Below, piece after piece: positions 1 to 64,000 of a DNA stretch of 64,000 nucleotides. The notes beneath the pieces are model-generated. The model was not told where the DNA came from. It was given only the letters and a program-made list of their open reading frames with translations, and ran no database searches. The translations under genes were made by a program, and so were the position numbers. The DNA lies in the NCBI RefSeq assembly GCF_013294015.1, contig NZ_JABSNO010000014.1, forward strand, positions 1 to 64,000, written 5' to 3'. Numbering within the stretch: the stretch's first letter is position 1; each line of letters begins with the position of its first letter. The stretch comes from Frigoriflavimonas asaccharolytica. GTDB taxonomy: Bacteria; Bacteroidota; Bacteroidia; Flavobacteriales; Weeksellaceae.

Positions 1-166
1 CTTACAAAGCGAAGTCTTGTTTTGTTCTTGAAACGACTTATTTTGAGCTTGTTTTCGGTTATGTAAAAAATACATTATCAATTGCAGCCTAAAAATTAGC
101 CAGCTTCAAAACGCATTTATTGAGGTTTGAAAGGTTGATTAAATTGAATAATTAGGTGGGAATTGA
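1..166. other. Unassigned left edge
   Basis: All frames I translated carry stops and no recognisable gene is present. The stretch lies directly upstream of the broken methyltransferase, where that enzyme's N-terminal SAM-binding half would be expected. It may therefore be replacement or deletion-junction DNA. I see no inverted repeats or transposase motif in it. Confidence 0.4.
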
Positions 167-553
167 GTTTTTTCACAGCCTGACGTTTCCGAGATAGCTT
201 TGGAAAAAGCAGAGAAAAGGTGTGAAAAACTTAAAAATGTAAGTTTCAGAAATTTAAATTTTGCATCGGAGTTGCCAAATGATCAGTTTGATTTAATTGT
301 AATTTCTGAGGTTGCTTATTATTTATCCCCAGAAGATTGGGAAATAGCAATACTAAATTTATTGAATATTCTATCATTGCATGGGCAAGTAATTTTGGTA
401 CATTGGTTGCCAAAAGTCCACGACTATCCGCAAACTGGCGACGAAGTTCATGATACTTTTCGCAATTTAATGTCTGAAAAAATGAAAAATATTTTCTGTG
501 ATAGAAAAGAAAATTACAGGATAGATTTATGGGAAAAACTTATATCTGAATAA
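167..553 (+). pseudogene. NodS-type SAM-dependent methyltransferase, N-terminally truncated remnant
   Basis: The open frame after a TGA at 164-166 encodes the C-terminal two thirds of a class I SAM methyltransferase of the NodS type. Visible are the post-motif-I segment DVSEIALEKAEKR, the acidic-loop region FDLIVISEVAYYL and the downstream strand GQVILVHWLP. The glycine-rich SAM-binding motif I that should lie about 50 residues earlier is missing, and the sequence before residue 167 is stop-ridden. The only possible starts (for example TTG at 200) fall after motif I. The 3' end overlaps the convergent glycosyltransferase by about 40 bp. In other Bacteroidota, NodS-like methyltransferases sit beside such glycosyltransferases, so this looks like erosion of a former gene set. 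It is probably non-functional. Confidence 0.65.
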
Positions 554-1680
554 TTTTTTATAAAATCTTTTAACTCCCGAATTGCTATATCGATACTAGT
601 ATTAGTAAATCTTTCTCTCCAAAACTGTTCGTTGAAGCGGATTATTTGCGCGAAAAATTCACCAAAATAAATACCTGATTTAAATTGTCTTAGAATTTCA
701 TCATTAAAAATAAGTCTAGAGTCAATTTTTTGAAACTCTTCATTAAAATCAAAATTTTCTGAATCTCTTGTTATCCAAAGATTTTGTAACTTTTTTCTAA
801 GATTAAATTTGAATACTGTGTAACTGCAACTTTCTACAAAAATTGAATTTTCCTTGTTGGTAAAATTTTTCCATTGGTTGAGTTGAAAAGACAATCCAAC
901 TTCCGTTCTGCCAATATATCTTGCAGATGTATGCACCTTCACATTGTTGCTATGTTTTATCTTTGCGTCAACAGTTTTTAATACCTCAAAAAATGCGCAA
1001 TCTTCCAAAAATTTCACATCTGGAATTCCACCAGATCTTGCAAAACACTCGGTTGTAATAGCAAAACTACCATTAAAATGTTGATGGTGTTTCGGCCAAG
1101 GATCTTCAAAACTACCTAGAATTAAACATTCTAAATTGGCAACAAGTAGAGCATATTCTTCATCTTTTTTATGATGATTGAATGTTGCATCATCTAATTC
1201 TTGAAGTTCATTTTCAAAAAGTAAAATTCTACCACCTACTGCTTCGGCTCCATTTTCAATTTCAAGGGAATTTTGTGAAACCCAGGTTGTAGATACTTCT
1301 GTATCTCCATCTGTGGTCAAAATGATACCTCCATTATTTTCCATCAATCTAATATACGCAGTATCCATTAAATTTCTACGTATAAAACCTATGTTTGCCT
1401 GATGCTCGGGAAGCGTAATTTCTTGTAAATAAATATTTAATTCAGGATGCTTAATTTGGAAATCTTTAATGATGCTTGCACTACTATCTGTGCAATTGTT
1501 TGCTAAAAGAAGAATTTCAAAAGCACTAAAATCAAATTTTTCACCATTGGGAAAAACCTGATTTATAAATGCATTTAAAGTTTTTAAAATGTATTTTTCT
1601 TCATCTTTTACAGGAATTACGATGCAATATTTAATAGTTGAAGCAACCTTGTGCTCGGTAAAAAATGTTATTTGTTCCAA
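514..1680 (-). CDS. Glycosyltransferase family 2
   Basis: This is a 388-residue cytosolic GT-A glycosyltransferase. The N-terminal strand IVIPVKDEEKYILKTL (about residues 20-35) is the nucleotide-sugar binding entry, the metal-binding DxD is DGD at 124-126, and an ED pair in FLEDCAFFEVL is the usual acceptor/base site. There are no membrane helices, so the sugar acceptor may be a small molecule or a loosely membrane-bound substrate. Donor and acceptor cannot be read from the sequence. It is convergent with, and overlaps, the truncated methyltransferase. It lies downstream of the catalase on the same strand but is separated from it by a terminator, so it probably has its own promoter in the 40 bp after 1680. 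Confidence 0.8.
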   Translation of the reverse strand: MEQITFFTEHKVASTIKYCIVIPVKDEEKYILKTLNAFINQVFPNGEKFDFSAFEILLLANNCTDSSASIIKDFQIKHPELNIYLQEITLPEHQANIGFIRRNLMDTAYIRLMENNGGIILTTDGDTEVSTTWVSQNSLEIENGAEAVGGRILLFENELQELDDATFNHHKKDEEYALLVANLECLILGSFEDPWPKHHQHFNGSFAITTECFARSGGIPDVKFLEDCAFFEVLKTVDAKIKHSNNVKVHTSARYIGRTEVGLSFQLNQWKNFTNKENSIFVESCSYTVFKFNLRKKLQNLWITRDSENFDFNEEFQKIDSRLIFNDEILRQFKSGIYFGEFFAQIIRFNEQFWRERFTNTSIDIAIRELKDFIKNYSDISFSHKSIL

Positions 1681-1720
1681 GTGAATGTCAATTTATAGTG
1701 AGGAAAATTATAATTAAGTA

Positions 1721-1753
1721 AAAAACTCTTCCATCTTGAGGAAGAGCTTTTTA
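1721..1753 (-). terminator. Rho-independent terminator after the catalase
   Basis: Read on the minus strand, AAAAAGCTCTTCC pairs with GGAAGAGTTTTTT around a TCAAGAT loop (one G-U pair) and ends in a T run. It lies 19 bp beyond the catalase stop. Confidence 0.8.
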
Positions 1754-1771
1754 AAAACAATTGAATTAATA

Positions 1772-3901
1772 TTAGGCAGGAATAGGATTTTCTTCTCTTT
1801 CCCAAAATCTGCACTTTTTAATATCTGCTACAATATCTTCTAATTTACCAGTGGTAGAAACACCATCAACTTTAGTATTCGTCAATGCTTTTTCTAATAA
1901 TTTTTTCCCGTTGGAATTAGAAGCTACAGGTTTACAATGTTTAAACGCTTCTGCTACAAAATGTATTGCATCTGCATTTTGTACTAAAGTTTCTACACTT
2001 TCTCCACCTGGAATATATACGGCATCAAAAACTACAGATGCAGCAGTAAGAAAACTTTCATCAATTGGCTGTTCATTTCCGTCGGATGTTTTCACGAAAC
2101 CTTGTTTTGGTGCGATGATCATTACCATTGCATCTAAATTTTCTAGTTCTAATTTCATCTTGGAAAAAGCATCGTCTTCTACTCCATCAGCCACCAAAAA
2201 TGCTATTTTTCTTGTTTTGATATTATTTGGTAATTTATCTGCCATACTCAAAGAAGCTGCTTCTTCAATAGGTAATTCACCTTTAAAAGAATGAAACTCT
2301 TCTAAATTTCCATCTGCGGGAATACTTCCCGTAATTGGTTGTGGTAGTTTTGCAGGAATTAATCCTAAATTACCTCCAACAATTTTCGCCAAACTTTCAT
2401 CAATTTCTAAAAGCATATTTACAACTCTTTGTCTAATAGGCACAGTTTTCACTTTCCCTAATTCGAAAGAAAATGCGTTTTGGATGTGTCTTTTTTCATG
2501 GGAAGTCATGCTATTATAAAAAAGAGCTGGCTGGCTAAAATGATCAAAAAAACTTTCGCTTCTTGCTCTAATTTTAGTAGCGTCTATTCTTTCTTCAAAG
2601 GATGTAAAACCTCCCTCCATTTTCCCCGCTTGGAAAGGACATCCACCACCCAATGTATTTGGATGATAAGAAACTCTTCCCGTATTAATTTGGGTTCTAT
2701 GTATCCCTTGTCGTTGGTTATTTGTAACTTCAGGAATAGATTTATTGATCGGTATTTCGTGAAAGTTTGGACCACCCAATCTAGAAATTTGAGTATCTGT
2801 GTAAGAAAATAATCTACCTTGCAAGAGCGGATCATTACTGAAATCTATACCTGGAACCAAATGTCCGGGGTGAAAAGCGACTTGCTCCGTTTCTGCAAAA
2901 AAATTATCTGGATTTCTATTTAAAGTCATTTTACCAATAATTTCTACTGGCACCATTTCCTCAGGAATCAATTTTGTTGGATCCAAAAGATCAAATGGAT
3001 GTTTGTGCTCATCTTCTTGTGCTACAATTTGCACACCCAATTCCCACTCAGGAAATTGTCCAGAATCAATTGCTTCCCACAAATCTTTTCGGTGAAAATC
3101 ACTATCCTTCCCAGAAATTCTTTGTGCTTCGTCCCATGCCAATCCTTGTACACCTTGCAACGGTTTCCAGTGAAATTTTACGAAATGCGAAGCTCCTTCT
3201 TCATTTATAAATCTGAAGGTGTGTATTCCAAATCCCTCCATCATCCTCAAACTTCGTGGAATTGCACGATCGCTCATTGTCCAGAAAATATGATGCATAG
3301 ATTCTGGCATCAAAGAAATAAAATCCCAAAAAGTATCATGTGCAGATGCAGCTTGTGGAAATTCTCTATCTGGTTCTGGCTTTACAGCATGGATAAGATC
3401 TGGAAATTTAACAGCATCTTGAATGAAAAAGACAGGCATATTGTTCCCTACCAAATCATAATTCCCTTCCTGCGTATAAAATTTCACGGCAAAACCACGC
3501 GTATCTCTTGCTACGTCTGTAGAACCTTTGCTACCTGCAACAGTAGAAAATCTCGCAAAAACGGGCGTTTTGATCGTAGTTTCATTTAAAAATTTTGCTT
3601 TTGTATATTTCCCCATAGGCTTATACAATTCAAAAACACCATGTGCACCAGAACCTCGCGCATGCACAATTCTTTCTGGAATTCTCTCATGGTCAAAATG
3701 TGTTATTTTTTCTCTTAGAATAAAATCTTCTAATAAGGTTGCACCTCTTGGACCACTTTTTAAGGAATTTTGATCATCGTTTATTTTCAAACCTTGGTCT
3801 GTCGTTAGAAATTCACCCTGATTATCTGTGGTAAATTGCCCCAATTGCTCTTTTTTAGGATTTGCGCCGTTCTCAAAAGGCTCTTTTTCATCTATTTTCA
3901 T
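1772..3901 (-). CDS. katE: Large-subunit (KatE/HPII-type) haem catalase
   Basis: This 709-residue monofunctional catalase degrades hydrogen peroxide to water and oxygen. The distal catalytic His80 lies in ERIVHARGSGAHG, the distal Asn153 in DLVGNNMPVF, and the proximal haem ligand Tyr367 in GRLFSYTDTQ. The length and a C-terminal class-I-amidotransferase/DJ-1-like domain (about residues 565-700, starting RKIAFLVADGVEDD) place it in the large-subunit clade with E. coli HPII. The C-terminal domain shows no nucleophile-elbow cysteine, as expected for a structural domain. The start ATG at 3901 is 23 bp after the YciF-like gene, so the two are probably co-transcribed. Enzymes of this type are usually induced in stationary phase or stress. 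Confidence 0.95.
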   Translation of the reverse strand: MKIDEKEPFENGANPKKEQLGQFTTDNQGEFLTTDQGLKINDDQNSLKSGPRGATLLEDFILREKITHFDHERIPERIVHARGSGAHGVFELYKPMGKYTKAKFLNETTIKTPVFARFSTVAGSKGSTDVARDTRGFAVKFYTQEGNYDLVGNNMPVFFIQDAVKFPDLIHAVKPEPDREFPQAASAHDTFWDFISLMPESMHHIFWTMSDRAIPRSLRMMEGFGIHTFRFINEEGASHFVKFHWKPLQGVQGLAWDEAQRISGKDSDFHRKDLWEAIDSGQFPEWELGVQIVAQEDEHKHPFDLLDPTKLIPEEMVPVEIIGKMTLNRNPDNFFAETEQVAFHPGHLVPGIDFSNDPLLQGRLFSYTDTQISRLGGPNFHEIPINKSIPEVTNNQRQGIHRTQINTGRVSYHPNTLGGGCPFQAGKMEGGFTSFEERIDATKIRARSESFFDHFSQPALFYNSMTSHEKRHIQNAFSFELGKVKTVPIRQRVVNMLLEIDESLAKIVGGNLGLIPAKLPQPITGSIPADGNLEEFHSFKGELPIEEAASLSMADKLPNNIKTRKIAFLVADGVEDDAFSKMKLELENLDAMVMIIAPKQGFVKTSDGNEQPIDESFLTAASVVFDAVYIPGGESVETLVQNADAIHFVAEAFKHCKPVASNSNGKKLLEKALTNTKVDGVSTTGKLEDIVADIKKCRFWEREENPIPA

Positions 3902-3924
3902 AATAATTTGTTTTTAAAATCCTT

Positions 3925-4491
3925 TTAATCCGCTTTTTCATCTTTCGCTTGAAAATCTTGTGACGCTGCCTGCGAATTTAGATTGGTATCTGCAATTGTA
4001 CTCAGTAGACAATCAGATTTTTTTTCTTCGCCTAGTGTTTTTAATAGTAAATCTAACGCTGGTCTTTTGTTCAGCGTTTTTGCAAAAGCAGCCAAAGTGC
4101 CATACGTTGCAATTTCATAATGTTCAATTTTTTGTGATGCAGCTATTATTCCAGCATCTCGAACAGCACCTTTCTCGGTTTCTTCAAGAATTTCTTCGCC
4201 TTCTTTTATAAGACCTTCCATTGCCAAACATTTTTTACCTTCGGCTTTTTCGCCAAGAGATTCAAAAACTTGATCCAAGCGGTTTACATGCTCCTTTGTT
4301 TGTGCTAAATGTGTATCTATCGCCGTTTTTAATTTTTGATCTGTTGCATTATCAAACATCACCGGCAATGTTTTCACCAAGGCATTTTCTGCCCAATAAA
4401 TATCCTTCAAACTGTCTAGAAAAAATTCTTCTAAATTTTTTGCTTTATCAGATGAATTTCCCCCTTTTGATTTTTCATTTTTTGTAGCCAT
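3925..4491 (-). CDS. YciE/YciF-like ferritin-fold stress protein (DUF892)
   Basis: The protein is 188 residues from the chosen ATG at 4491 (MATKNEKSKGG). The open frame runs 50 codons further upstream, but that part has no family character. The body is an all-helical bundle with the DUF892 carboxylate/histidine pattern: LKDIYWAENAL, THLAQTKEHVNRL, AMEGLIKEGEEI and QKIEHYEIATYGTL. These would supply the di-metal ligands of a ferritin-like four-helix bundle. The biochemical role of this family is not settled; it is strongly linked to osmotic, oxidative and desiccation stress. It is first in a two-gene unit with the catalase. The N-terminal 15 residues and the C-tail are Lys/Ser-rich and probably disordered. 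Confidence 0.85.
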   Translation of the reverse strand: MATKNEKSKGGNSSDKAKNLEEFFLDSLKDIYWAENALVKTLPVMFDNATDQKLKTAIDTHLAQTKEHVNRLDQVFESLGEKAEGKKCLAMEGLIKEGEEILEETEKGAVRDAGIIAASQKIEHYEIATYGTLAAFAKTLNKRPALDLLLKTLGEEKKSDCLLSTIADTNLNSQAASQDFQAKDEKAD

Positions 4492-4746
4492 TGTTTTTAT
4501 TTTAGGTATTATTTGTTTGAATTTTTCAACTAATTTATTTATTGTTTTTTGAGGAATTTCCTCCGTTAAATGAATGTCTAAAATACATTTTCTAATTCGA
4601 TTACATATTGAAAATATTGACGCTAGATTTTTAAATATCATTTAAATAAATACATAAAACTTTATGTAACCATTGATTTACAACGGTTTAAATATTTATT
4701 TCATTTATAATAAATCCAATAATTTCATTTATAATTTTCATTGAAT

Positions 4747-4754
4747 CAAATTTA
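4747..4754 (-). promoter_or_regulatory. Candidate -7 box for yciF-katE
   Basis: On the minus strand the bases read TAAATTTG, a perfect match to the Bacteroidota -7 consensus TAnnTTTG. It is about 255 bp before the chosen start, and no clear -33 TTTG lies at the right distance. In such AT-rich DNA chance matches are common. Confidence 0.3.
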
Positions 4755-4840
4755 AAATTAATAATCTTAAAAATAATTCAGATAGTTTTAAAATTAAAAA
4801 AAAATTAAAAATTCTATAAAAACAAAAAAAACTTATAGTG

Positions 4841-4848
4841 TATTTTTG
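4841..4848 (+). promoter_or_regulatory. Candidate -7 box for the glycosyltransferase-glf-GH unit
   Basis: TATTTTTG matches TAnnTTTG exactly and would give a 5' leader of about 90 bases before ATG 4945. No good -33 element is visible. Confidence 0.35.
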
Positions 4849-4944
4849 TTTTAATATTTAGAAACAAAGAAGAAATCATACGATTATTTGGCTAGTTCTA
4901 TACATCAAATTCGAATAAAAATCATTAATTAAAACTTGGAAAAA

Positions 4945-6036
4945 ATGGAAAACTCTTGGGATAAAATGGAAAAATTACCTGAATATGACATGCTTGTTTT
5001 TTGCCATTTGCGGTGGGATTTTGTGTATCAAAGACCGCAACATCTTATCACGAGATTATCAAAAAAATATAATATTCTAGTAGTTGAGGAACCAATTGGT
5101 AGGATAGAAAATTCGGAAAACAAACCAGAACTTTTTGAAATCACAAATTCACTTCATGTATTACGACCAAGAATAAATCAACTTCACGAATTGGGATCTT
5201 ATTTAAACGAGCATATAAAGCAGCGAACTTTTCAAATCTCGTGGTTTTATTCTGCAGCTTTTATTTCTGTGTTAGAATCTACGGAATTTGAAACTGTAGT
5301 CTACGATTGCATGGATGAATTAACCTTATTTAAAGGTGCATCGCCAGAATTGATTGAGCAGGAAAACAATTTGCTTTCTGTGGCAGATGTTGTATTCACT
5401 GGTGGAAAATCTCTTTTTGAATCTAAAAACAAAAAGCACAACAATGTCCATTGCTTTCCAAGCTCTGTAGATATAAATCATTTTTCTGGTTCGCAATTAA
5501 ATAAGGTAACGAAACCAAAAGATCTTGAAAATATAACCAAAAAAATAGTTGGCTATTTTGGCGTGATTGACGAAAGAATTGATCTTGATTTAATAAAAGA
5601 AACTGCGCAAAAAATGCCAAACCATGATTTCGTAATGATTGGGCCAATTTGCAAAATTGAAGAAGAAGATTTGCCTCGCGTAGAAAACATCCATTATCTG
5701 GGTATGAAATCTTACGAAGAATTGCCGCAGTATCTGCATTTTTTCGATTTTGCAATGATGCCTTTTGCCTTGAATGATTCTACAAAATTCATCAGTCCAA
5801 CAAAAACGCTGGAATATATGAGTGCGATGAAACCTATCATCTCTACAAAAATAAAAGACGTACTAAGAGATTACAGTGATTGTGTGAATTTAATTAATGG
5901 ATCTGAAGATTTTTGTAATGTAATTGAAAATCCAATCGAGACTTATAAAAATCAGTATAAAACAATTTTAGAAAATACTTCTTGGGACAAAACTGCAAAA
6001 AGTATGATCAACTTAATAGAAAAAGTAACCGCATGA
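4945..6036 (+). CDS. Glycosyltransferase, GT-B fold (family 1 type)
   Basis: The protein is 363 residues from ATG 4945; a TTG three codons earlier is possible but less likely. It begins with a Rossmann-like N-domain (YDMLVFCHLRWDFVYQRPQHL, here shown from residue 14) that carries the RPQ motif typical of this bacterial family. The C-terminal donor-binding half includes IVGYFGVIDERIDLDLI, MIGPICK and the acidic SPTKTLEYMSAMKPIIST segment, equivalent to the conserved E-x7-E region. It overlaps glf by the four bases ATGA. The next genes make UDP-galactofuranose and a GH1-like protein, so transfer of galactofuranose or a related sugar to an extracellular glycan is a reasonable inference. The donor has not been shown. 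Confidence 0.8.
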   Translation: MENSWDKMEKLPEYDMLVFCHLRWDFVYQRPQHLITRLSKKYNILVVEEPIGRIENSENKPELFEITNSLHVLRPRINQLHELGSYLNEHIKQRTFQISWFYSAAFISVLESTEFETVVYDCMDELTLFKGASPELIEQENNLLSVADVVFTGGKSLFESKNKKHNNVHCFPSSVDINHFSGSQLNKVTKPKDLENITKKIVGYFGVIDERIDLDLIKETAQKMPNHDFVMIGPICKIEEEDLPRVENIHYLGMKSYEELPQYLHFFDFAMMPFALNDSTKFISPTKTLEYMSAMKPIISTKIKDVLRDYSDCVNLINGSEDFCNVIENPIETYKNQYKTILENTSWDKTAKSMINLIEKVTA

Positions 6037-7178
6037 AAAATTACGATATTTTAATAATTGGAGCAGGAATATCTGGTTCTGTATTAGCTGAAAGATATGC
6101 TAGAAAAGGAAAATCTGTTTTGATAATGGACAAAAGAGATCATATTGCAGGAAATTGTTTTGATTACAAGGATCAAAATGGGATTCTGACCTCAAAATAT
6201 GGTGCTCATTTGTTTCATACAAACGATGAAGGTGTCTGGAAATATGTAAATCGATTTTCTGATTGGTATAAATGGGAACATAAGGTGATTGCGAGAGTAG
6301 ACGATAAAACGGTACCAATTCCTGTAAACATAACCACTGTAAATACATTATTTAATATAAATTTGACTACAGAGGTAGAAATGCAAAAGTGGCTTGCAGA
6401 TAATCGCATAGAATATTCCCAACCAAAAAATGGCGAAGAAGCCGTTTTAAATAGAGTTGGCGAAGTTTTGTATGATAAAATGTTTAAGCATTACACCAAG
6501 AAACAATGGGATAAATATCCTGCAGAATTGCATGCTTCCGTTTTAGAGAGAATTCCCGTGCGAGATAATTATGACGATCGTTATTTTTCCGACATCCATC
6601 AAGCGCTTCCAAAAGGTGGCTATACGCAAATGTTTGAAAATATTTTGGACCATCCCAATATTCAAATTTTATTAAACACAGATTATTTTGAAGTAATGGA
6701 CCAACTTTCTGGTTATGAAAAATTATTCTACACTGGACCAGTTGATCGCTTTTTCGAATTTAATGATAAACTCACGGAAAAATTGGAATATAGATCCATC
6801 AATTTTGTGACGGAACATCTGGAGAAAGAATATTTTCAAGAAAATTCTGTGGTTAATTATCCCGGTAAAGATGTAGAATTTACTAGAATTGTAGAATATA
6901 AGCATTTTGGAAATCAACAATCAGACAAAACAACTATCGTAAAAGAATTTACAGTTGATGAAGGTGAACCATATTATCCTGTACCGAACGAAAAAAACCA
7001 AGAAATTTATAGTAAATATAAAGAAGAGGCAGATAAATTGACCGATGTTTATTTTGTTGGAAGGCTAGCAAATTACAAGTATTTTAATATGGATCAAGCA
7101 TTTAGAAATGCGCTAGATCTTTTTGAAGAATTAGAATGTTCTGAACCAAAAATATTGGAAAATGCACAATCCTTTTAG
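6033..7178 (+). CDS. glf: UDP-galactopyranose mutase
   Basis: This is a 381-residue flavoenzyme converting UDP-galactopyranose to UDP-galactofuranose, the donor for galactofuranose-containing glycans. The start ATG 6033 overlaps the previous stop (ATGA) and puts the FAD-binding GAGISGSVLAERYA motif at residues 9-22, as is usual; an upstream in-frame extension was discarded. Other family features are the adenine/ribose-binding acidic end VLIMDKRDHIAGN, the HLFHTNDEGVWKYVNRF segment, the KHYTKKQWDKYP region, the GGYTQMFENIL active-site strand and the C-terminal YFVGRLANYKYFNMDQ flavin site. The length is normal. Presence of glf between a glycosyltransferase and a glycosidase-like gene suggests a dedicated cell-surface glycan pathway. 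Confidence 0.95.
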   Translation: MKNYDILIIGAGISGSVLAERYARKGKSVLIMDKRDHIAGNCFDYKDQNGILTSKYGAHLFHTNDEGVWKYVNRFSDWYKWEHKVIARVDDKTVPIPVNITTVNTLFNINLTTEVEMQKWLADNRIEYSQPKNGEEAVLNRVGEVLYDKMFKHYTKKQWDKYPAELHASVLERIPVRDNYDDRYFSDIHQALPKGGYTQMFENILDHPNIQILLNTDYFEVMDQLSGYEKLFYTGPVDRFFEFNDKLTEKLEYRSINFVTEHLEKEYFQENSVVNYPGKDVEFTRIVEYKHFGNQQSDKTTIVKEFTVDEGEPYYPVPNEKNQEIYSKYKEEADKLTDVYFVGRLANYKYFNMDQAFRNALDLFEELECSEPKILENAQSF

Positions 7179-8277
7179 TTCCTACTTTATAGGTGGGTTT
7201 GAGTGCGCAGATCACCTCAATAGATCTGGTGAACGCGTAAATCTTTTAAAGAATACAGAGCATGACATTCGTGCAGAAGAAGATTACAAACTGCTACTAG
7301 ACATAGGAATTACAACAGTACGAGAAGGAATTTGTTGGAGCGAAGTGGAAACTGGCAAAAATATATTTGATTTTTCAGAGGTTTTAAATAGAATTCAAAT
7401 TGCTGAAAATCTAGGAATTCAGATTATTTGGGATATGATTCATTTCGGATATCCGGAAGATCTTTTTCCAACACATCCGAAATTCTGCGAGCGTTTCATA
7501 AATCTCTGCAGCGCTTTTGTGAAGTTTTACTTAGAAAATTCCAGCCAGCCTTTTTTAATCGTTCCTATCAATGAAATTAGTTTTCTATCATGGTTTTCAG
7601 GAGATGTACGCGGAACTGCGCCTTATCTGGAGAGATGCGGTTTTGATATGAAATACCATCTTTGCAAAGCGGCGATATTAGGTATAAAAACTATAAAAAA
7701 ATTAGATCCAACTGCGACTGTTTTTTTGGTAGAACCTGCCATACAAGTACATAATAACGGACTTCTTTCTGAAGAAGAATTATTAAAAATAAACGGTTAT
7801 CAGTTTGAAGCTGTAGATATGATTTCTGGAAGAATGTGTCCAGAATTGGGCGGAAATGAAGAATTATTAGATATTTTTGGTTTAAATTATTATTGGAATT
7901 GCCAATGGATAGAAGGTGGAGAAACTGTGTATTGGCCAGATCCACTTAAGAAAAGAAAACCTTTGAATGAAATAATTTCAGAAATTTATACAAGATATGG
8001 AAAGCCAATTTTTCTATCAGAAACAGGACATTTTGGAGTGGGAAGAGTTCAATGGATTGAGGAAATACATCAAGAATGTTTGATTGCAAATAATAATGGC
8101 GTTCCGTTTTGGGGCATTTGTATTTATCCTGTAACGGATCGTCCAGATTGGGACAATTTAGAAAGCTATAGCAATTGTGGAATTTTTGATCTGGATTCTC
8201 AAAATAATAGAATACCAGAAAAATCTTATGTTGAATGTATAAAAAAATTGGTAGATGAAACCTCTGTTCATCAATAA
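7162..8277 (+). CDS. GH1-like (clan A) glycoside hydrolase homologue
   Basis: This 371-residue TIM-barrel protein starts 17 bp inside the end of glf, so translation is probably coupled. It resembles the glycosyl-hydrolase-family-1-like domain found beside glf and stress genes in many Bacteroidota. The expected acid/base is Glu138 in VPINEISFLSWF, and the nucleophile is Glu287 in PIFLSETGHFG at the end of a barrel strand. There is no signal peptide, so it probably acts in the cytosol, possibly on nucleotide- or lipid-linked saccharides or as a synthase rather than an exported hydrolase. In some relatives this domain is fused to an SDR-type dTDP-rhamnose reductase-like domain, which is absent here. 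The substrate is unknown. Confidence 0.7.
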   Translation: MHNPFSSYFIGGFECADHLNRSGERVNLLKNTEHDIRAEEDYKLLLDIGITTVREGICWSEVETGKNIFDFSEVLNRIQIAENLGIQIIWDMIHFGYPEDLFPTHPKFCERFINLCSAFVKFYLENSSQPFLIVPINEISFLSWFSGDVRGTAPYLERCGFDMKYHLCKAAILGIKTIKKLDPTATVFLVEPAIQVHNNGLLSEEELLKINGYQFEAVDMISGRMCPELGGNEELLDIFGLNYYWNCQWIEGGETVYWPDPLKKRKPLNEIISEIYTRYGKPIFLSETGHFGVGRVQWIEEIHQECLIANNNGVPFWGICIYPVTDRPDWDNLESYSNCGIFDLDSQNNRIPEKSYVECIKKLVDETSVHQ

Positions 8278-8325
8278 AAATGTAATTTTTAAATTATATT
8301 TTTTATTTTTAGGAAAAGTAAACTT

Positions 8326-8850
8326 ATGAATCAATTATTTTTCGACAACTGGGATGGTATTTTAAGAGTATTAATTACCACGGTGATTGCTTATTTTCTC
8401 GTAATTTTAATGCTTCGCATTTCTGGTAAAAGGACTTTAGCCAAGATGAATGCATTCGATACCATCGTTACGATTGCATTAGGTTCAATCTTGGGATCTG
8501 TCATTTTAAATAAAAGTACTCCCATTGCGGAAGGATTATTAGCAATTGCTTTGCTGATATTTTTACAATTTGTAATAACTTCTATCACAGTTAGAAGTCG
8601 TTTTTTCAAGAAAATAATTAGCAATACACCAACTTTGATTTATTACAAAGGAGAACTATTACATCCTACGATGAAGAAAGAGCGAATTTCCATAGGAGAA
8701 ATAAATAAATCTGTGCGAGAAGCAGGTCACGCCAATTTTGACGATATAGATGCAATTGTGCTAGAAACAACTGGAGATATTACCATCATTACAAACAATA
8801 AGGAAGAAAGAAATTCGGCCATGACGGATGTAAAATCTTCCAAATTCTAG
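8326..8850 (+). CDS. DUF421 (YetF/YcaP-like) membrane protein
   Basis: The protein is 174 residues with about three N-terminal membrane helices (residues 12-90; the first is ITTVIAYFLVILMLRISGKRTLAKM) followed by a small soluble domain. The signature SGKRTLAKMNAFDTIVTIALG and the C-terminal KERISIGEINKSVREAG are diagnostic of DUF421. Family members are linked to spore and stress membrane functions, but no reaction is established. It follows the GH1-like gene by 48 bp on the same strand and is closed by the terminator at 8975, so it may be the last gene of that unit. Confidence 0.85.
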   Translation: MNQLFFDNWDGILRVLITTVIAYFLVILMLRISGKRTLAKMNAFDTIVTIALGSILGSVILNKSTPIAEGLLAIALLIFLQFVITSITVRSRFFKKIISNTPTLIYYKGELLHPTMKKERISIGEINKSVREAGHANFDDIDAIVLETTGDITIITNNKEERNSAMTDVKSSKF

Positions 8851-8974
8851 AAATAATTCAGAAAAGAAGATCGATCAATTTTTTATAAATCTTCTATAAA
8901 GATATAATATCAATTTATCTTTTTTTTAAATTTATTGAATGCATAAGATACAATTATTGACCTTAACCACAAAG

Positions 8975-9007
8975 AAAACCCTGCCATCAAATGATTGCAG
9001 GGTTTTT
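8975..9007. terminator. Bidirectional terminator between DUF421 and osmC
   Basis: AAAACCCTGC (8975-8984) pairs perfectly with GCAGGGTTTT (8997-9006) around a 12-base loop, with T/A runs on both sides. It serves the convergent genes on either side. Confidence 0.85.
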
Positions 9008-9031
9008 GGTATTTACGAGTGAAATTGTAAT

Positions 9032-9463
9032 TTATTTCTCCGCCTCAATTTTAATTTCCGAAATTTGTGTTGCTGGCTCAATATTCCATTCGCCATTTAA
9101 TTGACGATGGACATGACAATTATCCGCTTGCTTAAATAATTCTTGCCTTTGCTCTTCCGTTATGTCTCCTTCAATTTCAATGCTTACCTTAATATTAGAA
9201 ATTAAACCATGATCTCCACGAGAAGAATCTTGCGACAATTCTGCTCGCACTTCGCCAATATCCCAAGCTTTTTGGGTTGCAACATAGCGAATAGTTGCAA
9301 CTTTACACATTGCCAATCCACTTAAAACCAACTCTGATGGCCCAAAACCTAAACCTGTGCCTTTGCTTTTTAAAGGCTGATCTCCGATGATGACGTTGGT
9401 ACCATTCGTAATAATACTTTGATAACCTTCTTCTAAATTTTTAATTTTAATAACTGTTGCCAT
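9032..9463 (-). CDS. OsmC family peroxidase-like protein
   Basis: This is a 143-residue OsmC/Ohr-fold protein, a thiol-dependent peroxidase of organic hydroperoxides in characterised members. The two conserved cysteines are Cys53 in SGLAMCKVATIRYVA and Cys116 in QADNCHVHRQL. The glycine-rich GFGPSELVLSGLAMC stretch is typical of the YhfA/OsmC-like branch. It is a single gene, convergent with DUF421, with a leader of AT-rich DNA. It belongs with the catalase, YciF-like protein and reductases around it as oxidative-stress equipment. Specificity for organic versus inorganic peroxides cannot be told from sequence alone. Confidence 0.9.
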   Translation of the reverse strand: MATVIKIKNLEEGYQSIITNGTNVIIGDQPLKSKGTGLGFGPSELVLSGLAMCKVATIRYVATQKAWDIGEVRAELSQDSSRGDHGLISNIKVSIEIEGDITEEQRQELFKQADNCHVHRQLNGEWNIEPATQISEIKIEAEK

Positions 9464-9496
9464 AATTTTAACTTTTATATATTATTATTTTATTTT

Positions 9497-9870
9497 TTAC
9501 AATGCTTCTAGTTCACATTTTATAATCAATTTCTTTTCTTCAGAAAGTTTTAGACTAATAATTGAAAAATTGTGTTAAAAAATTTTCTGTATTGTTTTAT
9601 CTAAAAACTTAGATTGTTGATTACAAGTATCGCGTACTGTAAAACCATTTTTTTCTAAACAATCCTTCACAAGCAAATTTGCTCTGTGGATCATCTTTGA
9701 ATAATCAGACTTTGTAATGCCAAAATCCTGACAAATTTTGTTTGAAGTTTTATACAGTGAATTATCTGTGTTGATGCTACTTTTCCATTTATCTTGTAAA
9801 TTGTCCAAACAAATAGAAAGCTGGTTGGTAAAATCTTCATTATCCCACAGACTTTTTTTGAATCCAAATT
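9497..9870 (-). pseudogene. Decayed, fused ECF sigma factor / anti-sigma pair
   Basis: In one minus-strand frame, SLWDNEDFTNQLSICLDNLQ and then KICQDFGITKSDY...HRANLLVKDCLEKN match the C-terminal region 4 of the intact sigma factor at 26757-27347. The frame then runs straight into QQSKFLDKTIQKIF, a stop at 9575-9577, and KLSEEKKLII. These match the C-terminal half of the intact anti-sigma-like protein at 26469 (RSEFLDQAIGKIF, ELSDEKKLVI), with identical spacing across the stop. The sigma stop, the anti-sigma start and its N-terminal Cys-containing part are gone. Upstream, weak similarity may continue to about 9965 with further stops. It is a dead paralogue of the 26-27 kb pair. Confidence 0.75.
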
Positions 9871-10087
9871 AGCTCTCTTTACATTGAATTCCAAATATTA
9901 TTTCAAAATAATCTCTGCTTTTTAAATTGCATTTTCTTACAACATCAGCATTTTTAGCTCTTCAAAAATATAAATCTGAAAGGAAAATAATTACCATTAA
10001 TTTAAGACTAAGTTGTAAGGTTTCCACTTTCTAGCGTCATTTTATATGATAGTTCTTAATTTTAACCTAAAATAATAATTTCACATT

Positions 10088-10822
10088 ATGACGAAACCAG
10101 ACTTCAGCAATCTTAAAGCATTATTCATCAATTGTACTTTAAAAAAATCTCCTGATAAAAGCCATACCGAAAATTTATTTCAAATAACGAAAGGCATTAT
10201 GGAGAAAGAAAATGTAGATGTAGAAATTATCCGCTTCATCGATCATGATGTGGCAACAGGTATTTATCCGGATATGACGGAACATGGTTGGGAAAAAGAT
10301 GAATGGCCAGAATTATTTAAAAAAGTGATGGAAGCAGATATTTTAATTGTTGGTACTCCAATTTGGCTCGGCGAAAAATCTTCTATCGCACAAAAACTCA
10401 TAGAAAGATTGTATGCAATGAGTGGAAAAACCAATGAAAAAGGGCAATATATTTTCTACGGAAAAGTAGGTGGAACCATCATCACTGGAAATGAAGATGG
10501 CGTGAAACATTGCGCTATGGGAATTTTATATGCATTGCAACATATTGGCTACTCTATTCCACCACAAGCAGATGCAGGTTGGATTGGAGAAGTTGGTCCA
10601 GGACCAAGTTACGGAGATACCGAATGGAAAGGGCAACCCATTTCTCCTCCACTTGGAACCGATACGGAATTCACTAATAAAAATACCACTTTTATGACGT
10701 ACAATTTGTTGCATTTAGCATCAACATTGAAAAAACAAGATGGTTATCCGCAATATGGCAATTCTAAACAAGATTGGGAAGATGACACAAGATGGAATTT
10801 TGAAAATCCAGAATACAGATAG
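10088..10822 (+). CDS. Flavodoxin-fold NAD(P)H-dependent FMN reductase
   Basis: This is a 244-residue soluble flavodoxin-like oxidoreductase (NADPH-dependent FMN reductase/WrbA-like superfamily). Strand 1 is LKALFINCTLKKSP with the FMN phosphate loop just after it (SPDKSHTENLF). The ADILIVGTPIWLGEKSS segment (about residues 90-105) holds the flavin-contacting TP-x-W motif, and GGTIITGNEDG is the third flavin loop. It probably reduces quinones or flavins, or serves as an electron donor in stress. The gene stands alone with about 360 bp after it before the pyruvate-oxidase-like gene. The physiological substrate is unknown. Confidence 0.8.
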   Translation: MTKPDFSNLKALFINCTLKKSPDKSHTENLFQITKGIMEKENVDVEIIRFIDHDVATGIYPDMTEHGWEKDEWPELFKKVMEADILIVGTPIWLGEKSSIAQKLIERLYAMSGKTNEKGQYIFYGKVGGTIITGNEDGVKHCAMGILYALQHIGYSIPPQADAGWIGEVGPGPSYGDTEWKGQPISPPLGTDTEFTNKNTTFMTYNLLHLASTLKKQDGYPQYGNSKQDWEDDTRWNFENPEYR

Positions 10823-11182
10823 TTTATAATACCAGAGAGATTAAAGAACATTGAAATGCGCAGTTTATACATTTAAATTAATGAGCACTTTTTCCAACTT
10901 TTTTCAATGAGCAATTTTACTTCAAAATCTAATTTTAAGTTTTTTGTTTTTACTTACTGATTAAGATTTGTTCGCTAATAAATTCTAGAATCCTAGGCGT
11001 TGCTAATTTTTTTAAAGTATTTATAAAGCAATTGGAATTTACGCACAGTTTTGTACAGTCATCATTATTTTGTCTGTACTTTTTGCGATTCATAAAAAAA
11101 ATTAAAATAGCTTTTTGAAGGCTGATTTTAACCACATTGCCACAAATGATGACAATTATATTTTAACTTAAACCTATATACA
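10823..11182. other. Intergenic region, nothing recognised
   Basis: This 360-bp AT-rich stretch between the flavin reductase and the pyruvate-oxidase-like gene has no convincing coding frame. A 61-codon open frame on the minus strand (10950-11135) is Cys/Asn/Lys-rich without recognisable similarity and was not called. No strong hairpin or promoter box was found. Confidence 0.5.
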
Positions 11183-12922
11183 ATGAACGTTTCAGAACAA
11201 TTATTACAGATTTTAATCAGTACTGGTGTAAAAAATGTACACGGTGTGACTGGAGATGCCTTAAATTTTTTCGTAAAAGCCATAGAGAATAGCGACGAAG
11301 TGGAATGGCGCGCTTTCAAGCACGAAGGCAATGCTTCTTTTGCAGCCTTTGGAGAAAGCGAGACTACGGGAAATCTAGCAGTTTGTGCTGGAACTGTTGG
11401 TCCAGGTGCTTTACACCTCATCAATGGTTTGTACAACGCTAAAAAAGAACGAACACCCGTAATTGCAATCACAGGGCAAATTCCACGCGCTTTGCAAGGC
11501 ACAAACTATTTTCAAGAAGTAGATTTAAAAAAAGTTTACGATGATGTTTGTGAATATCAAGCCATCATAAAAACTCCCGAAGAAGCTCCACAAATAATTC
11601 AGCGTGCTATAAAAATTGCTCTTAATAATCGTACGGTTTGCAGAATAGAATTGCCCGCAGATGTTGCTGAAATGGAGGCAGAAAATCAGGAATTTGTATA
11701 TCCATTGATGAAGTCAGAAGCTATTTTGACTCCAAGTAATCTCCAAATTGAGAATGCGGTAGAATTGATAAATAAAGCAAAAAAAATTGCAATTTTAGCA
11801 GGTCATGGTTGTAGAGAAGCACGCGAAGAAGTCTTGGCTTTATCCAAAAAATTAAAAGCTCCCATCACACATACTCTCAAAGCTGCAGATATTTTTGATC
11901 ACGATGCAGAAAATGTTGTTGGATTAACGGGTTTAATAGGAAATCCTTCTGGATACCAAGGAATTATACAATGTGATTTATTGATTATGTTGGCTACAGA
12001 TTTTCCCTATATTCAATTTTTACCTCACGAAACCGATACCATTCAGGTAGATATTCGCCCAGAAAATATTGGCAATAGAACTTCAGTAAAATTGGGTATC
12101 CATGGTGATGTGAAAAACTTTGTAGAGCGACTGCTACCAAAAATTGAAGAAAAAACAGACTCTAAGTTTCTTGATATATTGACAGCAAATTTTGCAGCAT
12201 ATAGAAAAGATAAATTGGCAGAAGCCTCGCCAGAAAGAGATATAGAACCTTTGCATCCGCAAATTTTTGCACGGTATATTAATGATCATGCTTCTAATGA
12301 TGCAATTTTCACCATAGAAACTGGAACTTCTGCAATTTGGGCAGCAAAACATATTTCATTCCACACGCAAAGAAGAATTATCGGATCATTTAATCATGGT
12401 TCTATGGCAGTTGGTTTGCCTTCTGCAATGGGAGCACAATTCGCTTTTCCAAATCGAGAAGTGTGGTGTATTTCTGGTGATGGAGCCTTTAATATGGCGA
12501 TGCAAGATTTCATAACCGCAGTTCGATACAATTTACCCGTGAAAATTTTAATCCTAAATAATAGCCAATTAAGTTTTGTAAAATTGGAAATGGAACAAGT
12601 TGGATTGACACCTGCGATGGATGCTTTGCATCAAGACAATGTAAATTATGCAGATTATGCCAGACTTTGTGGTGGAGAAGGTGTGCGCGTGGAAAAGGCT
12701 GCAGATATTGAAAAGGCTATTGTTATGGCAAAAAATAGTAAAAAACCTTTCATTATCGATGCGGTGGTCAATAGTGGAGAATTATCTTTACCACCTCATA
12801 TAGGAATGAAACAAATTTTAGGATTTGGAACTTCAAAAGCAAAAGAAGTTTTACAGGTGATTAGTGGTGATAAAAACCAATGGGAAAATTTAAAAAAGGA
12901 ATTGAAGACCTACTTCGATTAA
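11183..12922 (+). CDS. Thiamine-diphosphate enzyme, pyruvate oxidase/dehydrogenase (quinone)-like
   Basis: The 579 residues have the three-domain layout of PoxB-type enzymes. The N-terminal PYR domain has the activating Glu48 in AFKHEGNASFAAFGE, the middle FAD/Rossmann domain is at about 190-330, and the C-terminal PP domain has the diphosphate motif beginning GDGAFNMAMQDF near residue 432 and ending in LILNN. PoxB oxidatively decarboxylates pyruvate to acetate and CO2, passing electrons to quinone at the membrane. The C-terminal tail resembles a PoxB tail in length, but membrane binding cannot be judged. Acetolactate synthase-like activity is an alternative, although no small subunit is present. 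The DoxX gene follows within 11 bp. Confidence 0.8.
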   Translation: MNVSEQLLQILISTGVKNVHGVTGDALNFFVKAIENSDEVEWRAFKHEGNASFAAFGESETTGNLAVCAGTVGPGALHLINGLYNAKKERTPVIAITGQIPRALQGTNYFQEVDLKKVYDDVCEYQAIIKTPEEAPQIIQRAIKIALNNRTVCRIELPADVAEMEAENQEFVYPLMKSEAILTPSNLQIENAVELINKAKKIAILAGHGCREAREEVLALSKKLKAPITHTLKAADIFDHDAENVVGLTGLIGNPSGYQGIIQCDLLIMLATDFPYIQFLPHETDTIQVDIRPENIGNRTSVKLGIHGDVKNFVERLLPKIEEKTDSKFLDILTANFAAYRKDKLAEASPERDIEPLHPQIFARYINDHASNDAIFTIETGTSAIWAAKHISFHTQRRIIGSFNHGSMAVGLPSAMGAQFAFPNREVWCISGDGAFNMAMQDFITAVRYNLPVKILILNNSQLSFVKLEMEQVGLTPAMDALHQDNVNYADYARLCGGEGVRVEKAADIEKAIVMAKNSKKPFIIDAVVNSGELSLPPHIGMKQILGFGTSKAKEVLQVISGDKNQWENLKKELKTYFD

Positions 12923-12933
12923 TTAAAAAATAT

Positions 12934-13341
12934 ATGAAAAATAAAAAATTAGCTTATTTCCTTTTAAGAATTATCGTTGGGATGAGCATGTTCGGGCATG
13001 GCTTAGTAAGATTACCGAAAATAGCCGCGTTCAGCGCAGGAATGGCGGAGAAATTTCAGGATTCTATGATTCCACTTTTCTTGGTAGAACCATTTGGATA
13101 TATTTTAACTATTGCTGAATTTATCATTGGAATTTTACTTCTCTTTGGGTTTTTAACCAGACAAAGCTTAGTTGCTGGTAGTATTGTGATGATTGCACTT
13201 GTTTTTGGAAGTTCAGCCGTAGAAAATTGGCCCGTAATAAATTCTCAATTGTGGCATGCCGCATTATTTGCTTTTCTACTTTGGAATCTAGATTATAACT
13301 CTTGGTCTATCGATACGAGGAATAAACTTGAAGAAAACTAA
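12934..13341 (+). CDS. DoxX family membrane protein
   Basis: The protein is 135 residues from ATG 12934; an open frame reaching back to 12880 would overlap the previous gene and lacks family character. Four membrane helices are visible, and the typical DoxX pattern LLRIIVGMSMFGHGLVRLPK comes at the start, followed by the FIIGILLLFGFLTRQSLVAG turn. DoxX proteins are poorly defined. Some are quinone- or thiol-linked membrane partners of oxidoreductases, which would suit its place directly behind a quinone-type pyruvate dehydrogenase. The pair is probably co-transcribed. Confidence 0.85.
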   Translation: MKNKKLAYFLLRIIVGMSMFGHGLVRLPKIAAFSAGMAEKFQDSMIPLFLVEPFGYILTIAEFIIGILLLFGFLTRQSLVAGSIVMIALVFGSSAVENWPVINSQLWHAALFAFLLWNLDYNSWSIDTRNKLEEN

Positions 13342-13427
13342 TTACAAGAAAATTTAATCATTAATTTTTGTCAGCATTAGAATGTAGCATCGTCTATTAT
13401 TGTAAATTGTGGCAAAATTTAAAAAAA

Positions 13428-13763
13428 ATGGAAAAAACATATTACAATCCCGCAGATCTTAAAAAATTTGGGAAAATAGTAGAATGGGGAAAAGAACTAG
13501 GCGAGAAGTTTTTCGAATATTACGGAAAAGTTTTTGAAGAAGGAAAACTAAGCGCACGAGAAAAATCGTTAATAGCATTAGCTGTTTCTCACACCGTTCA
13601 ATGTCCGTATTGTATAGATGCTTATACTGGAGATGGCTTGCAAAGAGGCATCACCAAAGAAGAAATGATGGAAGCCGTGCATGTTGCAGCTGCAATTAGA
13701 GGTGGTGCAACATTAGTGCATGGTGTTCAAATGATGAATAAGTACGAAAAATTATCAATGTAG
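13428..13763 (+). CDS. AhpD/carboxymuconolactone decarboxylase-like protein (ArsS-associated peroxidase type)
   Basis: The protein is 111 residues from ATG 13428 (MEKTYYNPADLKKFG), chosen because the family begins with this short tyrosine-rich lead; the upstream open frame to 13368 has no similarity. The all-helical AhpD fold carries the redox pair Cys59-x-x-Cys62 in VQCPYCIDAYTGDG. This subfamily is recurrently encoded next to ArsS-type radical SAM enzymes and is named for that association. Its reaction is not established; thiol-disulfide or peroxidase chemistry is inferred from CxxC. It begins the ArsS operon, 14 bp ahead of arsS. Confidence 0.85.
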   Translation: MEKTYYNPADLKKFGKIVEWGKELGEKFFEYYGKVFEEGKLSAREKSLIALAVSHTVQCPYCIDAYTGDGLQRGITKEEMMEAVHVAAAIRGGATLVHGVQMMNKYEKLSM

Positions 13764-13777
13764 TTTTAAATTAAAAT

Positions 13778-14833
13778 ATGCTCTTAAAATCTTTACAAGC
13801 AAAAAGTAGCGCACTCTCACAAACTCAAAAACAACTTCAAATTCTTTCCGGAGGTGTATTTCAAGATGGAAGTTTGCCCACTTTTGCAAAAAAAATAGAA
13901 CAATCCAATCAATTTCCGCTTCGTTCAAAAAAAATTGAGATTCTACAATTAAATGTTGGCTATATGTGCAACCAAGTTTGCGCGCATTGCCACGTAGATG
14001 CAGGACCAGATCGAAAGGAAATCATGACGGTAGAAACGATGCAACAATGTTTGGATGTCATCAAAAATACGGGAGTTCACACGCTAGATTTAACAGGTGG
14101 TGCGCCAGAAATGAATCCAAATTTCCGCTGGTTTGTAGAAGAGGCTTCAAAAATTGGTGTGAAAGATTTTATCGTTCGGTCTAATCTTACCATTATTTTG
14201 GCCAATAAAAAATACCACGATTTACCAGAATTTTTTGCAAAACACAACATTCACGTTATTTCTTCTCTACCCTATTACAAAAGAGAAAAAACCGATAAAC
14301 AACGTGGTGATGGAGTTTTTGATAAATCTATAAAAGCTTTGCAAATGCTAAATGCAGTTGGATACGGAATGCCAGGAAGTTCTTTGAAACTAGATTTGGT
14401 CTACAATCCATCTGGTGCTTTTTTGCCAACCGATCAAGAGGCTTTGCAAAATGATTTTAAAATTGCTTTGAAAGAAGATTTTAATATAAATTTCCATCAA
14501 TTATTTGCCATTACCAATTTGCCAATCAGTAGATTTTTGGATTATTTGATAAAATCTGAAAACTACGAAGACTATATGTATGCCTTGGTTGAAGCCTTCA
14601 ATCCGAAAGCAGTGCAAAATGTGATGTGCACCAATACCATTTCCGTAAGTTATGATGGTTGGTTGTACGATTGCGATTTCAATCAGATGTTGGATTTAAA
14701 AATTGCAGTATCCGAAAACCATATTTCGCAATTTAACGAAGAAATATTGACGGATAGAAATATTTTAATTTCTCAACATTGCTATGGTTGCACAGCAGGA
14801 GCAGGAAGCAGTTGCCAAGGAACGGTAGCCTAA
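13778..14833 (+). CDS. arsS: Radical SAM protein of the ArsS family (arsenosugar biosynthesis type)
   Basis: This is a 351-residue radical SAM enzyme. The [4Fe-4S] cluster triad is Cys64-x3-Cys68-x2-Cys71 in GYMCNQVCAHCHVDAGP, followed by the LDLTGGAPEMNP segment that replaces the usual GGEP motif. The C-terminal Cys-rich domain begins near VMCTNTISVSYDGWLYDCD and ends HCYGCTAGAGSSC (Cys335, 338, 346). In some relatives one of these positions is selenocysteine, but here all are TGC/TGT cysteine codons. Characterised ArsS transfers a 5'-deoxyadenosyl group to a methylated arsenical. No ArsM methyltransferase lies in the window, so the true substrate is open. The stop is followed at once by the DUF2064 gene. 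Confidence 0.88.
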   Translation: MLLKSLQAKSSALSQTQKQLQILSGGVFQDGSLPTFAKKIEQSNQFPLRSKKIEILQLNVGYMCNQVCAHCHVDAGPDRKEIMTVETMQQCLDVIKNTGVHTLDLTGGAPEMNPNFRWFVEEASKIGVKDFIVRSNLTIILANKKYHDLPEFFAKHNIHVISSLPYYKREKTDKQRGDGVFDKSIKALQMLNAVGYGMPGSSLKLDLVYNPSGAFLPTDQEALQNDFKIALKEDFNINFHQLFAITNLPISRFLDYLIKSENYEDYMYALVEAFNPKAVQNVMCTNTISVSYDGWLYDCDFNQMLDLKIAVSENHISQFNEEILTDRNILISQHCYGCTAGAGSSCQGTVA

Positions 14834-14834
14834 A

Positions 14835-15518
14835 ATGATGAATGTTTCAAAAACAGCCATATTAATTTTTGCAAATTCTGCTAAATATGAAGCGTCTAAA
14901 AAACGATTCTATAAAGCAGAACTTTTGTTTGATGAATTAAATGCAAGTATTGAAAACAAAGTACAACAGACCAAAATCCCTTATTTCATCATTACTGAAA
15001 AGGAGCAAATTGGGACAAAATTTGGCCAACGTTTTTCCAATGCTATTCAATCTATTTTTGATAAAGGTTATGATTCCATCATCACTTTGGGGAATGATAC
15101 ACCACACATTCAACCTAAAGATATTATTGAGGCCTACCAAAATTTAGCTTCAAATAAAACCACTATTGGAGCATCTCATGATGGCGGATTTTATCTTTTA
15201 GGAATTTCGAAAACAAATTTTGACCAATTAAATTTTCAAGATTTACCTTGGCAAACAAGTTCTTTATTTGGGACAATTACCAAGAATTTTTTAGCTAAAA
15301 ACATTCAATTTTCTAGATTAAAATCTCTGATTGATATTGATAATTTACGTGACGCCGAAAAAGTTTTACACCATTCTCATTTCATTTCAAAAGTTTTAAA
15401 ATTAATTTTAATCAGTGTTTTTTATATTGATTCTAAGATTAATTTTCATCTGTTTAGTTTTAAAAATGATATCTACCGATTGTATTATTACAACAAAGGT
15501 TCGCCTTGTTATAATTAA
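14835..15518 (+). CDS. DUF2064/TIGR04282-like nucleotidyl/glycosyltransferase, divergent
   Basis: This 227-residue GT-A-fold protein is related to the family annotated as arsenosugar biosynthesis glycosyltransferase. It keeps the central IITLGNDTPHI (metal/nucleotide) and the HDGGFYLLGI motifs and the WQTSSLFGTITKN stretch. The N-terminal loop, which in the canonical copy at 39042 reads PELGKVKTRLA, is replaced here by SAKYEASKKRF, so nucleotide handling may differ. The last about 35 residues form a divergent hydrophobic/Tyr-rich tail. The start ATG 14835 lies one base after the arsS stop, indicating tight co-expression. Whether it is a nucleotidyltransferase or a glycosyltransferase is not known. 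Confidence 0.75.
   Translation: MMNVSKTAILIFANSAKYEASKKRFYKAELLFDELNASIENKVQQTKIPYFIITEKEQIGTKFGQRFSNAIQSIFDKGYDSIITLGNDTPHIQPKDIIEAYQNLASNKTTIGASHDGGFYLLGISKTNFDQLNFQDLPWQTSSLFGTITKNFLAKNIQFSRLKSLIDIDNLRDAEKVLHHSHFISKVLKLILISVFYIDSKINFHLFSFKNDIYRLYYYNKGSPCYN
15488..15513 (+). other. Intercistronic hairpin with TTCG loop
   Basis: TTACAACAAAGG pairs with CCTTGTTATAA around a TTCG loop, with one bulged A and one mismatch. It sits over the end of the DUF2064 gene and about 50 bp before susC. There is no T run, so it is more likely an RNA-processing or stability element or partial attenuator than a simple terminator. Confidence 0.4.
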
Positions 15519-15563
15519 TATTTCGATTTATAATAAACATTTTTAATAACTAATTATCTATAT

Positions 15564-18500
15564 ATGAGGCATATATACTTATATTTTATGCTATTTTTTA
15601 GCATCATCGCATTTTCTCAAAATACAATTACCGGAAAAATAACAAGCAATTACAATGGTTCCCCTATTTCATTGGTGCAGATTTCTTCTTCTTCCAAAAT
15701 GATAACAACATCTGGTAATGATGGCAATTATAGCATCATCATAAATTCAGATTCAGAAGAACTATCGTTTACTGCTCTTGGATATAAATCGCAAATAATT
15801 AAAATTAAAAATAGATCTACCATAAATGTAATATTAGAAGATAACACCGGAAATATTGGCGAAGTAGTAATTACCGCATTAGGTATAAAACGCGAGGCAA
15901 AAGCTTTGGGATATGCCGTTCAAACTTTGAAAGCAGAAGATCTTGCAGAAGTGAAAACGGTGAATTTTTTAGATAATCTATCCGGAAAAGTTGCAGGAAT
16001 TTCTGTAACGCAAGGTGCAACAGGTGTTGGTTCTTCCTCAAAAATTACCATACGTGGAGAATCTTCTTTTTCTAACAACAATCCTTTGTTTGTAGTAGAT
16101 GGAACACCTATTAATAATCAAACTGTATTTAATTTCACCAATGAAGCAGCAGCAGGTTTTCAAGAAATAGACTATGGAAACGGTGCGATGGAAGTGAATG
16201 CAGATGATATAGAATCTGTTTCCGTTTTGAAAGGACCAAGTGCAGCAGCTCTGTATGGAACGAGAGCTTCCAACGGCGTAATTGTAATAAACACAAAAAG
16301 CGGAAATGAGAGGAAAGGCTTTCAAATAAGTTTTAATTCTACATTTTTGGTGGAAACCGCATTTAAATTACCAAAATTTCAAAATGAATACGGACAAGGA
16401 AATTCTGGTAAATTTGCTTTTGTAGATGGTTTAGGTGGTGGTACAAATGATAACATTTCTTATTCTTGGGGACCAAAATTAAACGCTGGGAATTTCACCA
16501 CACAATTTGATGGTCAGGTACAATTGTCGGATGGAAGTTTTGTGCGAGGTGGCGATACTTCATTATATTCAGGTTTGCCGATTAGACCTACAGAATTAAT
16601 TTCTCATCCAGATAATATCAAAAATTTCTACAATACTGGAACCACCGCCATCAATAATATTGCAATTTCTAATGGTTTTGATAAAGGAGATTACAGACTT
16701 TCCATCACAGATTTAAGGAGTGAATCTATCATTCCGGGAGTAAATTTAAATAGACAAACTATTGCTACAAAATTCAATTTTAAACCTTCTGATTATACCA
16801 CAATTTCTACTTCCATTAATTATGTAAATTCTAATAGCGACAATAGACCCTCGAACGGATATGGAAGTGAAAACGTGAATTATTCTCTTGTAGCGTGGGG
16901 ACCAAGATCCTTAAATATTGATCATTTAAAAAATTATTGGCAACCAGGATTAGAAAAAATTCAACAATATTCTTTTAATTATACTTTTTTTGATAATCCT
17001 TACTTTATACTGTATGAAAACAGAAATTCATTTAATAGAGATAGATTGTTTGGAAACATTCAATTAAAACAAAAAATTACAGAAGATTTAAGTTTTTCAA
17101 TCCGTTCTGGAATGGACTATAGCAATGAAACTAGAGAAATGAGACGAAATTTCAGCAGCAATCGTTTCAAAAATGGCGCTTATGCAGAGCACGATGTTTT
17201 TTATAGAGAAATAAACACAGATTTTCTATTAAATTACACGAAAAACATTAGAAATTTCTCTTTTGATGTTTCTGTAGGTGGCAATAGATTAGATCAAAAC
17301 GCTTCTACCAAACAGATTCAAACGGTAAATTTAGCGCAGCCAGGCATTTTTAATTTAAATAATGCGGCGTCACCAATACAGGCTTTTCAATTTGAAAGTA
17401 AAAAGCGCATCAATTCTTTGTACGCGCTTGCAAAGTTTGGTTTCAAAGATTATTTATATGTAGATATTACCGCAAGAAATGATTGGTCTAGTGCTTTGGC
17501 AACGCCTTTTTCTGTAGATGGAACCTCATTTTTGTATCCTTCTGTTTCTAGTAGTTTCATTGTTTCTAATTTATTTTCTCTACCAAAAGCCATTTCTTTT
17601 GCAAAACTGCGGGCAAGTGTAGCACAAGTGGGAAATGATACCAATCCTTACCAAACATCGGGTGCATTTGTATCGCAAATTCCATTTGATAGTCAACCCA
17701 CTTTTACGGCGCAAAATTTCATTCCAAATGCTCAATTGAAACCAGAGCAAACCACATCTTACGAGTTTGGTGCAGATTTGAGATTTTTCAACAATAGATT
17801 AAATTTTGATTTCACCTATTTTAATTCTAATACGGTAGATCAAATTATTTCGCTGCCCATCGCTATTTCTTCCGGATATGATCAGCAAGTTGTGAACGGT
17901 GGAAAAGTAAATGCTCAAGGAATTGAAATAATTCTAGGAATTACACCTATAAAAACACAAAATTTCAATTGGAATACCACCTTTAATTTTGCACAGAGCA
18001 AATCTGTAATTAAAGATTTACCCCAAAATGGCGGAAGATTAACGCTTGCGTACAGTAGAATTTATGATAGCGCCAACCAAACTGTTTGGATTCAAGTGGA
18101 AGAAGGTGGCAGAATAGGAGATTTGTATGGAACCGGATATTTAAAAAATGAAAATGGAGATTTCATATTAACAAGTGATGGAAATTATATTGCCGATAAT
18201 GTTTTGAAAAAATTGGGCAATTACAATCCAGATTTCACTTTGGGTTGGAGCAATAATTTTAAATATAAAAACTGGAATTTAAGCCTTTTGTTTGATTGGA
18301 GACAAGGCGGCGAAATAGTTTCTAGAACCAGCGCTCTGGGAAATGTAGGCGGACAATTAGCCGAAACTTCTTACAGACCAGAAGCAGGAATTGTTGCGCA
18401 AGGTGTTGTAAATACGGGAACTGCAACCAATCCTATCTATGTGCAAAATACAAAAGCAATTTCTGCAGAAAGCTATTATCGCCAATATTACGATAGAAAT

Positions 18501-18776
18501 CAGGAAGAAAATAATACGTATGATGCTTCATTTTTAAAATTTCGCCAGTTTTCTTTAGGCTATTCTTTCCCAATAAAGGAAGGGTTTTTTGGCTTAAAAA
18601 AAGGCGGAGATTTTTCTATTGCCTTGGTGGGAAACAATTTATTTGTGTTTTCTAAAGTTCCACATATAGATCCAGAGCAATTGGCGGTGCAAGGAAATGG
18701 CTTTGTGAGCGGTGTAGAAGATATAAGTTATGCTACTTCTAGAAGTATAGGTTTAAAATTGGGATTAAATTTTTAA
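15564..18776 (+). CDS. SusC/RagA-type TonB-dependent outer-membrane transporter
   Basis: The protein has 1070 residues. A signal peptide ending about residue 18 is followed by a carboxypeptidase-regulatory-like domain (ITGKITSNYNGSPISLVQ). The plug domain has the family strings GEVVITALGIKREAKALGY, KITIRGESSF, PLFVVDGTPI and VSVLKGPSAAALYGTRASNG, and a long beta-barrel ends in an aromatic-tipped GLKLGLNF. SusC proteins import ligands above porin size together with their SusD lid, using TonB energy. No degradative glycosidase follows. Instead the pair is embedded in the ArsS operon, so a small glycoside, nucleoside or organo-element ligand is a plausible inference. It is 45 bp after the previous gene and 13 bp before susD. 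Confidence 0.92.
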   Translation: MRHIYLYFMLFFSIIAFSQNTITGKITSNYNGSPISLVQISSSSKMITTSGNDGNYSIIINSDSEELSFTALGYKSQIIKIKNRSTINVILEDNTGNIGEVVITALGIKREAKALGYAVQTLKAEDLAEVKTVNFLDNLSGKVAGISVTQGATGVGSSSKITIRGESSFSNNNPLFVVDGTPINNQTVFNFTNEAAAGFQEIDYGNGAMEVNADDIESVSVLKGPSAAALYGTRASNGVIVINTKSGNERKGFQISFNSTFLVETAFKLPKFQNEYGQGNSGKFAFVDGLGGGTNDNISYSWGPKLNAGNFTTQFDGQVQLSDGSFVRGGDTSLYSGLPIRPTELISHPDNIKNFYNTGTTAINNIAISNGFDKGDYRLSITDLRSESIIPGVNLNRQTIATKFNFKPSDYTTISTSINYVNSNSDNRPSNGYGSENVNYSLVAWGPRSLNIDHLKNYWQPGLEKIQQYSFNYTFFDNPYFILYENRNSFNRDRLFGNIQLKQKITEDLSFSIRSGMDYSNETREMRRNFSSNRFKNGAYAEHDVFYREINTDFLLNYTKNIRNFSFDVSVGGNRLDQNASTKQIQTVNLAQPGIFNLNNAASPIQAFQFESKKRINSLYALAKFGFKDYLYVDITARNDWSSALATPFSVDGTSFLYPSVSSSFIVSNLFSLPKAISFAKLRASVAQVGNDTNPYQTSGAFVSQIPFDSQPTFTAQNFIPNAQLKPEQTTSYEFGADLRFFNNRLNFDFTYFNSNTVDQIISLPIAISSGYDQQVVNGGKVNAQGIEIILGITPIKTQNFNWNTTFNFAQSKSVIKDLPQNGGRLTLAYSRIYDSANQTVWIQVEEGGRIGDLYGTGYLKNENGDFILTSDGNYIADNVLKKLGNYNPDFTLGWSNNFKYKNWNLSLLFDWRQGGEIVSRTSALGNVGGQLAETSYRPEAGIVAQGVVNTGTATNPIYVQNTKAISAESYYRQYYDRNQEENNTYDASFLKFRQFSLGYSFPIKEGFFGLKKGGDFSIALVGNNLFVFSKVPHIDPEQLAVQGNGFVSGVEDISYATSRSIGLKLGLNF

Positions 18777-18789
18777 AAAATTAGAAAAC

Positions 18790-20232
18790 ATGAAAAACTA
18801 CAATATCATATCAGTTTTTATATCATTCTTCATTTTACTTAGTTGTACTCGCGATTTTGAAAACATCAATACCAATCCGAATGCGCCCAATTCTGTAGAA
18901 CCGAGTTTTCTGTTGCGCCAAATAATTTATAATTATGGCGAAAATATGAGCTATGAAGGTTTTGTAGCCGGAGATTTATTGTCTCAACACAGAACGGCTT
19001 TAGATTTTAATTTATTTGATAGACATGCTCTAAATTCCCCACAATTAGGCGGAAATCCTTGGTCTATTTTTTATAAAAATTTAAGAGACAATGAAATTAT
19101 TTTAAACCAATCTAGAAATTCTACGGCATACAAAGTCTATGAAGGACCCGCATTGATAATGAAAGCATATATGGCTGCAGGATTGACAGATTTATTTGGA
19201 GATGTGCCTTATTATCAAGCATTTAATGGCGTAAACGGAACAGTGACACCAGTTTATGATAAGCAAGAAGACATTTATCTAAAAGCAGGTGGAATTTTAG
19301 ATAATATAGATAAAGGAATTCTGGCCATGCAAAATTATAGCGGCTCTATTGCTCTGCAAGGTGATATTATGTACAACGGAAATCTACAATCTTGGATTCG
19401 GTTTGCAAAATCTCTTAAAATAAAATTATTGCTAAGAATTTCTTCTAAAATTAATGTTGCATCGCAATTGCAAGCTATTTATACAGAAGGAAATTACATA
19501 AAACTAAATTCTCAAAATGCTATTTTTAATTTTACAAATACGGCACCCAATAGTTTCAGATTGGCGCAATTGAGAGTGGGAGATTTTAATAATTTTGTAC
19601 TTTCCAAAACGATGCAAGATATTTTGCTAAACTTAAATGACAGCAGAATAAATAAATTTTTCAGACCTTTTTCCAATTCAAATTCTGGCGCTTATAATGG
19701 TTTAATCAACGGGATTGATGCTTCTCAAACTTCTATTGTTTTGGCAAATTATTCTCTCGCTGGAACAAGTTTTAGAGAAGATACTTCCACTTTAGATGCC
19801 AATTTTCTTACAGCTTGGGAAGTTCAATTTGCTTTAGCAGAAGCAGCTCAAAAAGGTTTGATAACTGCCAATGCACAACAATTATATGAATCTGGAGTAA
19901 GTTTGGCTTTTCAATATTGGAACACGGCTTTGCCGACAAATTATTTATCCGGTGAAGCGTCTTTTAATAATATAAATTCTACACCTTTGAAGCAAATTAT
20001 CACCCAAAAATGGATTGCCAATATCATCAATGGATATGAAGGTTGGGTGGAATATAGAAGAACAGGTTTTCCAAATTTAAAGCCAGTTTCTGCCAGTTTA
20101 AATAATGGATTGATACCTGTAAGAATGCCCTATCCTACTGAAGAAGCCGCTTTGAATGGGCAAAATTACAACGCTGCTGCAGCAACTACCAATAACAATA
20201 GTATAAACTCACCAGTTTGGTGGAATCAATAA
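18790..20232 (+). CDS. SusD/RagB-type surface lipoprotein
   Basis: This 480-residue lipoprotein has its signal peptide ending at Cys19 in FILLSCTRDFE, followed by the short NINTNPNAPNSVEP lead common to SusD-like proteins of the second type. Helical TPR-like segments include SWIRFAKSLKIKLLLRISSK and ITQKWIANIINGYEGWVEYRRTGFPNL; the latter (C-terminal third) is a hallmark of the family. SusD forms the hinged lid of the SusC transporter on the cell surface and defines ligand capture. The gene is directly downstream of its susC partner and two bases ahead of the symporter gene. Confidence 0.9.
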   Translation: MKNYNIISVFISFFILLSCTRDFENINTNPNAPNSVEPSFLLRQIIYNYGENMSYEGFVAGDLLSQHRTALDFNLFDRHALNSPQLGGNPWSIFYKNLRDNEIILNQSRNSTAYKVYEGPALIMKAYMAAGLTDLFGDVPYYQAFNGVNGTVTPVYDKQEDIYLKAGGILDNIDKGILAMQNYSGSIALQGDIMYNGNLQSWIRFAKSLKIKLLLRISSKINVASQLQAIYTEGNYIKLNSQNAIFNFTNTAPNSFRLAQLRVGDFNNFVLSKTMQDILLNLNDSRINKFFRPFSNSNSGAYNGLINGIDASQTSIVLANYSLAGTSFREDTSTLDANFLTAWEVQFALAEAAQKGLITANAQQLYESGVSLAFQYWNTALPTNYLSGEASFNNINSTPLKQIITQKWIANIINGYEGWVEYRRTGFPNLKPVSASLNNGLIPVRMPYPTEEAALNGQNYNAAAATTNNNSINSPVWWNQ

Positions 20233-20233
20233 T

Positions 20234-21568
20234 ATGGAAATAATTTACTGGCAATGGTTGCTAATTATAGGTTCTAGTTTAGCATTTTTCTTTTTGTCGC
20301 CATTAGCGAAAACTACCGAGCAATTTTATAAAGCCATCCAAAACAACAAAGCACCTTCTGCAACTGTATTGACGGGAAGTTTAATCATCTCGTGGATTTT
20401 TGCAAAGAGCATTACCAATGCAGCCAATTTAGGACTAGAATTTGGAATTCTTGGTGGCATCGCGTATGCCGGATATTATTTTTCTTTTGCGGTAGCTGGT
20501 ATTTTAATTTACCAATTGCGCGTGAAAGGCAATTATAAAAGTATTCATGATTTTATCGTTTCAAAATTTGGCAAGCAAGCCATGTTTTTGTTTTCTTTAT
20601 TAATAGCCATTCGTTTGTTTAATGAAGTTTGGAGCAATACCATGGTTATCGGCACTTATTTCGGAGATTCTGGAACATCAGCTTATTATTGGGCAATTAT
20701 ATTATTTACCGTTCTCACTTTGGCCTACACTATAAAAGGTGGATTAAGCAGTTCTATATTCACAGATGTAATTCAAATGATTTTCTTTTCTGTGCTATTG
20801 TTAATTATTTTATTTAATATTTTCAGTTCAGAAAATTTTAAAGTTCAAGATATTTCACAATCAAGTGTTTGGAGTTTTGATTTGGGACTGAATCTTTTTT
20901 TCGCCGCCATTATTCAATCTTTAAGTTATCCTTTCCACGATCCTGTTCTCACGGATAGAGCATTTCTAAGTTCGCCAAAAGTAACTAGAAAAAGTTTTCT
21001 TTGGGCAAGTTTTTTGGGAGCAATTTGTATTATTTTGTTCAGTATTGTAGGCGTTTATGCAAAAGTAAACGGAATGCAAGGAGATGCAGCTTTTGAGGTT
21101 GGCAAAGCATTTGGAGTGATTATTTTATTGGTCATTAACTTCATCATGATAACCTCTGCAGCTTCTACTTTAGACTCTACCTTTTCTTCTTTTTCAAAAT
21201 TGGCTGCAATAGATTTAAAACTGGGAAAAACAGTAAAGTTTGGTAGAATATCAATGATAATAATAGCAATTTTGGGTACAATTCCAGTATTTTTGAATGC
21301 CGAAATTTTATCTGCTACCACAATTTCTGGAACAATGGTGATTGGTTTAACCCCAGTTTTTGTATTTTGGAATATGAAAGTTCCCAAAATAAGTTTTTAT
21401 TTAAGTGTGCTTTGTGGTTTGTTTTTCGGAATGCTCTTGCTTTTTAAAATATTTCCCGCAGAATTAATTTTCACAGAAGGGAAATATGCCGATTTATTAT
21501 GGATCAATTTCTGGGGAATTTTATGTTGTATAATTGTATTTATGATTCCAAAATGGATAAAAAATTAG
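20234..21568 (+). CDS. Sodium:solute symporter family (SSS) inner-membrane transporter
   Basis: This 444-residue protein has about 11-13 membrane helices. SSS-family traits include LTGSLIISWIFAKSITNAAN near residue 45, the YKSIHDFIVSKFGKQA cytoplasmic loop, YTIKGGLSSSIFTDVIQMI (about 165-185; the conserved GGL-x-x-S/A-x-x-T-D-x-x-Q motif) and SAASTLDSTFSSFSKLAAID (about 300), which includes the Na2-site serine/threonine region. It would move a solute across the inner membrane with sodium and so complete a SusCD outer-membrane route. The start ATG 20234 is one base after the susD stop, and the next gene begins inside its last codons. The substrate is unknown. Confidence 0.88.
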   Translation: MEIIYWQWLLIIGSSLAFFFLSPLAKTTEQFYKAIQNNKAPSATVLTGSLIISWIFAKSITNAANLGLEFGILGGIAYAGYYFSFAVAGILIYQLRVKGNYKSIHDFIVSKFGKQAMFLFSLLIAIRLFNEVWSNTMVIGTYFGDSGTSAYYWAIILFTVLTLAYTIKGGLSSSIFTDVIQMIFFSVLLLIILFNIFSSENFKVQDISQSSVWSFDLGLNLFFAAIIQSLSYPFHDPVLTDRAFLSSPKVTRKSFLWASFLGAICIILFSIVGVYAKVNGMQGDAAFEVGKAFGVIILLVINFIMITSAASTLDSTFSSFSKLAAIDLKLGKTVKFGRISMIIIAILGTIPVFLNAEILSATTISGTMVIGLTPVFVFWNMKVPKISFYLSVLCGLFFGMLLLFKIFPAELIFTEGKYADLLWINFWGILCCIIVFMIPKWIKN

Positions 21569-22404
21569 AAAATTTAGGTAAAATAGAAGGCAAAATATTG
21601 CTTTTTGGAGGTGTTTATAGCAATCTTCAAGCATTAGAAGCTTTGAAAACTGTGGCAGAAGAAGAAAATATTCTACCAGAACATTGCATTTGTACAGGAG
21701 ATATTGTGGGTTATTGTGCGCAACCAGAAGAAAGTATTCAGTTTTTTAAAAATTGGAAAGCAAAAGCAATAAGAGGAAATGTAGAAGAACAATTGATTGA
21801 AAACGCAGAAGATTGCGGCTGCGATTTTACCGAAGGTTCGCGCTGTGATATTTTATCTCAATTTTGGTATCCTTATGCTAAAAGCAAATTGTCTGAAAAT
21901 TCAATAAATTATTTAAAAACAATAGCCAATCATCTCACTTTTGAAATTGCTGGTAAAAAAGCAAGCGTTGTACATGGCGCGTATTCCAATATTTCAGAAT
22001 TTATTTTTAAATCTACCCATTGGTCTAAAAAAGAAGAAAATTTTGAACAAACAGAATCCCAAATCATAATCGCCGGACATTGTGGTTTGCCATTTTTAGA
22101 TGTAAAGGATCATAAATTTTGGATCAATCCTGGCGTAATTGGCATGCCTGCAAATGATGGAAAAACAGATGTTTGGTATGCTATAATGCAAGAAAAAGAT
22201 AACACCTTAGATATTGAATTTAAAAATTTAAAATACGATTTCAAATTAGCAAATAAACTCATGATTGAAAATAATTTACCTTCAGAATATGCAAAAACAT
22301 TAGTAACGGGAATTTGGAACAACATGGAAATCTTGCCAAATGAAGAAAAAAATTTACAAGGAAAAGAAATAGTATTTGACGCTATTAAAATTTCGAAAAA
22401 ATAA
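21553..22404 (+). CDS. Calcineurin-like metallophosphoesterase homologue with altered metal motifs
   Basis: The protein is 283 residues from ATG 21553, overlapping the symporter by 16 bp. The fold is that of YfcE/ApaH-like phosphoesterases: a first strand with SNLQALEAL, then CTGDIVGYCAQPEES, AIRGNVEEQL, VVHGAYSN and IIAGHCGLPF, followed by WINPGVIGMPANDG. Two metal-binding sites deviate from the family. Motif I, normally D-x-H-(G/S)-N, is FGGVYSN, lacking both Asp and His. The usual G-H-T-H is G-H-C-G. It may therefore bind one metal or none. Operon position suggests a part in processing a phosphorylated intermediate, either as a reduced-activity phosphatase or as a ligand-binding protein. 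Confidence 0.75.
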   Translation: MDKKLENLGKIEGKILLFGGVYSNLQALEALKTVAEEENILPEHCICTGDIVGYCAQPEESIQFFKNWKAKAIRGNVEEQLIENAEDCGCDFTEGSRCDILSQFWYPYAKSKLSENSINYLKTIANHLTFEIAGKKASVVHGAYSNISEFIFKSTHWSKKEENFEQTESQIIIAGHCGLPFLDVKDHKFWINPGVIGMPANDGKTDVWYAIMQEKDNTLDIEFKNLKYDFKLANKLMIENNLPSEYAKTLVTGIWNNMEILPNEEKNLQGKEIVFDAIKISKK

Positions 22405-22409
22405 AATAA

Positions 22410-23222
22410 ATGACAAAAGAAAAATTACAAACAACCGCAGATTTTTTAATTAAAAAAGGATTTGACAAGCCAGAAATTGGGATTGTACTCGGAACAGGAT
22501 TGGGCCAATTGGTGAATCATATTAAAATTGAAGTAGAAATTGATTATCAAGATATTCCAAATTTTCCGGTTTCTACGGTAGAATTTCACAGTGGTAAATT
22601 AATTTTTGGCACTTTAGAAAACAAAAAAGTAGTGGTATTACAAGGTAGATTTCATTTATACGAAGGCTATTCTTTGCAAGAAGTTACCTTTCCTATTTGG
22701 GTTTTGAATGCATTAGGAATAAAAAAATTATTTATTTCTAATGCAGCAGGAGCTATAAACCTCAATTTCAAGAAAGGAGATTTGATGTTGATAGAAGATC
22801 ACATCAATCTGCAAGGAGGTTCGCCTTTAGGTTTTGCGAATGTATCAGATTTTGGCGAAAGATTTACAGATATGTGCGAACCATATGATTTAGAATTGAG
22901 AAATTCTGCCATAGAAATTGCTAAAAATCAAAATATTACTTTACAAAAAGGAGTTTATGCTGCAGTTTTTGGTCCGCAATTAGAAACAAAAGCAGAATAC
23001 AGATATATAAAAATTATTGGTGCAGATGCAGTAGGAATGAGCACCGTTCCAGAAGTGATTGTAGCCAATCATTTAAAACTACCTGTTTTTGCAGTATCAG
23101 TTTTAACGGATGAATGCGATCCTGATGATCTAAAACCCGTAAACATTCCAGAAATAATTGCCATAGCTGGCGAAGCCGAACCAAAAATGATTACTTTATT
23201 TAAAGAATTGATAAAATATTAA
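22410..23222 (+). CDS. Purine nucleoside phosphorylase (trimeric PNP/MTAP family), 6-aminopurine-type base site
   Basis: This 270-residue phosphorylase cleaves a purine nucleoside with phosphate to the free base and ribose-1-phosphate. The phosphate loop GIVLGTGLG is at about 24-32, GRFHLYEGYS is at 79-88, and the purine-contacting Glu192 is in GPQLETKAEYR; GADAVGMSTVPEVIVA follows. The residue aligning with Asn243 of human PNP, which reads 6-oxopurines, is Asp234 in SVLTDECDPDD. This resembles the TDYD of methylthioadenosine phosphorylase. An Asp there is known to favour adenine-type bases. It ends the ArsS operon, 5 bp after the phosphoesterase-like gene, which suggests an adenosyl compound as substrate. 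Confidence 0.88.
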   Translation: MTKEKLQTTADFLIKKGFDKPEIGIVLGTGLGQLVNHIKIEVEIDYQDIPNFPVSTVEFHSGKLIFGTLENKKVVVLQGRFHLYEGYSLQEVTFPIWVLNALGIKKLFISNAAGAINLNFKKGDLMLIEDHINLQGGSPLGFANVSDFGERFTDMCEPYDLELRNSAIEIAKNQNITLQKGVYAAVFGPQLETKAEYRYIKIIGADAVGMSTVPEVIVANHLKLPVFAVSVLTDECDPDDLKPVNIPEIIAIAGEAEPKMITLFKELIKY

Positions 23223-23304
23223 TCACAAATAATGCTAAAATTTACTAATAATAAAGCCAATTATAAAACAATCTCGTAAATAATATCACAACTAAAAATC
23301 TATT

Positions 23305-23961
23305 ATGAATATTAAAATTTTTAATTATCTTTTCGTTATGTTGCTAATGTTCAGCTGCAATTCGAAAGGACAGAACAACAAAGTAATGGCTGAAAAGCAA
23401 ACAAAAACTGAAGCTAAAAAAGGCGAAGCAGTAGCTGTTTTTGCAGAAGGCTGTTTCTGGTGCAGCGAGCATATTTTCGAATCTGTAGTTGGCGTGAGAG
23501 ATGCCGTTTCTGGCTACACTGGCGGAACTACGGAAAATCCTACGTATGAAGAAGTAGGTTCTCATACAACTGGACATGCAGAAGCTATTCAAGTTTTTTA
23601 CGATCCAAAAATCGTGAGTTATAAAGAATTGGTAGATGTATTTTTCGCATCGCATGATCCTACAACTTTAAACCAGCAAGGTCCAGATATCGGCGATTCT
23701 TATCGTTCTGCAGCTTATTATCAAAACGATGCAGAAAAAAAAATAATTGAAGATGCCATCAAAGATTTAACCGCGAAAAAAGCTTTTAAAAATCCGATTG
23801 TAACGGAAGTTGTACCCGCAGTTCCATTTTACAAAGCTGAAGATTATCATCAACAATATATTGATAACAATCCAAATAACGGATACGTGCAAGGAGTTTC
23901 TATCCCACGATACAACGAATTCAAGAAAAAATATAAAGGACAATTAAAACCTAACAAATAA
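23305..23961 (+). CDS. msrA: Peptide methionine sulfoxide reductase A, lipoprotein
   Basis: This 218-residue enzyme reduces the S-epimer of methionine sulfoxide in proteins. The N-terminus is a lipoprotein signal peptide with the lipobox MFSC (Cys18), which places the enzyme in the envelope. The catalytic GCFWCSEHIFE motif puts the nucleophile at Cys50. YTGGTTENPTYEEVGSHTTGHAEA is the standard MsrA substrate-pocket region. The HQQYIDNNPNNGY segment follows near the C-terminus. msrB follows after 9 bp, so the pair repairs both sulfoxide epimers of envelope proteins. There are 82 bp between PNP and this gene, so it may have its own promoter. Confidence 0.95.
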   Translation: MNIKIFNYLFVMLLMFSCNSKGQNNKVMAEKQTKTEAKKGEAVAVFAEGCFWCSEHIFESVVGVRDAVSGYTGGTTENPTYEEVGSHTTGHAEAIQVFYDPKIVSYKELVDVFFASHDPTTLNQQGPDIGDSYRSAAYYQNDAEKKIIEDAIKDLTAKKAFKNPIVTEVVPAVPFYKAEDYHQQYIDNNPNNGYVQGVSIPRYNEFKKKYKGQLKPNK

Positions 23962-23970
23962 TATCTACCT

Positions 23971-24507
23971 ATGAAAAAATTACTTCAAATATTGGCATTG
24001 CCACTAATAATTTTAATTTCTTTGGCCTGCACAAAGGTTGTTAGTAAAAACAACAGCGTTGCCGCAAATCCACCAACCGAAGTTCAAGAGGGACTTTCTT
24101 TAAGCGATACTTCTCTAAAAAAAGTTGAGAAAACGGATGCAGAATGGAAAAAAGTTTTGACAGCAGATCAATATTACATATTGAGAGAAAAAGGAACTGA
24201 ACAACCTTTCAATAATGCTTTTAATGACAACCATGAAAAAGGACATTTCTTTTGCGCAGGTTGCAAATTGCCTATATTCTCTTCCGAAGCAAAATTTGAA
24301 TCTGGAACAGGATGGCCAAGTTTCTACCAGCCAATTGCTAATACTAGAGTAAAGGAAGCGGTAGACAATTCTTTTGGAATGACGCGTGGAGAAATAGTTT
24401 GCGCAAGATGTGGTGGACATTTAGGTCATGTTTTTGATGATGGCCCAAAACCTACAGGATTAAGATATTGCATGAATTCTGCAGCAATGTTATTCAAAAA
24501 GTCTTAA
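23971..24507 (+). CDS. msrB: Peptide methionine-(R)-S-oxide reductase B, lipoprotein
   Basis: This 178-residue MsrB has a lipoprotein signal peptide (ISLAC, Cys20) and a linker to about residue 50. The structural zinc is held by Cys95/Cys98 (CAGC) and Cys144/Cys147 (CARC). The catalytic Cys167 lies in GLRYCMNSAAM, and the substrate-shaping GTGWPSFYQPI and GGHLGHVFDDGPKPTG motifs are intact. It reduces the R-epimer and complements the MsrA encoded 9 bp upstream. The unit is closed by a strong terminator. Confidence 0.95.
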   Translation: MKKLLQILALPLIILISLACTKVVSKNNSVAANPPTEVQEGLSLSDTSLKKVEKTDAEWKKVLTADQYYILREKGTEQPFNNAFNDNHEKGHFFCAGCKLPIFSSEAKFESGTGWPSFYQPIANTRVKEAVDNSFGMTRGEIVCARCGGHLGHVFDDGPKPTGLRYCMNSAAMLFKKS

Positions 24508-24532
24508 TAGAACACAATTTTTAATGATAACT

Positions 24533-24566
24533 AAAGCTACTTTCTAAAAGATTGTAGCTTTTTTTT
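24533..24566 (+). terminator. Rho-independent terminator after msrB
   Basis: AAAGCTAC (24533-24540) pairs with GTAGCTTT (24554-24561) around a 13-base loop and is followed by a run of T. It lies 26 bp after the msrB stop. Confidence 0.85.
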
Positions 24567-24586
24567 GTAAAAACTTATTAGATATT

Positions 24587-25618
24587 TTACTTGTAATATT
24601 TTTTAATAATTTCTAAAGAAGGCTTTTCTTGCGGTGTGTAATCTATAGTTTTCCTTTTTTTATAATAATCATCCGCATACCATTTCCAGGCAAAACCACC
24701 AATATACCAAGATTTGTTTTCAAAAGATTGAAACAAAGCTTCATAAGCATTGGCTTGTCCTTGGTTATTTTCTACGGCATTGGTTTCCGTCCAAGGTTCG
24801 GCAGCACTATTATTTGAATTTCTATAACCAAATTCTGTAAAAACTACCTTTTTTTTGTATTTCTTTTGAATCAATTCTATATCTGAAATAGGTTTTTCCC
24901 AACTCAAATTCAGTTCTTCTACAGAAGGCGTTTCGACTTTAGATAAGGGAAAATAAGCATCAATTCCTATAAAATCTAATTCTTTCCAAAAAGGTGTTTT
25001 ATCAAATTCATCCCAATTGGCTGCGTAAGTTAATTGACCTGAATAAATTGCTCTTATTTTTTTAATCAATTGAAACCAATAGTCTGGTCTTTTTGAAATT
25101 GGATTTTGTAATTCTGTACCAAAGCAAAATATTTCTACTTTTTCCGTCTGTGCAATTTGTGCGAAATTTAAAATGTATTTTTCATATTCTGCTTCCCATT
25201 TTTGCCAATCTTTTTCTGTGTTAAAATCTAAAAACCCGGTAAAAGTATTGTGGTTGATCCATAGATGAGGTTTCAGCATCACCTTCAGATTGTTGGTATG
25301 CGCGTGATTTATGCTCTCTTTTATGCCAGCAGAAGTTTCGCCCCACCATTGTCTTTGATGGTCATAACTGATGGTAATATCATCTAAATTCACAAATGCG
25401 TACGGAACAAGAGAAACGGAATTAATGTTATTTTCCTTCAACTCTTCAAAAGTTTTACTTTGAATTTCTTTCTTTGGCGCAACCAAATTCATCCCTTTAT
25501 ACTTTTTATTACTGGTAGTAACAGAACTTTCGGCCGGCTGCAATTTATTAAAAATCACATAACTACTCGATATTAAGACCAAAGCTATCAAAGAAATATA
25601 AATTAAGTTTTTGCTCAT
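24587..25618 (-). CDS. GH113-like glycoside hydrolase, membrane-anchored
   Basis: This 343-residue protein has a single N-terminal hydrophobic anchor (residues 5-24) and then a TIM barrel exported to the periplasm or outer face. It resembles the GH113 (beta-mannanase-type) and related unclassified barrels of Flavobacteriales. Supporting segments are KGMNLVAPK, VMLKPHLWINH, and the presumed acid/base Glu169 in FCFGTELQN. IGIDAYFPLS and the presumed nucleophile Glu262 in VVFTEFGYRN follow. It stands alone, facing msrB across a terminator. The substrate is not certain; mannan or a cell-surface glycan is possible. Confidence 0.75.
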   Translation of the reverse strand: MSKNLIYISLIALVLISSSYVIFNKLQPAESSVTTSNKKYKGMNLVAPKKEIQSKTFEELKENNINSVSLVPYAFVNLDDITISYDHQRQWWGETSAGIKESINHAHTNNLKVMLKPHLWINHNTFTGFLDFNTEKDWQKWEAEYEKYILNFAQIAQTEKVEIFCFGTELQNPISKRPDYWFQLIKKIRAIYSGQLTYAANWDEFDKTPFWKELDFIGIDAYFPLSKVETPSVEELNLSWEKPISDIELIQKKYKKKVVFTEFGYRNSNNSAAEPWTETNAVENNQGQANAYEALFQSFENKSWYIGGFAWKWYADDYYKKRKTIDYTPQEKPSLEIIKKYYK

Positions 25619-25641
25619 ATTTTTGAATTGTAAATTATTAA

Positions 25642-25649
25642 CAAATTTA
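25642..25649 (-). promoter_or_regulatory. Candidate -7 box for the GH113-like gene
   Basis: Reads TAAATTTG on the minus strand, an exact TAnnTTTG match, giving a leader of about 17 bases. No well-spaced -33 TTTG is seen. Confidence 0.4.
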
Positions 25650-25772
25650 AAGAAATCAAATTTGGTTTAAAAGAACAAAAAAATTTCGAAACTAATTTTC
25701 CTCGCATCACTAAATCAATATTTTTACAAATTTTAAAATATCGAAACTTCTATTTCTTGCTCAAACTCTAAT

Positions 25773-26462
25773 TCAAGAAAAATTTTCAAGATGACTTTCC
25801 CAACTGTAATCGCTGTACTTGATTTTAAAATATTTCATTTGAATTTCCAAAACTTCTTTTAACATTTTTTTTAGGTCAGATTTTCCACCAAAATCACCTT
25901 GATACCACAATAATAATTTACTTGTAGTGACTGTTTTTTTCTCTTTATCAATCGTAGATTCTGAAGTTAAAAATGAAATCATCGCAGTTTTCAACTGTTC
26001 ATCCAATTTTTCTACAGTATAAAATGCAATTGGTGGGCAACTTTTGGCACCACAGTTTACTGCAAAATGAATTCGGTAATCAATTTTCTCTACTGCGAGA
26101 TTTTTAATAAAGCGAGACTGGAAAATATTGGACAAATAACCAAAACTATATTTCCAGCGAAATCTGCGCAATATTCCATGTTCAATATCATCTAAACTAA
26201 AACGATTTCCCGCAATTTCTATCAGTTTTAAAGTGAAAATTTTTTTACCTAAATTTTCTTCTTGGCGTGATACTATTTGAAAGTAAGCATTATAAATATT
26301 GATCCAAAAAGTGTTTTTTGCTGCCTCTGTTTTTAATTCATTTTGCAAGCTCGAAATGGAATAATTAGCTAAAATACCTTCCTCAATTTTAGTTTCAGAA
26401 CTCATTTTCACATTGAGAAGCAAGTTTCCAGAAACTGTAATTAAGGTTTTATTATTGCTCAT
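25773..26462 (-). CDS. DUF547 domain protein
   Basis: This 229-residue protein has the DUF547 core. FWINIYNAYFQI is at about 50-62, FSLDDIEHGILRRFRW follows in the middle, and RIHFAVNCGAKSCPPI (about 130-146) contains the invariant C-x-x-x-S-C-P. DUF547 is thought to be a thiol-protease/transglutaminase-like fold, with no proven reaction. There is no signal peptide here, unlike the second DUF547 gene at 36373. It is the last gene of the sigma/anti-sigma unit (6 bp gap), so it may be part of that regulon. The C-terminus YSDYSWESHLENF matches the family end. Confidence 0.8.
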   Translation of the reverse strand: MSNNKTLITVSGNLLLNVKMSSETKIEEGILANYSISSLQNELKTEAAKNTFWINIYNAYFQIVSRQEENLGKKIFTLKLIEIAGNRFSLDDIEHGILRRFRWKYSFGYLSNIFQSRFIKNLAVEKIDYRIHFAVNCGAKSCPPIAFYTVEKLDEQLKTAMISFLTSESTIDKEKKTVTTSKLLLWYQGDFGGKSDLKKMLKEVLEIQMKYFKIKYSDYSWESHLENFS

Positions 26463-26468
26463 TTCAAA

Positions 26469-26750
26469 TTACAGATTTTTTAGTTCTTTTATGATGACCA
26501 ATTTTTTTTCATCAGAAAGTTCTACTTGCTTATGTGGATTTTCCTGATTAAATATTTTGCCAATTGCTTGATCTAAAAATTCGGAACGTTGCTCATAAGA
26601 ATGGCAAGTTTTGCACAATATTTTGTGCATTTTCAATTGCATTTCTTCTACTACACTCAAAGGAATACTCTCTTTTTTATCAATCAGCTCTGTTGTTTTT
26701 TTACAAGAGTTAATCAATATATTCATTACTAATATAATGGATTTTTTCAT
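26469..26750 (-). CDS. Small zinc-finger-like anti-sigma factor candidate
   Basis: This 93-residue protein follows the ECF sigma gene by 6 bp. The core NSCKKTTELIDKKESIPLSV, then HKILCKTCHSY, has the Cys...His...CxxC arrangement of zf-HC2-type anti-sigma proteins that accompany flavobacterial ECF sigma factors. The CKTCH string would otherwise suggest cytochrome c, but the length and context do not. The start is ambiguous. ATG 26750 adds a hydrophobic lead (KKSIILVMNILINSC) that looks like a lipoprotein signal, whereas ATG 26726 would give a plain cytosolic protein. A decayed relative is fused to a sigma remnant at 9497-9870. Confidence 0.65.
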   Translation of the reverse strand: MKKSIILVMNILINSCKKTTELIDKKESIPLSVVEEMQLKMHKILCKTCHSYEQRSEFLDQAIGKIFNQENPHKQVELSDEKKLVIIKELKNL

Positions 26751-26756
26751 TTCAAA

Positions 26757-27347
26757 TTAACTTTTTAGTGACCAATTTTTTTCTAAACAATCTTTTAGCA
26801 GCAGCTTTGCTCTATGTATGATCTGCCAATAATTAGACACCGTAATATCTAAATCCTGACAAATTTCCGCCGCTTTTTTGTCAGAATAATATTTAGATTG
26901 TATGGCAAAATTCCATTTCTCAGGAAGTTGGTCTATACAGTTTGAAAATACATGATTGAATTCTGGATTATCAAGTAATTTCGATTCATCATCCCAAATT
27001 GGACTAATTTCCATGGATTTCCAATGCTCCAATTCGTCAAAGAAACCATCTGACAAATGATTGGCAACATTTTCTGAAATCCTAAATTCGTGTTGATTTA
27101 CTTTGGCATTTTTTCGGTAAAAATCAATGATTTTATTATTTAAAATAGAAAACAACCAAGTTTTTGGCTGACTTTTGCCTTCAAAACTTTCTATTTTGTG
27201 AAAAGCAGAAAGGAAAGTATCTTGTACCAAATCTTCCGCAGTTACTTTGGAAGAGGTTTTATAAAATGCCCAAGAAAAGAGATCATCACCGAAATCATTC
27301 ACCCAAATTTCAAAGGTTTTATGAGCATTTTCTTTATTAATTTTCAT
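26757..27347 (-). CDS. ECF-type RNA polymerase sigma factor
   Basis: This is a 196-residue sigma-70-family factor with only regions 2 and 4. Region 2 includes AEDLVQDTFLSAFHKIESFE followed by PKTWLFSILNNKIIDFYRK (core binding and -10 recognition). Region 4, near residues 140-190, holds QSKYYSDKKAAEICQDLDIT and the recognition helix VSNYWQIIHRAKLLLKDCLEK. It sits 3 bp after the GT-C gene and 6 bp before the anti-sigma candidate, with a DUF547 gene next. The target genes and inducing signal are unknown. A dead paralogue exists at 9.5 kb. Confidence 0.9.
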   Translation of the reverse strand: MKINKENAHKTFEIWVNDFGDDLFSWAFYKTSSKVTAEDLVQDTFLSAFHKIESFEGKSQPKTWLFSILNNKIIDFYRKNAKVNQHEFRISENVANHLSDGFFDELEHWKSMEISPIWDDESKLLDNPEFNHVFSNCIDQLPEKWNFAIQSKYYSDKKAAEICQDLDITVSNYWQIIHRAKLLLKDCLEKNWSLKS

Positions 27348-27350
27348 TTA

Positions 27351-28694
27351 TTAATTTCTTACAGCAAAAATAGCATTTATTTTACGCCTTAAAAGTGGAC
27401 TGATCTCCCATAAAATATAAATAAGTACAACTGAATATTCTAAAAATATTAACCAATAATTTTCTTTGAAAATAGCAGTAGCGTAAGCACTATAACTTAG
27501 AATTGCAGTTAGACTCCAAATAATCGGAAACTTATATTTGGTAAAAATTCCAAGCAAAACTAAATTAATAATATACCAAGGATGAACTGTGGTAGAAGTT
27601 AAAAAATAGATCGTTAAAACAACTAAAATGCTTTGAAGTAAGTCTAAAGTGGTTTTATTTTTAGTGAAGAAAGTTCGATATAAAATATACAATACCATCA
27701 AGATCGGGATAATTTTTCCTGTGGTTTGAATGATATTATAGCCCGTGAAATAAAAACCTATTTCTCTTAAAATATAATAAAAACTGGCATTAAATTCAAA
27801 ATTAGTAAACCATAAACCGATGGTTTTGGAATAATTTTCTATAAGCGTTTGTGAAAAGAATGGTGCAAAAAACAATAAATTGATTCCTAAAATTATTCCA
27901 TAGAAAGCTATACTTTTTTTCCACGCTAATTTTTGAAAAAACAGAGGTAACAAGAGTAAAGGCAATAGCTTTGTAGAAATAGACAGTGCCAAAATTACCG
28001 CTGCAAATTTCCATTTTTTTTGATGCAATAAATACATACTCCACACAAAAAAGAAGAGCATAACGCCTTCGAAATGCAGGTTTCCAGTCAGTTCTATAAT
28101 CACTAATGGGTTTAAAATATACCAGAAAATTCGGTTTTTATTTAAGCCTAAATTGGTTAATAATTTAGCACCAAAATAAAGCGTTCCTAAATCAGCCAAA
28201 ATAATTATTACTCTTAAAATAATTACAGATCCAATAATAGAATTTTTGCCAAAAAAGCCGGCAATCGTAAAGAATAATTGATTGATGGGTGGATAATTGG
28301 AATAATGAGAAGCACTTAAATTTCCCATTTTTTGAACTAAATAATTTGCTTGAGATAATTTAAAGTCGGGATCAGAAATTAAATCATTTGGCAAATGAAT
28401 GTATGGATTTAAACCTTCTACGATTAATCTTCCATCCCAAATAAAGCGGTAAAAATCTTGGGATAAATTGGGTAAACTGAAGAGAAAAATCAATCTCAAA
28501 ACGATTGAAATGATTGCTAAATTTTTAAAACTAAATTCTTTACTTTGAATTAATTTGAAAGTGAAAAAAAATAATAAACCAAAGGAAATTATTAAAAATA
28601 AAAAATCTGTTCTTTCTAAAAAATAGGCAATAGCCACGTAAAAGATGGCTAGAGATAATAAGGAAATGTATTTTCTAAAATAGCTAAATATCAT
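27351..28694 (-). CDS. GT-C-fold membrane glycosyltransferase (mannosyltransferase-like)
   Basis: This 447-residue protein has about 11-12 membrane helices. The first large periplasmic loop carries the acidic signature LSQDFYRFIWDGRLIVEGLN (about residues 78-97), as in polyprenol-phosphate-mannose-dependent and DUF2029-like enzymes. It is followed by NPYIHLP and a YPPINQLFFTIAGFFG loop. It would transfer a sugar from a polyprenyl-phosphate donor on the periplasmic face, consistent with the dolichol-phosphate-mannose-synthase-like gene at 30819. It begins 5 bp after mazF and is followed within 3 bp by the sigma gene. Donor and acceptor are inferred. Confidence 0.75.
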   Translation of the reverse strand: MIFSYFRKYISLLSLAIFYVAIAYFLERTDFLFLIISFGLLFFFTFKLIQSKEFSFKNLAIISIVLRLIFLFSLPNLSQDFYRFIWDGRLIVEGLNPYIHLPNDLISDPDFKLSQANYLVQKMGNLSASHYSNYPPINQLFFTIAGFFGKNSIIGSVIILRVIIILADLGTLYFGAKLLTNLGLNKNRIFWYILNPLVIIELTGNLHFEGVMLFFFVWSMYLLHQKKWKFAAVILALSISTKLLPLLLLPLFFQKLAWKKSIAFYGIILGINLLFFAPFFSQTLIENYSKTIGLWFTNFEFNASFYYILREIGFYFTGYNIIQTTGKIIPILMVLYILYRTFFTKNKTTLDLLQSILVVLTIYFLTSTTVHPWYIINLVLLGIFTKYKFPIIWSLTAILSYSAYATAIFKENYWLIFLEYSVVLIYILWEISPLLRRKINAIFAVRN

Positions 28695-28699
28695 AGAAT

Positions 28700-29023
28700 T
28701 TAATCTACAAAAGTTTCTTTTAAAATATCTTTAAGCATCGTAATTTCTCTCTTACTTAATATGCCCAAAACTTTTAAAATGCGTTTTTTGTCAACCGTTT
28801 TTATTTGATCTATTGCAATCATTCCTTTTTTATCATTGTGATTTACAGGAATTCTAGAAGGATATTTATTTAAATTCGTGGTCATGGGAACAATTACAAT
28901 TGTTTTAAGATGCCTGTTCATTTCGTTTGGCGAAACAATTACGCACGGTCTTGTTTTCTGAATCTCGCTCCCTATCGCAGGATCGAGATTTACAAGAACT
29001 ATAGAATATTGTATTAATTCCAT
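28700..29023 (-). CDS. mazF: MazF/PemK-type mRNA interferase toxin
   Basis: This 107-residue toxin of the MazF family consists of endoribonucleases that cut mRNA at short motifs. Family hallmarks are the N-terminal SIVLVNLDPAIGSEIQKTRP (basic catalytic loop), CVIVSPNEMN, VIVPMTTN and GMIAIDQIKTVDKKRI. It overlaps the antitoxin gene by 10 bp, the usual coupled arrangement. The module sits inside a run of glycan-biosynthesis genes, 5 bp ahead of the GT-C gene, so the toxin promoter may also drive that gene. Cleavage specificity is not predictable. Confidence 0.92.
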   Translation of the reverse strand: MELIQYSIVLVNLDPAIGSEIQKTRPCVIVSPNEMNRHLKTIVIVPMTTNLNKYPSRIPVNHNDKKGMIAIDQIKTVDKKRILKVLGILSKREITMLKDILKETFVD

Positions 29024-29259
29024 TCCTCGAAATTTTCATCTTCAAAAACATCCTCGATCATCAAATTATCATCTTCTTCTAGGCTCATTTTTTCAAATGC
29101 AGCTTCCCAATTTTGCCTTGGTGAATGAATTGGTTTCAAAACAATTTGATCATTTTCTAGAATTACTTCTACTTTATCTTTAATATTATATTTATCTAGA
29201 ATAGTTTTACTTAAACGTAAACCTTTAGAATTACCAATTTTTATGATTGAAGTTTCCAT
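29014..29259 (-). CDS. mazE: MazE-type AbrB-fold antitoxin
   Basis: This 81-residue antitoxin has an N-terminal swapped-hairpin DNA-binding domain (SIIKIGNSKGLRLSKTILDK, then KVEVILENDQIVLKPI). The acidic C-terminal tail (KMSLEEDDNLMIEDVFEDEN) would bind MazF. It is upstream of and overlaps the toxin. MazE-MazF complexes usually repress their own promoter; the candidate box is at 29311-29318. Confidence 0.9.
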   Translation of the reverse strand: METSIIKIGNSKGLRLSKTILDKYNIKDKVEVILENDQIVLKPIHSPRQNWEAAFEKMSLEEDDNLMIEDVFEDENFEEWN

Positions 29260-29310
29260 ATAACTTTGATTTAATTGTTATTACAAAGTAAGCACATTAT
29301 TTATTATATA

Positions 29311-29318
29311 CAAAATTA
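29311..29318 (-). promoter_or_regulatory. Candidate -7 box for mazEF
   Basis: TAATTTTG on the minus strand fits TAnnTTTG, about 50 bp before the mazE start. Confidence 0.35.
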
Positions 29319-29336
29319 AATTCTATAAATTTATTG

Positions 29337-30818
29337 TCATTTCGTAACCTGTAAAGATTTTATAAAAACAAACCCAAAACCTATAAATAACATCACATGA
29401 AATGGCATTAATCCGAAATCATTTAAATGAAAACCGCTAAAAATTCCGAAAAGAAAATAGAGGGTTAAAATACCTTCTATAATTACATTTTTCGATACTT
29501 TTTTTGAAATATAAGTATTTTGTTTCCACTTGTCTTTTAAGCTTTCTATATTGAATTTCGGTGTGCGGATGAAATCACTTTTTTTACCAAGAAGTCCTTC
29601 TAAAACCGCAATACTATTATGAAAAGAAAAACCCATCGCGATGGTGTAAAACGTAAAAAACAAACCAATATATTTTAAGAAATTTTTAAAACCTCCGCCT
29701 TGAATACTTTTGAAAGTGAACCAATAATTAATGAAAAATATAACAGAAGTAAGCACGAAAAATATCAACACATTAAACAAAAGTGCTAAGTCTACAAAAC
29801 TATTTTTCACGAATAAAACGGGAACGCTTAAAATAGCCATTAAAAAAATAATGAGAAACAAAGAGCTGTTGAGCAAATGTAAAATGCCGTGGGCTTTCGT
29901 TTTCATTGGGACATTTTTGGAAGTTAGAACACGCCAACTCATTTTGCGGAAATTTTCTGCACCGCCTTTATTCCATCGAAACTGCTGAGATCGCGCTGCA
30001 CTTATGATTACTGGCAATTCTGCGGGCGTCACCACATCAACCAAATATTTGAATTTCCAATTTTTTAATTGTGCTCGGTAACTTAAATCCAAATCTTCTG
30101 TGAGGGTATCACTTTGCCAATTTCCAGCATCAAGAATACATTCTTTCCGCCAAATTCCCGCTGTTCCATTAAAATTAATGAAATGTTTTTGCGAATTCCT
30201 ACCAACTTGTTCTAAGGTGAAATGAGCATCCAAGGCAAATGCTTGAATTTTGGTTAAAATTGAAAAATTTCTGTTCGTATGTCCCCATCTTGTCTGCACA
30301 ACGCCAATTTTGTCATCCTTAAAATAAGGGATGGTTAGATACAACCAATCTTCTTGCGGTAAAAAATCTGCATCAAAAATCGCAATAAATTCACCTTTTG
30401 CTATTTCCAAACCTTCTTTTAAAGCACCAGCTTTGAAGCCAGTTCTAATTTTTCGGGTGATGTGTTTTATATCTAAACCAGATGTTTGCAAATCATTGAT
30501 GATGTTTTTAGTTTCAAAAACACTTTCATCTGTGCTATCATCTAGAACTTGAATTTCCAATTTTTCCCTTGGATAATTTAATTTAGAAATGGATAAAAGT
30601 AATCTTTCCATCACATATTTTTCATTAAAAATAGGCAGTTGAATGGTTACGATCGGAATCTCATTCGCATTTTTAAAATCAAATTTTGGGGAATGGTCGG
30701 TTTGATTTTTACTTTTCAAAAAATTAATCAGCAAATTGAGTTGCGCCAAACTATAAATGAAAAGCAGTAGAATGCAAAAACTGTAAAGAAAAACGAGGAT
30801 GTAAGAAAGTACGAGCAT
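29337..30818 (-). CDS. Processive-type membrane glycosyltransferase family 2
   Basis: This 493-residue protein has one or two N-terminal helices, a cytosolic GT2 domain and about four C-terminal helices. Motifs in order are VTIQLPIFNEKYVMERLL, LDDSTDE, the metal-binding AIFDADFLP (about residue 140), LTEDLDL (catalytic Asp) and the acceptor-channel Q-x-x-R-W in RSQQFRWNKG. This layout is shared with ceramide glucosyltransferase- and cellulose-synthase-like enzymes of Bacteroidota. It abuts the dolichol-phosphate-type GT2 gene with no gap. It probably glycosylates a lipid at the inner membrane. Confidence 0.85.
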   Translation of the reverse strand: MLVLSYILVFLYSFCILLLFIYSLAQLNLLINFLKSKNQTDHSPKFDFKNANEIPIVTIQLPIFNEKYVMERLLLSISKLNYPREKLEIQVLDDSTDESVFETKNIINDLQTSGLDIKHITRKIRTGFKAGALKEGLEIAKGEFIAIFDADFLPQEDWLYLTIPYFKDDKIGVVQTRWGHTNRNFSILTKIQAFALDAHFTLEQVGRNSQKHFINFNGTAGIWRKECILDAGNWQSDTLTEDLDLSYRAQLKNWKFKYLVDVVTPAELPVIISAARSQQFRWNKGGAENFRKMSWRVLTSKNVPMKTKAHGILHLLNSSLFLIIFLMAILSVPVLFVKNSFVDLALLFNVLIFFVLTSVIFFINYWFTFKSIQGGGFKNFLKYIGLFFTFYTIAMGFSFHNSIAVLEGLLGKKSDFIRTPKFNIESLKDKWKQNTYISKKVSKNVIIEGILTLYFLFGIFSGFHLNDFGLMPFHVMLFIGFGFVFIKSLQVTK

Positions 30819-31508
30819 TTATTTAAAACTATATTTAAAAATCCAACCTATAATTTTTATTCCAGCCATTACAGTACCTTTTACCGTTCCAGAAACTTTG
30901 GAAACGCCGATTCTATTGCGGTAATTTACAGGAATTTCCATGTAGCTTAATTTTTGTTTTAGTACTTTTAATTGCATTTCTACAGTCCAACCATAGGTTT
31001 TATCTTGCATTTCTAAACCCAAAAGCTTTTCATATCTAATCGCGCGAAATGGTCCTAAATCTGTAAAAGTGGATTTAAAAAATAATTTCATTAAAAAAGT
31101 AGCCAGCCAATTTCCAAAGATTTGTTGCGGCGTCATAGATCCATTTTCTCTTAATTCTGAAACTCTTGCTCCTAAAACAAAATCGGTTTCTCCATTTATA
31201 ATAGGCTCAACAAGTTTCGTTAATTCCTCTGGAAAATCTGAATAATCACCGTCCAAAAATACAATAATATCTGGTTTTATTTCTTGTTTAGCAATATAGT
31301 CCATACCTTTTAAACAGGCATAACCGTAACCTTTTCTATTTTCAGAAAGTACCGTTGCGCCATTTTCTTTGGCTACTTCTTCAGTATTATCCGTAGAATT
31401 ATTGCTAATGACTATTATTTCCGAAACTATTTTCGGAATATCTTGAATGACTTTCCCGATAGATTTTTCTTCGTTAAAGGCAGGTATTATTACTTTTATA
31501 TGGTGCAT
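30819..31508 (-). CDS. Dolichol-phosphate-mannose-synthase-like GT2
   Basis: This 229-residue GT2 has the N-terminal VIIPAFNEEKSIGKVI, SNNSTDNTEEVAKENGA, the DxD-type FLDGDYSDFPEEL and the acceptor region KTYGWTVEMQLKVLK. No membrane helix is evident beyond a short hydrophobic end. Enzymes of this type load mannose, glucose or a related sugar onto polyprenyl phosphate, supplying GT-C enzymes such as the one at 27351. The stop is directly followed by the processive GT2 start. Confidence 0.85.
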   Translation of the reverse strand: MHHIKVIIPAFNEEKSIGKVIQDIPKIVSEIIVISNNSTDNTEEVAKENGATVLSENRKGYGYACLKGMDYIAKQEIKPDIIVFLDGDYSDFPEELTKLVEPIINGETDFVLGARVSELRENGSMTPQQIFGNWLATFLMKLFFKSTFTDLGPFRAIRYEKLLGLEMQDKTYGWTVEMQLKVLKQKLSYMEIPVNYRNRIGVSKVSGTVKGTVMAGIKIIGWIFKYSFK

Positions 31509-31546
31509 ATCTTTCTTCGTCGTCTTGTGATAAATGAGTGAAAAAT

Positions 31547-31933
31547 TTAATTATCTCTTTTAAAATCAGCAATTGTAGTCCAAGTTTTCACTTTTCTATT
31601 ATCAATATATTTTTCTGCTTTTAGAATATTTCCACCGGAATATATAATGGTTAATCCGTTTAGTTTATCATTTTTAAATTCACATTTTTTGGTAATATTT
31701 TCTTTGGAATCGTAAAATACCCACCATTTAATTTTTTTGTTATTTTTATAATGTCCTTCACTTTTTTTGCTACCATTTTCATAGTATGTGAACCAATAAT
31801 TACTTTTCATACCATCAATTAGCCAACCTTCTTCTTTCATATTTCCGTTTTCATAGTAGGTTTTACTGTAGATTTCCCCCACATTATGCAGCAAAGAAAA
31901 AATAGGCAGAAGTAAAATTAAAAGAAATTTCAT
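31547..31933 (-). CDS. MORN-repeat (YwqK-like) secreted protein
   Basis: This 128-residue protein has a short signal peptide and then about four MORN-type repeats built on YYENG-x-x-x-x-x-G (for example YYENGNMKEEG and YYENGSKKSEGHYKN). Such beta-hairpin repeats are common in Bacteroidota secreted or periplasmic proteins; some are labelled as immunity or antitoxin components without proof. It lies between the GT2 genes and the 4Fe-4S protein, with 6 bp to the latter. I cannot assign a function. Confidence 0.7.
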   Translation of the reverse strand: MKFLLILLLPIFSLLHNVGEIYSKTYYENGNMKEEGWLIDGMKSNYWFTYYENGSKKSEGHYKNNKKIKWWVFYDSKENITKKCEFKNDKLNGLTIIYSGGNILKAEKYIDNRKVKTWTTIADFKRDN

Positions 31934-31939
31934 TGTAAA

Positions 31940-33529
31940 TTATTTGTTGAGCAAATCAAGTAAATTAATATCGTTTCCTAATAAAATTTCATTAGAATTG
32001 ATTCTCCCCTCTTCTTTCCCATTCTCTAATTTTAAAACTCCTCGCGGACAAACTGCAGAGCAAACACCGCAACCAACGCAGGAAGAACGAACGATATTTT
32101 CGCCTTTTTGAGCGTAACTTCTTACATCAATTCCCATTTCACAATGCGTGGTACAATTTCCGCAAGAAATGCATTGTCCACCATTTGTGGTAATTCTAAA
32201 TTTTGAAAATAAACGTTGTTGCAACCCCAAAATTGCAGCCATCGGACAACCGAAACGGCACCAAACTCTGTTACCTAATATTGGATAAAATCCAACTCCC
32301 ACTACTCCACTAAACATAGAGCCAATCGCAAAACCATACCATGAACGTAGCGAATAGCTATCTAAAAATAATATATTTTGCTTATTTGAAAAGAAATTAA
32401 TTAAAAGGGAAATGATGATAATCGCAACCAAAGTGAGCATGGTATAAACTGCATCTTCATCCATATCTTTTCGCTTAAAAATATACAGCGCTCCAGTAAA
32501 AACAGTCAGGAAAATCACAATTCCATAGATAAATTGACTTCTTGTAATGATGCTTAAATCTGGATTATCAGAAAGGAAAGTGAAAACCACGGCAATAGTC
32601 ATTACAAAGGCAAAAACTAAAACCAAATGAATCATCCAACGTTCTATTTTCCAGGCAGTTTCTGTAGAACTAGAAAGGTGGCGAAAAGAATCTCCCGCAG
32701 TTTCAGCCAATCCACCACAACCGCAAACCCAAGAACAATACCATCTTTTACCATAGAAATAAGTGAGAATTGGGGAAATTATAAATATCATGGCGATGCC
32801 AAAAATCAACATAAATAGTCCCAAATTTCCACCATTGAGCATGCCTTTTAAATTCCAATCTTCGAAAAAATAGTAATTCAAAGGCCACATATTTTTGATG
32901 TCTTTCGAAAAATAAGGCAACTCTGGATTTAATTTGGTTAAAATTTCTGGAATTAAAAATGCAAAGCCCAATTGAAAAAATATCACCGAAATGGTACGAA
33001 CCAACTGATATTTATTATTCCTATACTTTAAAATGAATTTATAGCCCAAACCAAGAATTGCAACGGTATATAAAGTGCCATACAAAAACCATTGCGTTGC
33101 GGCATTTCCATTTAAAAAATAACTTAAAGGATCAAATAATGCTACAATTCCGGTGTTTGCATCTCCATTTTCCCCATAACCCAAATAAGCTGGAAACCAA
33201 TACAATACGACATAAAAAGCCGTTAATAATATTCCTATAATCCAAGCGATTGTTCCTCTATTCGTCAAGGAATTATGAAAAATGCCGTTGTTGGAAATTC
33301 CTGGCGGTTTGTTAAGATAAGTGCTTCTTGCGTAAATTACAATTCCGGCAAAGATGCTTGCAATCGAGATGGAAAGCCACAAGGTTTTATTCGGAAAATC
33401 GACATTAAAAAAGGCCAGCGTTAAAATAAATAAGCCCAAAAAACCAATACCCAAACCTAATTTTTGAAAGGTAGATAAATCATTATTTGCGTGAGCTGAA
33501 ACTGATAAATTTTGTGGAAGTTTGCTCAT
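31940..33529 (-). CDS. Polytopic 4Fe-4S membrane protein (NapH/CcoG/NosR-like)
   Basis: The protein is 529 residues with about 10-12 membrane helices. The cytosolic loops carry CSWVCGCGG, CRFGCPMAAILGLQQRL and two C-terminal ferredoxin cluster motifs, CISCGNCTTHC and CVGCGVCSAVCPRG. Proteins of this type pass electrons between quinol or a flavoprotein and membrane-bound acceptors. Its stop-start junction overlaps by one base with the upstream FAD oxidoreductase gene, so the two are probably an electron-transfer pair. Possible clients in the same run include the hydroxylase/desaturase-like protein at 37353. That link is inferred. Confidence 0.82.
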   Translation of the reverse strand: MSKLPQNLSVSAHANNDLSTFQKLGLGIGFLGLFILTLAFFNVDFPNKTLWLSISIASIFAGIVIYARSTYLNKPPGISNNGIFHNSLTNRGTIAWIIGILLTAFYVVLYWFPAYLGYGENGDANTGIVALFDPLSYFLNGNAATQWFLYGTLYTVAILGLGYKFILKYRNNKYQLVRTISVIFFQLGFAFLIPEILTKLNPELPYFSKDIKNMWPLNYYFFEDWNLKGMLNGGNLGLFMLIFGIAMIFIISPILTYFYGKRWYCSWVCGCGGLAETAGDSFRHLSSSTETAWKIERWMIHLVLVFAFVMTIAVVFTFLSDNPDLSIITRSQFIYGIVIFLTVFTGALYIFKRKDMDEDAVYTMLTLVAIIIISLLINFFSNKQNILFLDSYSLRSWYGFAIGSMFSGVVGVGFYPILGNRVWCRFGCPMAAILGLQQRLFSKFRITTNGGQCISCGNCTTHCEMGIDVRSYAQKGENIVRSSCVGCGVCSAVCPRGVLKLENGKEEGRINSNEILLGNDINLLDLLNK

Positions 33530-34824
33530 TATTGTATTTTTAATTCTGAAAATTGACTTTTAAATTGCGCTTGAATTTCTTGTTCGTAATGTTTGTAGAA
33601 TTCAGGATCAAAATTGGCTTTATTTAAATGCTGAATTACAAAATCCACTGATTTTTTTTCATTTAAAACTGCATCAAAAAACTCGTGTCGCATTCTAATT
33701 CCGAAAGTATTGATGCCTAAAAATTCTCGATTATTTTTATTAAATGAAATTCTAATAGCGATTTTACCAGCAGAATGTTCCCAATAAAATTGTTCTTCAT
33801 TTTCCTTTTTCTGTGCCCAAACCCAACCGTACGTTTGGTATTCTATATCCAAAAATTTCGCAGAATTAAACCAATTTCCAGGTTTATATTCCATGGGATT
33901 TCCTGTTAATGTTTGTGCTAAAGTTTCGCCCATCATTCTTCCGGTGTACCAAACTGCCTCAATATTTCTGCGCGAACCAATAGCTTCGTGTTGCTCTGCA
34001 CAATCTCCGATAGCGTAAATATCTTTGATGTTGGTTTCTAAAAATCGGTTTACTTTTACGCCTTTTCCTAGTTCAATTCCAGAAGTTTTAAGGAAATCTA
34101 TATTTGGGGAAACTCCCGCTGTTAAACCTACTATTTCACATTCTATCGTTTCACCTTTATCTGTAACTATGGCTTTTGCGTTACCGTTTTCATCAGATAA
34201 AATTTTATCCAAATTGGTTTCTAATCGCAAATCTATGTGATGTTCTATAATATGACGGTTGATCATTTCGCTTTCGCCAGATGGTAAAACGCCGCTCCAA
34301 AAACTTTTTTCTCTGACTAAAAACGTGACTGGAATATTTCTAGATCTTAACATTTCGGCTAATTCAATTCCAATTAATCCACCACCAACAATAACTGCTC
34401 GTTTACAATTTGGCGTTAGTTTTTCTAAATTTTCTAAATCTTGCTTAGAATATAAACCTAAAACGCCATTTAAATTTTCACCTTCCCAGCCAAATTTATT
34501 CGGCTTGGAACCTGTGGCAATAACTGATTTGTCATAATTAATGACGGAATTATCTTCTAATACTATGGATTTATCATTCGGTTTGACTTCTTTAACGAAG
34601 GCTTTTACTAAATCAATTTTGTTTTTCTTCCAAAAATGATTTTCATAAGGCTGCGTATGTTCAAATTTCATATGTCCCATGTACACGTACATCAAAGCAG
34701 TTCTGGAAAAGAAATAATCTGATTCTCCAGAAATTATGGTGATTTTTGCATCAGATTTTTTGCGAATATGGCGCGCCAAAGTTACCCCTGAAATTCCGTT
34801 GCCGATGATTACGATATGTTCCAT
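33529..34824 (-). CDS. FAD-dependent NAD(P)H oxidoreductase (class II pyridine nucleotide-disulfide family)
   Basis: This 431-residue flavoprotein has two Rossmann motifs, IIGNGISGVTLARHIR at the N-terminus for FAD and IVGGGLIGIELAEMLR near residue 150 for NAD(P)H. The second FAD motif is DIYAIGDCAE near residue 275. There is no CxxC active-site disulfide, so it is of the rubredoxin/ferredoxin-reductase or NirB-like type. The C-terminal domain (HEFFDAVLNEKKSVDFVIQH) is of the nitrite-reductase-associated type. It overlaps the 4Fe-4S membrane protein gene by one base (TAATG), and the predicted job is feeding NAD(P)H electrons to it. Confidence 0.85.
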   Translation of the reverse strand: MEHIVIIGNGISGVTLARHIRKKSDAKITIISGESDYFFSRTALMYVYMGHMKFEHTQPYENHFWKKNKIDLVKAFVKEVKPNDKSIVLEDNSVINYDKSVIATGSKPNKFGWEGENLNGVLGLYSKQDLENLEKLTPNCKRAVIVGGGLIGIELAEMLRSRNIPVTFLVREKSFWSGVLPSGESEMINRHIIEHHIDLRLETNLDKILSDENGNAKAIVTDKGETIECEIVGLTAGVSPNIDFLKTSGIELGKGVKVNRFLETNIKDIYAIGDCAEQHEAIGSRRNIEAVWYTGRMMGETLAQTLTGNPMEYKPGNWFNSAKFLDIEYQTYGWVWAQKKENEEQFYWEHSAGKIAIRISFNKNNREFLGINTFGIRMRHEFFDAVLNEKKSVDFVIQHLNKANFDPEFYKHYEQEIQAQFKSQFSELKIQ

Positions 34825-34862
34825 AGAATCTGAATTAATCTGTTAAGTTCTTAAAATGAAGT

Positions 34863-35639
34863 TTACTTTGTTTTAAAATCAGCACCAGGTTTGAAATAAT
34901 TTTGATCTGCTTTGATGAATTTTATGTTGCTCAACGTTGCATTTCCCAATTCATCCGTTAAACCAAGACCTTCTTTCCAACCCCAAAAAATCCATTTTGT
35001 AGCAATAGGAACACCATCCACTTTTTCATAATTAAGATATTGAATTGCGTGAGGATCTTTTTCAGCTTCTTCTTTTCCTGCTTTCAAGGTAACAATATAT
35101 GTTGCCTTATCAACCAAATTGGTTTTTTTATCTGCATAAACAATGTACCAATCATCTGGTGCATCTCCAGTTCCAGATTTAAAAGTTAATTTCTCTGTAT
35201 TGTAATTTGCATTGTCTTTTTCTTTGTTTTCATAAGGATTCCAAATGGTTCCTGGATCGCTTAATTTATTAGGAAATAAGAAGAAATAATTCCAAGTATA
35301 AGCATCAAAACGCACTGATTCTTCACTCAGGATATCAGCGGAATAAAAAACTTTATCTCCATCGGTAATAATTTTCGAACCATTTTTAAATTCTATTACT
35401 GATTTCGAAGAATTTGTTAAGGTCGTCATTTTCGCATTTAATCTTTCTTTTCCGCCAAAATTTAATACAACATCAAATTGCACAGCTTCTTTTGCCAGAA
35501 AAGCCTCTTTTTGGTGTGCGTTTTCAATCTTGTCTGTGAAAGTTTCCTTTTTATCCGTAATTGTTTCTGTTTTCTCTGGTGATTTACACGCAGTTATCGC
35601 TACAAGTAGAAATAGTACAATTGGAATTAGTTTTTTCAT
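34863..35639 (-). CDS. LolA-like/DUF6503-type lipoprotein
   Basis: This 258-residue lipoprotein has the signal peptide lipobox VAITAC near residue 18. The mature part looks like a single beta-rich barrel-like fold with the repeated theme FDVVLNFGGKERLNAKMTTL, VIEFKNGSKIITDGDKVFYS and DKATYIVTLKAGKEE. This is the pattern of LolA/outer-membrane-lipoprotein-carrier-like proteins assigned to DUF6503 in Bacteroidota. It is followed by 38 bp and the FAD oxidoreductase gene. It might bind lipid or a lipid-linked product of the neighbouring glycosyltransferases. The function is unproven. Confidence 0.65.
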   Translation of the reverse strand: MKKLIPIVLFLLVAITACKSPEKTETITDKKETFTDKIENAHQKEAFLAKEAVQFDVVLNFGGKERLNAKMTTLTNSSKSVIEFKNGSKIITDGDKVFYSADILSEESVRFDAYTWNYFFLFPNKLSDPGTIWNPYENKEKDNANYNTEKLTFKSGTGDAPDDWYIVYADKKTNLVDKATYIVTLKAGKEEAEKDPHAIQYLNYEKVDGVPIATKWIFWGWKEGLGLTDELGNATLSNIKFIKADQNYFKPGADFKTK

Positions 35640-35687
35640 AATTTATTTTTATTAGATAGTATTACGTTTAAAAAGTAAAAAATTATT

Positions 35688-36380
35688 TTACTTGATGTTT
35701 TTTTTATAATAATTCAACAAACTTTCTGCAGAATGTCCTAATTTTTTTTTGATGTGAATGACTAAAAAATGGTATTGCAAACGCCAAACTCCATTTTCCC
35801 GATATCTTCTAGCGGAAGTAGTAATCGGCTTTTGTATAACAATAAATTGCTCTTTCAAATATAATCTTTTGCAAATTTCATTGTCTTCATAAATGGTATA
35901 ATCTTCATTAAAACCACCAATTTCATTAAATAAATCTTTGGCAACAAATAAAGATTGATCTCCACCTCTGCAAGATATGTGATTAAACCGTGTAAACCAC
36001 TGCGAAAGCAACAAAACTGGATGTGAATTATTAAATTTCATTCTAAAACAACCTGCTAAATTCCCTTTTTCAATTTCATTATTGATTAAAATATCGAAAT
36101 TTTTAGGTGGAATACTATCGCAATGTAGAAAGTATAAAATGTTTCCAGTTGCAGCTTTTGCGCCTACATTCATTTGTTTTGATCTCCCTTTTTCAGCAGA
36201 TAAAAATAGAACTTTTTGATGTTTTAAAACTTCTTTTTGAGAACCATCATCACTTCCACCATCTACCACAATTATTTCATAATCAATAGTTTGAGATAGA
36301 TTTTTTTCTAAATACAAAAGAAGTGAATTAATGGCATTCACTTCATTTAAAATAGGAATTATGATAGAAATTTTATTCAT
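35688..36380 (-). CDS. TIGR04283-type GT2 (arsenosugar biosynthesis glycosyltransferase family)
   Basis: This is a 230-residue GT2 with IIIPILNEVNAINSLLLYLE, VVDGGSDDGSQ, the LSAEKGRSKQMNVGAKAATG loop and a divergent metal site FLHCDSIPP in place of DxD, followed by GGFNEDYTIYEDNEICKRL. These features match the family originally called rSAM/selenodomain-associated transferase 2, which co-occurs with ArsS-type enzymes and with TIGR04282 proteins (here at 39042). It overlaps the DUF547 gene by 8 bp. It likely uses an activated sugar, but donor and acceptor are not known. Confidence 0.85.
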   Translation of the reverse strand: MNKISIIIPILNEVNAINSLLLYLEKNLSQTIDYEIIVVDGGSDDGSQKEVLKHQKVLFLSAEKGRSKQMNVGAKAATGNILYFLHCDSIPPKNFDILINNEIEKGNLAGCFRMKFNNSHPVLLLSQWFTRFNHISCRGGDQSLFVAKDLFNEIGGFNEDYTIYEDNEICKRLYLKEQFIVIQKPITTSARRYRENGVWRLQYHFLVIHIKKKLGHSAESLLNYYKKNIK

Positions 36381-37287
36381 TCAAAGCCCAATTGTACTCT
36401 TTATAATTTACTTTTGCATTGTTATCAATTTTCGTTGTGCTGTATTTATTTAAATAATCAATCACACTTCCTTTTGTTTTAAAATCGCCAGCAAACCAAT
36501 CGAAAATTTTTGAAATTTCTACTTTATCTTTTGCTATCGTATTCTTAGTTTTATCATTCACAAAAGATTTTGTGGCAGCGTTTAATTTACTCTCAACATT
36601 ATTTTCTGTAAAGGCTGAATTGGATAAATTCGGACAAGAAAAAGAAGCGCAAACAATGGCGAAGTGAATTCTTGGCTCATTCATTTTTCTTAAAATTTCA
36701 TGTTCTACTTCTTCTAAACTGTACTTTTTTGTACCCAACGTGAAAAATTTATTTCCCCAAGGATTTTTAATGTCTTTTATACTTTTTAAAGGATAATTAT
36801 CGATGATTAATTTTACAGTGTACGCATTGTACACATTGATCCAATAAGCTAAAACTGCATTTTTGGAATCAGATTTTGCAGGTAAATTATTTGATAAATT
36901 GCTTAAATAAGATTGTAGCGCTTTCTCATCTTTTTTGAAACCTTTGTAATTTACTTTTCCGCTTGGCGAAACATATTTTTGCAAAAGACTGTTCCACTGT
37001 TGATGATCCACTCCTTTCACTGCAGCTGCGACTTCTTCTTTTTTAAAAGTTTCAACGTTTTCTACAACTTCAGTTTTTTCAGTTGGTGTAACTTGTTTTA
37101 AATCTGTTGCAGCGACTTCATTTTCAATAGCGACAGGCAAATCCGGATCAGCTACTATTTCATTTTCAGCAATACTTGTTGTTTCCGTAGAACTGTAAGC
37201 AATATCTGGAATTTTTTCTTTTGAATCTTTGGTATTTCCACAATAAACAAGTGGTAAAAGCATTAAGGCAGCTATATATTTTCTCAT
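36373..37287 (-). CDS. DUF547 domain lipoprotein
   Basis: This 304-residue protein has a lipoprotein-like signal (LLPLVYCGNT, Cys16) and a low-complexity Glu/Val/Thr linker (residues 20-95). A DUF547 domain follows, with YWINVYNAYTVKLIIDNYPL, YSLEEVEHEILRKMN and HFAIVCASFSCPNLS containing the conserved C-x-x-x-S-C-P. It is exported, unlike the DUF547 protein at 25773. In many Bacteroidota this gene accompanies TIGR04283 and desaturase-like genes. A cysteine-based acyl- or peptidyl-transfer activity is possible but unproven. Confidence 0.82.
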   Translation of the reverse strand: MRKYIAALMLLPLVYCGNTKDSKEKIPDIAYSSTETTSIAENEIVADPDLPVAIENEVAATDLKQVTPTEKTEVVENVETFKKEEVAAAVKGVDHQQWNSLLQKYVSPSGKVNYKGFKKDEKALQSYLSNLSNNLPAKSDSKNAVLAYWINVYNAYTVKLIIDNYPLKSIKDIKNPWGNKFFTLGTKKYSLEEVEHEILRKMNEPRIHFAIVCASFSCPNLSNSAFTENNVESKLNAATKSFVNDKTKNTIAKDKVEISKIFDWFAGDFKTKGSVIDYLNKYSTTKIDNNAKVNYKEYNWALNE

Positions 37288-37352
37288 CTTACTTTTTTAA
37301 TATTATATACGAATAGTCGCAGGAATTCTATTTCCTTACAAATTTTAATCAA

Positions 37353-38225
37353 TTACTTTTTCAAAGGATAAATTTCCTGCTGAATAAAATCCTTTGGAAA
37401 TTCCTTTTCCCCATGAAAACCTAATTCTATATCTCTACCATCGGAAGGAATGTGGTTTGTTTTAAATAAATAATCCCATAAACTCAAGGAAATTCCGAAA
37501 TTGACACCATATTTATTGGGTAATTTTTTGCTGTGATGCCAAATGTGCATTTTCGGATTGTTGAATATGTATTTCAAAAATCCGTAATCCCAACCAAGAT
37601 TGGCGTGGTTTAAATGTCCAATGGCAATGGTGATAAAATGAACGATGAAAATCTCTTGTAAATTGGCGCCACCAATCAAGATTATTGGCAAATACAAAAC
37701 CGTTTTATAAACGATAGGTTCTAGCCAATTGTACCGGAAATGTGCCGCAAAACCCATTTCTTTTACACTGTGATGGGTTTTATGAATATTCCACAAAAAT
37801 GGAACACTATGCAAAAGCCGATGAACATTCCATTGGATGAAATCTACTACAATAAAAATGATGATAAGCGATAAATAAGTTGGTAATTTCGAAAGATCAA
37901 AGAGCTGAATAGAAACCAATTGTAAGCCGAATATATTGAGGAAATCATTTAACAATTGTTCTGTTACATTAGATAATGCAATCAGCAATATTAAATTAAG
38001 AATAAAAAAATTGAAAAATAGATAGCCTAAATCAAACCAAAAATCTTTTCTGAAAATTCTTTGGTTTTTCCGCCAAGGAAATAGAATTTCTAGAAGCCAA
38101 ACCACGAGTGAAATCGCGATTAATCCGTAGAAATAATTGTCTAATTTCCAATACAAAACCTCATCTATCAGATAATTAAAATAACCTGAATACGAGTTTT
38201 TTATAAGTTCTAAATAGTTTTCCAA
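37353..38225 (-). CDS. Fatty acid hydroxylase/sterol desaturase family membrane protein
   Basis: This 290-residue protein has about four membrane helices. The histidine clusters of the di-iron family are present: VHRLLHSVPFLWNIHKTHHS (HxxxH and HxxHH), HLNHANLGWDYG and KMHIWHHSKKLPNKYGVNFG. Family members hydroxylate or desaturate lipids using O2 and external electrons. Its neighbours suggest a lipid or glycolipid substrate, and the nearby FAD/4Fe-4S pair could be the electron source. It lies 14 bp after the outer-membrane protein gene. Confidence 0.88.
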   Translation of the reverse strand: MENYLELIKNSYSGYFNYLIDEVLYWKLDNYFYGLIAISLVVWLLEILFPWRKNQRIFRKDFWFDLGYLFFNFFILNLILLIALSNVTEQLLNDFLNIFGLQLVSIQLFDLSKLPTYLSLIIIFIVVDFIQWNVHRLLHSVPFLWNIHKTHHSVKEMGFAAHFRYNWLEPIVYKTVLYLPIILIGGANLQEIFIVHFITIAIGHLNHANLGWDYGFLKYIFNNPKMHIWHHSKKLPNKYGVNFGISLSLWDYLFKTNHIPSDGRDIELGFHGEKEFPKDFIQQEIYPLKK

Positions 38226-38239
38226 CTTTAATTTATGTT

Positions 38240-39052
38240 TTAAAATTTAGCGTAAACACCAAAATTAATTGTCGGGGCCAAAGGTGCATTATCTATACCT
38301 GTTGCGCCAATTACGCCCAAATTTGCTCCAAATTTATCTTTTTGAAATTCATAATTTCCCTTTATTCCGATAGCATTGTATGTTTGACGATCTAAATAAG
38401 ATGGCCATTGCGCAGTATCATTGATAAAAGCGTTTTCTTTGTTCACAACATTTTTGGTATCTAAAAGAAAAATTAAATGACCGTCTTTTATTATTTCATA
38501 CCCAACTTCTAGGCTCGCTTTAAAAAAATCTGAATAATCATTAGTCATATATCCGTAACCGATATTTCCGAAGTAATACCATTTATTTTTGCTAGAACCT
38601 ACCGTTACATAAGGTAAAAAAGTAGAAGCATTAAAACCTGTAGACAGACCAATATTTTCATCAATTTTAATAGAATTAGCTGAATAAATAGCACCTGTAC
38701 TAATTTTCCAAGTTTTATCAGAAATTTTATATTTCAAACCAACTGAAACATTTCCTAAACCAGAAATGCTTTCAGAATTGCTGCCATTTTTTACACTGAT
38801 AGATTTATAAGGAATCATCACAAGTGCTTCTAAATTTTTTGCAAGTCCGTATTCTGCATAAATCTGCGTGGTAATATCGCTTACATCTGCACCGATATTG
38901 ACTTCTGAACCATCATATTGAAAGGAATCGTAGAATAATCCAGTGACACCTACTTGCACAAAAGCTTTACCTTGATCTCTTGTCCACGGACTTTGAGCGC
39001 TGATAAATATAAATCCTAACAGGAATAAAGTAAGAGTAATTTTATTTTTCAT
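38240..39052 (-). CDS. Outer-membrane beta-barrel protein
   Basis: The protein is 270 residues with a signal peptide ending ...FISAQ (about residue 19). Alternating amphipathic strands follow (VFVQVGV-like, TTQIYAEYGLAKNLEALVMI, GNVSVGLKYKISDKTWKIST), and the C-terminal strand ends NFGVYAKF with the terminal Phe typical of Bam substrates. It resembles the phenol/MetA-type barrels of Bacteroidota. It overlaps the TIGR04282 gene by 11 bp, so it belongs to the same operon and may export or import the pathway's product. Confidence 0.75.
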   Translation of the reverse strand: MKNKITLTLFLLGFIFISAQSPWTRDQGKAFVQVGVTGLFYDSFQYDGSEVNIGADVSDITTQIYAEYGLAKNLEALVMIPYKSISVKNGSNSESISGLGNVSVGLKYKISDKTWKISTGAIYSANSIKIDENIGLSTGFNASTFLPYVTVGSSKNKWYYFGNIGYGYMTNDYSDFFKASLEVGYEIIKDGHLIFLLDTKNVVNKENAFINDTAQWPSYLDRQTYNAIGIKGNYEFQKDKFGANLGVIGATGIDNAPLAPTINFGVYAKF

Positions 39053-39653
39053 AAATTTTTATATTTTGATAATAATTGCTTTTTTCTAAATCTTCGAAGG
39101 TGTCGATGTCATTTAAAGATACTAAAAATTCTACGTATTGGTTTTTTAAATCTTTCAAAGTATCATCTAAAACGGTTTCTGTTCCCCAGTTTTTATGCTG
39201 AAAAATTTCTGGAATCACTTTTTTCAAACCTAATAAATAATATCCGCCATCTTCTGCCGGACCAATAACGACCTCACCATTTTCCAATTTCTCGAAAGCT
39301 TCGTCAACAATTTTCGCTTGCAAGTCAAATAAATCGCTTCCAACGATGATGCAGTTTTTGTAACCCTGATCAAACAATTCTTGAAAAGCATTTTGCATTC
39401 TTTCACCTAAATCTTTGCCCGATTGCAGTTTTTTTGAATAAATTTCATCTGACCAAATATCATTTATAATAATGTTTTGGTCATAAAAAACAAACTTATC
39501 ACCATCTAAATTTTGGGTTTCAGATTTTGTATGAAGCAATAATTCTTTGTAAATCTCTAAGGCTTTTTCATCACCAATGGTTTTAGCCAAACGGGTTTTC
39601 ACTTTTCCCAATTCAGGATTGCGGGTAAAAATTATCAGTGCATTATTTTTCAT
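39042..39653 (-). CDS. TIGR04282 (DUF2064) transferase, arsenosugar biosynthesis type
   Basis: This 203-residue GT-A-fold protein has the canonical nucleotide loop FTRNPELGKVKTRLAK (residues 9-24), IIVGSDLFDLQAK in place of the more usual S-D-x-P and the metal-site motif GPAEDGGYYLLGLKK. The loop resembles that of CofC/MobA-type nucleotidyltransferases. This suggests it could activate a sugar-1-phosphate to an NDP-sugar rather than transfer a sugar, although database names call it a glycosyltransferase. It overlaps both neighbours by 11 bp. A more divergent copy is in the ArsS operon at 14835. Confidence 0.88.
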   Translation of the reverse strand: MKNNALIIFTRNPELGKVKTRLAKTIGDEKALEIYKELLLHTKSETQNLDGDKFVFYDQNIIINDIWSDEIYSKKLQSGKDLGERMQNAFQELFDQGYKNCIIVGSDLFDLQAKIVDEAFEKLENGEVVIGPAEDGGYYLLGLKKVIPEIFQHKNWGTETVLDDTLKDLKNQYVEFLVSLNDIDTFEDLEKSNYYQNIKIYEK

Positions 39654-40134
39654 AAACCTTCTCTCCTTTTTTCAGATATTTGCTCCAATTCTTATCGAAA
39701 GTGTGAATTTTTTCAGTTTCTAAATTATCTTTATCAACTACTTTATTGCCTTTATTTTTCCACTCGAAAATACCGCCATATAGATTTTGTACGTTTTTAT
39801 AGCCCAATTTCTTCAATTTATCGCCAATGGTTTCACTTCTAATGCCGATAGAACAATAGACTACAATATTTTCATTTTTATTCGGGAAATCTTTTACAAA
39901 TTTTTTGCTGTCAAATTTATCATAACCGATATTTACAGCATTTTTTAGATGGCTAACATTAAATTCTTTTGGTTCTCTGGAATCTAAAAAAGTGTAATTT
40001 TTACCTTTTGCAATATCATCCACATAAATATAGGCCACCGTATTTTTGTTCATTTTTTTCAAAACTTGCGGAATTGTATTTTGCGAATAACAAAATATTG
40101 ATAAAAGCAGAAAAAATATAAGGCGAAATTTCAT
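39643..40134 (-). CDS. Secreted rhodanese-like protein
   Basis: This 163-residue protein has a signal peptide (MKFRLIFFLLLSIFCYSQ) and one rhodanese domain. The domain entry is FLDSREPKEFNVSHLKNAVN, and the active-site loop VVYCSIGIRSETI carries the presumed persulfide Cys with C-x-x-G-x-R-S. A C-terminal tail follows (KIHTFDKNWSKYLKKGEKVY). As a periplasmic protein it may handle sulfur or thiol groups or act as a binding module. It is first of a tightly overlapped run with the TIGR04282 gene. A start site region with AT-rich DNA precedes it. Confidence 0.85.
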   Translation of the reverse strand: MKFRLIFFLLLSIFCYSQNTIPQVLKKMNKNTVAYIYVDDIAKGKNYTFLDSREPKEFNVSHLKNAVNIGYDKFDSKKFVKDFPNKNENIVVYCSIGIRSETIGDKLKKLGYKNVQNLYGGIFEWKNKGNKVVDKDNLETEKIHTFDKNWSKYLKKGEKVYEK

Positions 40135-40260
40135 AAAGATTTATTTAAGAGTTTAGACGGGGGAAATAATGATTCCTGACATAAAAATATGTAATAATAT
40201 TTTATATTTAAGCAAAAATCGTGAACAGCTTCAATATAAACAACAAAGTAGAGAAAATTT

Positions 40261-43200
40261 TTAAAAACTCGCCTTCACTTGCATACTTCCTATATGTATC
40301 GTTCTTTCTCCAGAATTTCTACCTTCGTAGTTCACATCCAATTGAATAAAGGAATTGATGGATTGCTGCAAAAATAAACTCCAAACTTGATTTTTCCCAG
40401 GTTTCAAACCATCCAACATTTGATTGCCAACAATTGAGAAGTTATTTCCGGTAAAATCATGATTTATAAATGAAAAATTGGCGCGCACAGATGTTTTTTT
40501 GCGTTCCCATTGCAAAGTTCCAGTTAAATCTATAGTCTTCAAAAACTCTTCTCCATCCAGTCTTTTTTTCTGTCGAAATGCCGAAGAAAGTTCTGCTTGT
40601 ATAGCATCTGTAAATTTATATGTTCCCTTCGGTTTGCTTTCTATATTGCTCAGTTCGTAATTTCTAGAAGAGAATAATTGCGAGGCATTTTGAAGTTGGT
40701 ACAAGCCATTTTCCCAATCTATTCGAAATACTTTGCTGAAAGTGTACCCAACATTCACCACATTTGAAAGTTGATCTCGCTCTTCATTACTAAAATTTGC
40801 ATTGATTAAATTGGTATTGGAAGAGAAACGATAGTTACCATTCCATCCAGATTTTTCGGTAGGATTAAATTGTGCAGAAGCTAAAAAACTTTGATTTTTC
40901 AAAATCTGATCCTCATTCTTCTCGAAAGGATTTAAGATTAAAACTTTATCTTTTTTAAAGAAAGAATTTTGAGAATTTAAAGATAAATTAAAATTCCAGC
41001 GTTTCAAAAAATCGTTTTCGGATTTTAAAACTATAGAAGGATTTACAAATAATGCCAATTTTATTTGATTTTTGTTAGACGGAATATAGCGGACAGAATT
41101 AGTATAAATCCTTATATATTGCGCCAAATCTACATACTCTGCAATTTCAAATTCGTCTATTTGTTGGATTCCATCTCCGTTATAATCGGTCCATTTGTAG
41201 ACACCTTGCCCATCAATCACTTTTATATATTGAAATTCTCGTTGCGCTTCTTGTCCATTTCCGAGTTCATAAAATGCTTGCAAACGCATTCCATTATCAA
41301 ATAATTGTTGATTGTACAGTAAATTTCCGACCACAAAATCTCTATTGAAAATTTGAACATCGGTTTGATTTTCATAATAGAATTTTCTATAATGAACCAA
41401 AGCATTTAAAGTTGTTTTTTCCGTTTTGATGAGCTGACTTTCTAGCATCAAGCCCAAAATCTGGTTTCTATTTACCAATTGATTGTTTTGCACAGAATCA
41501 TTATCACGAAAATACACTTTTGTGAGGAGTTTGATGCGTGCAGAATCTCCTATTTGCTTTTGCAGAAAAACTTCTTTCCAGCTGAAACTTGTAACGTCCA
41601 AAAGATTTGTTTGGTTAAAATTTTTCACGTTTCTCTCCAAGCTTCCACCTGTAGACCAGTTGCCTTTTGAGCCTTGTAAAGTAGTAGAAAGTGCAGCTCT
41701 GGCAAATTTCGTATCTTGAAGTTCAGATTTCGTATCTAAATAAGAAACATTTCCTACGGTATTAAATTTACCTTTCAGCCAGCCAAAATCCAGATCATTT
41801 TTTAATCCTTTATAAAAATTTTCTTCTTTTAAATAGTTAAATTTGTAATTGATAAAGCTTGTTGCGCTCCATTTATTTAGAAATGTGAAAATAAATCTAT
41901 TTTGAGTTCTGCCATTAAATTCTTGTTCAAGATTAAAATCACGAGAAAATTCTACATCATTTATTCTATCTAAAATTCTAAATTGAGAACTGATATGCTG
42001 ATACTCAAACGAAGGAGTTCCTTGCCATTCATTTTTCTTGAAGGTTTTGTAGCCAAAGATTCTGGCAGCGTATCCAAGATTTTCCACCGCATCTTTTGAA
42101 GAGAAAAGATTCACATCATAATTGCTAAAAGAAACATCTGTACCTATTTTTCCATCTTGTAAATTATATTCTGCATTTCCAGAATATACTTGTGTTTTCT
42201 GTGGAGAAGGCAATTTTCGCACGGCTTTATAGTCTCCCAAATTGTTGCCTACAAATTCAAAAACTCTACCATTGTTTGTAGTCTGTTTCAATATATAATC
42301 ACCTTTTTGCGTTCCAAAAAAGGTAAAAGCTACTTGATATAAAGTCAGATTGGCATCATTAGAAAATTCAAAATAAGTTCCTAGATTATCGGATTTTAAT
42401 TGATACAGAATCTTGTTCACATCGTATTCAGAAATTACGCCAGAAGGAGCAAACATCAAATCTTGATTATTACCCGCATCAGCAAGTATTTTCTGATCTT
42501 CTTCTGTTAAATTTAAAGCGAGTGGCGCATTTTTATTATCATTTTCTAAAAACCATTGGAAGCCAGCGCGCCATTTTTCTCGTTGATGTTTTACAGAACC
42601 TGTAATTAAATACCTAGAATAATTTCTATTGGTATAATTGTAAGAGATTGTGATAAAATTCTGCTGGAATATTGGTCGAAAACTTGTAAAAGTGATTTCT
42701 CCCGTATTATAATTGATTACATAATCTAGATTTTCGCCACGTTTCATTAATATGCCATCTATAAAAACCTGTTCAGAACCAGAAATAATGGTAATGAATT
42801 GTTCGCCATTTTTTCCAGACAAACGATAAGGTCCTTGATTTCCTTCCACACCTTGAAATCTTATTCTAAAAAATTCGCTTCGTGCAACACCACCCGCAAC
42901 ATCTATAAAGGTTTTATTTTCTGTACCCAATTTCGTTTGAAATCTTAAGCCTAAACTACGTCTTTGGTAGCGTGCAAAGTAGGTTTCTTCTTCCAGCAAA
43001 TCTATATGGCCCGCTCTTAAAATAGAATTTTGTTTAATATTTAACTGCAGATAAATTTTATCAAACTCTTCTAAAGTTTGAGTATAACCATCTGCTTGTA
43101 TTGGCAAATTGCTATCTGAAATAGAGGCTAAAATAGAAATATCTGGTGAAAGTTTGCCAGAGATTTGCAAATCTAGAGAACTTTGAACAGAAGAACCTTG

Positions 43201-43494
43201 ATTATTACCAAATGTGATACCTCTTACAATAGAACCTTTTGAATTGAGATCTCCCAAAATTTTAGCACGAGAATTTTTGGTAAGTATGGCTTCATCATAA
43301 ACTATTTTATTTTGAAACTTCACAAAATCCATAGTATCTTTTGCAAAGATGTCTCTTTCTATTTTGGCGGCAAGAACGCTATCTTTTTTTAAGGAGTCTT
43401 TCGGGAAATTGGGGTTTTTCCACGTGAAAATTTGAGCATCAAAAAAATTGAAAACCGAAAGAAAAAAGATAAAAAAAAGTAATTTTTTGTTCAA
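40261..43494 (-). CDS. Large outer-membrane beta-barrel protein with SprA-like motifs
   Basis: The protein is 1077 residues with a signal peptide ending ...FFDAQ (residue 21). The N-terminal part contains GSIVRGITFGNNQGSSVQ and a plug-like region, and near residue 230 it has EQVFIDGILMKRGENLDYVI followed by NYNTGEITFT. That string recurs in SprA-type and related cell-surface barrels of Bacteroidota. The remainder is rich in aromatic-flanked beta strands and ends MQVKASF. It is a single-gene unit. Its function is unknown, and it is not SprA itself, which is much longer (well over 2000 residues). Confidence 0.65.
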   Translation of the reverse strand: MNKKLLFFIFFLSVFNFFDAQIFTWKNPNFPKDSLKKDSVLAAKIERDIFAKDTMDFVKFQNKIVYDEAILTKNSRAKILGDLNSKGSIVRGITFGNNQGSSVQSSLDLQISGKLSPDISILASISDSNLPIQADGYTQTLEEFDKIYLQLNIKQNSILRAGHIDLLEEETYFARYQRRSLGLRFQTKLGTENKTFIDVAGGVARSEFFRIRFQGVEGNQGPYRLSGKNGEQFITIISGSEQVFIDGILMKRGENLDYVINYNTGEITFTSFRPIFQQNFITISYNYTNRNYSRYLITGSVKHQREKWRAGFQWFLENDNKNAPLALNLTEEDQKILADAGNNQDLMFAPSGVISEYDVNKILYQLKSDNLGTYFEFSNDANLTLYQVAFTFFGTQKGDYILKQTTNNGRVFEFVGNNLGDYKAVRKLPSPQKTQVYSGNAEYNLQDGKIGTDVSFSNYDVNLFSSKDAVENLGYAARIFGYKTFKKNEWQGTPSFEYQHISSQFRILDRINDVEFSRDFNLEQEFNGRTQNRFIFTFLNKWSATSFINYKFNYLKEENFYKGLKNDLDFGWLKGKFNTVGNVSYLDTKSELQDTKFARAALSTTLQGSKGNWSTGGSLERNVKNFNQTNLLDVTSFSWKEVFLQKQIGDSARIKLLTKVYFRDNDSVQNNQLVNRNQILGLMLESQLIKTEKTTLNALVHYRKFYYENQTDVQIFNRDFVVGNLLYNQQLFDNGMRLQAFYELGNGQEAQREFQYIKVIDGQGVYKWTDYNGDGIQQIDEFEIAEYVDLAQYIRIYTNSVRYIPSNKNQIKLALFVNPSIVLKSENDFLKRWNFNLSLNSQNSFFKKDKVLILNPFEKNEDQILKNQSFLASAQFNPTEKSGWNGNYRFSSNTNLINANFSNEERDQLSNVVNVGYTFSKVFRIDWENGLYQLQNASQLFSSRNYELSNIESKPKGTYKFTDAIQAELSSAFRQKKRLDGEEFLKTIDLTGTLQWERKKTSVRANFSFINHDFTGNNFSIVGNQMLDGLKPGKNQVWSLFLQQSINSFIQLDVNYEGRNSGERTIHIGSMQVKASF

Positions 43495-43605
43495 ATTTAT
43501 ATAAAAGTTTAGCCGCGTAAAAATAACGAAAAATTGCGGTTTCTATTGTTAACGAAAATTATTATAAAATTTTAAATAAAGCTATTTCAAATCTGCCATA
43601 TTTTG

Positions 43606-43613
43606 TAGATTTG
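43606..43613 (+). promoter_or_regulatory. Candidate -7 box for the first T9SS cargo gene
   Basis: TAGATTTG matches TAnnTTTG, with a TTTC element about 17 bp upstream (43585-43588). The predicted leader is about 20 bases. Confidence 0.45.
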
Positions 43614-43640
43614 CCGCAATATTAAAATAAAATAATTATT

Positions 43641-44375
43641 ATGAAAAAACTTTATTCTTTAGTAGCAGTTGCGATGATTTCCGCTGCTTCATTTGCACAA
43701 ACTGCAACATTCAATTTTGGTACTCAAGGCTATGCAAATGCTCAAGTAATTTCATCAGGAGTTGTTGATGCTAACGTTAGTTTCACTACGTCGCAAAATA
43801 CAGGTAGTAATCCGCCTACATATTATACTACTGGAGCAGCTATTAGATTCTACGCTGATTCTAGTACAGGAATTGGTGGTGGAATGACATTAACACCTGC
43901 AAATGGAAAAAAAATTACAAATTTGGTAATTAGCGCAGTATCCTCTACTTATGCACCGCAAATAAGTTATAGTGTTGATGGAGGAAGCCCAGTCTCTTTA
44001 ACTGCCTCATCAGCAGGAATTTACACTATTTCTGGAATTAATGCAGTATCTTCACTTACATTCTACAATAACATTACGGGTACTTCTACGCAGTTAAGAA
44101 TTCCATCTATTGAAGTAACTTATACTGGTTCATTAGCTGTAAATGATATTAAATCAATCAAAAATACTTTCGTTAAAAATACATTAGTAGAAAACGAAAT
44201 TAATTTTGGTGCAAAAGCAGAGGTGAAAATCTTCTCTACAAATGGGCAAATTGTAAAATCTGCAAGCGTTTCTGAAAATAAAAGTTTAGAAGTTTCTGAT
44301 CTTGCTCCAGGAATGTACATTGTTACAGGAATGGTAGATGGACAAGCAGTTTCTACAAAAATCGTGAAGAAATAA
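43641..44375 (+). CDS. Secreted protein with T9SS type A sorting domain
   Basis: This 244-residue protein has a signal peptide (to about residue 19, ASFAQ). A beta-sandwich region follows, rich in Gly/Ser/Thr (residues 20-160), and a C-terminal domain of about 75 residues carries NTFVKNTLVENEINFG, VKIFSTNGQIVKSASVSE and LAPGMYIVTGMVDGQ and ends STKIVKK. This C-terminal domain directs secretion and surface attachment through the type IX system, whose machinery is not in this window. The passenger domain is unrecognised. The C-terminal domain is almost the same as that of the next gene. Confidence 0.85.
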   Translation: MKKLYSLVAVAMISAASFAQTATFNFGTQGYANAQVISSGVVDANVSFTTSQNTGSNPPTYYTTGAAIRFYADSSTGIGGGMTLTPANGKKITNLVISAVSSTYAPQISYSVDGGSPVSLTASSAGIYTISGINAVSSLTFYNNITGTSTQLRIPSIEVTYTGSLAVNDIKSIKNTFVKNTLVENEINFGAKAEVKIFSTNGQIVKSASVSENKSLEVSDLAPGMYIVTGMVDGQAVSTKIVKK

Positions 44376-44400
44376 AATATTAACTTTACGTTAAGTCTAG

Positions 44401-44430
44401 CCGCTCTTTTTTTAAGAGCGGTTTTTTTTT
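44401..44430 (+). terminator. Terminator between the two T9SS cargo genes
   Basis: CCGCTCTT (44401-44408) pairs perfectly with AAGAGCGG (44414-44421), and nine T follow. The next promoter box begins two bases later. Confidence 0.9.
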
Positions 44431-44431
44431 G

Positions 44432-44439
44432 TAAATTTG
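44432..44439 (+). promoter_or_regulatory. Candidate -7 box directly behind the terminator
   Basis: TAAATTTG fits TAnnTTTG and gives about a 20-base leader to ATG 44466. Its -33 region would fall inside the terminator hairpin. Confidence 0.45.
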
Positions 44440-44465
44440 GGGTAGTATTAATTAAATCTTTACAA

Positions 44466-46037
44466 ATGAAAAAAATTTACCTTCTATTATTAATCGTTTT
44501 TACAACGCTTGGATTCGCACAAACCTACACTGCGGATTTTGAAGCAGAAACAAAATCCAGTTATGCATCTGCAGATTTGGATATTGGTACACCAGCAATA
44601 AATTGGAACCTGACAGAAACTGTGATTGGAAATTTATCCAATGATTGGTTTAATGGTACAAAAAGCTTGAGGTTTAGAGGTTACGCTGCCTCTGCTGCTA
44701 CAATGAATGCCAATAAAGCTGGAGGAATAGGTACAATCTCTTTCTCTTACAGACAATATGGTACAGATTCTCAACTTCCTTACAATGTAGATTGGAGCTC
44801 AAATGGAACTACATGGACAACCATTGGGACAATCACTGCTACTGCTACAGTTCAATTATTTAGTTTTTCACTAAACCAAGCCAATGCAAGAATAAGAATA
44901 GTAGCTGTTGGTGGCGCATCATCCAACCAAAGAATGAATATTGATGATATTTCAATCACAAACAATGGAGCTGTTGGAAGTCCAACACTTGCTGCAAATC
45001 CTACTTCTGTTGATTTCGGAAATCAAGCTACTTCTACAGCATCTGCAGCAACATCTGTTTCTGTGATAGGAAGTTCTCTTACGGTTGTACCAACGTATGC
45101 TATCTCTGGTACAAATGCAAGTATGTTTTCCGCAACGGGAACACTTACAGTATCTGGTGGTACGCTAAACGTAAATTTCACACCTACATCTATTGGTGCA
45201 AAAACAGCAACACTAACCATTACTTCTGGAGCGAATACTTCTACAGTTTCCCTATCTGGTAATGGAGTAAGTGCAGGAAATCCTTATGGTTTAAATGATG
45301 GAGCACCACTAAACATGTTGATGGAAAACTTTGAAAGTGGAACCGCAAATACAACGGCAAATCCTACCGGATGGATTAATGTTGCAGAAAACGGAAACAG
45401 AACTTGGGATACAAAAGCTTTTGGAGGAAATCAATATGCACAAATGAGCGCCTTCAGTGGTTCAGGAGTTTATAAAGTATTGCTAATAAGCCCAGCTGTA
45501 AACTTAAACAATATCAACAAGACAAATGTAACCTTTGATTGGAATTCAGGTTTTGCTAATGGTGCTACATTGGATGTATACGTTATTAAACTAGTTGGTG
45601 GTGTGATGCAAAAAACTTTATTGCAAAGCATAAATGATACTACGAATAGTTCTGGTTATGGAACTACTTTTAATACCGTAACTCTTAATCTTTCTGCTTA
45701 TTCTGGTACTGGATTTTTAGCTTTCGAATACAATGGTGATGCTGCTTCTACAACTACAACATACCAAATAGACAATGTGAATATGCCAACTACATTGGGC
45801 GTTTCAGATTTACAGAATATTAAAAACACTTTCGTGAAAAATACTTCCGTTACCAACGAAATTAATTTTGGTGCAAAAGCAAACGTGAAAATATTTTCTA
45901 TGAACGGACAGCTTGTAAAATCTGCAAACGTATCTGAAACAAAAAGCTTAGAAGTTTCTAATCTTGCTTCGGGAATGTATATCGTTACTGGAATTGTAAA
46001 CGGTGAGGCAGTTTCTACAAAAATATTGAAGAAATAA
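44466..46037 (+). CDS. Secreted multi-domain protein with T9SS type A sorting domain
   Basis: The protein is 523 residues with a signal peptide ending GFAQ (about residue 19). An N-terminal jelly-roll-like region with the NWNLTETVIGNLSNDWFNGT stretch is followed by an Ig-like/choice-of-anchor segment (residues 175-265, VDFGNQATSTASAATSVSV with LSGNG) and a second MAM/jelly-roll-like domain beginning MLMENFESGTANTTANPTGW. The T9SS C-terminal domain (VKIFSMNGQLVKSANVSE, LASGMYIVTGIVNGE) ends the protein. Such domains bind carbohydrates or mediate adhesion, and no catalytic motif is seen. Confidence 0.85.
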   Translation: MKKIYLLLLIVFTTLGFAQTYTADFEAETKSSYASADLDIGTPAINWNLTETVIGNLSNDWFNGTKSLRFRGYAASAATMNANKAGGIGTISFSYRQYGTDSQLPYNVDWSSNGTTWTTIGTITATATVQLFSFSLNQANARIRIVAVGGASSNQRMNIDDISITNNGAVGSPTLAANPTSVDFGNQATSTASAATSVSVIGSSLTVVPTYAISGTNASMFSATGTLTVSGGTLNVNFTPTSIGAKTATLTITSGANTSTVSLSGNGVSAGNPYGLNDGAPLNMLMENFESGTANTTANPTGWINVAENGNRTWDTKAFGGNQYAQMSAFSGSGVYKVLLISPAVNLNNINKTNVTFDWNSGFANGATLDVYVIKLVGGVMQKTLLQSINDTTNSSGYGTTFNTVTLNLSAYSGTGFLAFEYNGDAASTTTTYQIDNVNMPTTLGVSDLQNIKNTFVKNTSVTNEINFGAKANVKIFSMNGQLVKSANVSETKSLEVSNLASGMYIVTGIVNGEAVSTKILKK

Positions 46038-46065
46038 GTATAAAATACTTCCTTATAATTTATTT

Positions 46066-46097
46066 AAAAGTTGTTCAGAAATGAACAACTTTTTTTT
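46066..46097. terminator. Bidirectional terminator between convergent genes
   Basis: AAAAGTTGTTCA pairs perfectly with TGAACAACTTTT around GAAA, with T and A runs on either side. It serves the T9SS cargo gene (plus) and overlaps the stop of the peptidase-like gene (minus). Confidence 0.88.
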
Positions 46098-48915
46098 AGT
46101 AATATCCTCTCCTTAAAGTATTTACCAAAGAACTAAAGTTTAATACCAAAGAAAACCGTACCCTGCTAAAATAGTCTTTGAAACTAGGTTCAAAACCTAA
46201 AGTAGAATATACTGGAAGAAAGAACTCTATAAAATCTGGGATTATTTTCACCTTAACTCCAGTATCATAAATGAATTTAGATGGTACACTTTTGTTTTTA
46301 TAAAATCCTACATCTGCATACACATCAAACAATTTCCAGACGTGAGAATTTACATTTACACTTGTGATAAACTGGTTTGCGGTTGTATCTATAAAAGATT
46401 TAAAACCAGCATCTGCCAATATAAACTGCTGAGAAAGAATACCAGAAGTTGCGCTTTGGCCAACTAAATTATAGCTAAAAGAATAATTGGAAACCCGAGA
46501 AATTCCAAAATCAAATTCACTATTTCTTGTATTATTTTCTAAAAAGTATCCCGCGAAAAGGCGAAAACTCATTTTTTTATTTTTTGCAAACTCCCATCTG
46601 TAAAAGGCTTCTGCAGAAATTTTATTAAAATCTTCCATCAATTGATAGCTCGTACTGAAATATTTTTCGTGAATCAACTTATTGTCAGAATATCCAAAAT
46701 TCACATTAAATAAATTATACTTATCATATTCATTATTTAAAATTGCACGTGCACTCAAATCTTTTTCAAAATGATTGTACGAAAGAGAAAAACTTCTATT
46801 GATGGCGCTCCTAGGGTTTTTTGCCCAATCTATAGATGCAAATGCTGAATATTTTTGGTAAGCTAAATCAAAATCATAATGAAAGAAGGAACCAGCAACA
46901 CCGAAATTTAAACTTCTGAAAAAACTTTCTGATGGTCTTATTTTATAAACCACACTTCCAGAACCAGCAATTTCTTGGGTTCCAGTGCTGTAATAAGGCG
47001 TGAGCGAATATTCGAAATTTTGATCAAATAGAGATTTATTTTTAAAATTTAATCCTAGTAATATCCTATCATAAGCATTGAAAGCCAATCTTGGATTCAA
47101 ATATATCTCATTATATTCTGGATTTGGAATATCTTTTAATAATTTAAATTTAATCTTTTTCATATTTGAAAAAATGCCCTTCGTGTACAAATAATTATCT
47201 CGAAGAGAAGATTCTGGAAAAGAATTACCTTCGTTCACTTCTATTTTATATGCATTTTTATCAGGAACTTCGTAGTATTCATCGGTTTTTTTTGAAGGAG
47301 TATCATACCAATAACTTTGGACTTCCCCATTTTCCGAAAATGTTTTTAATTGAAAGGGAACAGCAAGATTGGTATTTTTCTTAATCCGAACTAATAATTT
47401 CCCATCTTCTCTTTCAAAGCTTTTTGTCTTAAAATTAACGCGCTGTTTTTCAGAAATATACTCTTCAAAAAAATTAGATGAACCATTGCTTTTTGTAGAT
47501 AGTTGATTCAAAAATTCTTCAGAACTGAGCAAAGCGTCTTTATTTTCAACTAAAAAATTTTTTAGAAAAGTTTCAAAATTGAGCTCACCCATTTTCTCGG
47601 CTACAAAATTAAATAGGCTCCCCGTTTCAAAACCACTGATTGCGTTGCTATTGAAGTTACTTAAATCTTTGAAATTCTCTCCAATTTTTTGATCAAGATT
47701 TTGTGTCATCATATATTGATAAGACAAACCATAACGGTCTGAAAGATTCAAATCTGATGCATGAAACAATTTTAAAGGTTTAATACCAAGCAATTTAGTT
47801 TCTGGTAATTTCCCCAAAAGTTTGCTTTCGCTGTAGAATTTTTTTAAATATTGTATTTCCAGATAGGATTGCAAACCATTCGTCATCCAATGGTTTTCAT
47901 TTTTATTCACAGCAAAAGTTTCTTCCATCACTTTTTGAGAAAGAATGCTAAAATAATCTAAATCTACCTGTTCAGACTCTGTGAATAATTCAAAATTAAA
48001 TTTCCAAAATTTGAGCGATTTTATGCCTACAAATTCTTCCTTATTTCTAAATTTTTCACTGATGAAAATTTTCTGCGGAAGACTTCCTGTTCTATCATTT
48101 ATAAATTTTAAATGTAACGGGGCATAAAACTCAAGATTTTCTAGAATCTCGGCATTTACGTTATATCCAAAAACGACAGGAATATTTGCGCCATCAAGAG
48201 GTACATTTATTTTTTGAAATTTTGTTTTAGAAATAAAAATTTCTGGATCAGTTTTTAAAATTCCTTCAAAATAATTGGGTAGAATTTCGGGCAAATTGCT
48301 TTCGGCATATTCAGCATTTGGCAACTCGAGTTGTATTTTCCAATGTGTATTGTAATTGGCAGTTTCTTCTATATCATTATAAAATCTATCTTTTCTTTCT
48401 CCTTTTTCAAAACTATCTGGTACAAGAAAAAAATATTTCAGCGCAACTTGATTGGTAGAAATTCCATAACCAGTGAAAGATATGGAAGGTAATTTTAATG
48501 TATATTCTAAATGCAAATTTATACTTTCGCCAGACTGCAATGGTTTATTTAAGGAAAAATAAATATTTTCTTTGGTTAAATCTATTGCAGATTTAATGCT
48601 AAAATCATCACATCTGATGTCTAAACTTTCTAATTTCCCGAGCTCATTTTTGTTTGAAAAGTATAATTCTCTATCTCTATCTTCTAATTTTCTTTCAGAT
48701 AAAGCGGTGCCTTTATTTTTGTAAGCCGCTATCCAATTGAGTAATTTGACTTCATTTACATCTGTTTGATTTTTATTGTGATAGACAATATCTTGCGAAA
48801 CTATAAGCGTTTTATAATCCGAAGAAAGTTTGGCTTGGATGTAAATAGAATCTTGTTGTGCAGAAAATTCTGCAACAAAAACAAAAAGTAAAAAAAGGAT
48901 GAGGTTTTTTTTCAA
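46096..48915 (-). CDS. Degenerate M1 aminopeptidase-like domain fused to an outer-membrane barrel
   Basis: The protein is 939 residues: a signal peptide (to about 20), then an M1-type N-terminal beta domain and a catalytic-like helical region where ENHWMTNGLQSYLEIQYL (residues 340-357) matches the W-x-N-E-G-x-x-S/T-Y-x-E zone of M1 peptidases. The zinc motif HExxH that should lie about 20 residues earlier is absent (SILSQKVMEETFAVN), and the Glu before Gly is Asn-Gly. From about residue 620 (YNEIYLNPRLAFNAYDRI) to the end, repeated amphipathic strands form a beta-barrel. It is predicted to be a non-catalytic outer-membrane protein. Its partner and role are unknown. Confidence 0.7.
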   Translation of the reverse strand: MKKNLILFLLFVFVAEFSAQQDSIYIQAKLSSDYKTLIVSQDIVYHNKNQTDVNEVKLLNWIAAYKNKGTALSERKLEDRDRELYFSNKNELGKLESLDIRCDDFSIKSAIDLTKENIYFSLNKPLQSGESINLHLEYTLKLPSISFTGYGISTNQVALKYFFLVPDSFEKGERKDRFYNDIEETANYNTHWKIQLELPNAEYAESNLPEILPNYFEGILKTDPEIFISKTKFQKINVPLDGANIPVVFGYNVNAEILENLEFYAPLHLKFINDRTGSLPQKIFISEKFRNKEEFVGIKSLKFWKFNFELFTESEQVDLDYFSILSQKVMEETFAVNKNENHWMTNGLQSYLEIQYLKKFYSESKLLGKLPETKLLGIKPLKLFHASDLNLSDRYGLSYQYMMTQNLDQKIGENFKDLSNFNSNAISGFETGSLFNFVAEKMGELNFETFLKNFLVENKDALLSSEEFLNQLSTKSNGSSNFFEEYISEKQRVNFKTKSFEREDGKLLVRIKKNTNLAVPFQLKTFSENGEVQSYWYDTPSKKTDEYYEVPDKNAYKIEVNEGNSFPESSLRDNYLYTKGIFSNMKKIKFKLLKDIPNPEYNEIYLNPRLAFNAYDRILLGLNFKNKSLFDQNFEYSLTPYYSTGTQEIAGSGSVVYKIRPSESFFRSLNFGVAGSFFHYDFDLAYQKYSAFASIDWAKNPRSAINRSFSLSYNHFEKDLSARAILNNEYDKYNLFNVNFGYSDNKLIHEKYFSTSYQLMEDFNKISAEAFYRWEFAKNKKMSFRLFAGYFLENNTRNSEFDFGISRVSNYSFSYNLVGQSATSGILSQQFILADAGFKSFIDTTANQFITSVNVNSHVWKLFDVYADVGFYKNKSVPSKFIYDTGVKVKIIPDFIEFFLPVYSTLGFEPSFKDYFSRVRFSLVLNFSSLVNTLRRGYY

Positions 48916-48934
48916 ACAATATTTTAAAAGTGAA

Positions 48935-48942
48935 CAAAGATA
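48935..48942 (-). promoter_or_regulatory. Candidate -7 box for the peptidase-like barrel gene
   Basis: Reads TATCTTTG on the minus strand, the most typical flavobacterial -7 sequence. The leader would be about 13 bases. Confidence 0.5.
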
Positions 48943-49004
48943 ACAAGCTAAATTTTAAATATTTAAAACGCTTAATTTATATACGTTTACAATATTTTAA
49001 TAGT

Positions 49005-50363
49005 TTACAAACTCGCTAAATATGCATTCCATCCTGCAATTTTGTATTCCAAAGATGCTTTTTCCGCATCGTCTGCTTTATAAATTCCTCTTCCAACGAT
49101 AATGAAATCTGAATGTAAATTTTTGAAAACGTGCTCTGGCGTATTGTATTGTTGTCCTTTTCCGTCTCCTGCAGTTGCAAGATTTACACCGGGAGTGAAT
49201 AGTAAAAGACTATCAGAAATTTCATTTTGACAGACACCTCCAATGATATTAGGATGCTCTATTGCTATTTTTTCTGCCTCGTTTCTGTAATGATTATCCG
49301 TTAATGTACCTTTTGAAGACATACCTAAAATAGCGACAATTCCGGAATTTAAAAAATATTCCATTGCAGCATAGCCACCAATTACTTGGGAGGTCACCAA
49401 ATCTGCCCAACTAGAAATTCTGTAGATTCCGTAAGAATATTGTAATTCTTGCGTATTTCCGATATCTGCAAATTTCCGATCTTCCATCAGCAAAAAATCG
49501 TGCCTTTTTGCTATTTCTAAAAGCGGAACAATTGTTTTTTCATAATCAAAATCTGTAATGATATCGATGTGCGTTTTCAAAGCAACAATATTAGGCCCTA
49601 CTTTTTCTGCCAAAGAAAGCAATTCAGAAGTTGTCAAAACATCTGCTGAAGCAATCAAGTTGGATTTTTTTGCGATCGCAATGTTTATCAATTTTTGAGA
49701 AATATGATGTTGCGTTTCTTTATTTTTTTCTTCGTAAGATTTTCTTGTTCTCTTTTCAAACTTAACAATATTCCCTTCCAAAAAATCTTTGATTCTTGCA
49801 ATCTCATCGTCCATCAAAAGATTTTCTTCACTCAACATTTCACAAACTTCTGTAATGTTGAAAAGCGTATGCACATTGTAGCCTTTCTCTTCTAGCATTT
49901 CTTTTCCACCTTGTTGGCGATCCAAAACAACTACAATATCAGAAACTGTGATTCCTTCATTTTCAATCTCGGGTATGGTTTCCAAAAGAGATTTACCAGA
50001 AGTAATGACGTCTTCTACCAAAAGACAGTTTTGTCCTTTTTTATAAATTCCTTCTATCAACTTTTTCGTGCCATAGCTTTTCGCCTCTTTTCTTTTGATG
50101 ATTAAGGGAATATAACTTTCTAGCGACATTGCCGTTGCCATTGGAAGCGCAGCGTATGGAACACCACAAATTACATCAAAATTATCCAATGGAAGCATTT
50201 CCAAAAGATAGTTTGCTAAATGTTTCAAAATTTTTGGATCTGAAGCTAATGGTCTTAAATCTACATAAAACGGACTTTCAATACCGCTTTTTAAGGTAAA
50301 TTTTCCAAATTTTATGATGCCTAATTGATAACATTCTAGAAAAAATTGTTTTTTGGTCTCCAT
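49005..50363 (-). CDS. pyrEF: Bifunctional orotate phosphoribosyltransferase / OMP decarboxylase (UMP synthase)
   Basis: The 452 residues carry out the last two steps of UMP synthesis. Residues 1-200 are PyrE, with the PRPP motif LLVEDVITSGKS at 114-125 and the flexible-loop Lys pair RKEAKSYGTKK. Residues 215-452 are PyrF. The decarboxylase is of the eukaryote-like type: SNLIASADVL, ALKTHIDIITDF (Lys263), MEDRKFADIGNT (Lys297, Asp300) and an ISSWADLVTSQVI segment as in fungal and animal enzymes. The domain order is the same as human UMPS. A single start and no frame break are seen. Confidence 0.93.
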   Translation of the reverse strand: METKKQFFLECYQLGIIKFGKFTLKSGIESPFYVDLRPLASDPKILKHLANYLLEMLPLDNFDVICGVPYAALPMATAMSLESYIPLIIKRKEAKSYGTKKLIEGIYKKGQNCLLVEDVITSGKSLLETIPEIENEGITVSDIVVVLDRQQGGKEMLEEKGYNVHTLFNITEVCEMLSEENLLMDDEIARIKDFLEGNIVKFEKRTRKSYEEKNKETQHHISQKLINIAIAKKSNLIASADVLTTSELLSLAEKVGPNIVALKTHIDIITDFDYEKTIVPLLEIAKRHDFLLMEDRKFADIGNTQELQYSYGIYRISSWADLVTSQVIGGYAAMEYFLNSGIVAILGMSSKGTLTDNHYRNEAEKIAIEHPNIIGGVCQNEISDSLLLFTPGVNLATAGDGKGQQYNTPEHVFKNLHSDFIIVGRGIYKADDAEKASLEYKIAGWNAYLASL

Positions 50364-50421
50364 TGATTTTTGAATTTTTGTAAAGTTACTATTTTAAAAA
50401 AAGTTCTGAAAATTATACACA

Positions 50422-50455
50422 AAAAAATCGTTCTTTATTTAAAAAACGATTTTTT
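50422..50455 (-). terminator. Terminator after the YkvA-like gene
   Basis: AAAAAATCGTT (50422-50432) pairs with AACGATTTTTT (50445-50455), giving a T-rich end on the minus strand. It lies 15 bp past the stop. Confidence 0.75.
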
Positions 50456-50469
50456 ATATCTAGATAATT

Positions 50470-50811
50470 TTAAGAAACTATCTCTGCGTCTACGATTTGG
50501 TTTTGCTTTATCCTATTTTCTGCTTCCCAAAGTAAAAATTTATCAACTTCTTTGATTAATTTTGGAATTACTAAAGCCAATACCGCAAAATCATCTGCTA
50601 AGCCAAGAACAGGAATCATCATCTCTGGCAGCAAATCTATGGGTGAAAGTACATACAAAAAACCTAGAAGTGGAAGAATAATATCCAAAGTCTTCATTTT
50701 GTATGTTCCGTTTCGCCACATTTTTAGCATTCTATAGATGTCTGGAACTTTTTTTAAAAAACCTTTATGCTTAATAGCTTCCTTTGCAATATGTATTTTA
50801 GAATATTTCAT
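50470..50811 (-). CDS. YkvA family (DUF1232) membrane protein
   Basis: This 113-residue protein has the DUF1232 signature LLGFLYVLSPIDLLPEMMIP and VLGLADDFAVLALVIPKLI spanning two hydrophobic segments (about residues 45-85), with a basic N-terminus. The family is widespread in bacteria and eukaryotes (RNF170-type), with no settled function in bacteria. It is monocistronic, with its own terminator and a candidate promoter. Confidence 0.85.
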   Translation of the reverse strand: MKYSKIHIAKEAIKHKGFLKKVPDIYRMLKMWRNGTYKMKTLDIILPLLGFLYVLSPIDLLPEMMIPVLGLADDFAVLALVIPKLIKEVDKFLLWEAENRIKQNQIVDAEIVS

Positions 50812-50841
50812 TTTTATATAAATTGAAGTGTTTAACTCTTA

Positions 50842-50849
50842 CAAAAATA
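50842..50849 (-). promoter_or_regulatory. Candidate -7 box for the YkvA-like gene
   Basis: TATTTTTG on the minus strand; the leader would be about 24 bases. Confidence 0.4.
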
Positions 50850-50900
50850 ATCAAAATACCTGCCAATTAATAAGTTATATAGTTAATAAAAACTTAAATT

Positions 50901-51452
50901 TTAGCGTTGTACATTATCTATGAATTCATTTGCAGTCTCGGAATTCCAATTTCTAGTGCTGGTTTCTTTCAATAAAATCCTTCCATCAATATCCAACAAA
51001 TAGGTAGTTGGAAATACAGAAGGCAACAAATTTTTGGAAAGCGGACTTTGCGCAATGTACACTGGTACACTATAATTATTTTCTTGTAAAAATTTTTTCA
51101 CGGCTGCTTCTTCATCTTGCACGGCTATTAAAACGAAATCTACTTTACCTTTTTTTGCATCGTATAATTCTTGAATGGAAGGCCATTCCGTTCTGCAAGG
51201 TGCACACCAAGTTCCCCAAAAATTAAGGAATACTGTTTTTTTACCTTTAAAGTCTTTCAAATTTGCATCTGGAACATTCATGCCTTTTAGCGCGATATCA
51301 TAATCTGTATCGTCTAGTTTCAGAGCACTTTCTACCGCTGCAATTGGAAAAAATGCATCTCGAATACTGGTTTTCACATTTGGAAAAGCAAAAATTACAA
51401 ATACGAAAACCAGCAAAATTGCTGAGAACCAATATTTTTTTACAAAATTCAT
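50901..51452 (-). CDS. TlpA-like membrane-anchored thioredoxin
   Basis: This 183-residue protein has one N-terminal helix (residues 7-24) that anchors or exports it, then a TlpA/ResA-type thioredoxin domain. The redox motif is FWGTWCAPCRTEWPS (CxxC near residue 86-89), with the cis-Pro region SVFPTTYLLDIDGRI. It reduces or rearranges periplasmic disulfides, for example in cytochrome maturation or oxidative repair. Its ATG directly follows the stop of the upstream thioredoxin-fold gene (TAAATG), so the two are translationally linked. Confidence 0.88.
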   Translation of the reverse strand: MNFVKKYWFSAILLVFVFVIFAFPNVKTSIRDAFFPIAAVESALKLDDTDYDIALKGMNVPDANLKDFKGKKTVFLNFWGTWCAPCRTEWPSIQELYDAKKGKVDFVLIAVQDEEAAVKKFLQENNYSVPVYIAQSPLSKNLLPSVFPTTYLLDIDGRILLKETSTRNWNSETANEFIDNVQR

Positions 51453-52016
51453 TTAAATTAAATTTAGAATTTCTTCGATGGTATCTTTCCCTTTATTTTT
51501 TGCGTAGTAAACTTGCAAATCATTGTGGAGATCATCAATGGTATAATTATCTGGATCGGTTTTATATTTTTTTAATAATTCCAAACCATGTTTTGGCCTT
51601 GGTCCCCAAGTATTTTTAACGGTAAAATCTTCATTAAGAATTAATACTTTTGGGATAGATTGCCCACCATTTGTAAGAAATTGATCAATCAAAGAATGAT
51701 CTTCATCTCTATGAAAAATTCTTACTTCATTTTTGCCTTCAAAAAAAGCATTCAGCGTAGGAATTGCTTGGCTTGCATCTCCGCACCAAACTTCGGAAAT
51801 AATTAATATTTTTCCGGTAAAGTTTTTAGAATCAAGCGTTGCCAAATCTTCTTCAGATGGTTTGTATACTTTTTCCATACGAGCCATTCTGTGCAAACCT
51901 AGTTCGTAATATCCTTTTTTTTGTACGTCGTCCTCATTTCGAGGGTTAGAAAGTCTTGCTGCTCCTTCTTTTTTGTAGGCTTCATAAGAAACCGCTTTGT
52001 CCCAATATTCTTTCAT
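51453..52016 (-). CDS. Thioredoxin-fold protein with a single active-site cysteine
   Basis: This 187-residue cytosolic protein has an extended helical N-terminus (residues 1-60) followed by a thioredoxin fold. In place of CxxC the active-site strand reads ISEVWCGDASQAIPTLNAFF, so only one redox cysteine (WCGDA) remains. The cis-Pro loop is GGQSIPKVLIL. This matches the thioredoxin-like family often called BSD-type or Thioredoxin_9 in Firmicutes and Bacteroidota. Monothiol chemistry, or a structural or bacilliredoxin-like role, is possible. It is between aroC (2 bp away) and tlpA. Confidence 0.8.
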   Translation of the reverse strand: MKEYWDKAVSYEAYKKEGAARLSNPRNEDDVQKKGYYELGLHRMARMEKVYKPSEEDLATLDSKNFTGKILIISEVWCGDASQAIPTLNAFFEGKNEVRIFHRDEDHSLIDQFLTNGGQSIPKVLILNEDFTVKNTWGPRPKHGLELLKKYKTDPDNYTIDDLHNDLQVYYAKNKGKDTIEEILNLI

Positions 52017-52018
52017 AT

Positions 52019-53080
52019 TTATATTTTTCTCAGTTTATCAATCAAATACAAATCCGTTAGCACAAATGCTGCCAAATTTTCTACAATTGGCACTGCTCTG
52101 GGCAAAACACAAGGATCATGTCTACCTTTTCCTTCCACAACTACTTTTTCACCATCTTTATTGATGCTATTTTGTGGTCGCAAAATCGTTGCTACAGGTT
52201 TGAAAGCTACACGAAAATAGATATCCATTCCGTTGGATATTCCACCTTGTATTCCACCAGAAAGATTGCTAATCGTAGTTCCATCTTCGTTGAAAATATC
52301 GTTGTGATCTGAACCTTTCATTTTTGCGCCGCAGAATCCGCTTCCATATTCAAAACCTTTTGCAGCGTTGATATTCATCATCGCTTTGGCCAATTCTGCT
52401 TGCAATTTCCCGAAAACAGGCTCTCCGATTCCAACAGGAACATTTTGAATAACGCAAGTTATGGTACCACCAATTGTATTTCCTTCTTTTTTAATTTCTT
52501 TAATTTTAGAAATCATTCTTTCCGCAGTTTCCGCATCTGGACAGCGAACATCATTATCTTCAATTTTAGAAAAATCTAAATCTTGGTATGGCTTTTCACA
52601 GAAAATATCTCCAACAGAAGAAACGTATGCATTTATTTTTATTTCCTTTGGCAAAAGTTGCTTTGCAAGACTCCCCGCAATAACCCAATTTAAAGTTTCT
52701 CGTGCAGAAGATTTACCACCACCGCGAAAATCTCTTACCCCAAATTTTTTATCGTAGGTAAAATCTGCATGCGATGGTCTATAATACTCAGAAATATGAT
52801 CGTAATCTTTAGATTTTTGATTTTCATTCGGTACCAAAAATCCTATAGAAGTTCCAGTAGATTTTCCCTCGAAAATGCCAGATAGAAATTGAACTTTATC
52901 ACTTTCTTTTCTCTGCGTAACGATGGAGGATTGACCAGGTTTTCTGCGATCTAGTTGATGTTGAATTTCTTCATAATCTATTTCTAAACCAGCGGGAAAA
53001 TTATTTAAAATTCCACCATAAGCTATGCCATGACTTTCACCAAAAGTAGTGAGCGTAAGAAAGTTTCCAAGTTTAAACAT
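52019..53080 (-). CDS. aroC: Chorismate synthase
   Basis: This 353-residue FMN-dependent enzyme converts EPSP to chorismate, the branch point to aromatic amino acids, folate and quinones. The family signatures are [20 protein letters not shown] (site 1), [17 protein letters not shown] (site 2 region), [13 protein letters not shown], and the [13 protein letters not shown] and [17 protein letters not shown] stretches. The length is normal. It is first of a three-gene unit with the two thioredoxin-fold genes. A -7-like box only a few bases before its ATG is noted separately. Confidence 0.96.
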
Positions 53081-53084
53081 GATA

Positions 53085-53092
53085 CAAATTTA
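53085..53092 (-). promoter_or_regulatory. -7-like box immediately before aroC
   Basis: TAAATTTG on the minus strand ends 4 bases before the aroC ATG. If used, transcription would start at about the first base of the start codon, making a leaderless mRNA. Confidence 0.3.
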
Positions 53093-53129
53093 CTGAAGAT
53101 ATTATGATTTTGAGATTGAAAGCTTAATT

Positions 53130-54749
53130 TTATTCTTGATTTTTGATGATTTCTTTCAGTTCGACCTTTTCTTTTTCACTTAAATTTATATAAATAAAAC
53201 CTTGCTTTAAATTATCTCCAATTTTTTTGGGAAAAATCCCAATTTTTAAGTAATCTCTTAAATATGAAGGACTGATGGCTGGTAAATCGGTATCAAAACT
53301 GAATGGATAATTTTGTACAATATTAAAAGTTAAATTACCAATGGTATACTCTTTAGATTTTTTCCAAACATACTCAGGAGGTTGGTACCACTGTTCTTTT
53401 TGAAATCCGGTGAAAAATTCTCCCAAGCGAAAACTTGGTATTTGTGATTGAATAATCTTTGGGAATGTAAATAAAACGATTAAACAAAAACTTAAGACAG
53501 AACTAAAAATTATTGCTAATTTTTTAATTTTTAATTCAAAAAATAATACGATAAAAATTACGAAAAATACATCTATAAAAAAACGATATTGCGCTGAAAA
53601 AAGAAGAACAAAAATGCTTTTAATTATAATTGCAACCCACAAATAATAAATTATTTTCTTTTTTTTGATAAATGTAAAAACGCTAAATACAATTAATGAA
53701 ATGATAAACAAATAATGCATTTTTGATTTTATTCCCCCTATTAAAAACCACTTTTCTATATATCCCCAAAAAGTAAATTCTTGTATTTCTGAATAGCTAA
53801 ACTGCATGTCGTATGTTTTCATTTTTGCCATTTCTGAAGACAATTGCATCAATGCTGGATTTGATTTCCAGGAGATTCCCAGATCTAGGATTGTCATTGG
53901 AAATATGGGATACCCAAAAGTCCACATATTTTTAATTAGGAATAAGATGAATAATAAAACTCCTACAATGGAAAATTTCAAATTTACTTTAAGGTAAAAA
54001 ATAGAATAAAATAATGTAAAAATTGGTAACCAAACTAAAGTTGGTTTGATGGTAAAAATAAAAATTGAAATTAAAAAAAGTTGAGCTACCTTTTTATTTC
54101 CGAGTAAGATTTCTTGCAAAACCATCAATGAAAAAACTATAGCAGGTAAATCTGGACTCGGAGATTGCACGAAAAAAAATAAAACTGGAAATAAGCAGAA
54201 ATGAATCCATGTTTTTTTCTCTAAAATATAAATAGCATAAACTAAAAGTACTACGGCATTTATTTTCAAAAAAGAATCTGTAAAGTTCGAAAAACCTGCT
54301 TGCAGAATATGCCAAGTAGACATTTGCCCTAATATTAAATCTAAATTTGAAATACCCTTCACCAAACCAACTTCTGAAATCCATTTAATAGTTGGAACAT
54401 AATATCCAAAATGATCTAAAATAAATGGTGAAAAAGAACCGAAAAATATTATTAATAACACCAGTATAAGTGTAGAATACTTATATTCCTCTAAATAAAC
54501 CCAAACATTTTCATAATTTTTGAAATAAAAAAAAGAAGCAAAACCAATGCAAATTGTAGAGATTTCTACGATAATATTGAGCGGAAAAAAGAATGAAAGG
54601 AACGTCCAAATTGTAGCTAGAAAAAATATACCTGAGAGAATTTTCAAGGATAGACCATCACCAATTTTCCCGAAAATTTTCGTGAAAAAATTACCAAAAC
54701 CCATAAAAATTGGGATATAGAAAATAAGTGAAAATAAAATAAACAGCAT
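53130..54749 (-). CDS. Polytopic membrane protein of the LIC_10190 type (glycosyltransferase-like)
   Basis: The protein is 539 residues from ATG 54749 with about 12-13 helices. The first extracytoplasmic loop holds FILDHFGYYVPTIKWISEVG, resembling the D/H-containing first loop of GT-C sugar transferases. The rest resembles the LIC_10190 family of Leptospira and Bacteroidota. The upstream in-frame TTG at 54776 was rejected because those codons lie within the terminator hairpin of the preceding gene. Only one base separates that hairpin from the ATG, so initiation or expression is unusual. It probably moves a sugar from a polyprenyl donor. Confidence 0.6.
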   Translation of the reverse strand: MLFILFSLIFYIPIFMGFGNFFTKIFGKIGDGLSLKILSGIFFLATIWTFLSFFFPLNIIVEISTICIGFASFFYFKNYENVWVYLEEYKYSTLILVLLIIFFGSFSPFILDHFGYYVPTIKWISEVGLVKGISNLDLILGQMSTWHILQAGFSNFTDSFLKINAVVLLVYAIYILEKKTWIHFCLFPVLFFFVQSPSPDLPAIVFSLMVLQEILLGNKKVAQLFLISIFIFTIKPTLVWLPIFTLFYSIFYLKVNLKFSIVGVLLFILFLIKNMWTFGYPIFPMTILDLGISWKSNPALMQLSSEMAKMKTYDMQFSYSEIQEFTFWGYIEKWFLIGGIKSKMHYLFIISLIVFSVFTFIKKKKIIYYLWVAIIIKSIFVLLFSAQYRFFIDVFFVIFIVLFFELKIKKLAIIFSSVLSFCLIVLFTFPKIIQSQIPSFRLGEFFTGFQKEQWYQPPEYVWKKSKEYTIGNLTFNIVQNYPFSFDTDLPAISPSYLRDYLKIGIFPKKIGDNLKQGFIYINLSEKEKVELKEIIKNQE

Positions 54750-54750
54750 A

Positions 54751-54784
54751 AAAAAAGATTGCTTAAAAATAAGCAATCTTTTTT
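54751..54784. terminator. Strong symmetric terminator hairpin
   Basis: AAAAAAGATTGCTT (54751-54764) pairs perfectly with AAGCAATCTTTTTT (54771-54784) around a six-base loop. It ends the glycine-zipper lipoprotein transcript and abuts the next ORF's start codon. Confidence 0.9.
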
Positions 54785-54801
54785 ATAAATAATTTAAAAT
54801 A

Positions 54802-55350
54802 TTAATTTGTTGGTTGTACTCTACCTGTTTTTCTATCTTTTGCTCTTCCTATTGTATACCCAGTTGCACCACCAACTACACCACCAATAACGGCTCCTGC
54901 ACCTCTATTTTTTTTACTGATAATTGCTCCAGCTGCAGCTCCACCAACTGTACCTATAATTGTACCTTTTGCAGCATCACTAATTCCTTTTTTCTGTGCT
55001 ACTGGTGCATTTGTAGAAGAACCAGAGGATGTTCCTGCATTTGAATTTGATGTACTAGCTCTAGGAGTATTATTTACGTAAACGGTTTTTACTTTTTCTG
55101 GCTGCGGAGAATTTTTAACTGGTGCAACTTTTATTTCCTTTTCGTTTTTTTCTAAACTATCGGATTTTTTTTCTTGTTCAAAAGTAAATCTCTCCTTCTC
55201 TATGGCTAATTTTTGTTTTTCAATTTCCAATTGTCTTACTTGAAATTCCATTTTCTGGTCTGCTAAACTTTTTGTGGTCTCTTCTTTCTCTTTATTACAA
55301 GCCGTAAAACTCATTAGAGAAACTATACCAACTATCATTAACTTTTTCAT
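54802..55350 (-). CDS. Glycine-zipper lipoprotein
   Basis: This 182-residue lipoprotein has the lipobox FTAC near residue 18 and a charged helical coiled-coil-prone segment (residues 25-75, rich in E/K/Q). A Pro/Thr/Ser/Asn linker follows, and then a C-terminal YMGG/glycine-zipper domain with GTIIGTVGGAAAGAIISKKN and GAVIGGVVGGATGYTIGRAK. Such proteins sit in the outer membrane/periplasm of Gram-negatives and may form oligomers or bind peptidoglycan. No specific role is known. It is a single gene ended by a strong hairpin. Confidence 0.8.
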   Translation of the reverse strand: MKKLMIVGIVSLMSFTACNKEKEETTKSLADQKMEFQVRQLEIEKQKLAIEKERFTFEQEKKSDSLEKNEKEIKVAPVKNSPQPEKVKTVYVNNTPRASTSNSNAGTSSGSSTNAPVAQKKGISDAAKGTIIGTVGGAAAGAIISKKNRGAGAVIGGVVGGATGYTIGRAKDRKTGRVQPTN

Positions 55351-55445
55351 AACTACATTTTTTCAAATTGGATGTGGGTTATTCAATAGTACAACCAAAC
55401 TTGTGTTAATAAAACGTTAAAAGAACTATATCTGGTAATTATATA

Positions 55446-55476
55446 AAAAGAGCTGTTGAAATTCAACAGCTCTTTT
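55446..55476. terminator. Terminator of tRNA-Cys
   Basis: AAAAGAGCTGTTG pairs perfectly with CAACAGCTCTTTT around AAATT and sits directly on the tRNA 3' end (sharing its final base). It works on the minus strand and probably also on the plus strand. Confidence 0.88.
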
Positions 55477-55549
55477 GGAGGTTTCGAGCGGATTCGAACC
55501 GCTGTAGATGGTGTTGCAGACCACTGCCTAACCACTCGGCCACGAAACC
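55476..55549 (-). tRNA. tRNA-Cys (GCA), CCA encoded
   Basis: On the minus strand, the acceptor GGTTTCG (5') pairs with CGAAACC, followed by discriminator U and an encoded CCA. The D arm is GCCGAGTGGTTAGGC, the anticodon stem-loop has TGGTCTGCAACACCA with anticodon GCA, and the T arm is GCGGTTCGAATCCGC. The U73 discriminator is the normal cysteine identity element. It stands alone between the RDD gene and a lipoprotein gene. Confidence 0.97.
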
Positions 55550-55565
55550 GTATTTTTTAGAAGTG

Positions 55566-55573
55566 CAAATATA
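55566..55573 (-). promoter_or_regulatory. Candidate -7 box for tRNA-Cys
   Basis: TATATTTG on the minus strand, 16 bases ahead of the tRNA 5' end, exactly matching TAnnTTTG. Confidence 0.5.
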
Positions 55574-55605
55574 AGGTTTTTAATCTTTTTAAATGTACTT
55601 TTATT

Positions 55606-56160
55606 TTAAAATTTTCTTAAATCTATTGTGGGCTTATTTGGAATTGCAATATCTTGAGAAGATTGATTTCCTAAGCTATTCAAATCGTGCTGACTTTTTA
55701 GCGCTTCTTCAAATTTTTTCTTTACAACTACCCTAGTTTCAGACCAACTGTCATGCCATCCATTTTCGCCTAAAAAAGACAAGGCATTGAATGGAACGAG
55801 ACGAATAATACTCCTTAAAAAAATATCGTAAGTAGTTGGTGCAGTACCATCTATCTTCACAACGATGGTTCCTGTCACATATTTTCCAAGCGTGCGACCT
55901 TTAGAAAAGTACTCGAAAACAAAATAGTACACAATTAGTATACTTGAAGTAATGATAATATCTAAAAAAGAATTCACATTTTCAAAGCTGTCTAGTAAGT
56001 CCATGAAGAGATCTATCCCGAAAAAGCTTGATAAAATTCCCGCAAATAAACCCAAAAAGAAAAATAAAGACATAAATGCAACTCTATCTATTAATAAATT
56101 TACAAATCTTGTCCCTTGACTTGCTTTGTTGTCTTTTACAATTTTTAGATATTTCGCCAT
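55606..56160 (-). CDS. RDD family membrane protein
   Basis: This 184-residue protein has the RDD core. The N-terminal basic-aspartate motif FVNLLIDRVAFMSLFFFLG (first helix), the second helix at about 68-82 and the GRTLGKYVTGTIVVK loop are typical. A soluble C-tail of about 70 residues holds HDSWSETRVVVKKKFEE. RDD proteins are small transport- or resistance-linked membrane proteins with mostly unknown substrates. It lies 26 bp after the DUF4403 gene; a TATTTTTG box at 56171-56178 may give it separate expression. Confidence 0.85.
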   Translation of the reverse strand: MAKYLKIVKDNKASQGTRFVNLLIDRVAFMSLFFFLGLFAGILSSFFGIDLFMDLLDSFENVNSFLDIIITSSILIVYYFVFEYFSKGRTLGKYVTGTIVVKIDGTAPTTYDIFLRSIIRLVPFNALSFLGENGWHDSWSETRVVVKKKFEEALKSQHDLNSLGNQSSQDIAIPNKPTIDLRKF

Positions 56161-56186
56161 ATTTTTTTTTCAAAAATAGGGAAAAT

Positions 56187-57554
56187 TTACATCCCTTTTA
56201 ATATTAATTGCAATTTTGCTTCCGTTAATATAATTGCAGTAATTCCGTTTGGTGTAAGAAGAATTTGTTGCGGTTTTAATTTAAAAACCTGCCCGCTAAT
56301 TTTCAAACCTTTGTAATATTCTTTATTGAAAGCTTCTTCTATACTTTTTTTAGAACTTAATTCCAAGTCTGAAGTGGGAATTCCATATTCCTCTTCTATC
56401 ATATTTATGATTTTACTTTTAAACAAAAGCGTCAAAGTTTTTTGGAAAACGTTTTTTGTTTTTAATCTAAATTTGGTATCAGAAAGTACAATTTTTTGTT
56501 TTGTTTCATCGTAAACAGGGATACCGGAAATATATGAAGTCCCACTGATAGTACCAAAAGTTTCCGCTTCTATGGTAATTCGATCTTCTTCGCCATAGAC
56601 CTTTATTTTTTCTATTGTGATATCTGATTTACCTTCTCTAAAATCATATTTTTTATTGAGGAATGTTTGCTCTGCAATTCTTGTTGCTTCTTCAAAAGGA
56701 ATGTTTGTGGTTGTATTTAATGTAAACGTATTTTCCAAGTTTGGCACAAAATTGAAGTTAGCAATCCCACCAATTGTTGGCGAAATTGCAGGCTTTACAC
56801 CTGTGAAAGTCTCTGAATAAACATCAATACCAATAGAAGTTTGCAATTGATCTGCATAAAATTTCACTGGGGTAAGATTTATTTTTAAAGGGGTGATTTT
56901 CAGCCAAGTTTTGTAATCTTCGGAAACCTCAAAAGGTTCTGCAAAAAGATTCCATGCCGTGATTGCTAATTGCTGAAAGTTGAGTTGTTCTTTCATCTGT
57001 TCATCAATAATTTTGGTAAATTTCGTCTGCTCATCTTTCAAACTTTTATCTACCAAAGAGGTAATGGGAATTTTTACTCTACCAAAATCTAAAACTGGTT
57101 TTGTAACCCATTTAAAACTATTGGCAGTTGTTTTTGTATCTATCGTCCAGTTAGAATTTACTTTTAATTCTGTGCTGAAGTACATTTCTGTTTCAAAAGT
57201 AGTGCTTTGATAATTGTATAAACCAAAAGTTCCAATACCTTTTTCAGCCCAAATTTTCAGTGGAACTGCTATTATTAAATTATTTTTTACACCACCTACA
57301 ATTCTAATCGGTTTTGCTTTCCAGACTTTCACTTTAAATTGGTCGTTGTCATTATCCTCATAAGAATTGTCTTCGAATAGTAAACCTTGCACAGAAGAAT
57401 TCACCATATTGCTGATTTCGCTCAAAGGAATTTGAACTGGCATCGTAATGCTGGATTTTATTTTCGGGAAAACGTAGGTTGGATTTGAGAATTGGACTTG
57501 TGCAAATCCAAATGTGCTAAAAATTATAAGAAATAATGAGATTAAATTTTTCAT
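56187..57554 (-). CDS. DUF4403 family secreted protein
   Basis: This 455-residue protein has a signal peptide ending TFGFAQ (about 19). It opens with SITMPVQIPLSEISNMVNSS and goes through TIDTKTTANSFKW and KPVLDFGRVKIPITSLVDKS. The C-terminal half has repeated BPI/TULIP-like beta-strand pairs (TFLNKKYDFREGKSDITIEK). This is the DUF4403 layout found in many Bacteroidota, thought to be an outer-membrane or periplasmic lipid-binding-type fold. No catalytic residues are evident. Confidence 0.85.
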   Translation of the reverse strand: MKNLISLFLIIFSTFGFAQVQFSNPTYVFPKIKSSITMPVQIPLSEISNMVNSSVQGLLFEDNSYEDNDNDQFKVKVWKAKPIRIVGGVKNNLIIAVPLKIWAEKGIGTFGLYNYQSTTFETEMYFSTELKVNSNWTIDTKTTANSFKWVTKPVLDFGRVKIPITSLVDKSLKDEQTKFTKIIDEQMKEQLNFQQLAITAWNLFAEPFEVSEDYKTWLKITPLKINLTPVKFYADQLQTSIGIDVYSETFTGVKPAISPTIGGIANFNFVPNLENTFTLNTTTNIPFEEATRIAEQTFLNKKYDFREGKSDITIEKIKVYGEEDRITIEAETFGTISGTSYISGIPVYDETKQKIVLSDTKFRLKTKNVFQKTLTLLFKSKIINMIEEEYGIPTSDLELSSKKSIEEAFNKEYYKGLKISGQVFKLKPQQILLTPNGITAIILTEAKLQLILKGM

Positions 57555-57654
57555 TTTTAATAATCAGAAGTTTATTTGAACCATTAAGCGATTAAGGAAA
57601 ATTAAGTTGGCTGCATTAATTTGAACTTTGAATTTCAAATATTGTACCTTAAAT

Positions 57655-58014
57655 CTAAAACCTTTTTTCAATTTCCACGCTTACACCATCCATTTCGCCT
57701 TTCATTGGTGGATTAGTTTTGGTGAGTTTCACTTTGATGAAAGAGATTTGAGGGAATTTATTTTTGGTTTTGTTTATGATTCTTCCAATCACATGTTCCA
57801 AAAGTTGAGAAGGAATCGCCATTTCGTTGTGCAAAATATCGTTGATTTCTGCATAGTTGATGGTATCCTTTAATTCATCAGATTCCGAGGCTTTTTCTAA
57901 GTCCGCCTGTATTTCTACATTGAGAATATAGTTTGTTCCCAGAATTTTTTCTTCTGGTAAAACGCCGTGAAATGCGAAGATTTTTAGGTTTTCTATGAGG
58001 ATTTTTGTGGTCAT
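57655..58014 (-). CDS. folB: Dihydroneopterin aldolase
   Basis: This 119-residue enzyme of folate synthesis cleaves 7,8-dihydroneopterin to 6-hydroxymethyl-dihydropterin and glycolaldehyde. Typical parts are IFAFHGVLPEEKILGTNYIL with the catalytic Glu/Gly region, DTINYAEINDIL (conserved Tyr) and the C-terminal lysine and VKLTKTNPPMKGEMDGVSVEI end. The length is normal. It follows a small membrane protein gene by 10 bp on the same strand. Confidence 0.93.
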   Translation of the reverse strand: MTTKILIENLKIFAFHGVLPEEKILGTNYILNVEIQADLEKASESDELKDTINYAEINDILHNEMAIPSQLLEHVIGRIINKTKNKFPQISFIKVKLTKTNPPMKGEMDGVSVEIEKRF

Positions 58015-58024
58015 TACTTAATTT

Positions 58025-58378
58025 TTACGATAGAGAAGATTTATTCAAATTAATAATTTTACCAATTTTTGTGAAGACTTTATATATAATAAACCAAAAA
58101 ATTGTTGGGTTTAATAATGTAAATAAGGTGTTTACTAAATCGTTTTCAAAATTAAAATACTTAAAAAAATGAATTGGAAAAAGAAAAATATAACCTAAAT
58201 AATCGATGAAATCACCTAGATAATTGTCTAAAAAAGAAGCACCTTCATCTTTCATAAATACTAAAATATATAGAACAAATAGAATGATGAAAAATGATAT
58301 AAAAATTTTTAAATTGAATTTAATAGTTTTCAAAATATCTGTTCTTAAAAACTTTGTCAAAGATTTAAACTTAGACAA
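58025..58378 (-). CDS. Small membrane protein, function unknown
   Basis: This 117-residue protein has two strong hydrophobic segments (residues 22-42 FNLKIFISFFIILFVLYILV and about 85-105) and a basic N-terminus and C-terminus, so it is probably an inner-membrane protein with two helices. I recognise no family. It sits 11 bp after the antitoxin-like gene and 10 bp before folB. If the first small gene is an antitoxin, this one could be its membrane partner, but nothing in the sequence proves that. Confidence 0.55.
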   Translation of the reverse strand: MSKFKSLTKFLRTDILKTIKFNLKIFISFFIILFVLYILVFMKDEGASFLDNYLGDFIDYLGYIFLFPIHFFKYFNFENDLVNTLFTLLNPTIFWFIIYKVFTKIGKIINLNKSSLS

Positions 58379-58389
58379 AGTGGATTAAA

Positions 58390-58608
58390 TTATTTTTTAG
58401 TAGCAAATCTTTCTGACCTCACTTCATCGACAATTTCTGAAATTTCTTCAAGACTTGGCGCAGAATCTGCGTTTTTTCTCATCTCTTTAAGATAAGATTG
58501 CATTTTAGAAACTGGTTCTTTGGATATTTTAATTAGATTGAGATTTTGCAATTCTTTAAGCAATTGTAAAGCCTTCGGATTTATAATTTCTATTTGTAGT
58601 GCTTCCAT
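58390..58608 (-). CDS. Small antitoxin-like protein
   Basis: The protein is 72 residues from ATG 58608 (MEALQIEIINPKALQLLKEL); the open frame continues 17 codons further upstream, but that part is hydrophobic and unlike the family. The pattern of an N-terminal strand, LQNLNLIKISKE, and a helical C-terminus EEISEIVDEVRSERFATK resembles antitoxins that normally precede PIN-domain toxins. No PIN toxin follows; the next gene is a membrane protein. It may be an orphan antitoxin or a module with an unknown partner. Confidence 0.5.
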   Translation of the reverse strand: MEALQIEIINPKALQLLKELQNLNLIKISKEPVSKMQSYLKEMRKNADSAPSLEEISEIVDEVRSERFATKK

Positions 58609-58770
58609 AATAATCAAAGTTAATAAATAAAAGGTATAGATGAATAAATAAAATTTCAACTAAATAAATAATCTCATTCAAAGCGAAAATCTGCAGCCCA
58701 ACTTGAGTGGAAATCCTTTTTTGCAAAAAAAGATTGGGAACGGAAGGTGGAAATTGCTGCCCAAATAATT

Positions 58771-59781
58771 CTACTTAATACTCGTGCTCATTTCCAGCAT
58801 CTTCTCAATTGGAACCAATGCTTTCAATCTTAATTCTTCGTCCATTGTGATTTCTGGAATTTCGTATTTCATGCAGAGATATAGTTTTTCCATGGTGTTC
58901 ATTTTCATGTAAAAACATTCGCTGCAATTGCAACTTTCATCAAAAACTAGAGCGGGAATTAACTCTTTTTCTGGTGCGCGTTTTCTCATTTCGTGCAAAA
59001 TTCCTTCTTCTGTTGCTACGATAAACTTTTGACAGTCGTCTTTTTCTACATAATTAAGAAGCGCAGAAGTGGAACCGATGAAATGTGCTAAATCTAAAAC
59101 TGGCGTTTCGGATTCTGGATGAGCGATGAGTTTTGCATCTGGATTTTCTGCCATTTGCTGGGCAATTCTTTCCATAGAAAAAGCTTCGTGCACGATGCAA
59201 GCACCATCCCACAAAATCATTTCGCGACCTGTTTTTTTCATCAGATATTTACCCAAATTTTTGTCTGGCGCGAAAATTAAAGGAACATCTTTTGGCAAAG
59301 AATTGATGATTACTTCCGCGTTTGAACTGGTTACGATGATATCCGATTCCGCTTTGGTTTCTGCATTACAATTGATGTAAGTGGCAATCATCGCACCTGG
59401 ATGTTTGGCGCGCATTGCTCGCAAACCTTCTCCGCTACAACCATCTGCAAGAGAACAACCGGCTTTTAGATCTGGCAAAACTACTTTTTTTGTAGGATTC
59501 AAAATTTTTGCAGCTTCTGCCATGAAATGTACGCCGCAAAATACGATCATATCTGCATCTGTATCTCTGGCTTGCCTTGCCAATTGCAAAGAATCTCCCA
59601 GAAAATCTGCAATATCTTGTATGTCTGATGTTTGATAATAATGCGCCAAAATAATGGCGTTTTTCTCTTTTTTTAGTTCCAAAATTGCTTTCACCAATTC
59701 TTCTCCTTGTGGAAGAGCAATTTTATCTATTGCGGAAAAATCTTTTACGGGTAGGTTCATATTTGTGTTTTTTGTGCTCAT
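58771..59781 (-). CDS. nadA: Quinolinate synthase
   Basis: This 336-residue [4Fe-4S] enzyme makes quinolinate from iminoaspartate and dihydroxyacetone phosphate for NAD synthesis. The three homologous domains show the cluster cysteines: FCGVHFMAEAAKIL with DLKAGCSLADGCSGEGL, YINCNAETKAESDII, and the C-terminal FDESCNCSECFYMKMNTMEK. HYYQTSDIQDIADFLGDSLQ is the N-terminal substrate loop. It is last in the yicC-gmk operon, 6 bp after gmk. No nadB or nadC is in the window. Confidence 0.95.
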   Translation of the reverse strand: MSTKNTNMNLPVKDFSAIDKIALPQGEELVKAILELKKEKNAIILAHYYQTSDIQDIADFLGDSLQLARQARDTDADMIVFCGVHFMAEAAKILNPTKKVVLPDLKAGCSLADGCSGEGLRAMRAKHPGAMIATYINCNAETKAESDIIVTSSNAEVIINSLPKDVPLIFAPDKNLGKYLMKKTGREMILWDGACIVHEAFSMERIAQQMAENPDAKLIAHPESETPVLDLAHFIGSTSALLNYVEKDDCQKFIVATEEGILHEMRKRAPEKELIPALVFDESCNCSECFYMKMNTMEKLYLCMKYEIPEITMDEELRLKALVPIEKMLEMSTSIK

Positions 59782-59787
59782 TAGTTT

Positions 59788-60351
59788 TTATTTTGTAAAA
59801 TTTTCAATTATCTGTAAAATCTCTTGTTTTGCTTTTGTCAAATCATCATTAATTAAAACGACATCAAACTGGTTTTCAAACGCTAGTTCTTCTTCCACTT
59901 TTGCCAATCTGGTTTTGATAGCAGCAATATCATCTGTATTTCTACTCAATAATCTTCGTTCCAACTCTTCTATAGAAGGTGGTTTTATGAAAATTGAAAG
60001 TGCCTGATCTCCGAAATATTTTTTTAAAGCAACACCACCTTTCACATCTACATCAAATATAACTACTTTTCCGTTTTTCCAGTTATTTTCTACTTCGGAT
60101 TTCAATGTTCCGTAAAATTTCCCGGGATAAACTTCTTCAAATTCTACAAAAAATTCTTTTTCAATATTATTTTTAAATTTTTCTATGCTGATAAAATGAT
60201 AATCTTTGCCATCTATCTCTTCGCCTCGCAAATTTCTGGTGGTGCAAGAAATTGAAAAGGCTAGATTCTCAAAATATTGCATTGCGTGAGCTACCAAAGT
60301 AGATTTTCCACTTCCGGAAGGCGCTGAAAAGATGATGACTTTTTGCTTCAA
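59788..60351 (-). CDS. gmk: Guanylate kinase
   Basis: This 187-residue enzyme phosphorylates GMP to GDP using ATP. The P-loop is SAPSGSGKSTLVAHAM at about 9-24, the GMP-binding region has SCTTRNLRGEEIDGKDYHFI, and EFEEVYPGKFYGTLKSEVE and the IFDVDVKGGVALKKYFG segment are as in bacterial Gmk. The ORF begins 3 bp after the preceding gene and is in the yicC operon; a yicC-gmk linkage is common in bacteria. Confidence 0.96.
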   Translation of the reverse strand: MKQKVIIFSAPSGSGKSTLVAHAMQYFENLAFSISCTTRNLRGEEIDGKDYHFISIEKFKNNIEKEFFVEFEEVYPGKFYGTLKSEVENNWKNGKVVIFDVDVKGGVALKKYFGDQALSIFIKPPSIEELERRLLSRNTDDIAAIKTRLAKVEEELAFENQFDVVLINDDLTKAKQEILQIIENFTK

Positions 60352-60354
60352 AGT

Positions 60355-60951
60355 TTAAAATTTAATGTTAAATTCTTTTCGAATATAATTTAATATATCA
60401 ACAAAATAATTAAGTTCATCAATTTCCGGATAAATTTCCAAATAACTTTCTGGATTACTATAATTAAATTTATTTATCTGATTGTGAGATTTATAATCTA
60501 CTAAATAACTATTTCCATCAATGATAGTTGATTTTGCACTTATTATTACTAAATCTTTTTCTTCATCATCAAAAACAACTTTATTCTTTGATTTTTTGTA
60601 TGTAAAGTTTTCTTCTTGCGGTAAATATTTAATGTTTCTTGCTTCAATATTCATAAAAATTTCTTCCAATTTTTTATCTGAACGAAGTTTAGTAATTATC
60701 GGTGCAACCATTTCAAAATCATCTTCACTAATTTGTTTTGGCAAAAACCATTGAATAAGTTCTGCTTTCCAATTTTTATTTTCTTCGTAAATTCTAAAAA
60801 CCATTCCGCTATTTGTAATGCCTCTATCTTTATAAATCCTCAATTCTCTTTGATTTTCAATTTTTGCTGAAAGATTTGTAATCTTATCTAAAGATTGACA
60901 ATTGATTGCAATAGCAGAAAATAATAGAATTATTATTTGAAAATATTTCAT
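60355..60951 (-). CDS. Secreted protein of unknown function
   Basis: This 198-residue protein has a signal peptide (residues 1-18, possibly a lipoprotein with AINC) and a mixed alpha/beta body. It is rich in Lys/Glu/Tyr with the strings DRGITNSGMVFRIYEENKNW and IISAKSTIIDGNSYLVDYK. I recognise no family or motif. Its position directly between yicC (0 bp) and gmk (3 bp) means it is co-transcribed with them. Confidence 0.6.
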   Translation of the reverse strand: MKYFQIIILLFSAIAINCQSLDKITNLSAKIENQRELRIYKDRGITNSGMVFRIYEENKNWKAELIQWFLPKQISEDDFEMVAPIITKLRSDKKLEEIFMNIEARNIKYLPQEENFTYKKSKNKVVFDDEEKDLVIISAKSTIIDGNSYLVDYKSHNQINKFNYSNPESYLEIYPEIDELNYFVDILNYIRKEFNIKF

Positions 60952-61809
60952 TTACAAAACATTTAGTGTCTGCTCCTTTATTTTTTCCAAATCGTCTTTC
61001 ATCATCACTACCAATTTTTGAATTTCGGCGTGATTGGCTTTTGAACCTAACGTATTGATTTCACGTCCAATTTCTTGTGAAATAAAACCGAGTTTTTTGC
61101 CATTCAATGTTTCGGTTTCCATTACTTCTTGGTAATATTTCAGATGTTGAGACAAACGAACTTTTTCTTCTGCGATGTCCAGTTTTTCTGCGTAATACGC
61201 CATTTCTTGGTAGAATCTTGTTTCATCGATGTTATCAAATTCCTTCAAGGTTTTTCTGTAGCGCTCTTTTACTGCATCTAAACGGATGTCTTCGTATTGT
61301 AAAACTTGTTCTAGATTCTCTTCTATACTTTTGATGTTTCTAGATAATTCTTCTTGCAAGATATTCCCTTCTACACTACGGAAATCAGTAAATTTTTGAA
61401 GTGCTTCTTTAAGTAGATTATCTACATAATTCCATTCTTCATCATTCAAATCATCTTTTTGCACCGTTACAGATTCTGGCAATTTCATAGCGATTTTTAG
61501 AAATTCTATTTCAGAATCCTCTGTAGAAATAGCTTTTAATTGCTGGATATAATCTTGCACAATTTCATTATTAATGATGATATTGTTCTTGGCTTCTGTA
61601 TTTTCTATATTGATGTAGCAATCTATTTTGCCTCGCATCAAACTATCATTCAGAGATTTGCGAATTTCAAATTCTTTTTCTTTGTATCTGTGTGGAATTT
61701 TTATGTTGAGATCAAAGGTTTTGCTGTTTAAAGATTTTAGGTCGATGGTTATTTTTTTTCCGTCGAAAAAACCTTCGCTTCTTCCAAAACCTGTCATGGA
61801 TAATATCAT
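60952..61809 (-). CDS. yicC: YicC family endoribonuclease
   Basis: This 285-residue YicC protein begins with the diagnostic MILSMTGFGRSEG, then KSLNSKTFDLNIKIPHRYKE, and ends with the conserved helical DUF1732 domain (ETRFYQEMAYYAEKLDIAEE, EIGREINTLGSKANH, VVMMKDDLEKIKEQTLNV). YicC proteins act as RNA endonucleases affecting small-RNA and mRNA decay. It starts the operon with the unknown secreted protein, gmk and nadA. Confidence 0.92.
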   Translation of the reverse strand: MILSMTGFGRSEGFFDGKKITIDLKSLNSKTFDLNIKIPHRYKEKEFEIRKSLNDSLMRGKIDCYINIENTEAKNNIIINNEIVQDYIQQLKAISTEDSEIEFLKIAMKLPESVTVQKDDLNDEEWNYVDNLLKEALQKFTDFRSVEGNILQEELSRNIKSIEENLEQVLQYEDIRLDAVKERYRKTLKEFDNIDETRFYQEMAYYAEKLDIAEEKVRLSQHLKYYQEVMETETLNGKKLGFISQEIGREINTLGSKANHAEIQKLVVMMKDDLEKIKEQTLNVL

Positions 61810-61825
61810 ATTGCTTATTGTGTTA

Positions 61826-61833
61826 CAAAGATA
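61826..61833 (-). promoter_or_regulatory. Candidate -7 box for the yicC operon
   Basis: TATCTTTG on the minus strand, a classic -7 sequence; the leader would be about 10 bases. A TTTG lies at 61848-61851, closer than the usual 19-23 bp spacing. Confidence 0.45.
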
Positions 61834-61918
61834 AAAATTTAATTTTGCAAAAGAGATTACTTAATATATTAATGTATGTCCGTTTTTAGTAATAACATTA
61901 CTGAATTAACACAATATA

Positions 61919-62006
61919 GTCATTCCGTAAGAAACCTAACGAAGTGGTTCATCGAAGTCAATATCAACGCATTACAAAACAGAACTTTAGATTCCTACGG
62001 AATGAC
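61919..62006. repeat. Short intergenic inverted-repeat element
   Basis: GTCATTCCGTAAGAAACCT (from 61919) is nearly inverted by AGATTCCTACGGAATGAC (61989-62006), so the 88-bp unit can fold back on itself with about 11 perfect outer pairs. It lies between the divergent yicC and miaA genes. The form is like dispersed short palindromic repeats, but copy number cannot be seen from this window. Confidence 0.55.
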
Positions 62007-62038
62007 AAAAAACTGTATAAAAAGCTACTTATGATAAA

Positions 62039-62072
62039 TTGTTACTAAACATATAATCTTTTATTACTTTTG
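62039..62072 (+). promoter_or_regulatory. Candidate promoter for miaA
   Basis: TTG at 62039-62041 and TACTTTTG at 62065-62072 (matches TAnnTTTG) are separated by 23 bp, within the usual range. The leader would be about 42 bases. Confidence 0.5.
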
Positions 62073-62120
62073 CGGTTAAAATTATAACAGTCTGTTTTAG
62101 TTTTTTAAAGTGATTTTTAA

Positions 62121-63020
62121 ATGAAAACATTAATTTCTATCGTCGGAACTACCGGAATTGGAAAAACTGCTTTGGCTATTGCTTTAGCAAAACATTTCTC
62201 TACAGAAATTATTTCTTGCGATTCTCGTCAGTTTTTTAAGGAAATGAATATTGGAACCGCAAAACCAACTGCGCAAGAATTGGCCGAAGCTCCGCATCAT
62301 TTTATAGGCAATTTATCTGTAGAAGATTATTATTCCATCGGTAAATTTGAAGTTGAAAGTTTGGCAAAATTAGAAGAATTATTTCTAAATAATGAAGTAG
62401 TAATAATGGTTGGTGGAAGCATGATGTATGAAAAAGCTGTAATAAATGGTCTCAATGATTTGCCAGAAGCTAATGAAGAAAATCAATTTAAATTAAATAA
62501 TATTTTGGAAACTGAAGGGATCGAAAGTTTGCAGAAATTACTGGAAAATCTAGATCCGGAATATTATAAAACGGTTGATATTCAAAATCCCAGAAGATTG
62601 TTGCGAGCAATAGACATCATTTGGCAAACAGGAAAATCTTACACTCAAAATATTGCAGAAAGCACTGTAGAAAGAGATTTCAAAAACATAAGAATTGGCA
62701 TTGAAGCGCCACGAGAAATTATTTACCAAAGAATAAATGACAGGGTAGATGTGATGATGGAAAATGGTTTGCTGCAGGAAGTGCAAAATCTTGAATTTCA
62801 TAAAGATTCTGTTGCTTTGAAAACGGTAGGTTATACAGAATTATTCAAATTTATAGACAAAGAATGGAATTTAGAATTTGCCATTTCTGAAATTAAAAAA
62901 AATAGCCGAAGATTTGCAAAAAGACAATTGACTTGGTATAGAAAAGAGGAAAATATTCATTGGGTAAATTTTGAAAATCCGCTGGAAGAATCCTTATCTT
63001 TGCTGAATAAATTAATGTAA
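62121..63020 (+). CDS. miaA: tRNA dimethylallyltransferase
   Basis: The 299-residue MiaA adds a dimethylallyl group to A37 of tRNAs that read UNN codons. The P-loop is GTTGIGKTALAIALA, and the catalytic and DMAPP-binding ISCDSRQFFKEMNIGTAKPT and VGGSMMYEKAVINGLNDLP are as expected. IQNPRRLLRAIDIIWQTGKS and the KRQLTWYRKEENIHWV C-terminal segment belong to the tRNA-binding part. It is monocistronic with a promoter-like region upstream. Confidence 0.94.
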   Translation: MKTLISIVGTTGIGKTALAIALAKHFSTEIISCDSRQFFKEMNIGTAKPTAQELAEAPHHFIGNLSVEDYYSIGKFEVESLAKLEELFLNNEVVIMVGGSMMYEKAVINGLNDLPEANEENQFKLNNILETEGIESLQKLLENLDPEYYKTVDIQNPRRLLRAIDIIWQTGKSYTQNIAESTVERDFKNIRIGIEAPREIIYQRINDRVDVMMENGLLQEVQNLEFHKDSVALKTVGYTELFKFIDKEWNLEFAISEIKKNSRRFAKRQLTWYRKEENIHWVNFENPLEESLSLLNKLM

Positions 63021-63118
63021 CAATATACCAGTGGACTAGTGTAACAATTTACCAATTTGAAATCTACTTAAATTATTTAAACATTGAATAATTAATATCA
63101 AACTTTAAACAAAAGATC

Positions 63119-63679
63119 ATGGCAAATACACCCTCAAATATGCTAGAATTAGGAACAAAAGCACCTTTTTTTGAGCTTCCAAATCCTTCCATCAGCAATG
63201 AAATGCAATCGCTAGAAGACTTGAAAGGCGAGAAGGGAACACTTGTAATTTTCATGTGCAATCATTGTCCGTTTGTGTTGCACATCATCGATAAATTATC
63301 TGAATTATACGAAGACTATCAAAATAATGGGATAGAATTTATCGCTATCAATGCTAACGATGCAGATAAATATCCTGCAGATTCTCCAGAAAAAATGGCG
63401 GAATTTCAGGTAGAAAGAAAGTTTGATTTCCCTTATTTGTATGATGAAAGCCAGGCAATTGCAAAAGCCTATGACGCTGCTTGTACGCCAGATTTTTATT
63501 TTTTCGATGATAAATTAGACCTTATTTATCGCGGACAAATGGATGATTCTCGACCAGGAAATAATAAAGAAATTACGGGTGAAGATTTGATTATCGCTTT
63601 TGAAAATTTACTTGCAGAGCAAACACAAGAAGAAATTCAAAAACCGAGTATTGGCTGTAATATTAAGTGGAAAGCTTAA
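63119..63679 (+). CDS. Thioredoxin-like (AhpC/TSA-type) redox protein
   Basis: The 186 residues have the peroxiredoxin/thioredoxin fold: LGTKAPFFELPNPSI lead, FMCNHCPFVLHIIDKL with a CxxC pair, IEFIAINANDADKYP, and YDAACTPDFYFFDDKLDLIYRGQMDDS with the cis-Pro loop. The C-terminal KPSIGCNIKWKA end is strongly conserved in this subfamily, with an extra Cys that could act in resolving a disulfide. No signal peptide, so it is cytosolic. The partner reductant is not known. Confidence 0.85.
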   Translation: MANTPSNMLELGTKAPFFELPNPSISNEMQSLEDLKGEKGTLVIFMCNHCPFVLHIIDKLSELYEDYQNNGIEFIAINANDADKYPADSPEKMAEFQVERKFDFPYLYDESQAIAKAYDAACTPDFYFFDDKLDLIYRGQMDDSRPGNNKEITGEDLIIAFENLLAEQTQEEIQKPSIGCNIKWKA

Positions 63680-63699
63680 ATAAAAAGTATCACTTTGTC

Positions 63700-63759
63700 A
63701 AAGTTTTATACCGATAGAAATCGGGATGACGAAGTTTTTTTTATCGTGGGTGCAGATTT
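63700..63759 (+). repeat. 60-bp direct repeat, copy 1
   Basis: This aligns without gaps with copy 2 at an offset of 238 bp. By eye about 51 of 60 bases agree, and the last 17 bases (ATCGTGGGTGCAGATTT) are identical. A similar ATTCCG-x-AAGAAA theme is seen in the inverted repeat at 61919. Confidence 0.7.
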
Positions 63760-63937
63760 ATTACCATTAAGGTAGTGAAGGAATTAAGGACATGAAGAAT
63801 TTTTAGTAATGCTTATTATGATAAGGAACAAACTACGTTTATTCTGGTTAAGGTAATTAAGTCGTAGTTCGTTAATTCATATTAAAGTTTTGCGATATTT
63901 GAGTTTTCTTGAGAGTCTTGGTTTCCGCACATTTTTT

Positions 63938-63997
63938 AAAGTTCTATTCCGAAAGAAATCAAGGTCACAAAGTTATTTTTATCGTGGGTGCAGATTT
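63938..63997 (+). repeat. 60-bp direct repeat, copy 2
   Basis: Second copy of the repeat at 63700; its end coincides with the window edge, so further copies may follow outside. Confidence 0.7.
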
Positions 63998-64000
63998 TTC

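Follow-up and report, generated by a model that had tools for sequence, protein, structure and literature searches.

A purine nucleoside phosphorylase-family protein as a candidate adenine-removing enzyme in an arsenosugar-type gene cluster of Frigoriflavimonas asaccharolytica

We analysed a 64,000-nucleotide stretch of the Frigoriflavimonas asaccharolytica genome (hereafter the window) that contains a gene of the purine nucleoside phosphorylase (PNP) family. The arsenosugar-type cluster in the window is split in two (Table 1): the PNP gene ends a run of plus-strand genes that includes ArsS, and minus-strand genes at 35688-40134 form the second part. Genes from ArsS to the PNP stand head to tail, with successive gaps of 1, 45, 13, 1, -13 and 5 bases, so a single operon from ArsS through the PNP is plausible. 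The initial annotation had the PNP closing this operon, of which we saw no sign: msrA follows 82 bases downstream on the same strand, and the scan listed no terminator-like site between the two. A promoter and terminator scan returned 59 and 9 sites against shuffled means of 51.6 and 6.9, that is, near chance.

The minus-strand genes run in the order rhodanese, TIGR04282, outer-membrane protein, fatty acid hydroxylase, DUF547 and TIGR04283, which is the order of a related locus (L176) minus the PNP. FAD and Fe-S proteins on the same strand also belong to this part of the split cluster, which with them covers 31940-40134. The plus-strand set of TonB-dependent receptor, SusD-like lipoprotein, symporter-like protein and metallophosphoesterase (15564-22404) recurs beside ArsS or the PNP in eight of the loci fetched (L066, L076, L081, L082, L156, L172, L176 and L177), seven of them with ArsS; the set could possibly serve to import a compound that carries arsenic or phosphate.

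Table 1. Genes of the window discussed in the text, with family scores.
Feature	Position	Strand	Evidence or context
TIGR04169 arsenosugar-associated AhpD/CMD-like protein	13422..13763	+	194 bits, cut-off 120
ArsS, radical SAM enzyme of arsenosugar biosynthesis	13778..14833	+	TIGR04167 443 bits, cut-off 300
Second DUF2064 protein	14835..15518	+	Directly 3' of ArsS; under TIGR04282 cut-off
TonB-dependent receptor (SusC-like)	15564..18776	+	Plug and beta-barrel Pfam matches
SusD-like lipoprotein	18790..20232	+	PF12771, 294 bits
Sodium/solute symporter-like membrane protein	20234..21568	+	Weak matches, below cut-offs
Calcineurin-like metallophosphoesterase	21556..22404	+	PF12850 42.8 bits, cut-off 27
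Class-I PNP (Glu192, Asp234, Ile246), proposed phosphorylase of 5'-arsinoyl nucleoside	22410..23222	+	
TIGR04283 family glycosyltransferase	35688..36380	-	220 bits, cut-off 182
DUF547 protein	36373..37287	-	Same position in relatives
Fatty acid hydroxylase (sterol-desaturase-like)	37353..38225	-	Same position in some relatives
TIGR04282 protein, proposed nucleotidyltransferase	39042..39653	-	217 bits, cut-off 134
Rhodanese-like protein	39643..40134	-	Adjoins TIGR04282 in relatives

The PNP gene is an open reading frame for 270 residues whose product belongs to the low-molecular-mass PNP family by profile score (NF006054, 345 bits, cut-off 218). It also exceeds the TIGR01700 purine nucleoside phosphorylase cut-off (303 against 293 bits), and NCBIfam classifies it as inosine- and guanosine-specific. 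A methylthioadenosine phosphorylase (MTAP) identity was ruled out by family score, TIGR01694 giving 92 bits against a cut-off of 275. Its nearest solved structures, by sequence and predicted fold, are low-molecular-mass PNPs; a structure search with the predicted model confirmed the PNP fold and nothing further. Three residues are central here: Glu192, which is the retained equivalent of Glu201, Asp234 and Ile246. As the initial annotation stated, Asp234 lies in the motif SVLTDECDPDD. In the solved PNPs 8swu and 3la8 the residue aligned with it is Asn.

That annotation went on to treat Asp234 as the mark of an adenine-type enzyme, and named as a check whether the residue tracks with adjacent ArsS across Bacteroidota. 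By the annotation's own check the residue argument fails. From 296 sampled Bacteroidota genomes we fetched the 30 loci that matched TIGR01697 best; Asp was present in 26, and 22 of these came from ArsS-negative genomes (no ArsS over cut-off). We rejected it as an adenine marker. Asn occupied the column in five sequences (loci L038, L045, L053, L060 and L062), one locus (L060) having both an Asp and an Asn PNP. The second, ordinary PNP of the window genome (L001) likewise has Asp (ISIITDVGG) and retains the Glu201 equivalent. By alignment, Asp is likewise the residue of this column in three solved structures, 4lna, 8swt and 4m1e. One of them, 8swt, shows the Bacteroides fragilis PNP with the inosine analogue Immucillin H. 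Since Asp is the usual state in these PNPs, it does not single out the window protein. The reported effect of the substitution stands: changing Asn to Asp is described as raising the adenosine catalytic efficiency of human PNP about 4,000-fold (PMC6128611), and as letting the Kluyveromyces lactis enzyme use both 6-oxo- and 6-aminopurines (PMC5074518). Mutants of this kind gain adenosine activity, so Asp permits adenine without proving a preference for it.

Residue 246 is more informative. It begins the last helix of the predicted model and aligns with His257 of human PNP, which is reported to hydrogen-bond the 5'-OH (PMC12648331). The same column is Val233 in human MTAP, in an alignment of sequence fragments that match PDB entries exactly, and by alignment the window protein resembles MTAP in both sites, having Asp for the base and an aliphatic residue for the 5' position. 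When 143 PNPs (from L001, L034-L203 and the window) were aligned, 107 sequences combined Asp with Ile, Val or Leu at 246, and 36 had His; columns 55, 59, 115, 118, 142, 232, 236 and 249 also differ between the classes. In a quick maximum-likelihood tree of 83 of the aligned PNPs, the state of residue 246 changes twice, and the window protein groups with L104, L066 and L076 (SH-aLRT 99). Its closest relatives, the best 80 loci listed, are aliphatic throughout (Ile 66, Val 14) and also keep Glu192 and Asp234. Judged from these alignments, Ile246 is a better class marker than Asp234, and we take the Asp234/Ile246 pair as a putative sign of a 5'-modified adenosine substrate. The replacement of His by Ile speaks against a plain nucleoside, and so against the inosine and guanosine specificity of the family label. 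Counting against a special meaning, three loci from other Bacteroidota that lack ArsS (L059, L060 and L063) also hold PNPs with an aliphatic residue 246. In the Spirosoma and Planctomyces PNPs (4lna and 4m1e), Asp goes together with an aliphatic side chain where human PNP has His257, a hint that 5'-modified substrates may be used there too.

The genes around this PNP class point to arsenic. We scanned contigs with 11 ArsS-linked PNPs as queries and kept the best 80 loci listed, a set biased towards ArsS-linked PNPs; all are flavobacterial by title except one titled Bacteroidia bacterium. In this set the gene preceding the PNP is TIGR04282-like in 75 of 80 loci, and the gene following it belongs to the ArsM family in 54. 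Within 10 kb of the PNP, ArsM is found at 55 loci, ArsS at 19, either at 57 and neither at 23, the ArsM label being based on NF038099 (557 bits, cut-off 400) for one cluster member and six more genomes. Adjacency to ArsM, ArsS or TIGR04282 is therefore conserved in many species. Loci of family f63 (L193 and L203) have the PNP without TIGR04282.

Viewed from ArsS, the association was seen in the order alone among the stretches fetched. We took 40 of the 121 ArsS-bearing genomes in the phylum sample, namely every one from the same order (13, our own excluded), every one from the same class (7) and 20 of the remaining 100, and fetched stretches of 19.9 kb (two were shorter). A homologue of the window PNP lay inside the fetched stretch in 10 of the 13 same-order genomes, and elsewhere in the genome in the remaining three (G130, G134 and G234). 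Outside the order, 0 of 27 fetched stretches contained one, and family recurrence at those loci revealed no common partner gene in its place. One of these 27 loci, L083, has ArsM between TIGR04282 and TIGR04283 and lacks a PNP; adenine removal may fall to a different enzyme in that case.

Co-occurrence agrees with the neighbourhoods. Among 158 genomes of the order, ArsS (called at E up to 1e-60) was present in 13, including the window genome, and all 13 carried a class-I PNP as checked by residue, compared with at least 14 of the 145 ArsS-negative genomes (Fisher P = 5e-12, kinship ignored). The class-I count is a minimum, as one genome (G326) gave a partial match only and the typing of lower-identity matches in families f56 and f59 covered six of them, all His. 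Eight of the 14 ArsS-negative class-I genomes lie outside the family of most ArsS genomes, several carry the class-I PNP without TIGR04282, and in the eight searched with NF038099 no ArsM scored over the cut-off. Of the 61 loci in the best 80 listed that lack a nearby ArsS, 50 were submitted to a genome-wide search and 49 were searched: 43 have ArsS elsewhere, bringing ArsS to 62 of the 68 genomes examined from this set, and six have neither ArsS nor ArsM over cut-off despite a class-I PNP. The link inferred by the initial annotation between the phosphorylase and ArsS is thus upheld, in that most close relatives have the class beside ArsS or ArsM and that, in the order as a whole, it goes together with ArsS. 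Co-presence is not strict, and since class-I PNPs also occur in ArsS-negative genomes, we regard the link as strong and not exclusive.

This persistence without ArsS agrees with a role as a general 5'-deoxyadenosine or methylthioadenosine phosphorylase, which would dispose of the by-products that radical SAM and other SAM enzymes release, its adjacency to ArsS being a matter of convenience or shared regulation. The MTAP-like pair of Asp234 and an aliphatic residue 246 would suit such an enzyme, as would the small complement of PF01048 proteins in the window genome: only three, namely this PNP, the His-type PNP and a 284-residue protein, with MTA nucleosidase judged by family score alone. We nevertheless consider this role unlikely, because most ArsS-negative Flavobacteriales examined lack the class yet have radical SAM enzymes, and because its constant neighbour is the arsenosugar-labelled TIGR04282, next to ArsM, and no salvage gene. 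PF01048 proteins of 200-207 residues were seen in some ArsS-negative relatives.

The same exceptions bear on a further alternative, in which TIGR04282, the PNP and TIGR04283 make a non-arsenic ribosyl product from some other 5'-deoxyadenosyl adduct and the arsenic genes joined later. TIGR04282 and the PNP are indeed paired without ArsS or ArsM in five genomes (G182, G369, G355, G307 and G317) and in six further genomes among the best 80 loci listed. Such genomes are a minority and those bearing ArsS or ArsM dominate the close relatives, which makes this origin very improbable.

A simpler possibility is that the protein is an ordinary inosine/guanosine PNP that sits in the cluster by chance, as its score over the TIGR01700 cut-off and its retained Glu192 would allow. 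We looked for other purine phosphorylases in the window genome and 13 further ArsS-bearing genomes of the order and found an additional PNP in 12 of these 14, of His type in four (G000, G084, G218 and G289) and DeoD in eight (G029, G053, G103, G130, G134, G198, G226 and G234). Bulk purine salvage in these 12 would therefore be independent of the class-I gene, and the idea that it is the sole purine phosphorylase of ArsS genomes was set aside. In the two others (G088 and G118), no other PNP was seen, which favours an ordinary role there. Together with the loss of the 5'-OH histidine in all of the best 80 relatives listed and the conserved gene order with ArsM and TIGR04282, the additional enzymes make a chance association decidedly unlikely.

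The most constant neighbour of the PNP is a glycosyltransferase by NCBIfam name (TIGR04282), and its predicted structure (pLDDT 94.9) suggests something else. In a Foldseek search, of which we considered the best 50 of 297 matches (E up to 0.001), the top match was 3cgx, titled putative nucleotide-diphospho-sugar transferase, followed by the CofC-type 3-phosphoglycerate guanylyltransferase 7p97, the probable nucleotidyltransferase 2i5e, Rv2983, IspD, KdsB, TarI and GlmU; the glycosyltransferase ArnC came at rank 43. On this model the protein folds like nucleotidyltransferases of the CofC/IspD type, and we propose that it would make an NDP-sugar. A K[ST]RL motif was present in 101 of 108 TIGR04282-like proteins and in 0 of 13 other DUF2064 copies; the DUF2064 protein directly after ArsS is without it. 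A phosphorylase yields a sugar-1-phosphate and a nucleotidyltransferase consumes one, so the pairing of the PNP with TIGR04282 would be explained.

Taking these lines together, an intact, conserved phosphorylase is, by sequence and gene context, part of the arsenosugar cluster, and it probably strips adenine from an arsenic-carrying nucleoside. ArsS is described as the adenosylating enzyme of arsenosugar synthesis (PMC12159101). In the route that we propose, ArsS would join the 5'-deoxyadenosyl group of SAM to methylated arsenic; the PNP, with phosphate, would convert the ArsS product to adenine and 5-deoxy-5-arsinoyl-ribose-1-phosphate (arsenoribose-1-phosphate); TIGR04282, with an NTP, would turn this into NDP-arsenoribose; and TIGR04283 would transfer arsenoribose to an acceptor, giving an arsenosugar. 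We put a probability of roughly 0.6 on the central claim, that the protein is a homologue of trimeric PNPs specialised for 5'-modified adenosine and acts between ArsS and TIGR04282/TIGR04283 in arsenosugar synthesis. Its substrate, product, place in the order of steps and the activities are what we infer from sequence class, neighbourhood, co-occurrence with ArsS and the predicted TIGR04282 fold. The full activated-sugar route, with a dedicated phosphorylase after ArsS, TIGR04282 as a nucleotidyltransferase rather than a glycosyltransferase giving NDP-arsenoribose, and TIGR04283 as the transferase, is more tentative, and we rate it somewhat below even odds. If it is true, NDP-arsenoribose would be a nucleotide sugar carrying arsenic.

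The supply of methylated arsenic counts against the pathway as drawn. No ArsM scored over the cut-off in the window genome, which is 99.7% complete by tool estimate (best NF038099 match 19.5 bits against 400; NF008823 below cut-off). ArsS and the PNP occur without a recognised ArsM also in G418. A genome-wide ArsM search for 21 of the 23 relatives that lack both genes near the PNP added seven such genomes among the 15 with ArsS, the other 8 having ArsM. Our guesses for the window genome are that another methyltransferase serves, or that methylated arsenic is taken up, perhaps through the TonB/SusD/symporter set.

Among natural arsenic compounds, arsenosugars are widespread. Methylation in their synthesis is explained by ArsM and adenosylation by ArsS. 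For adenine removal, no paper in the literature searched names an enzyme; one may already have been published. With its conserved TIGR04282-PNP-ArsM order, the cluster offers candidates by name, and the second half of the pathway becomes open to tests in vitro.

Compared with the ArsM-ArsS arsenosugar pathway, the cluster has the same families by NCBIfam name and score (TIGR04167, NF038099, TIGR04169, TIGR04282 and TIGR04283); it differs in its phosphorylase, as none is named for the pathway among the NCBIfam matches seen, and in the window genome lacking a recognised ArsM. With low-molecular-mass PNPs (TIGR01700/NF006054; 4lna, 8swt, 4m1e and human PNP) the window protein shares the fold, most active-site residues and the Glu201 equivalent, and it differs from them in the company of ArsS, ArsM and TIGR04282 genes and in Ile at the His257 column, where 4lna and 4m1e resemble it by alignment in having Asp with an aliphatic residue. 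Human MTAP is alike in its base and 5' sites, again by alignment, whereas the window protein falls far under the MTAP family cut-off and has Glu192 where MTAP has Ser. The closest parallel in logic is the synthesis of the hopanoid side chain, in which the radical SAM enzyme HpnH adds a 5'-deoxyadenosyl group and HpnG, of the phosphorylase family, removes adenine. HpnH matches ArsS weakly (33.6 bits) and the substrate is different, but the proposed ArsS and PNP steps would, by this analogy, follow the same two-step plan.
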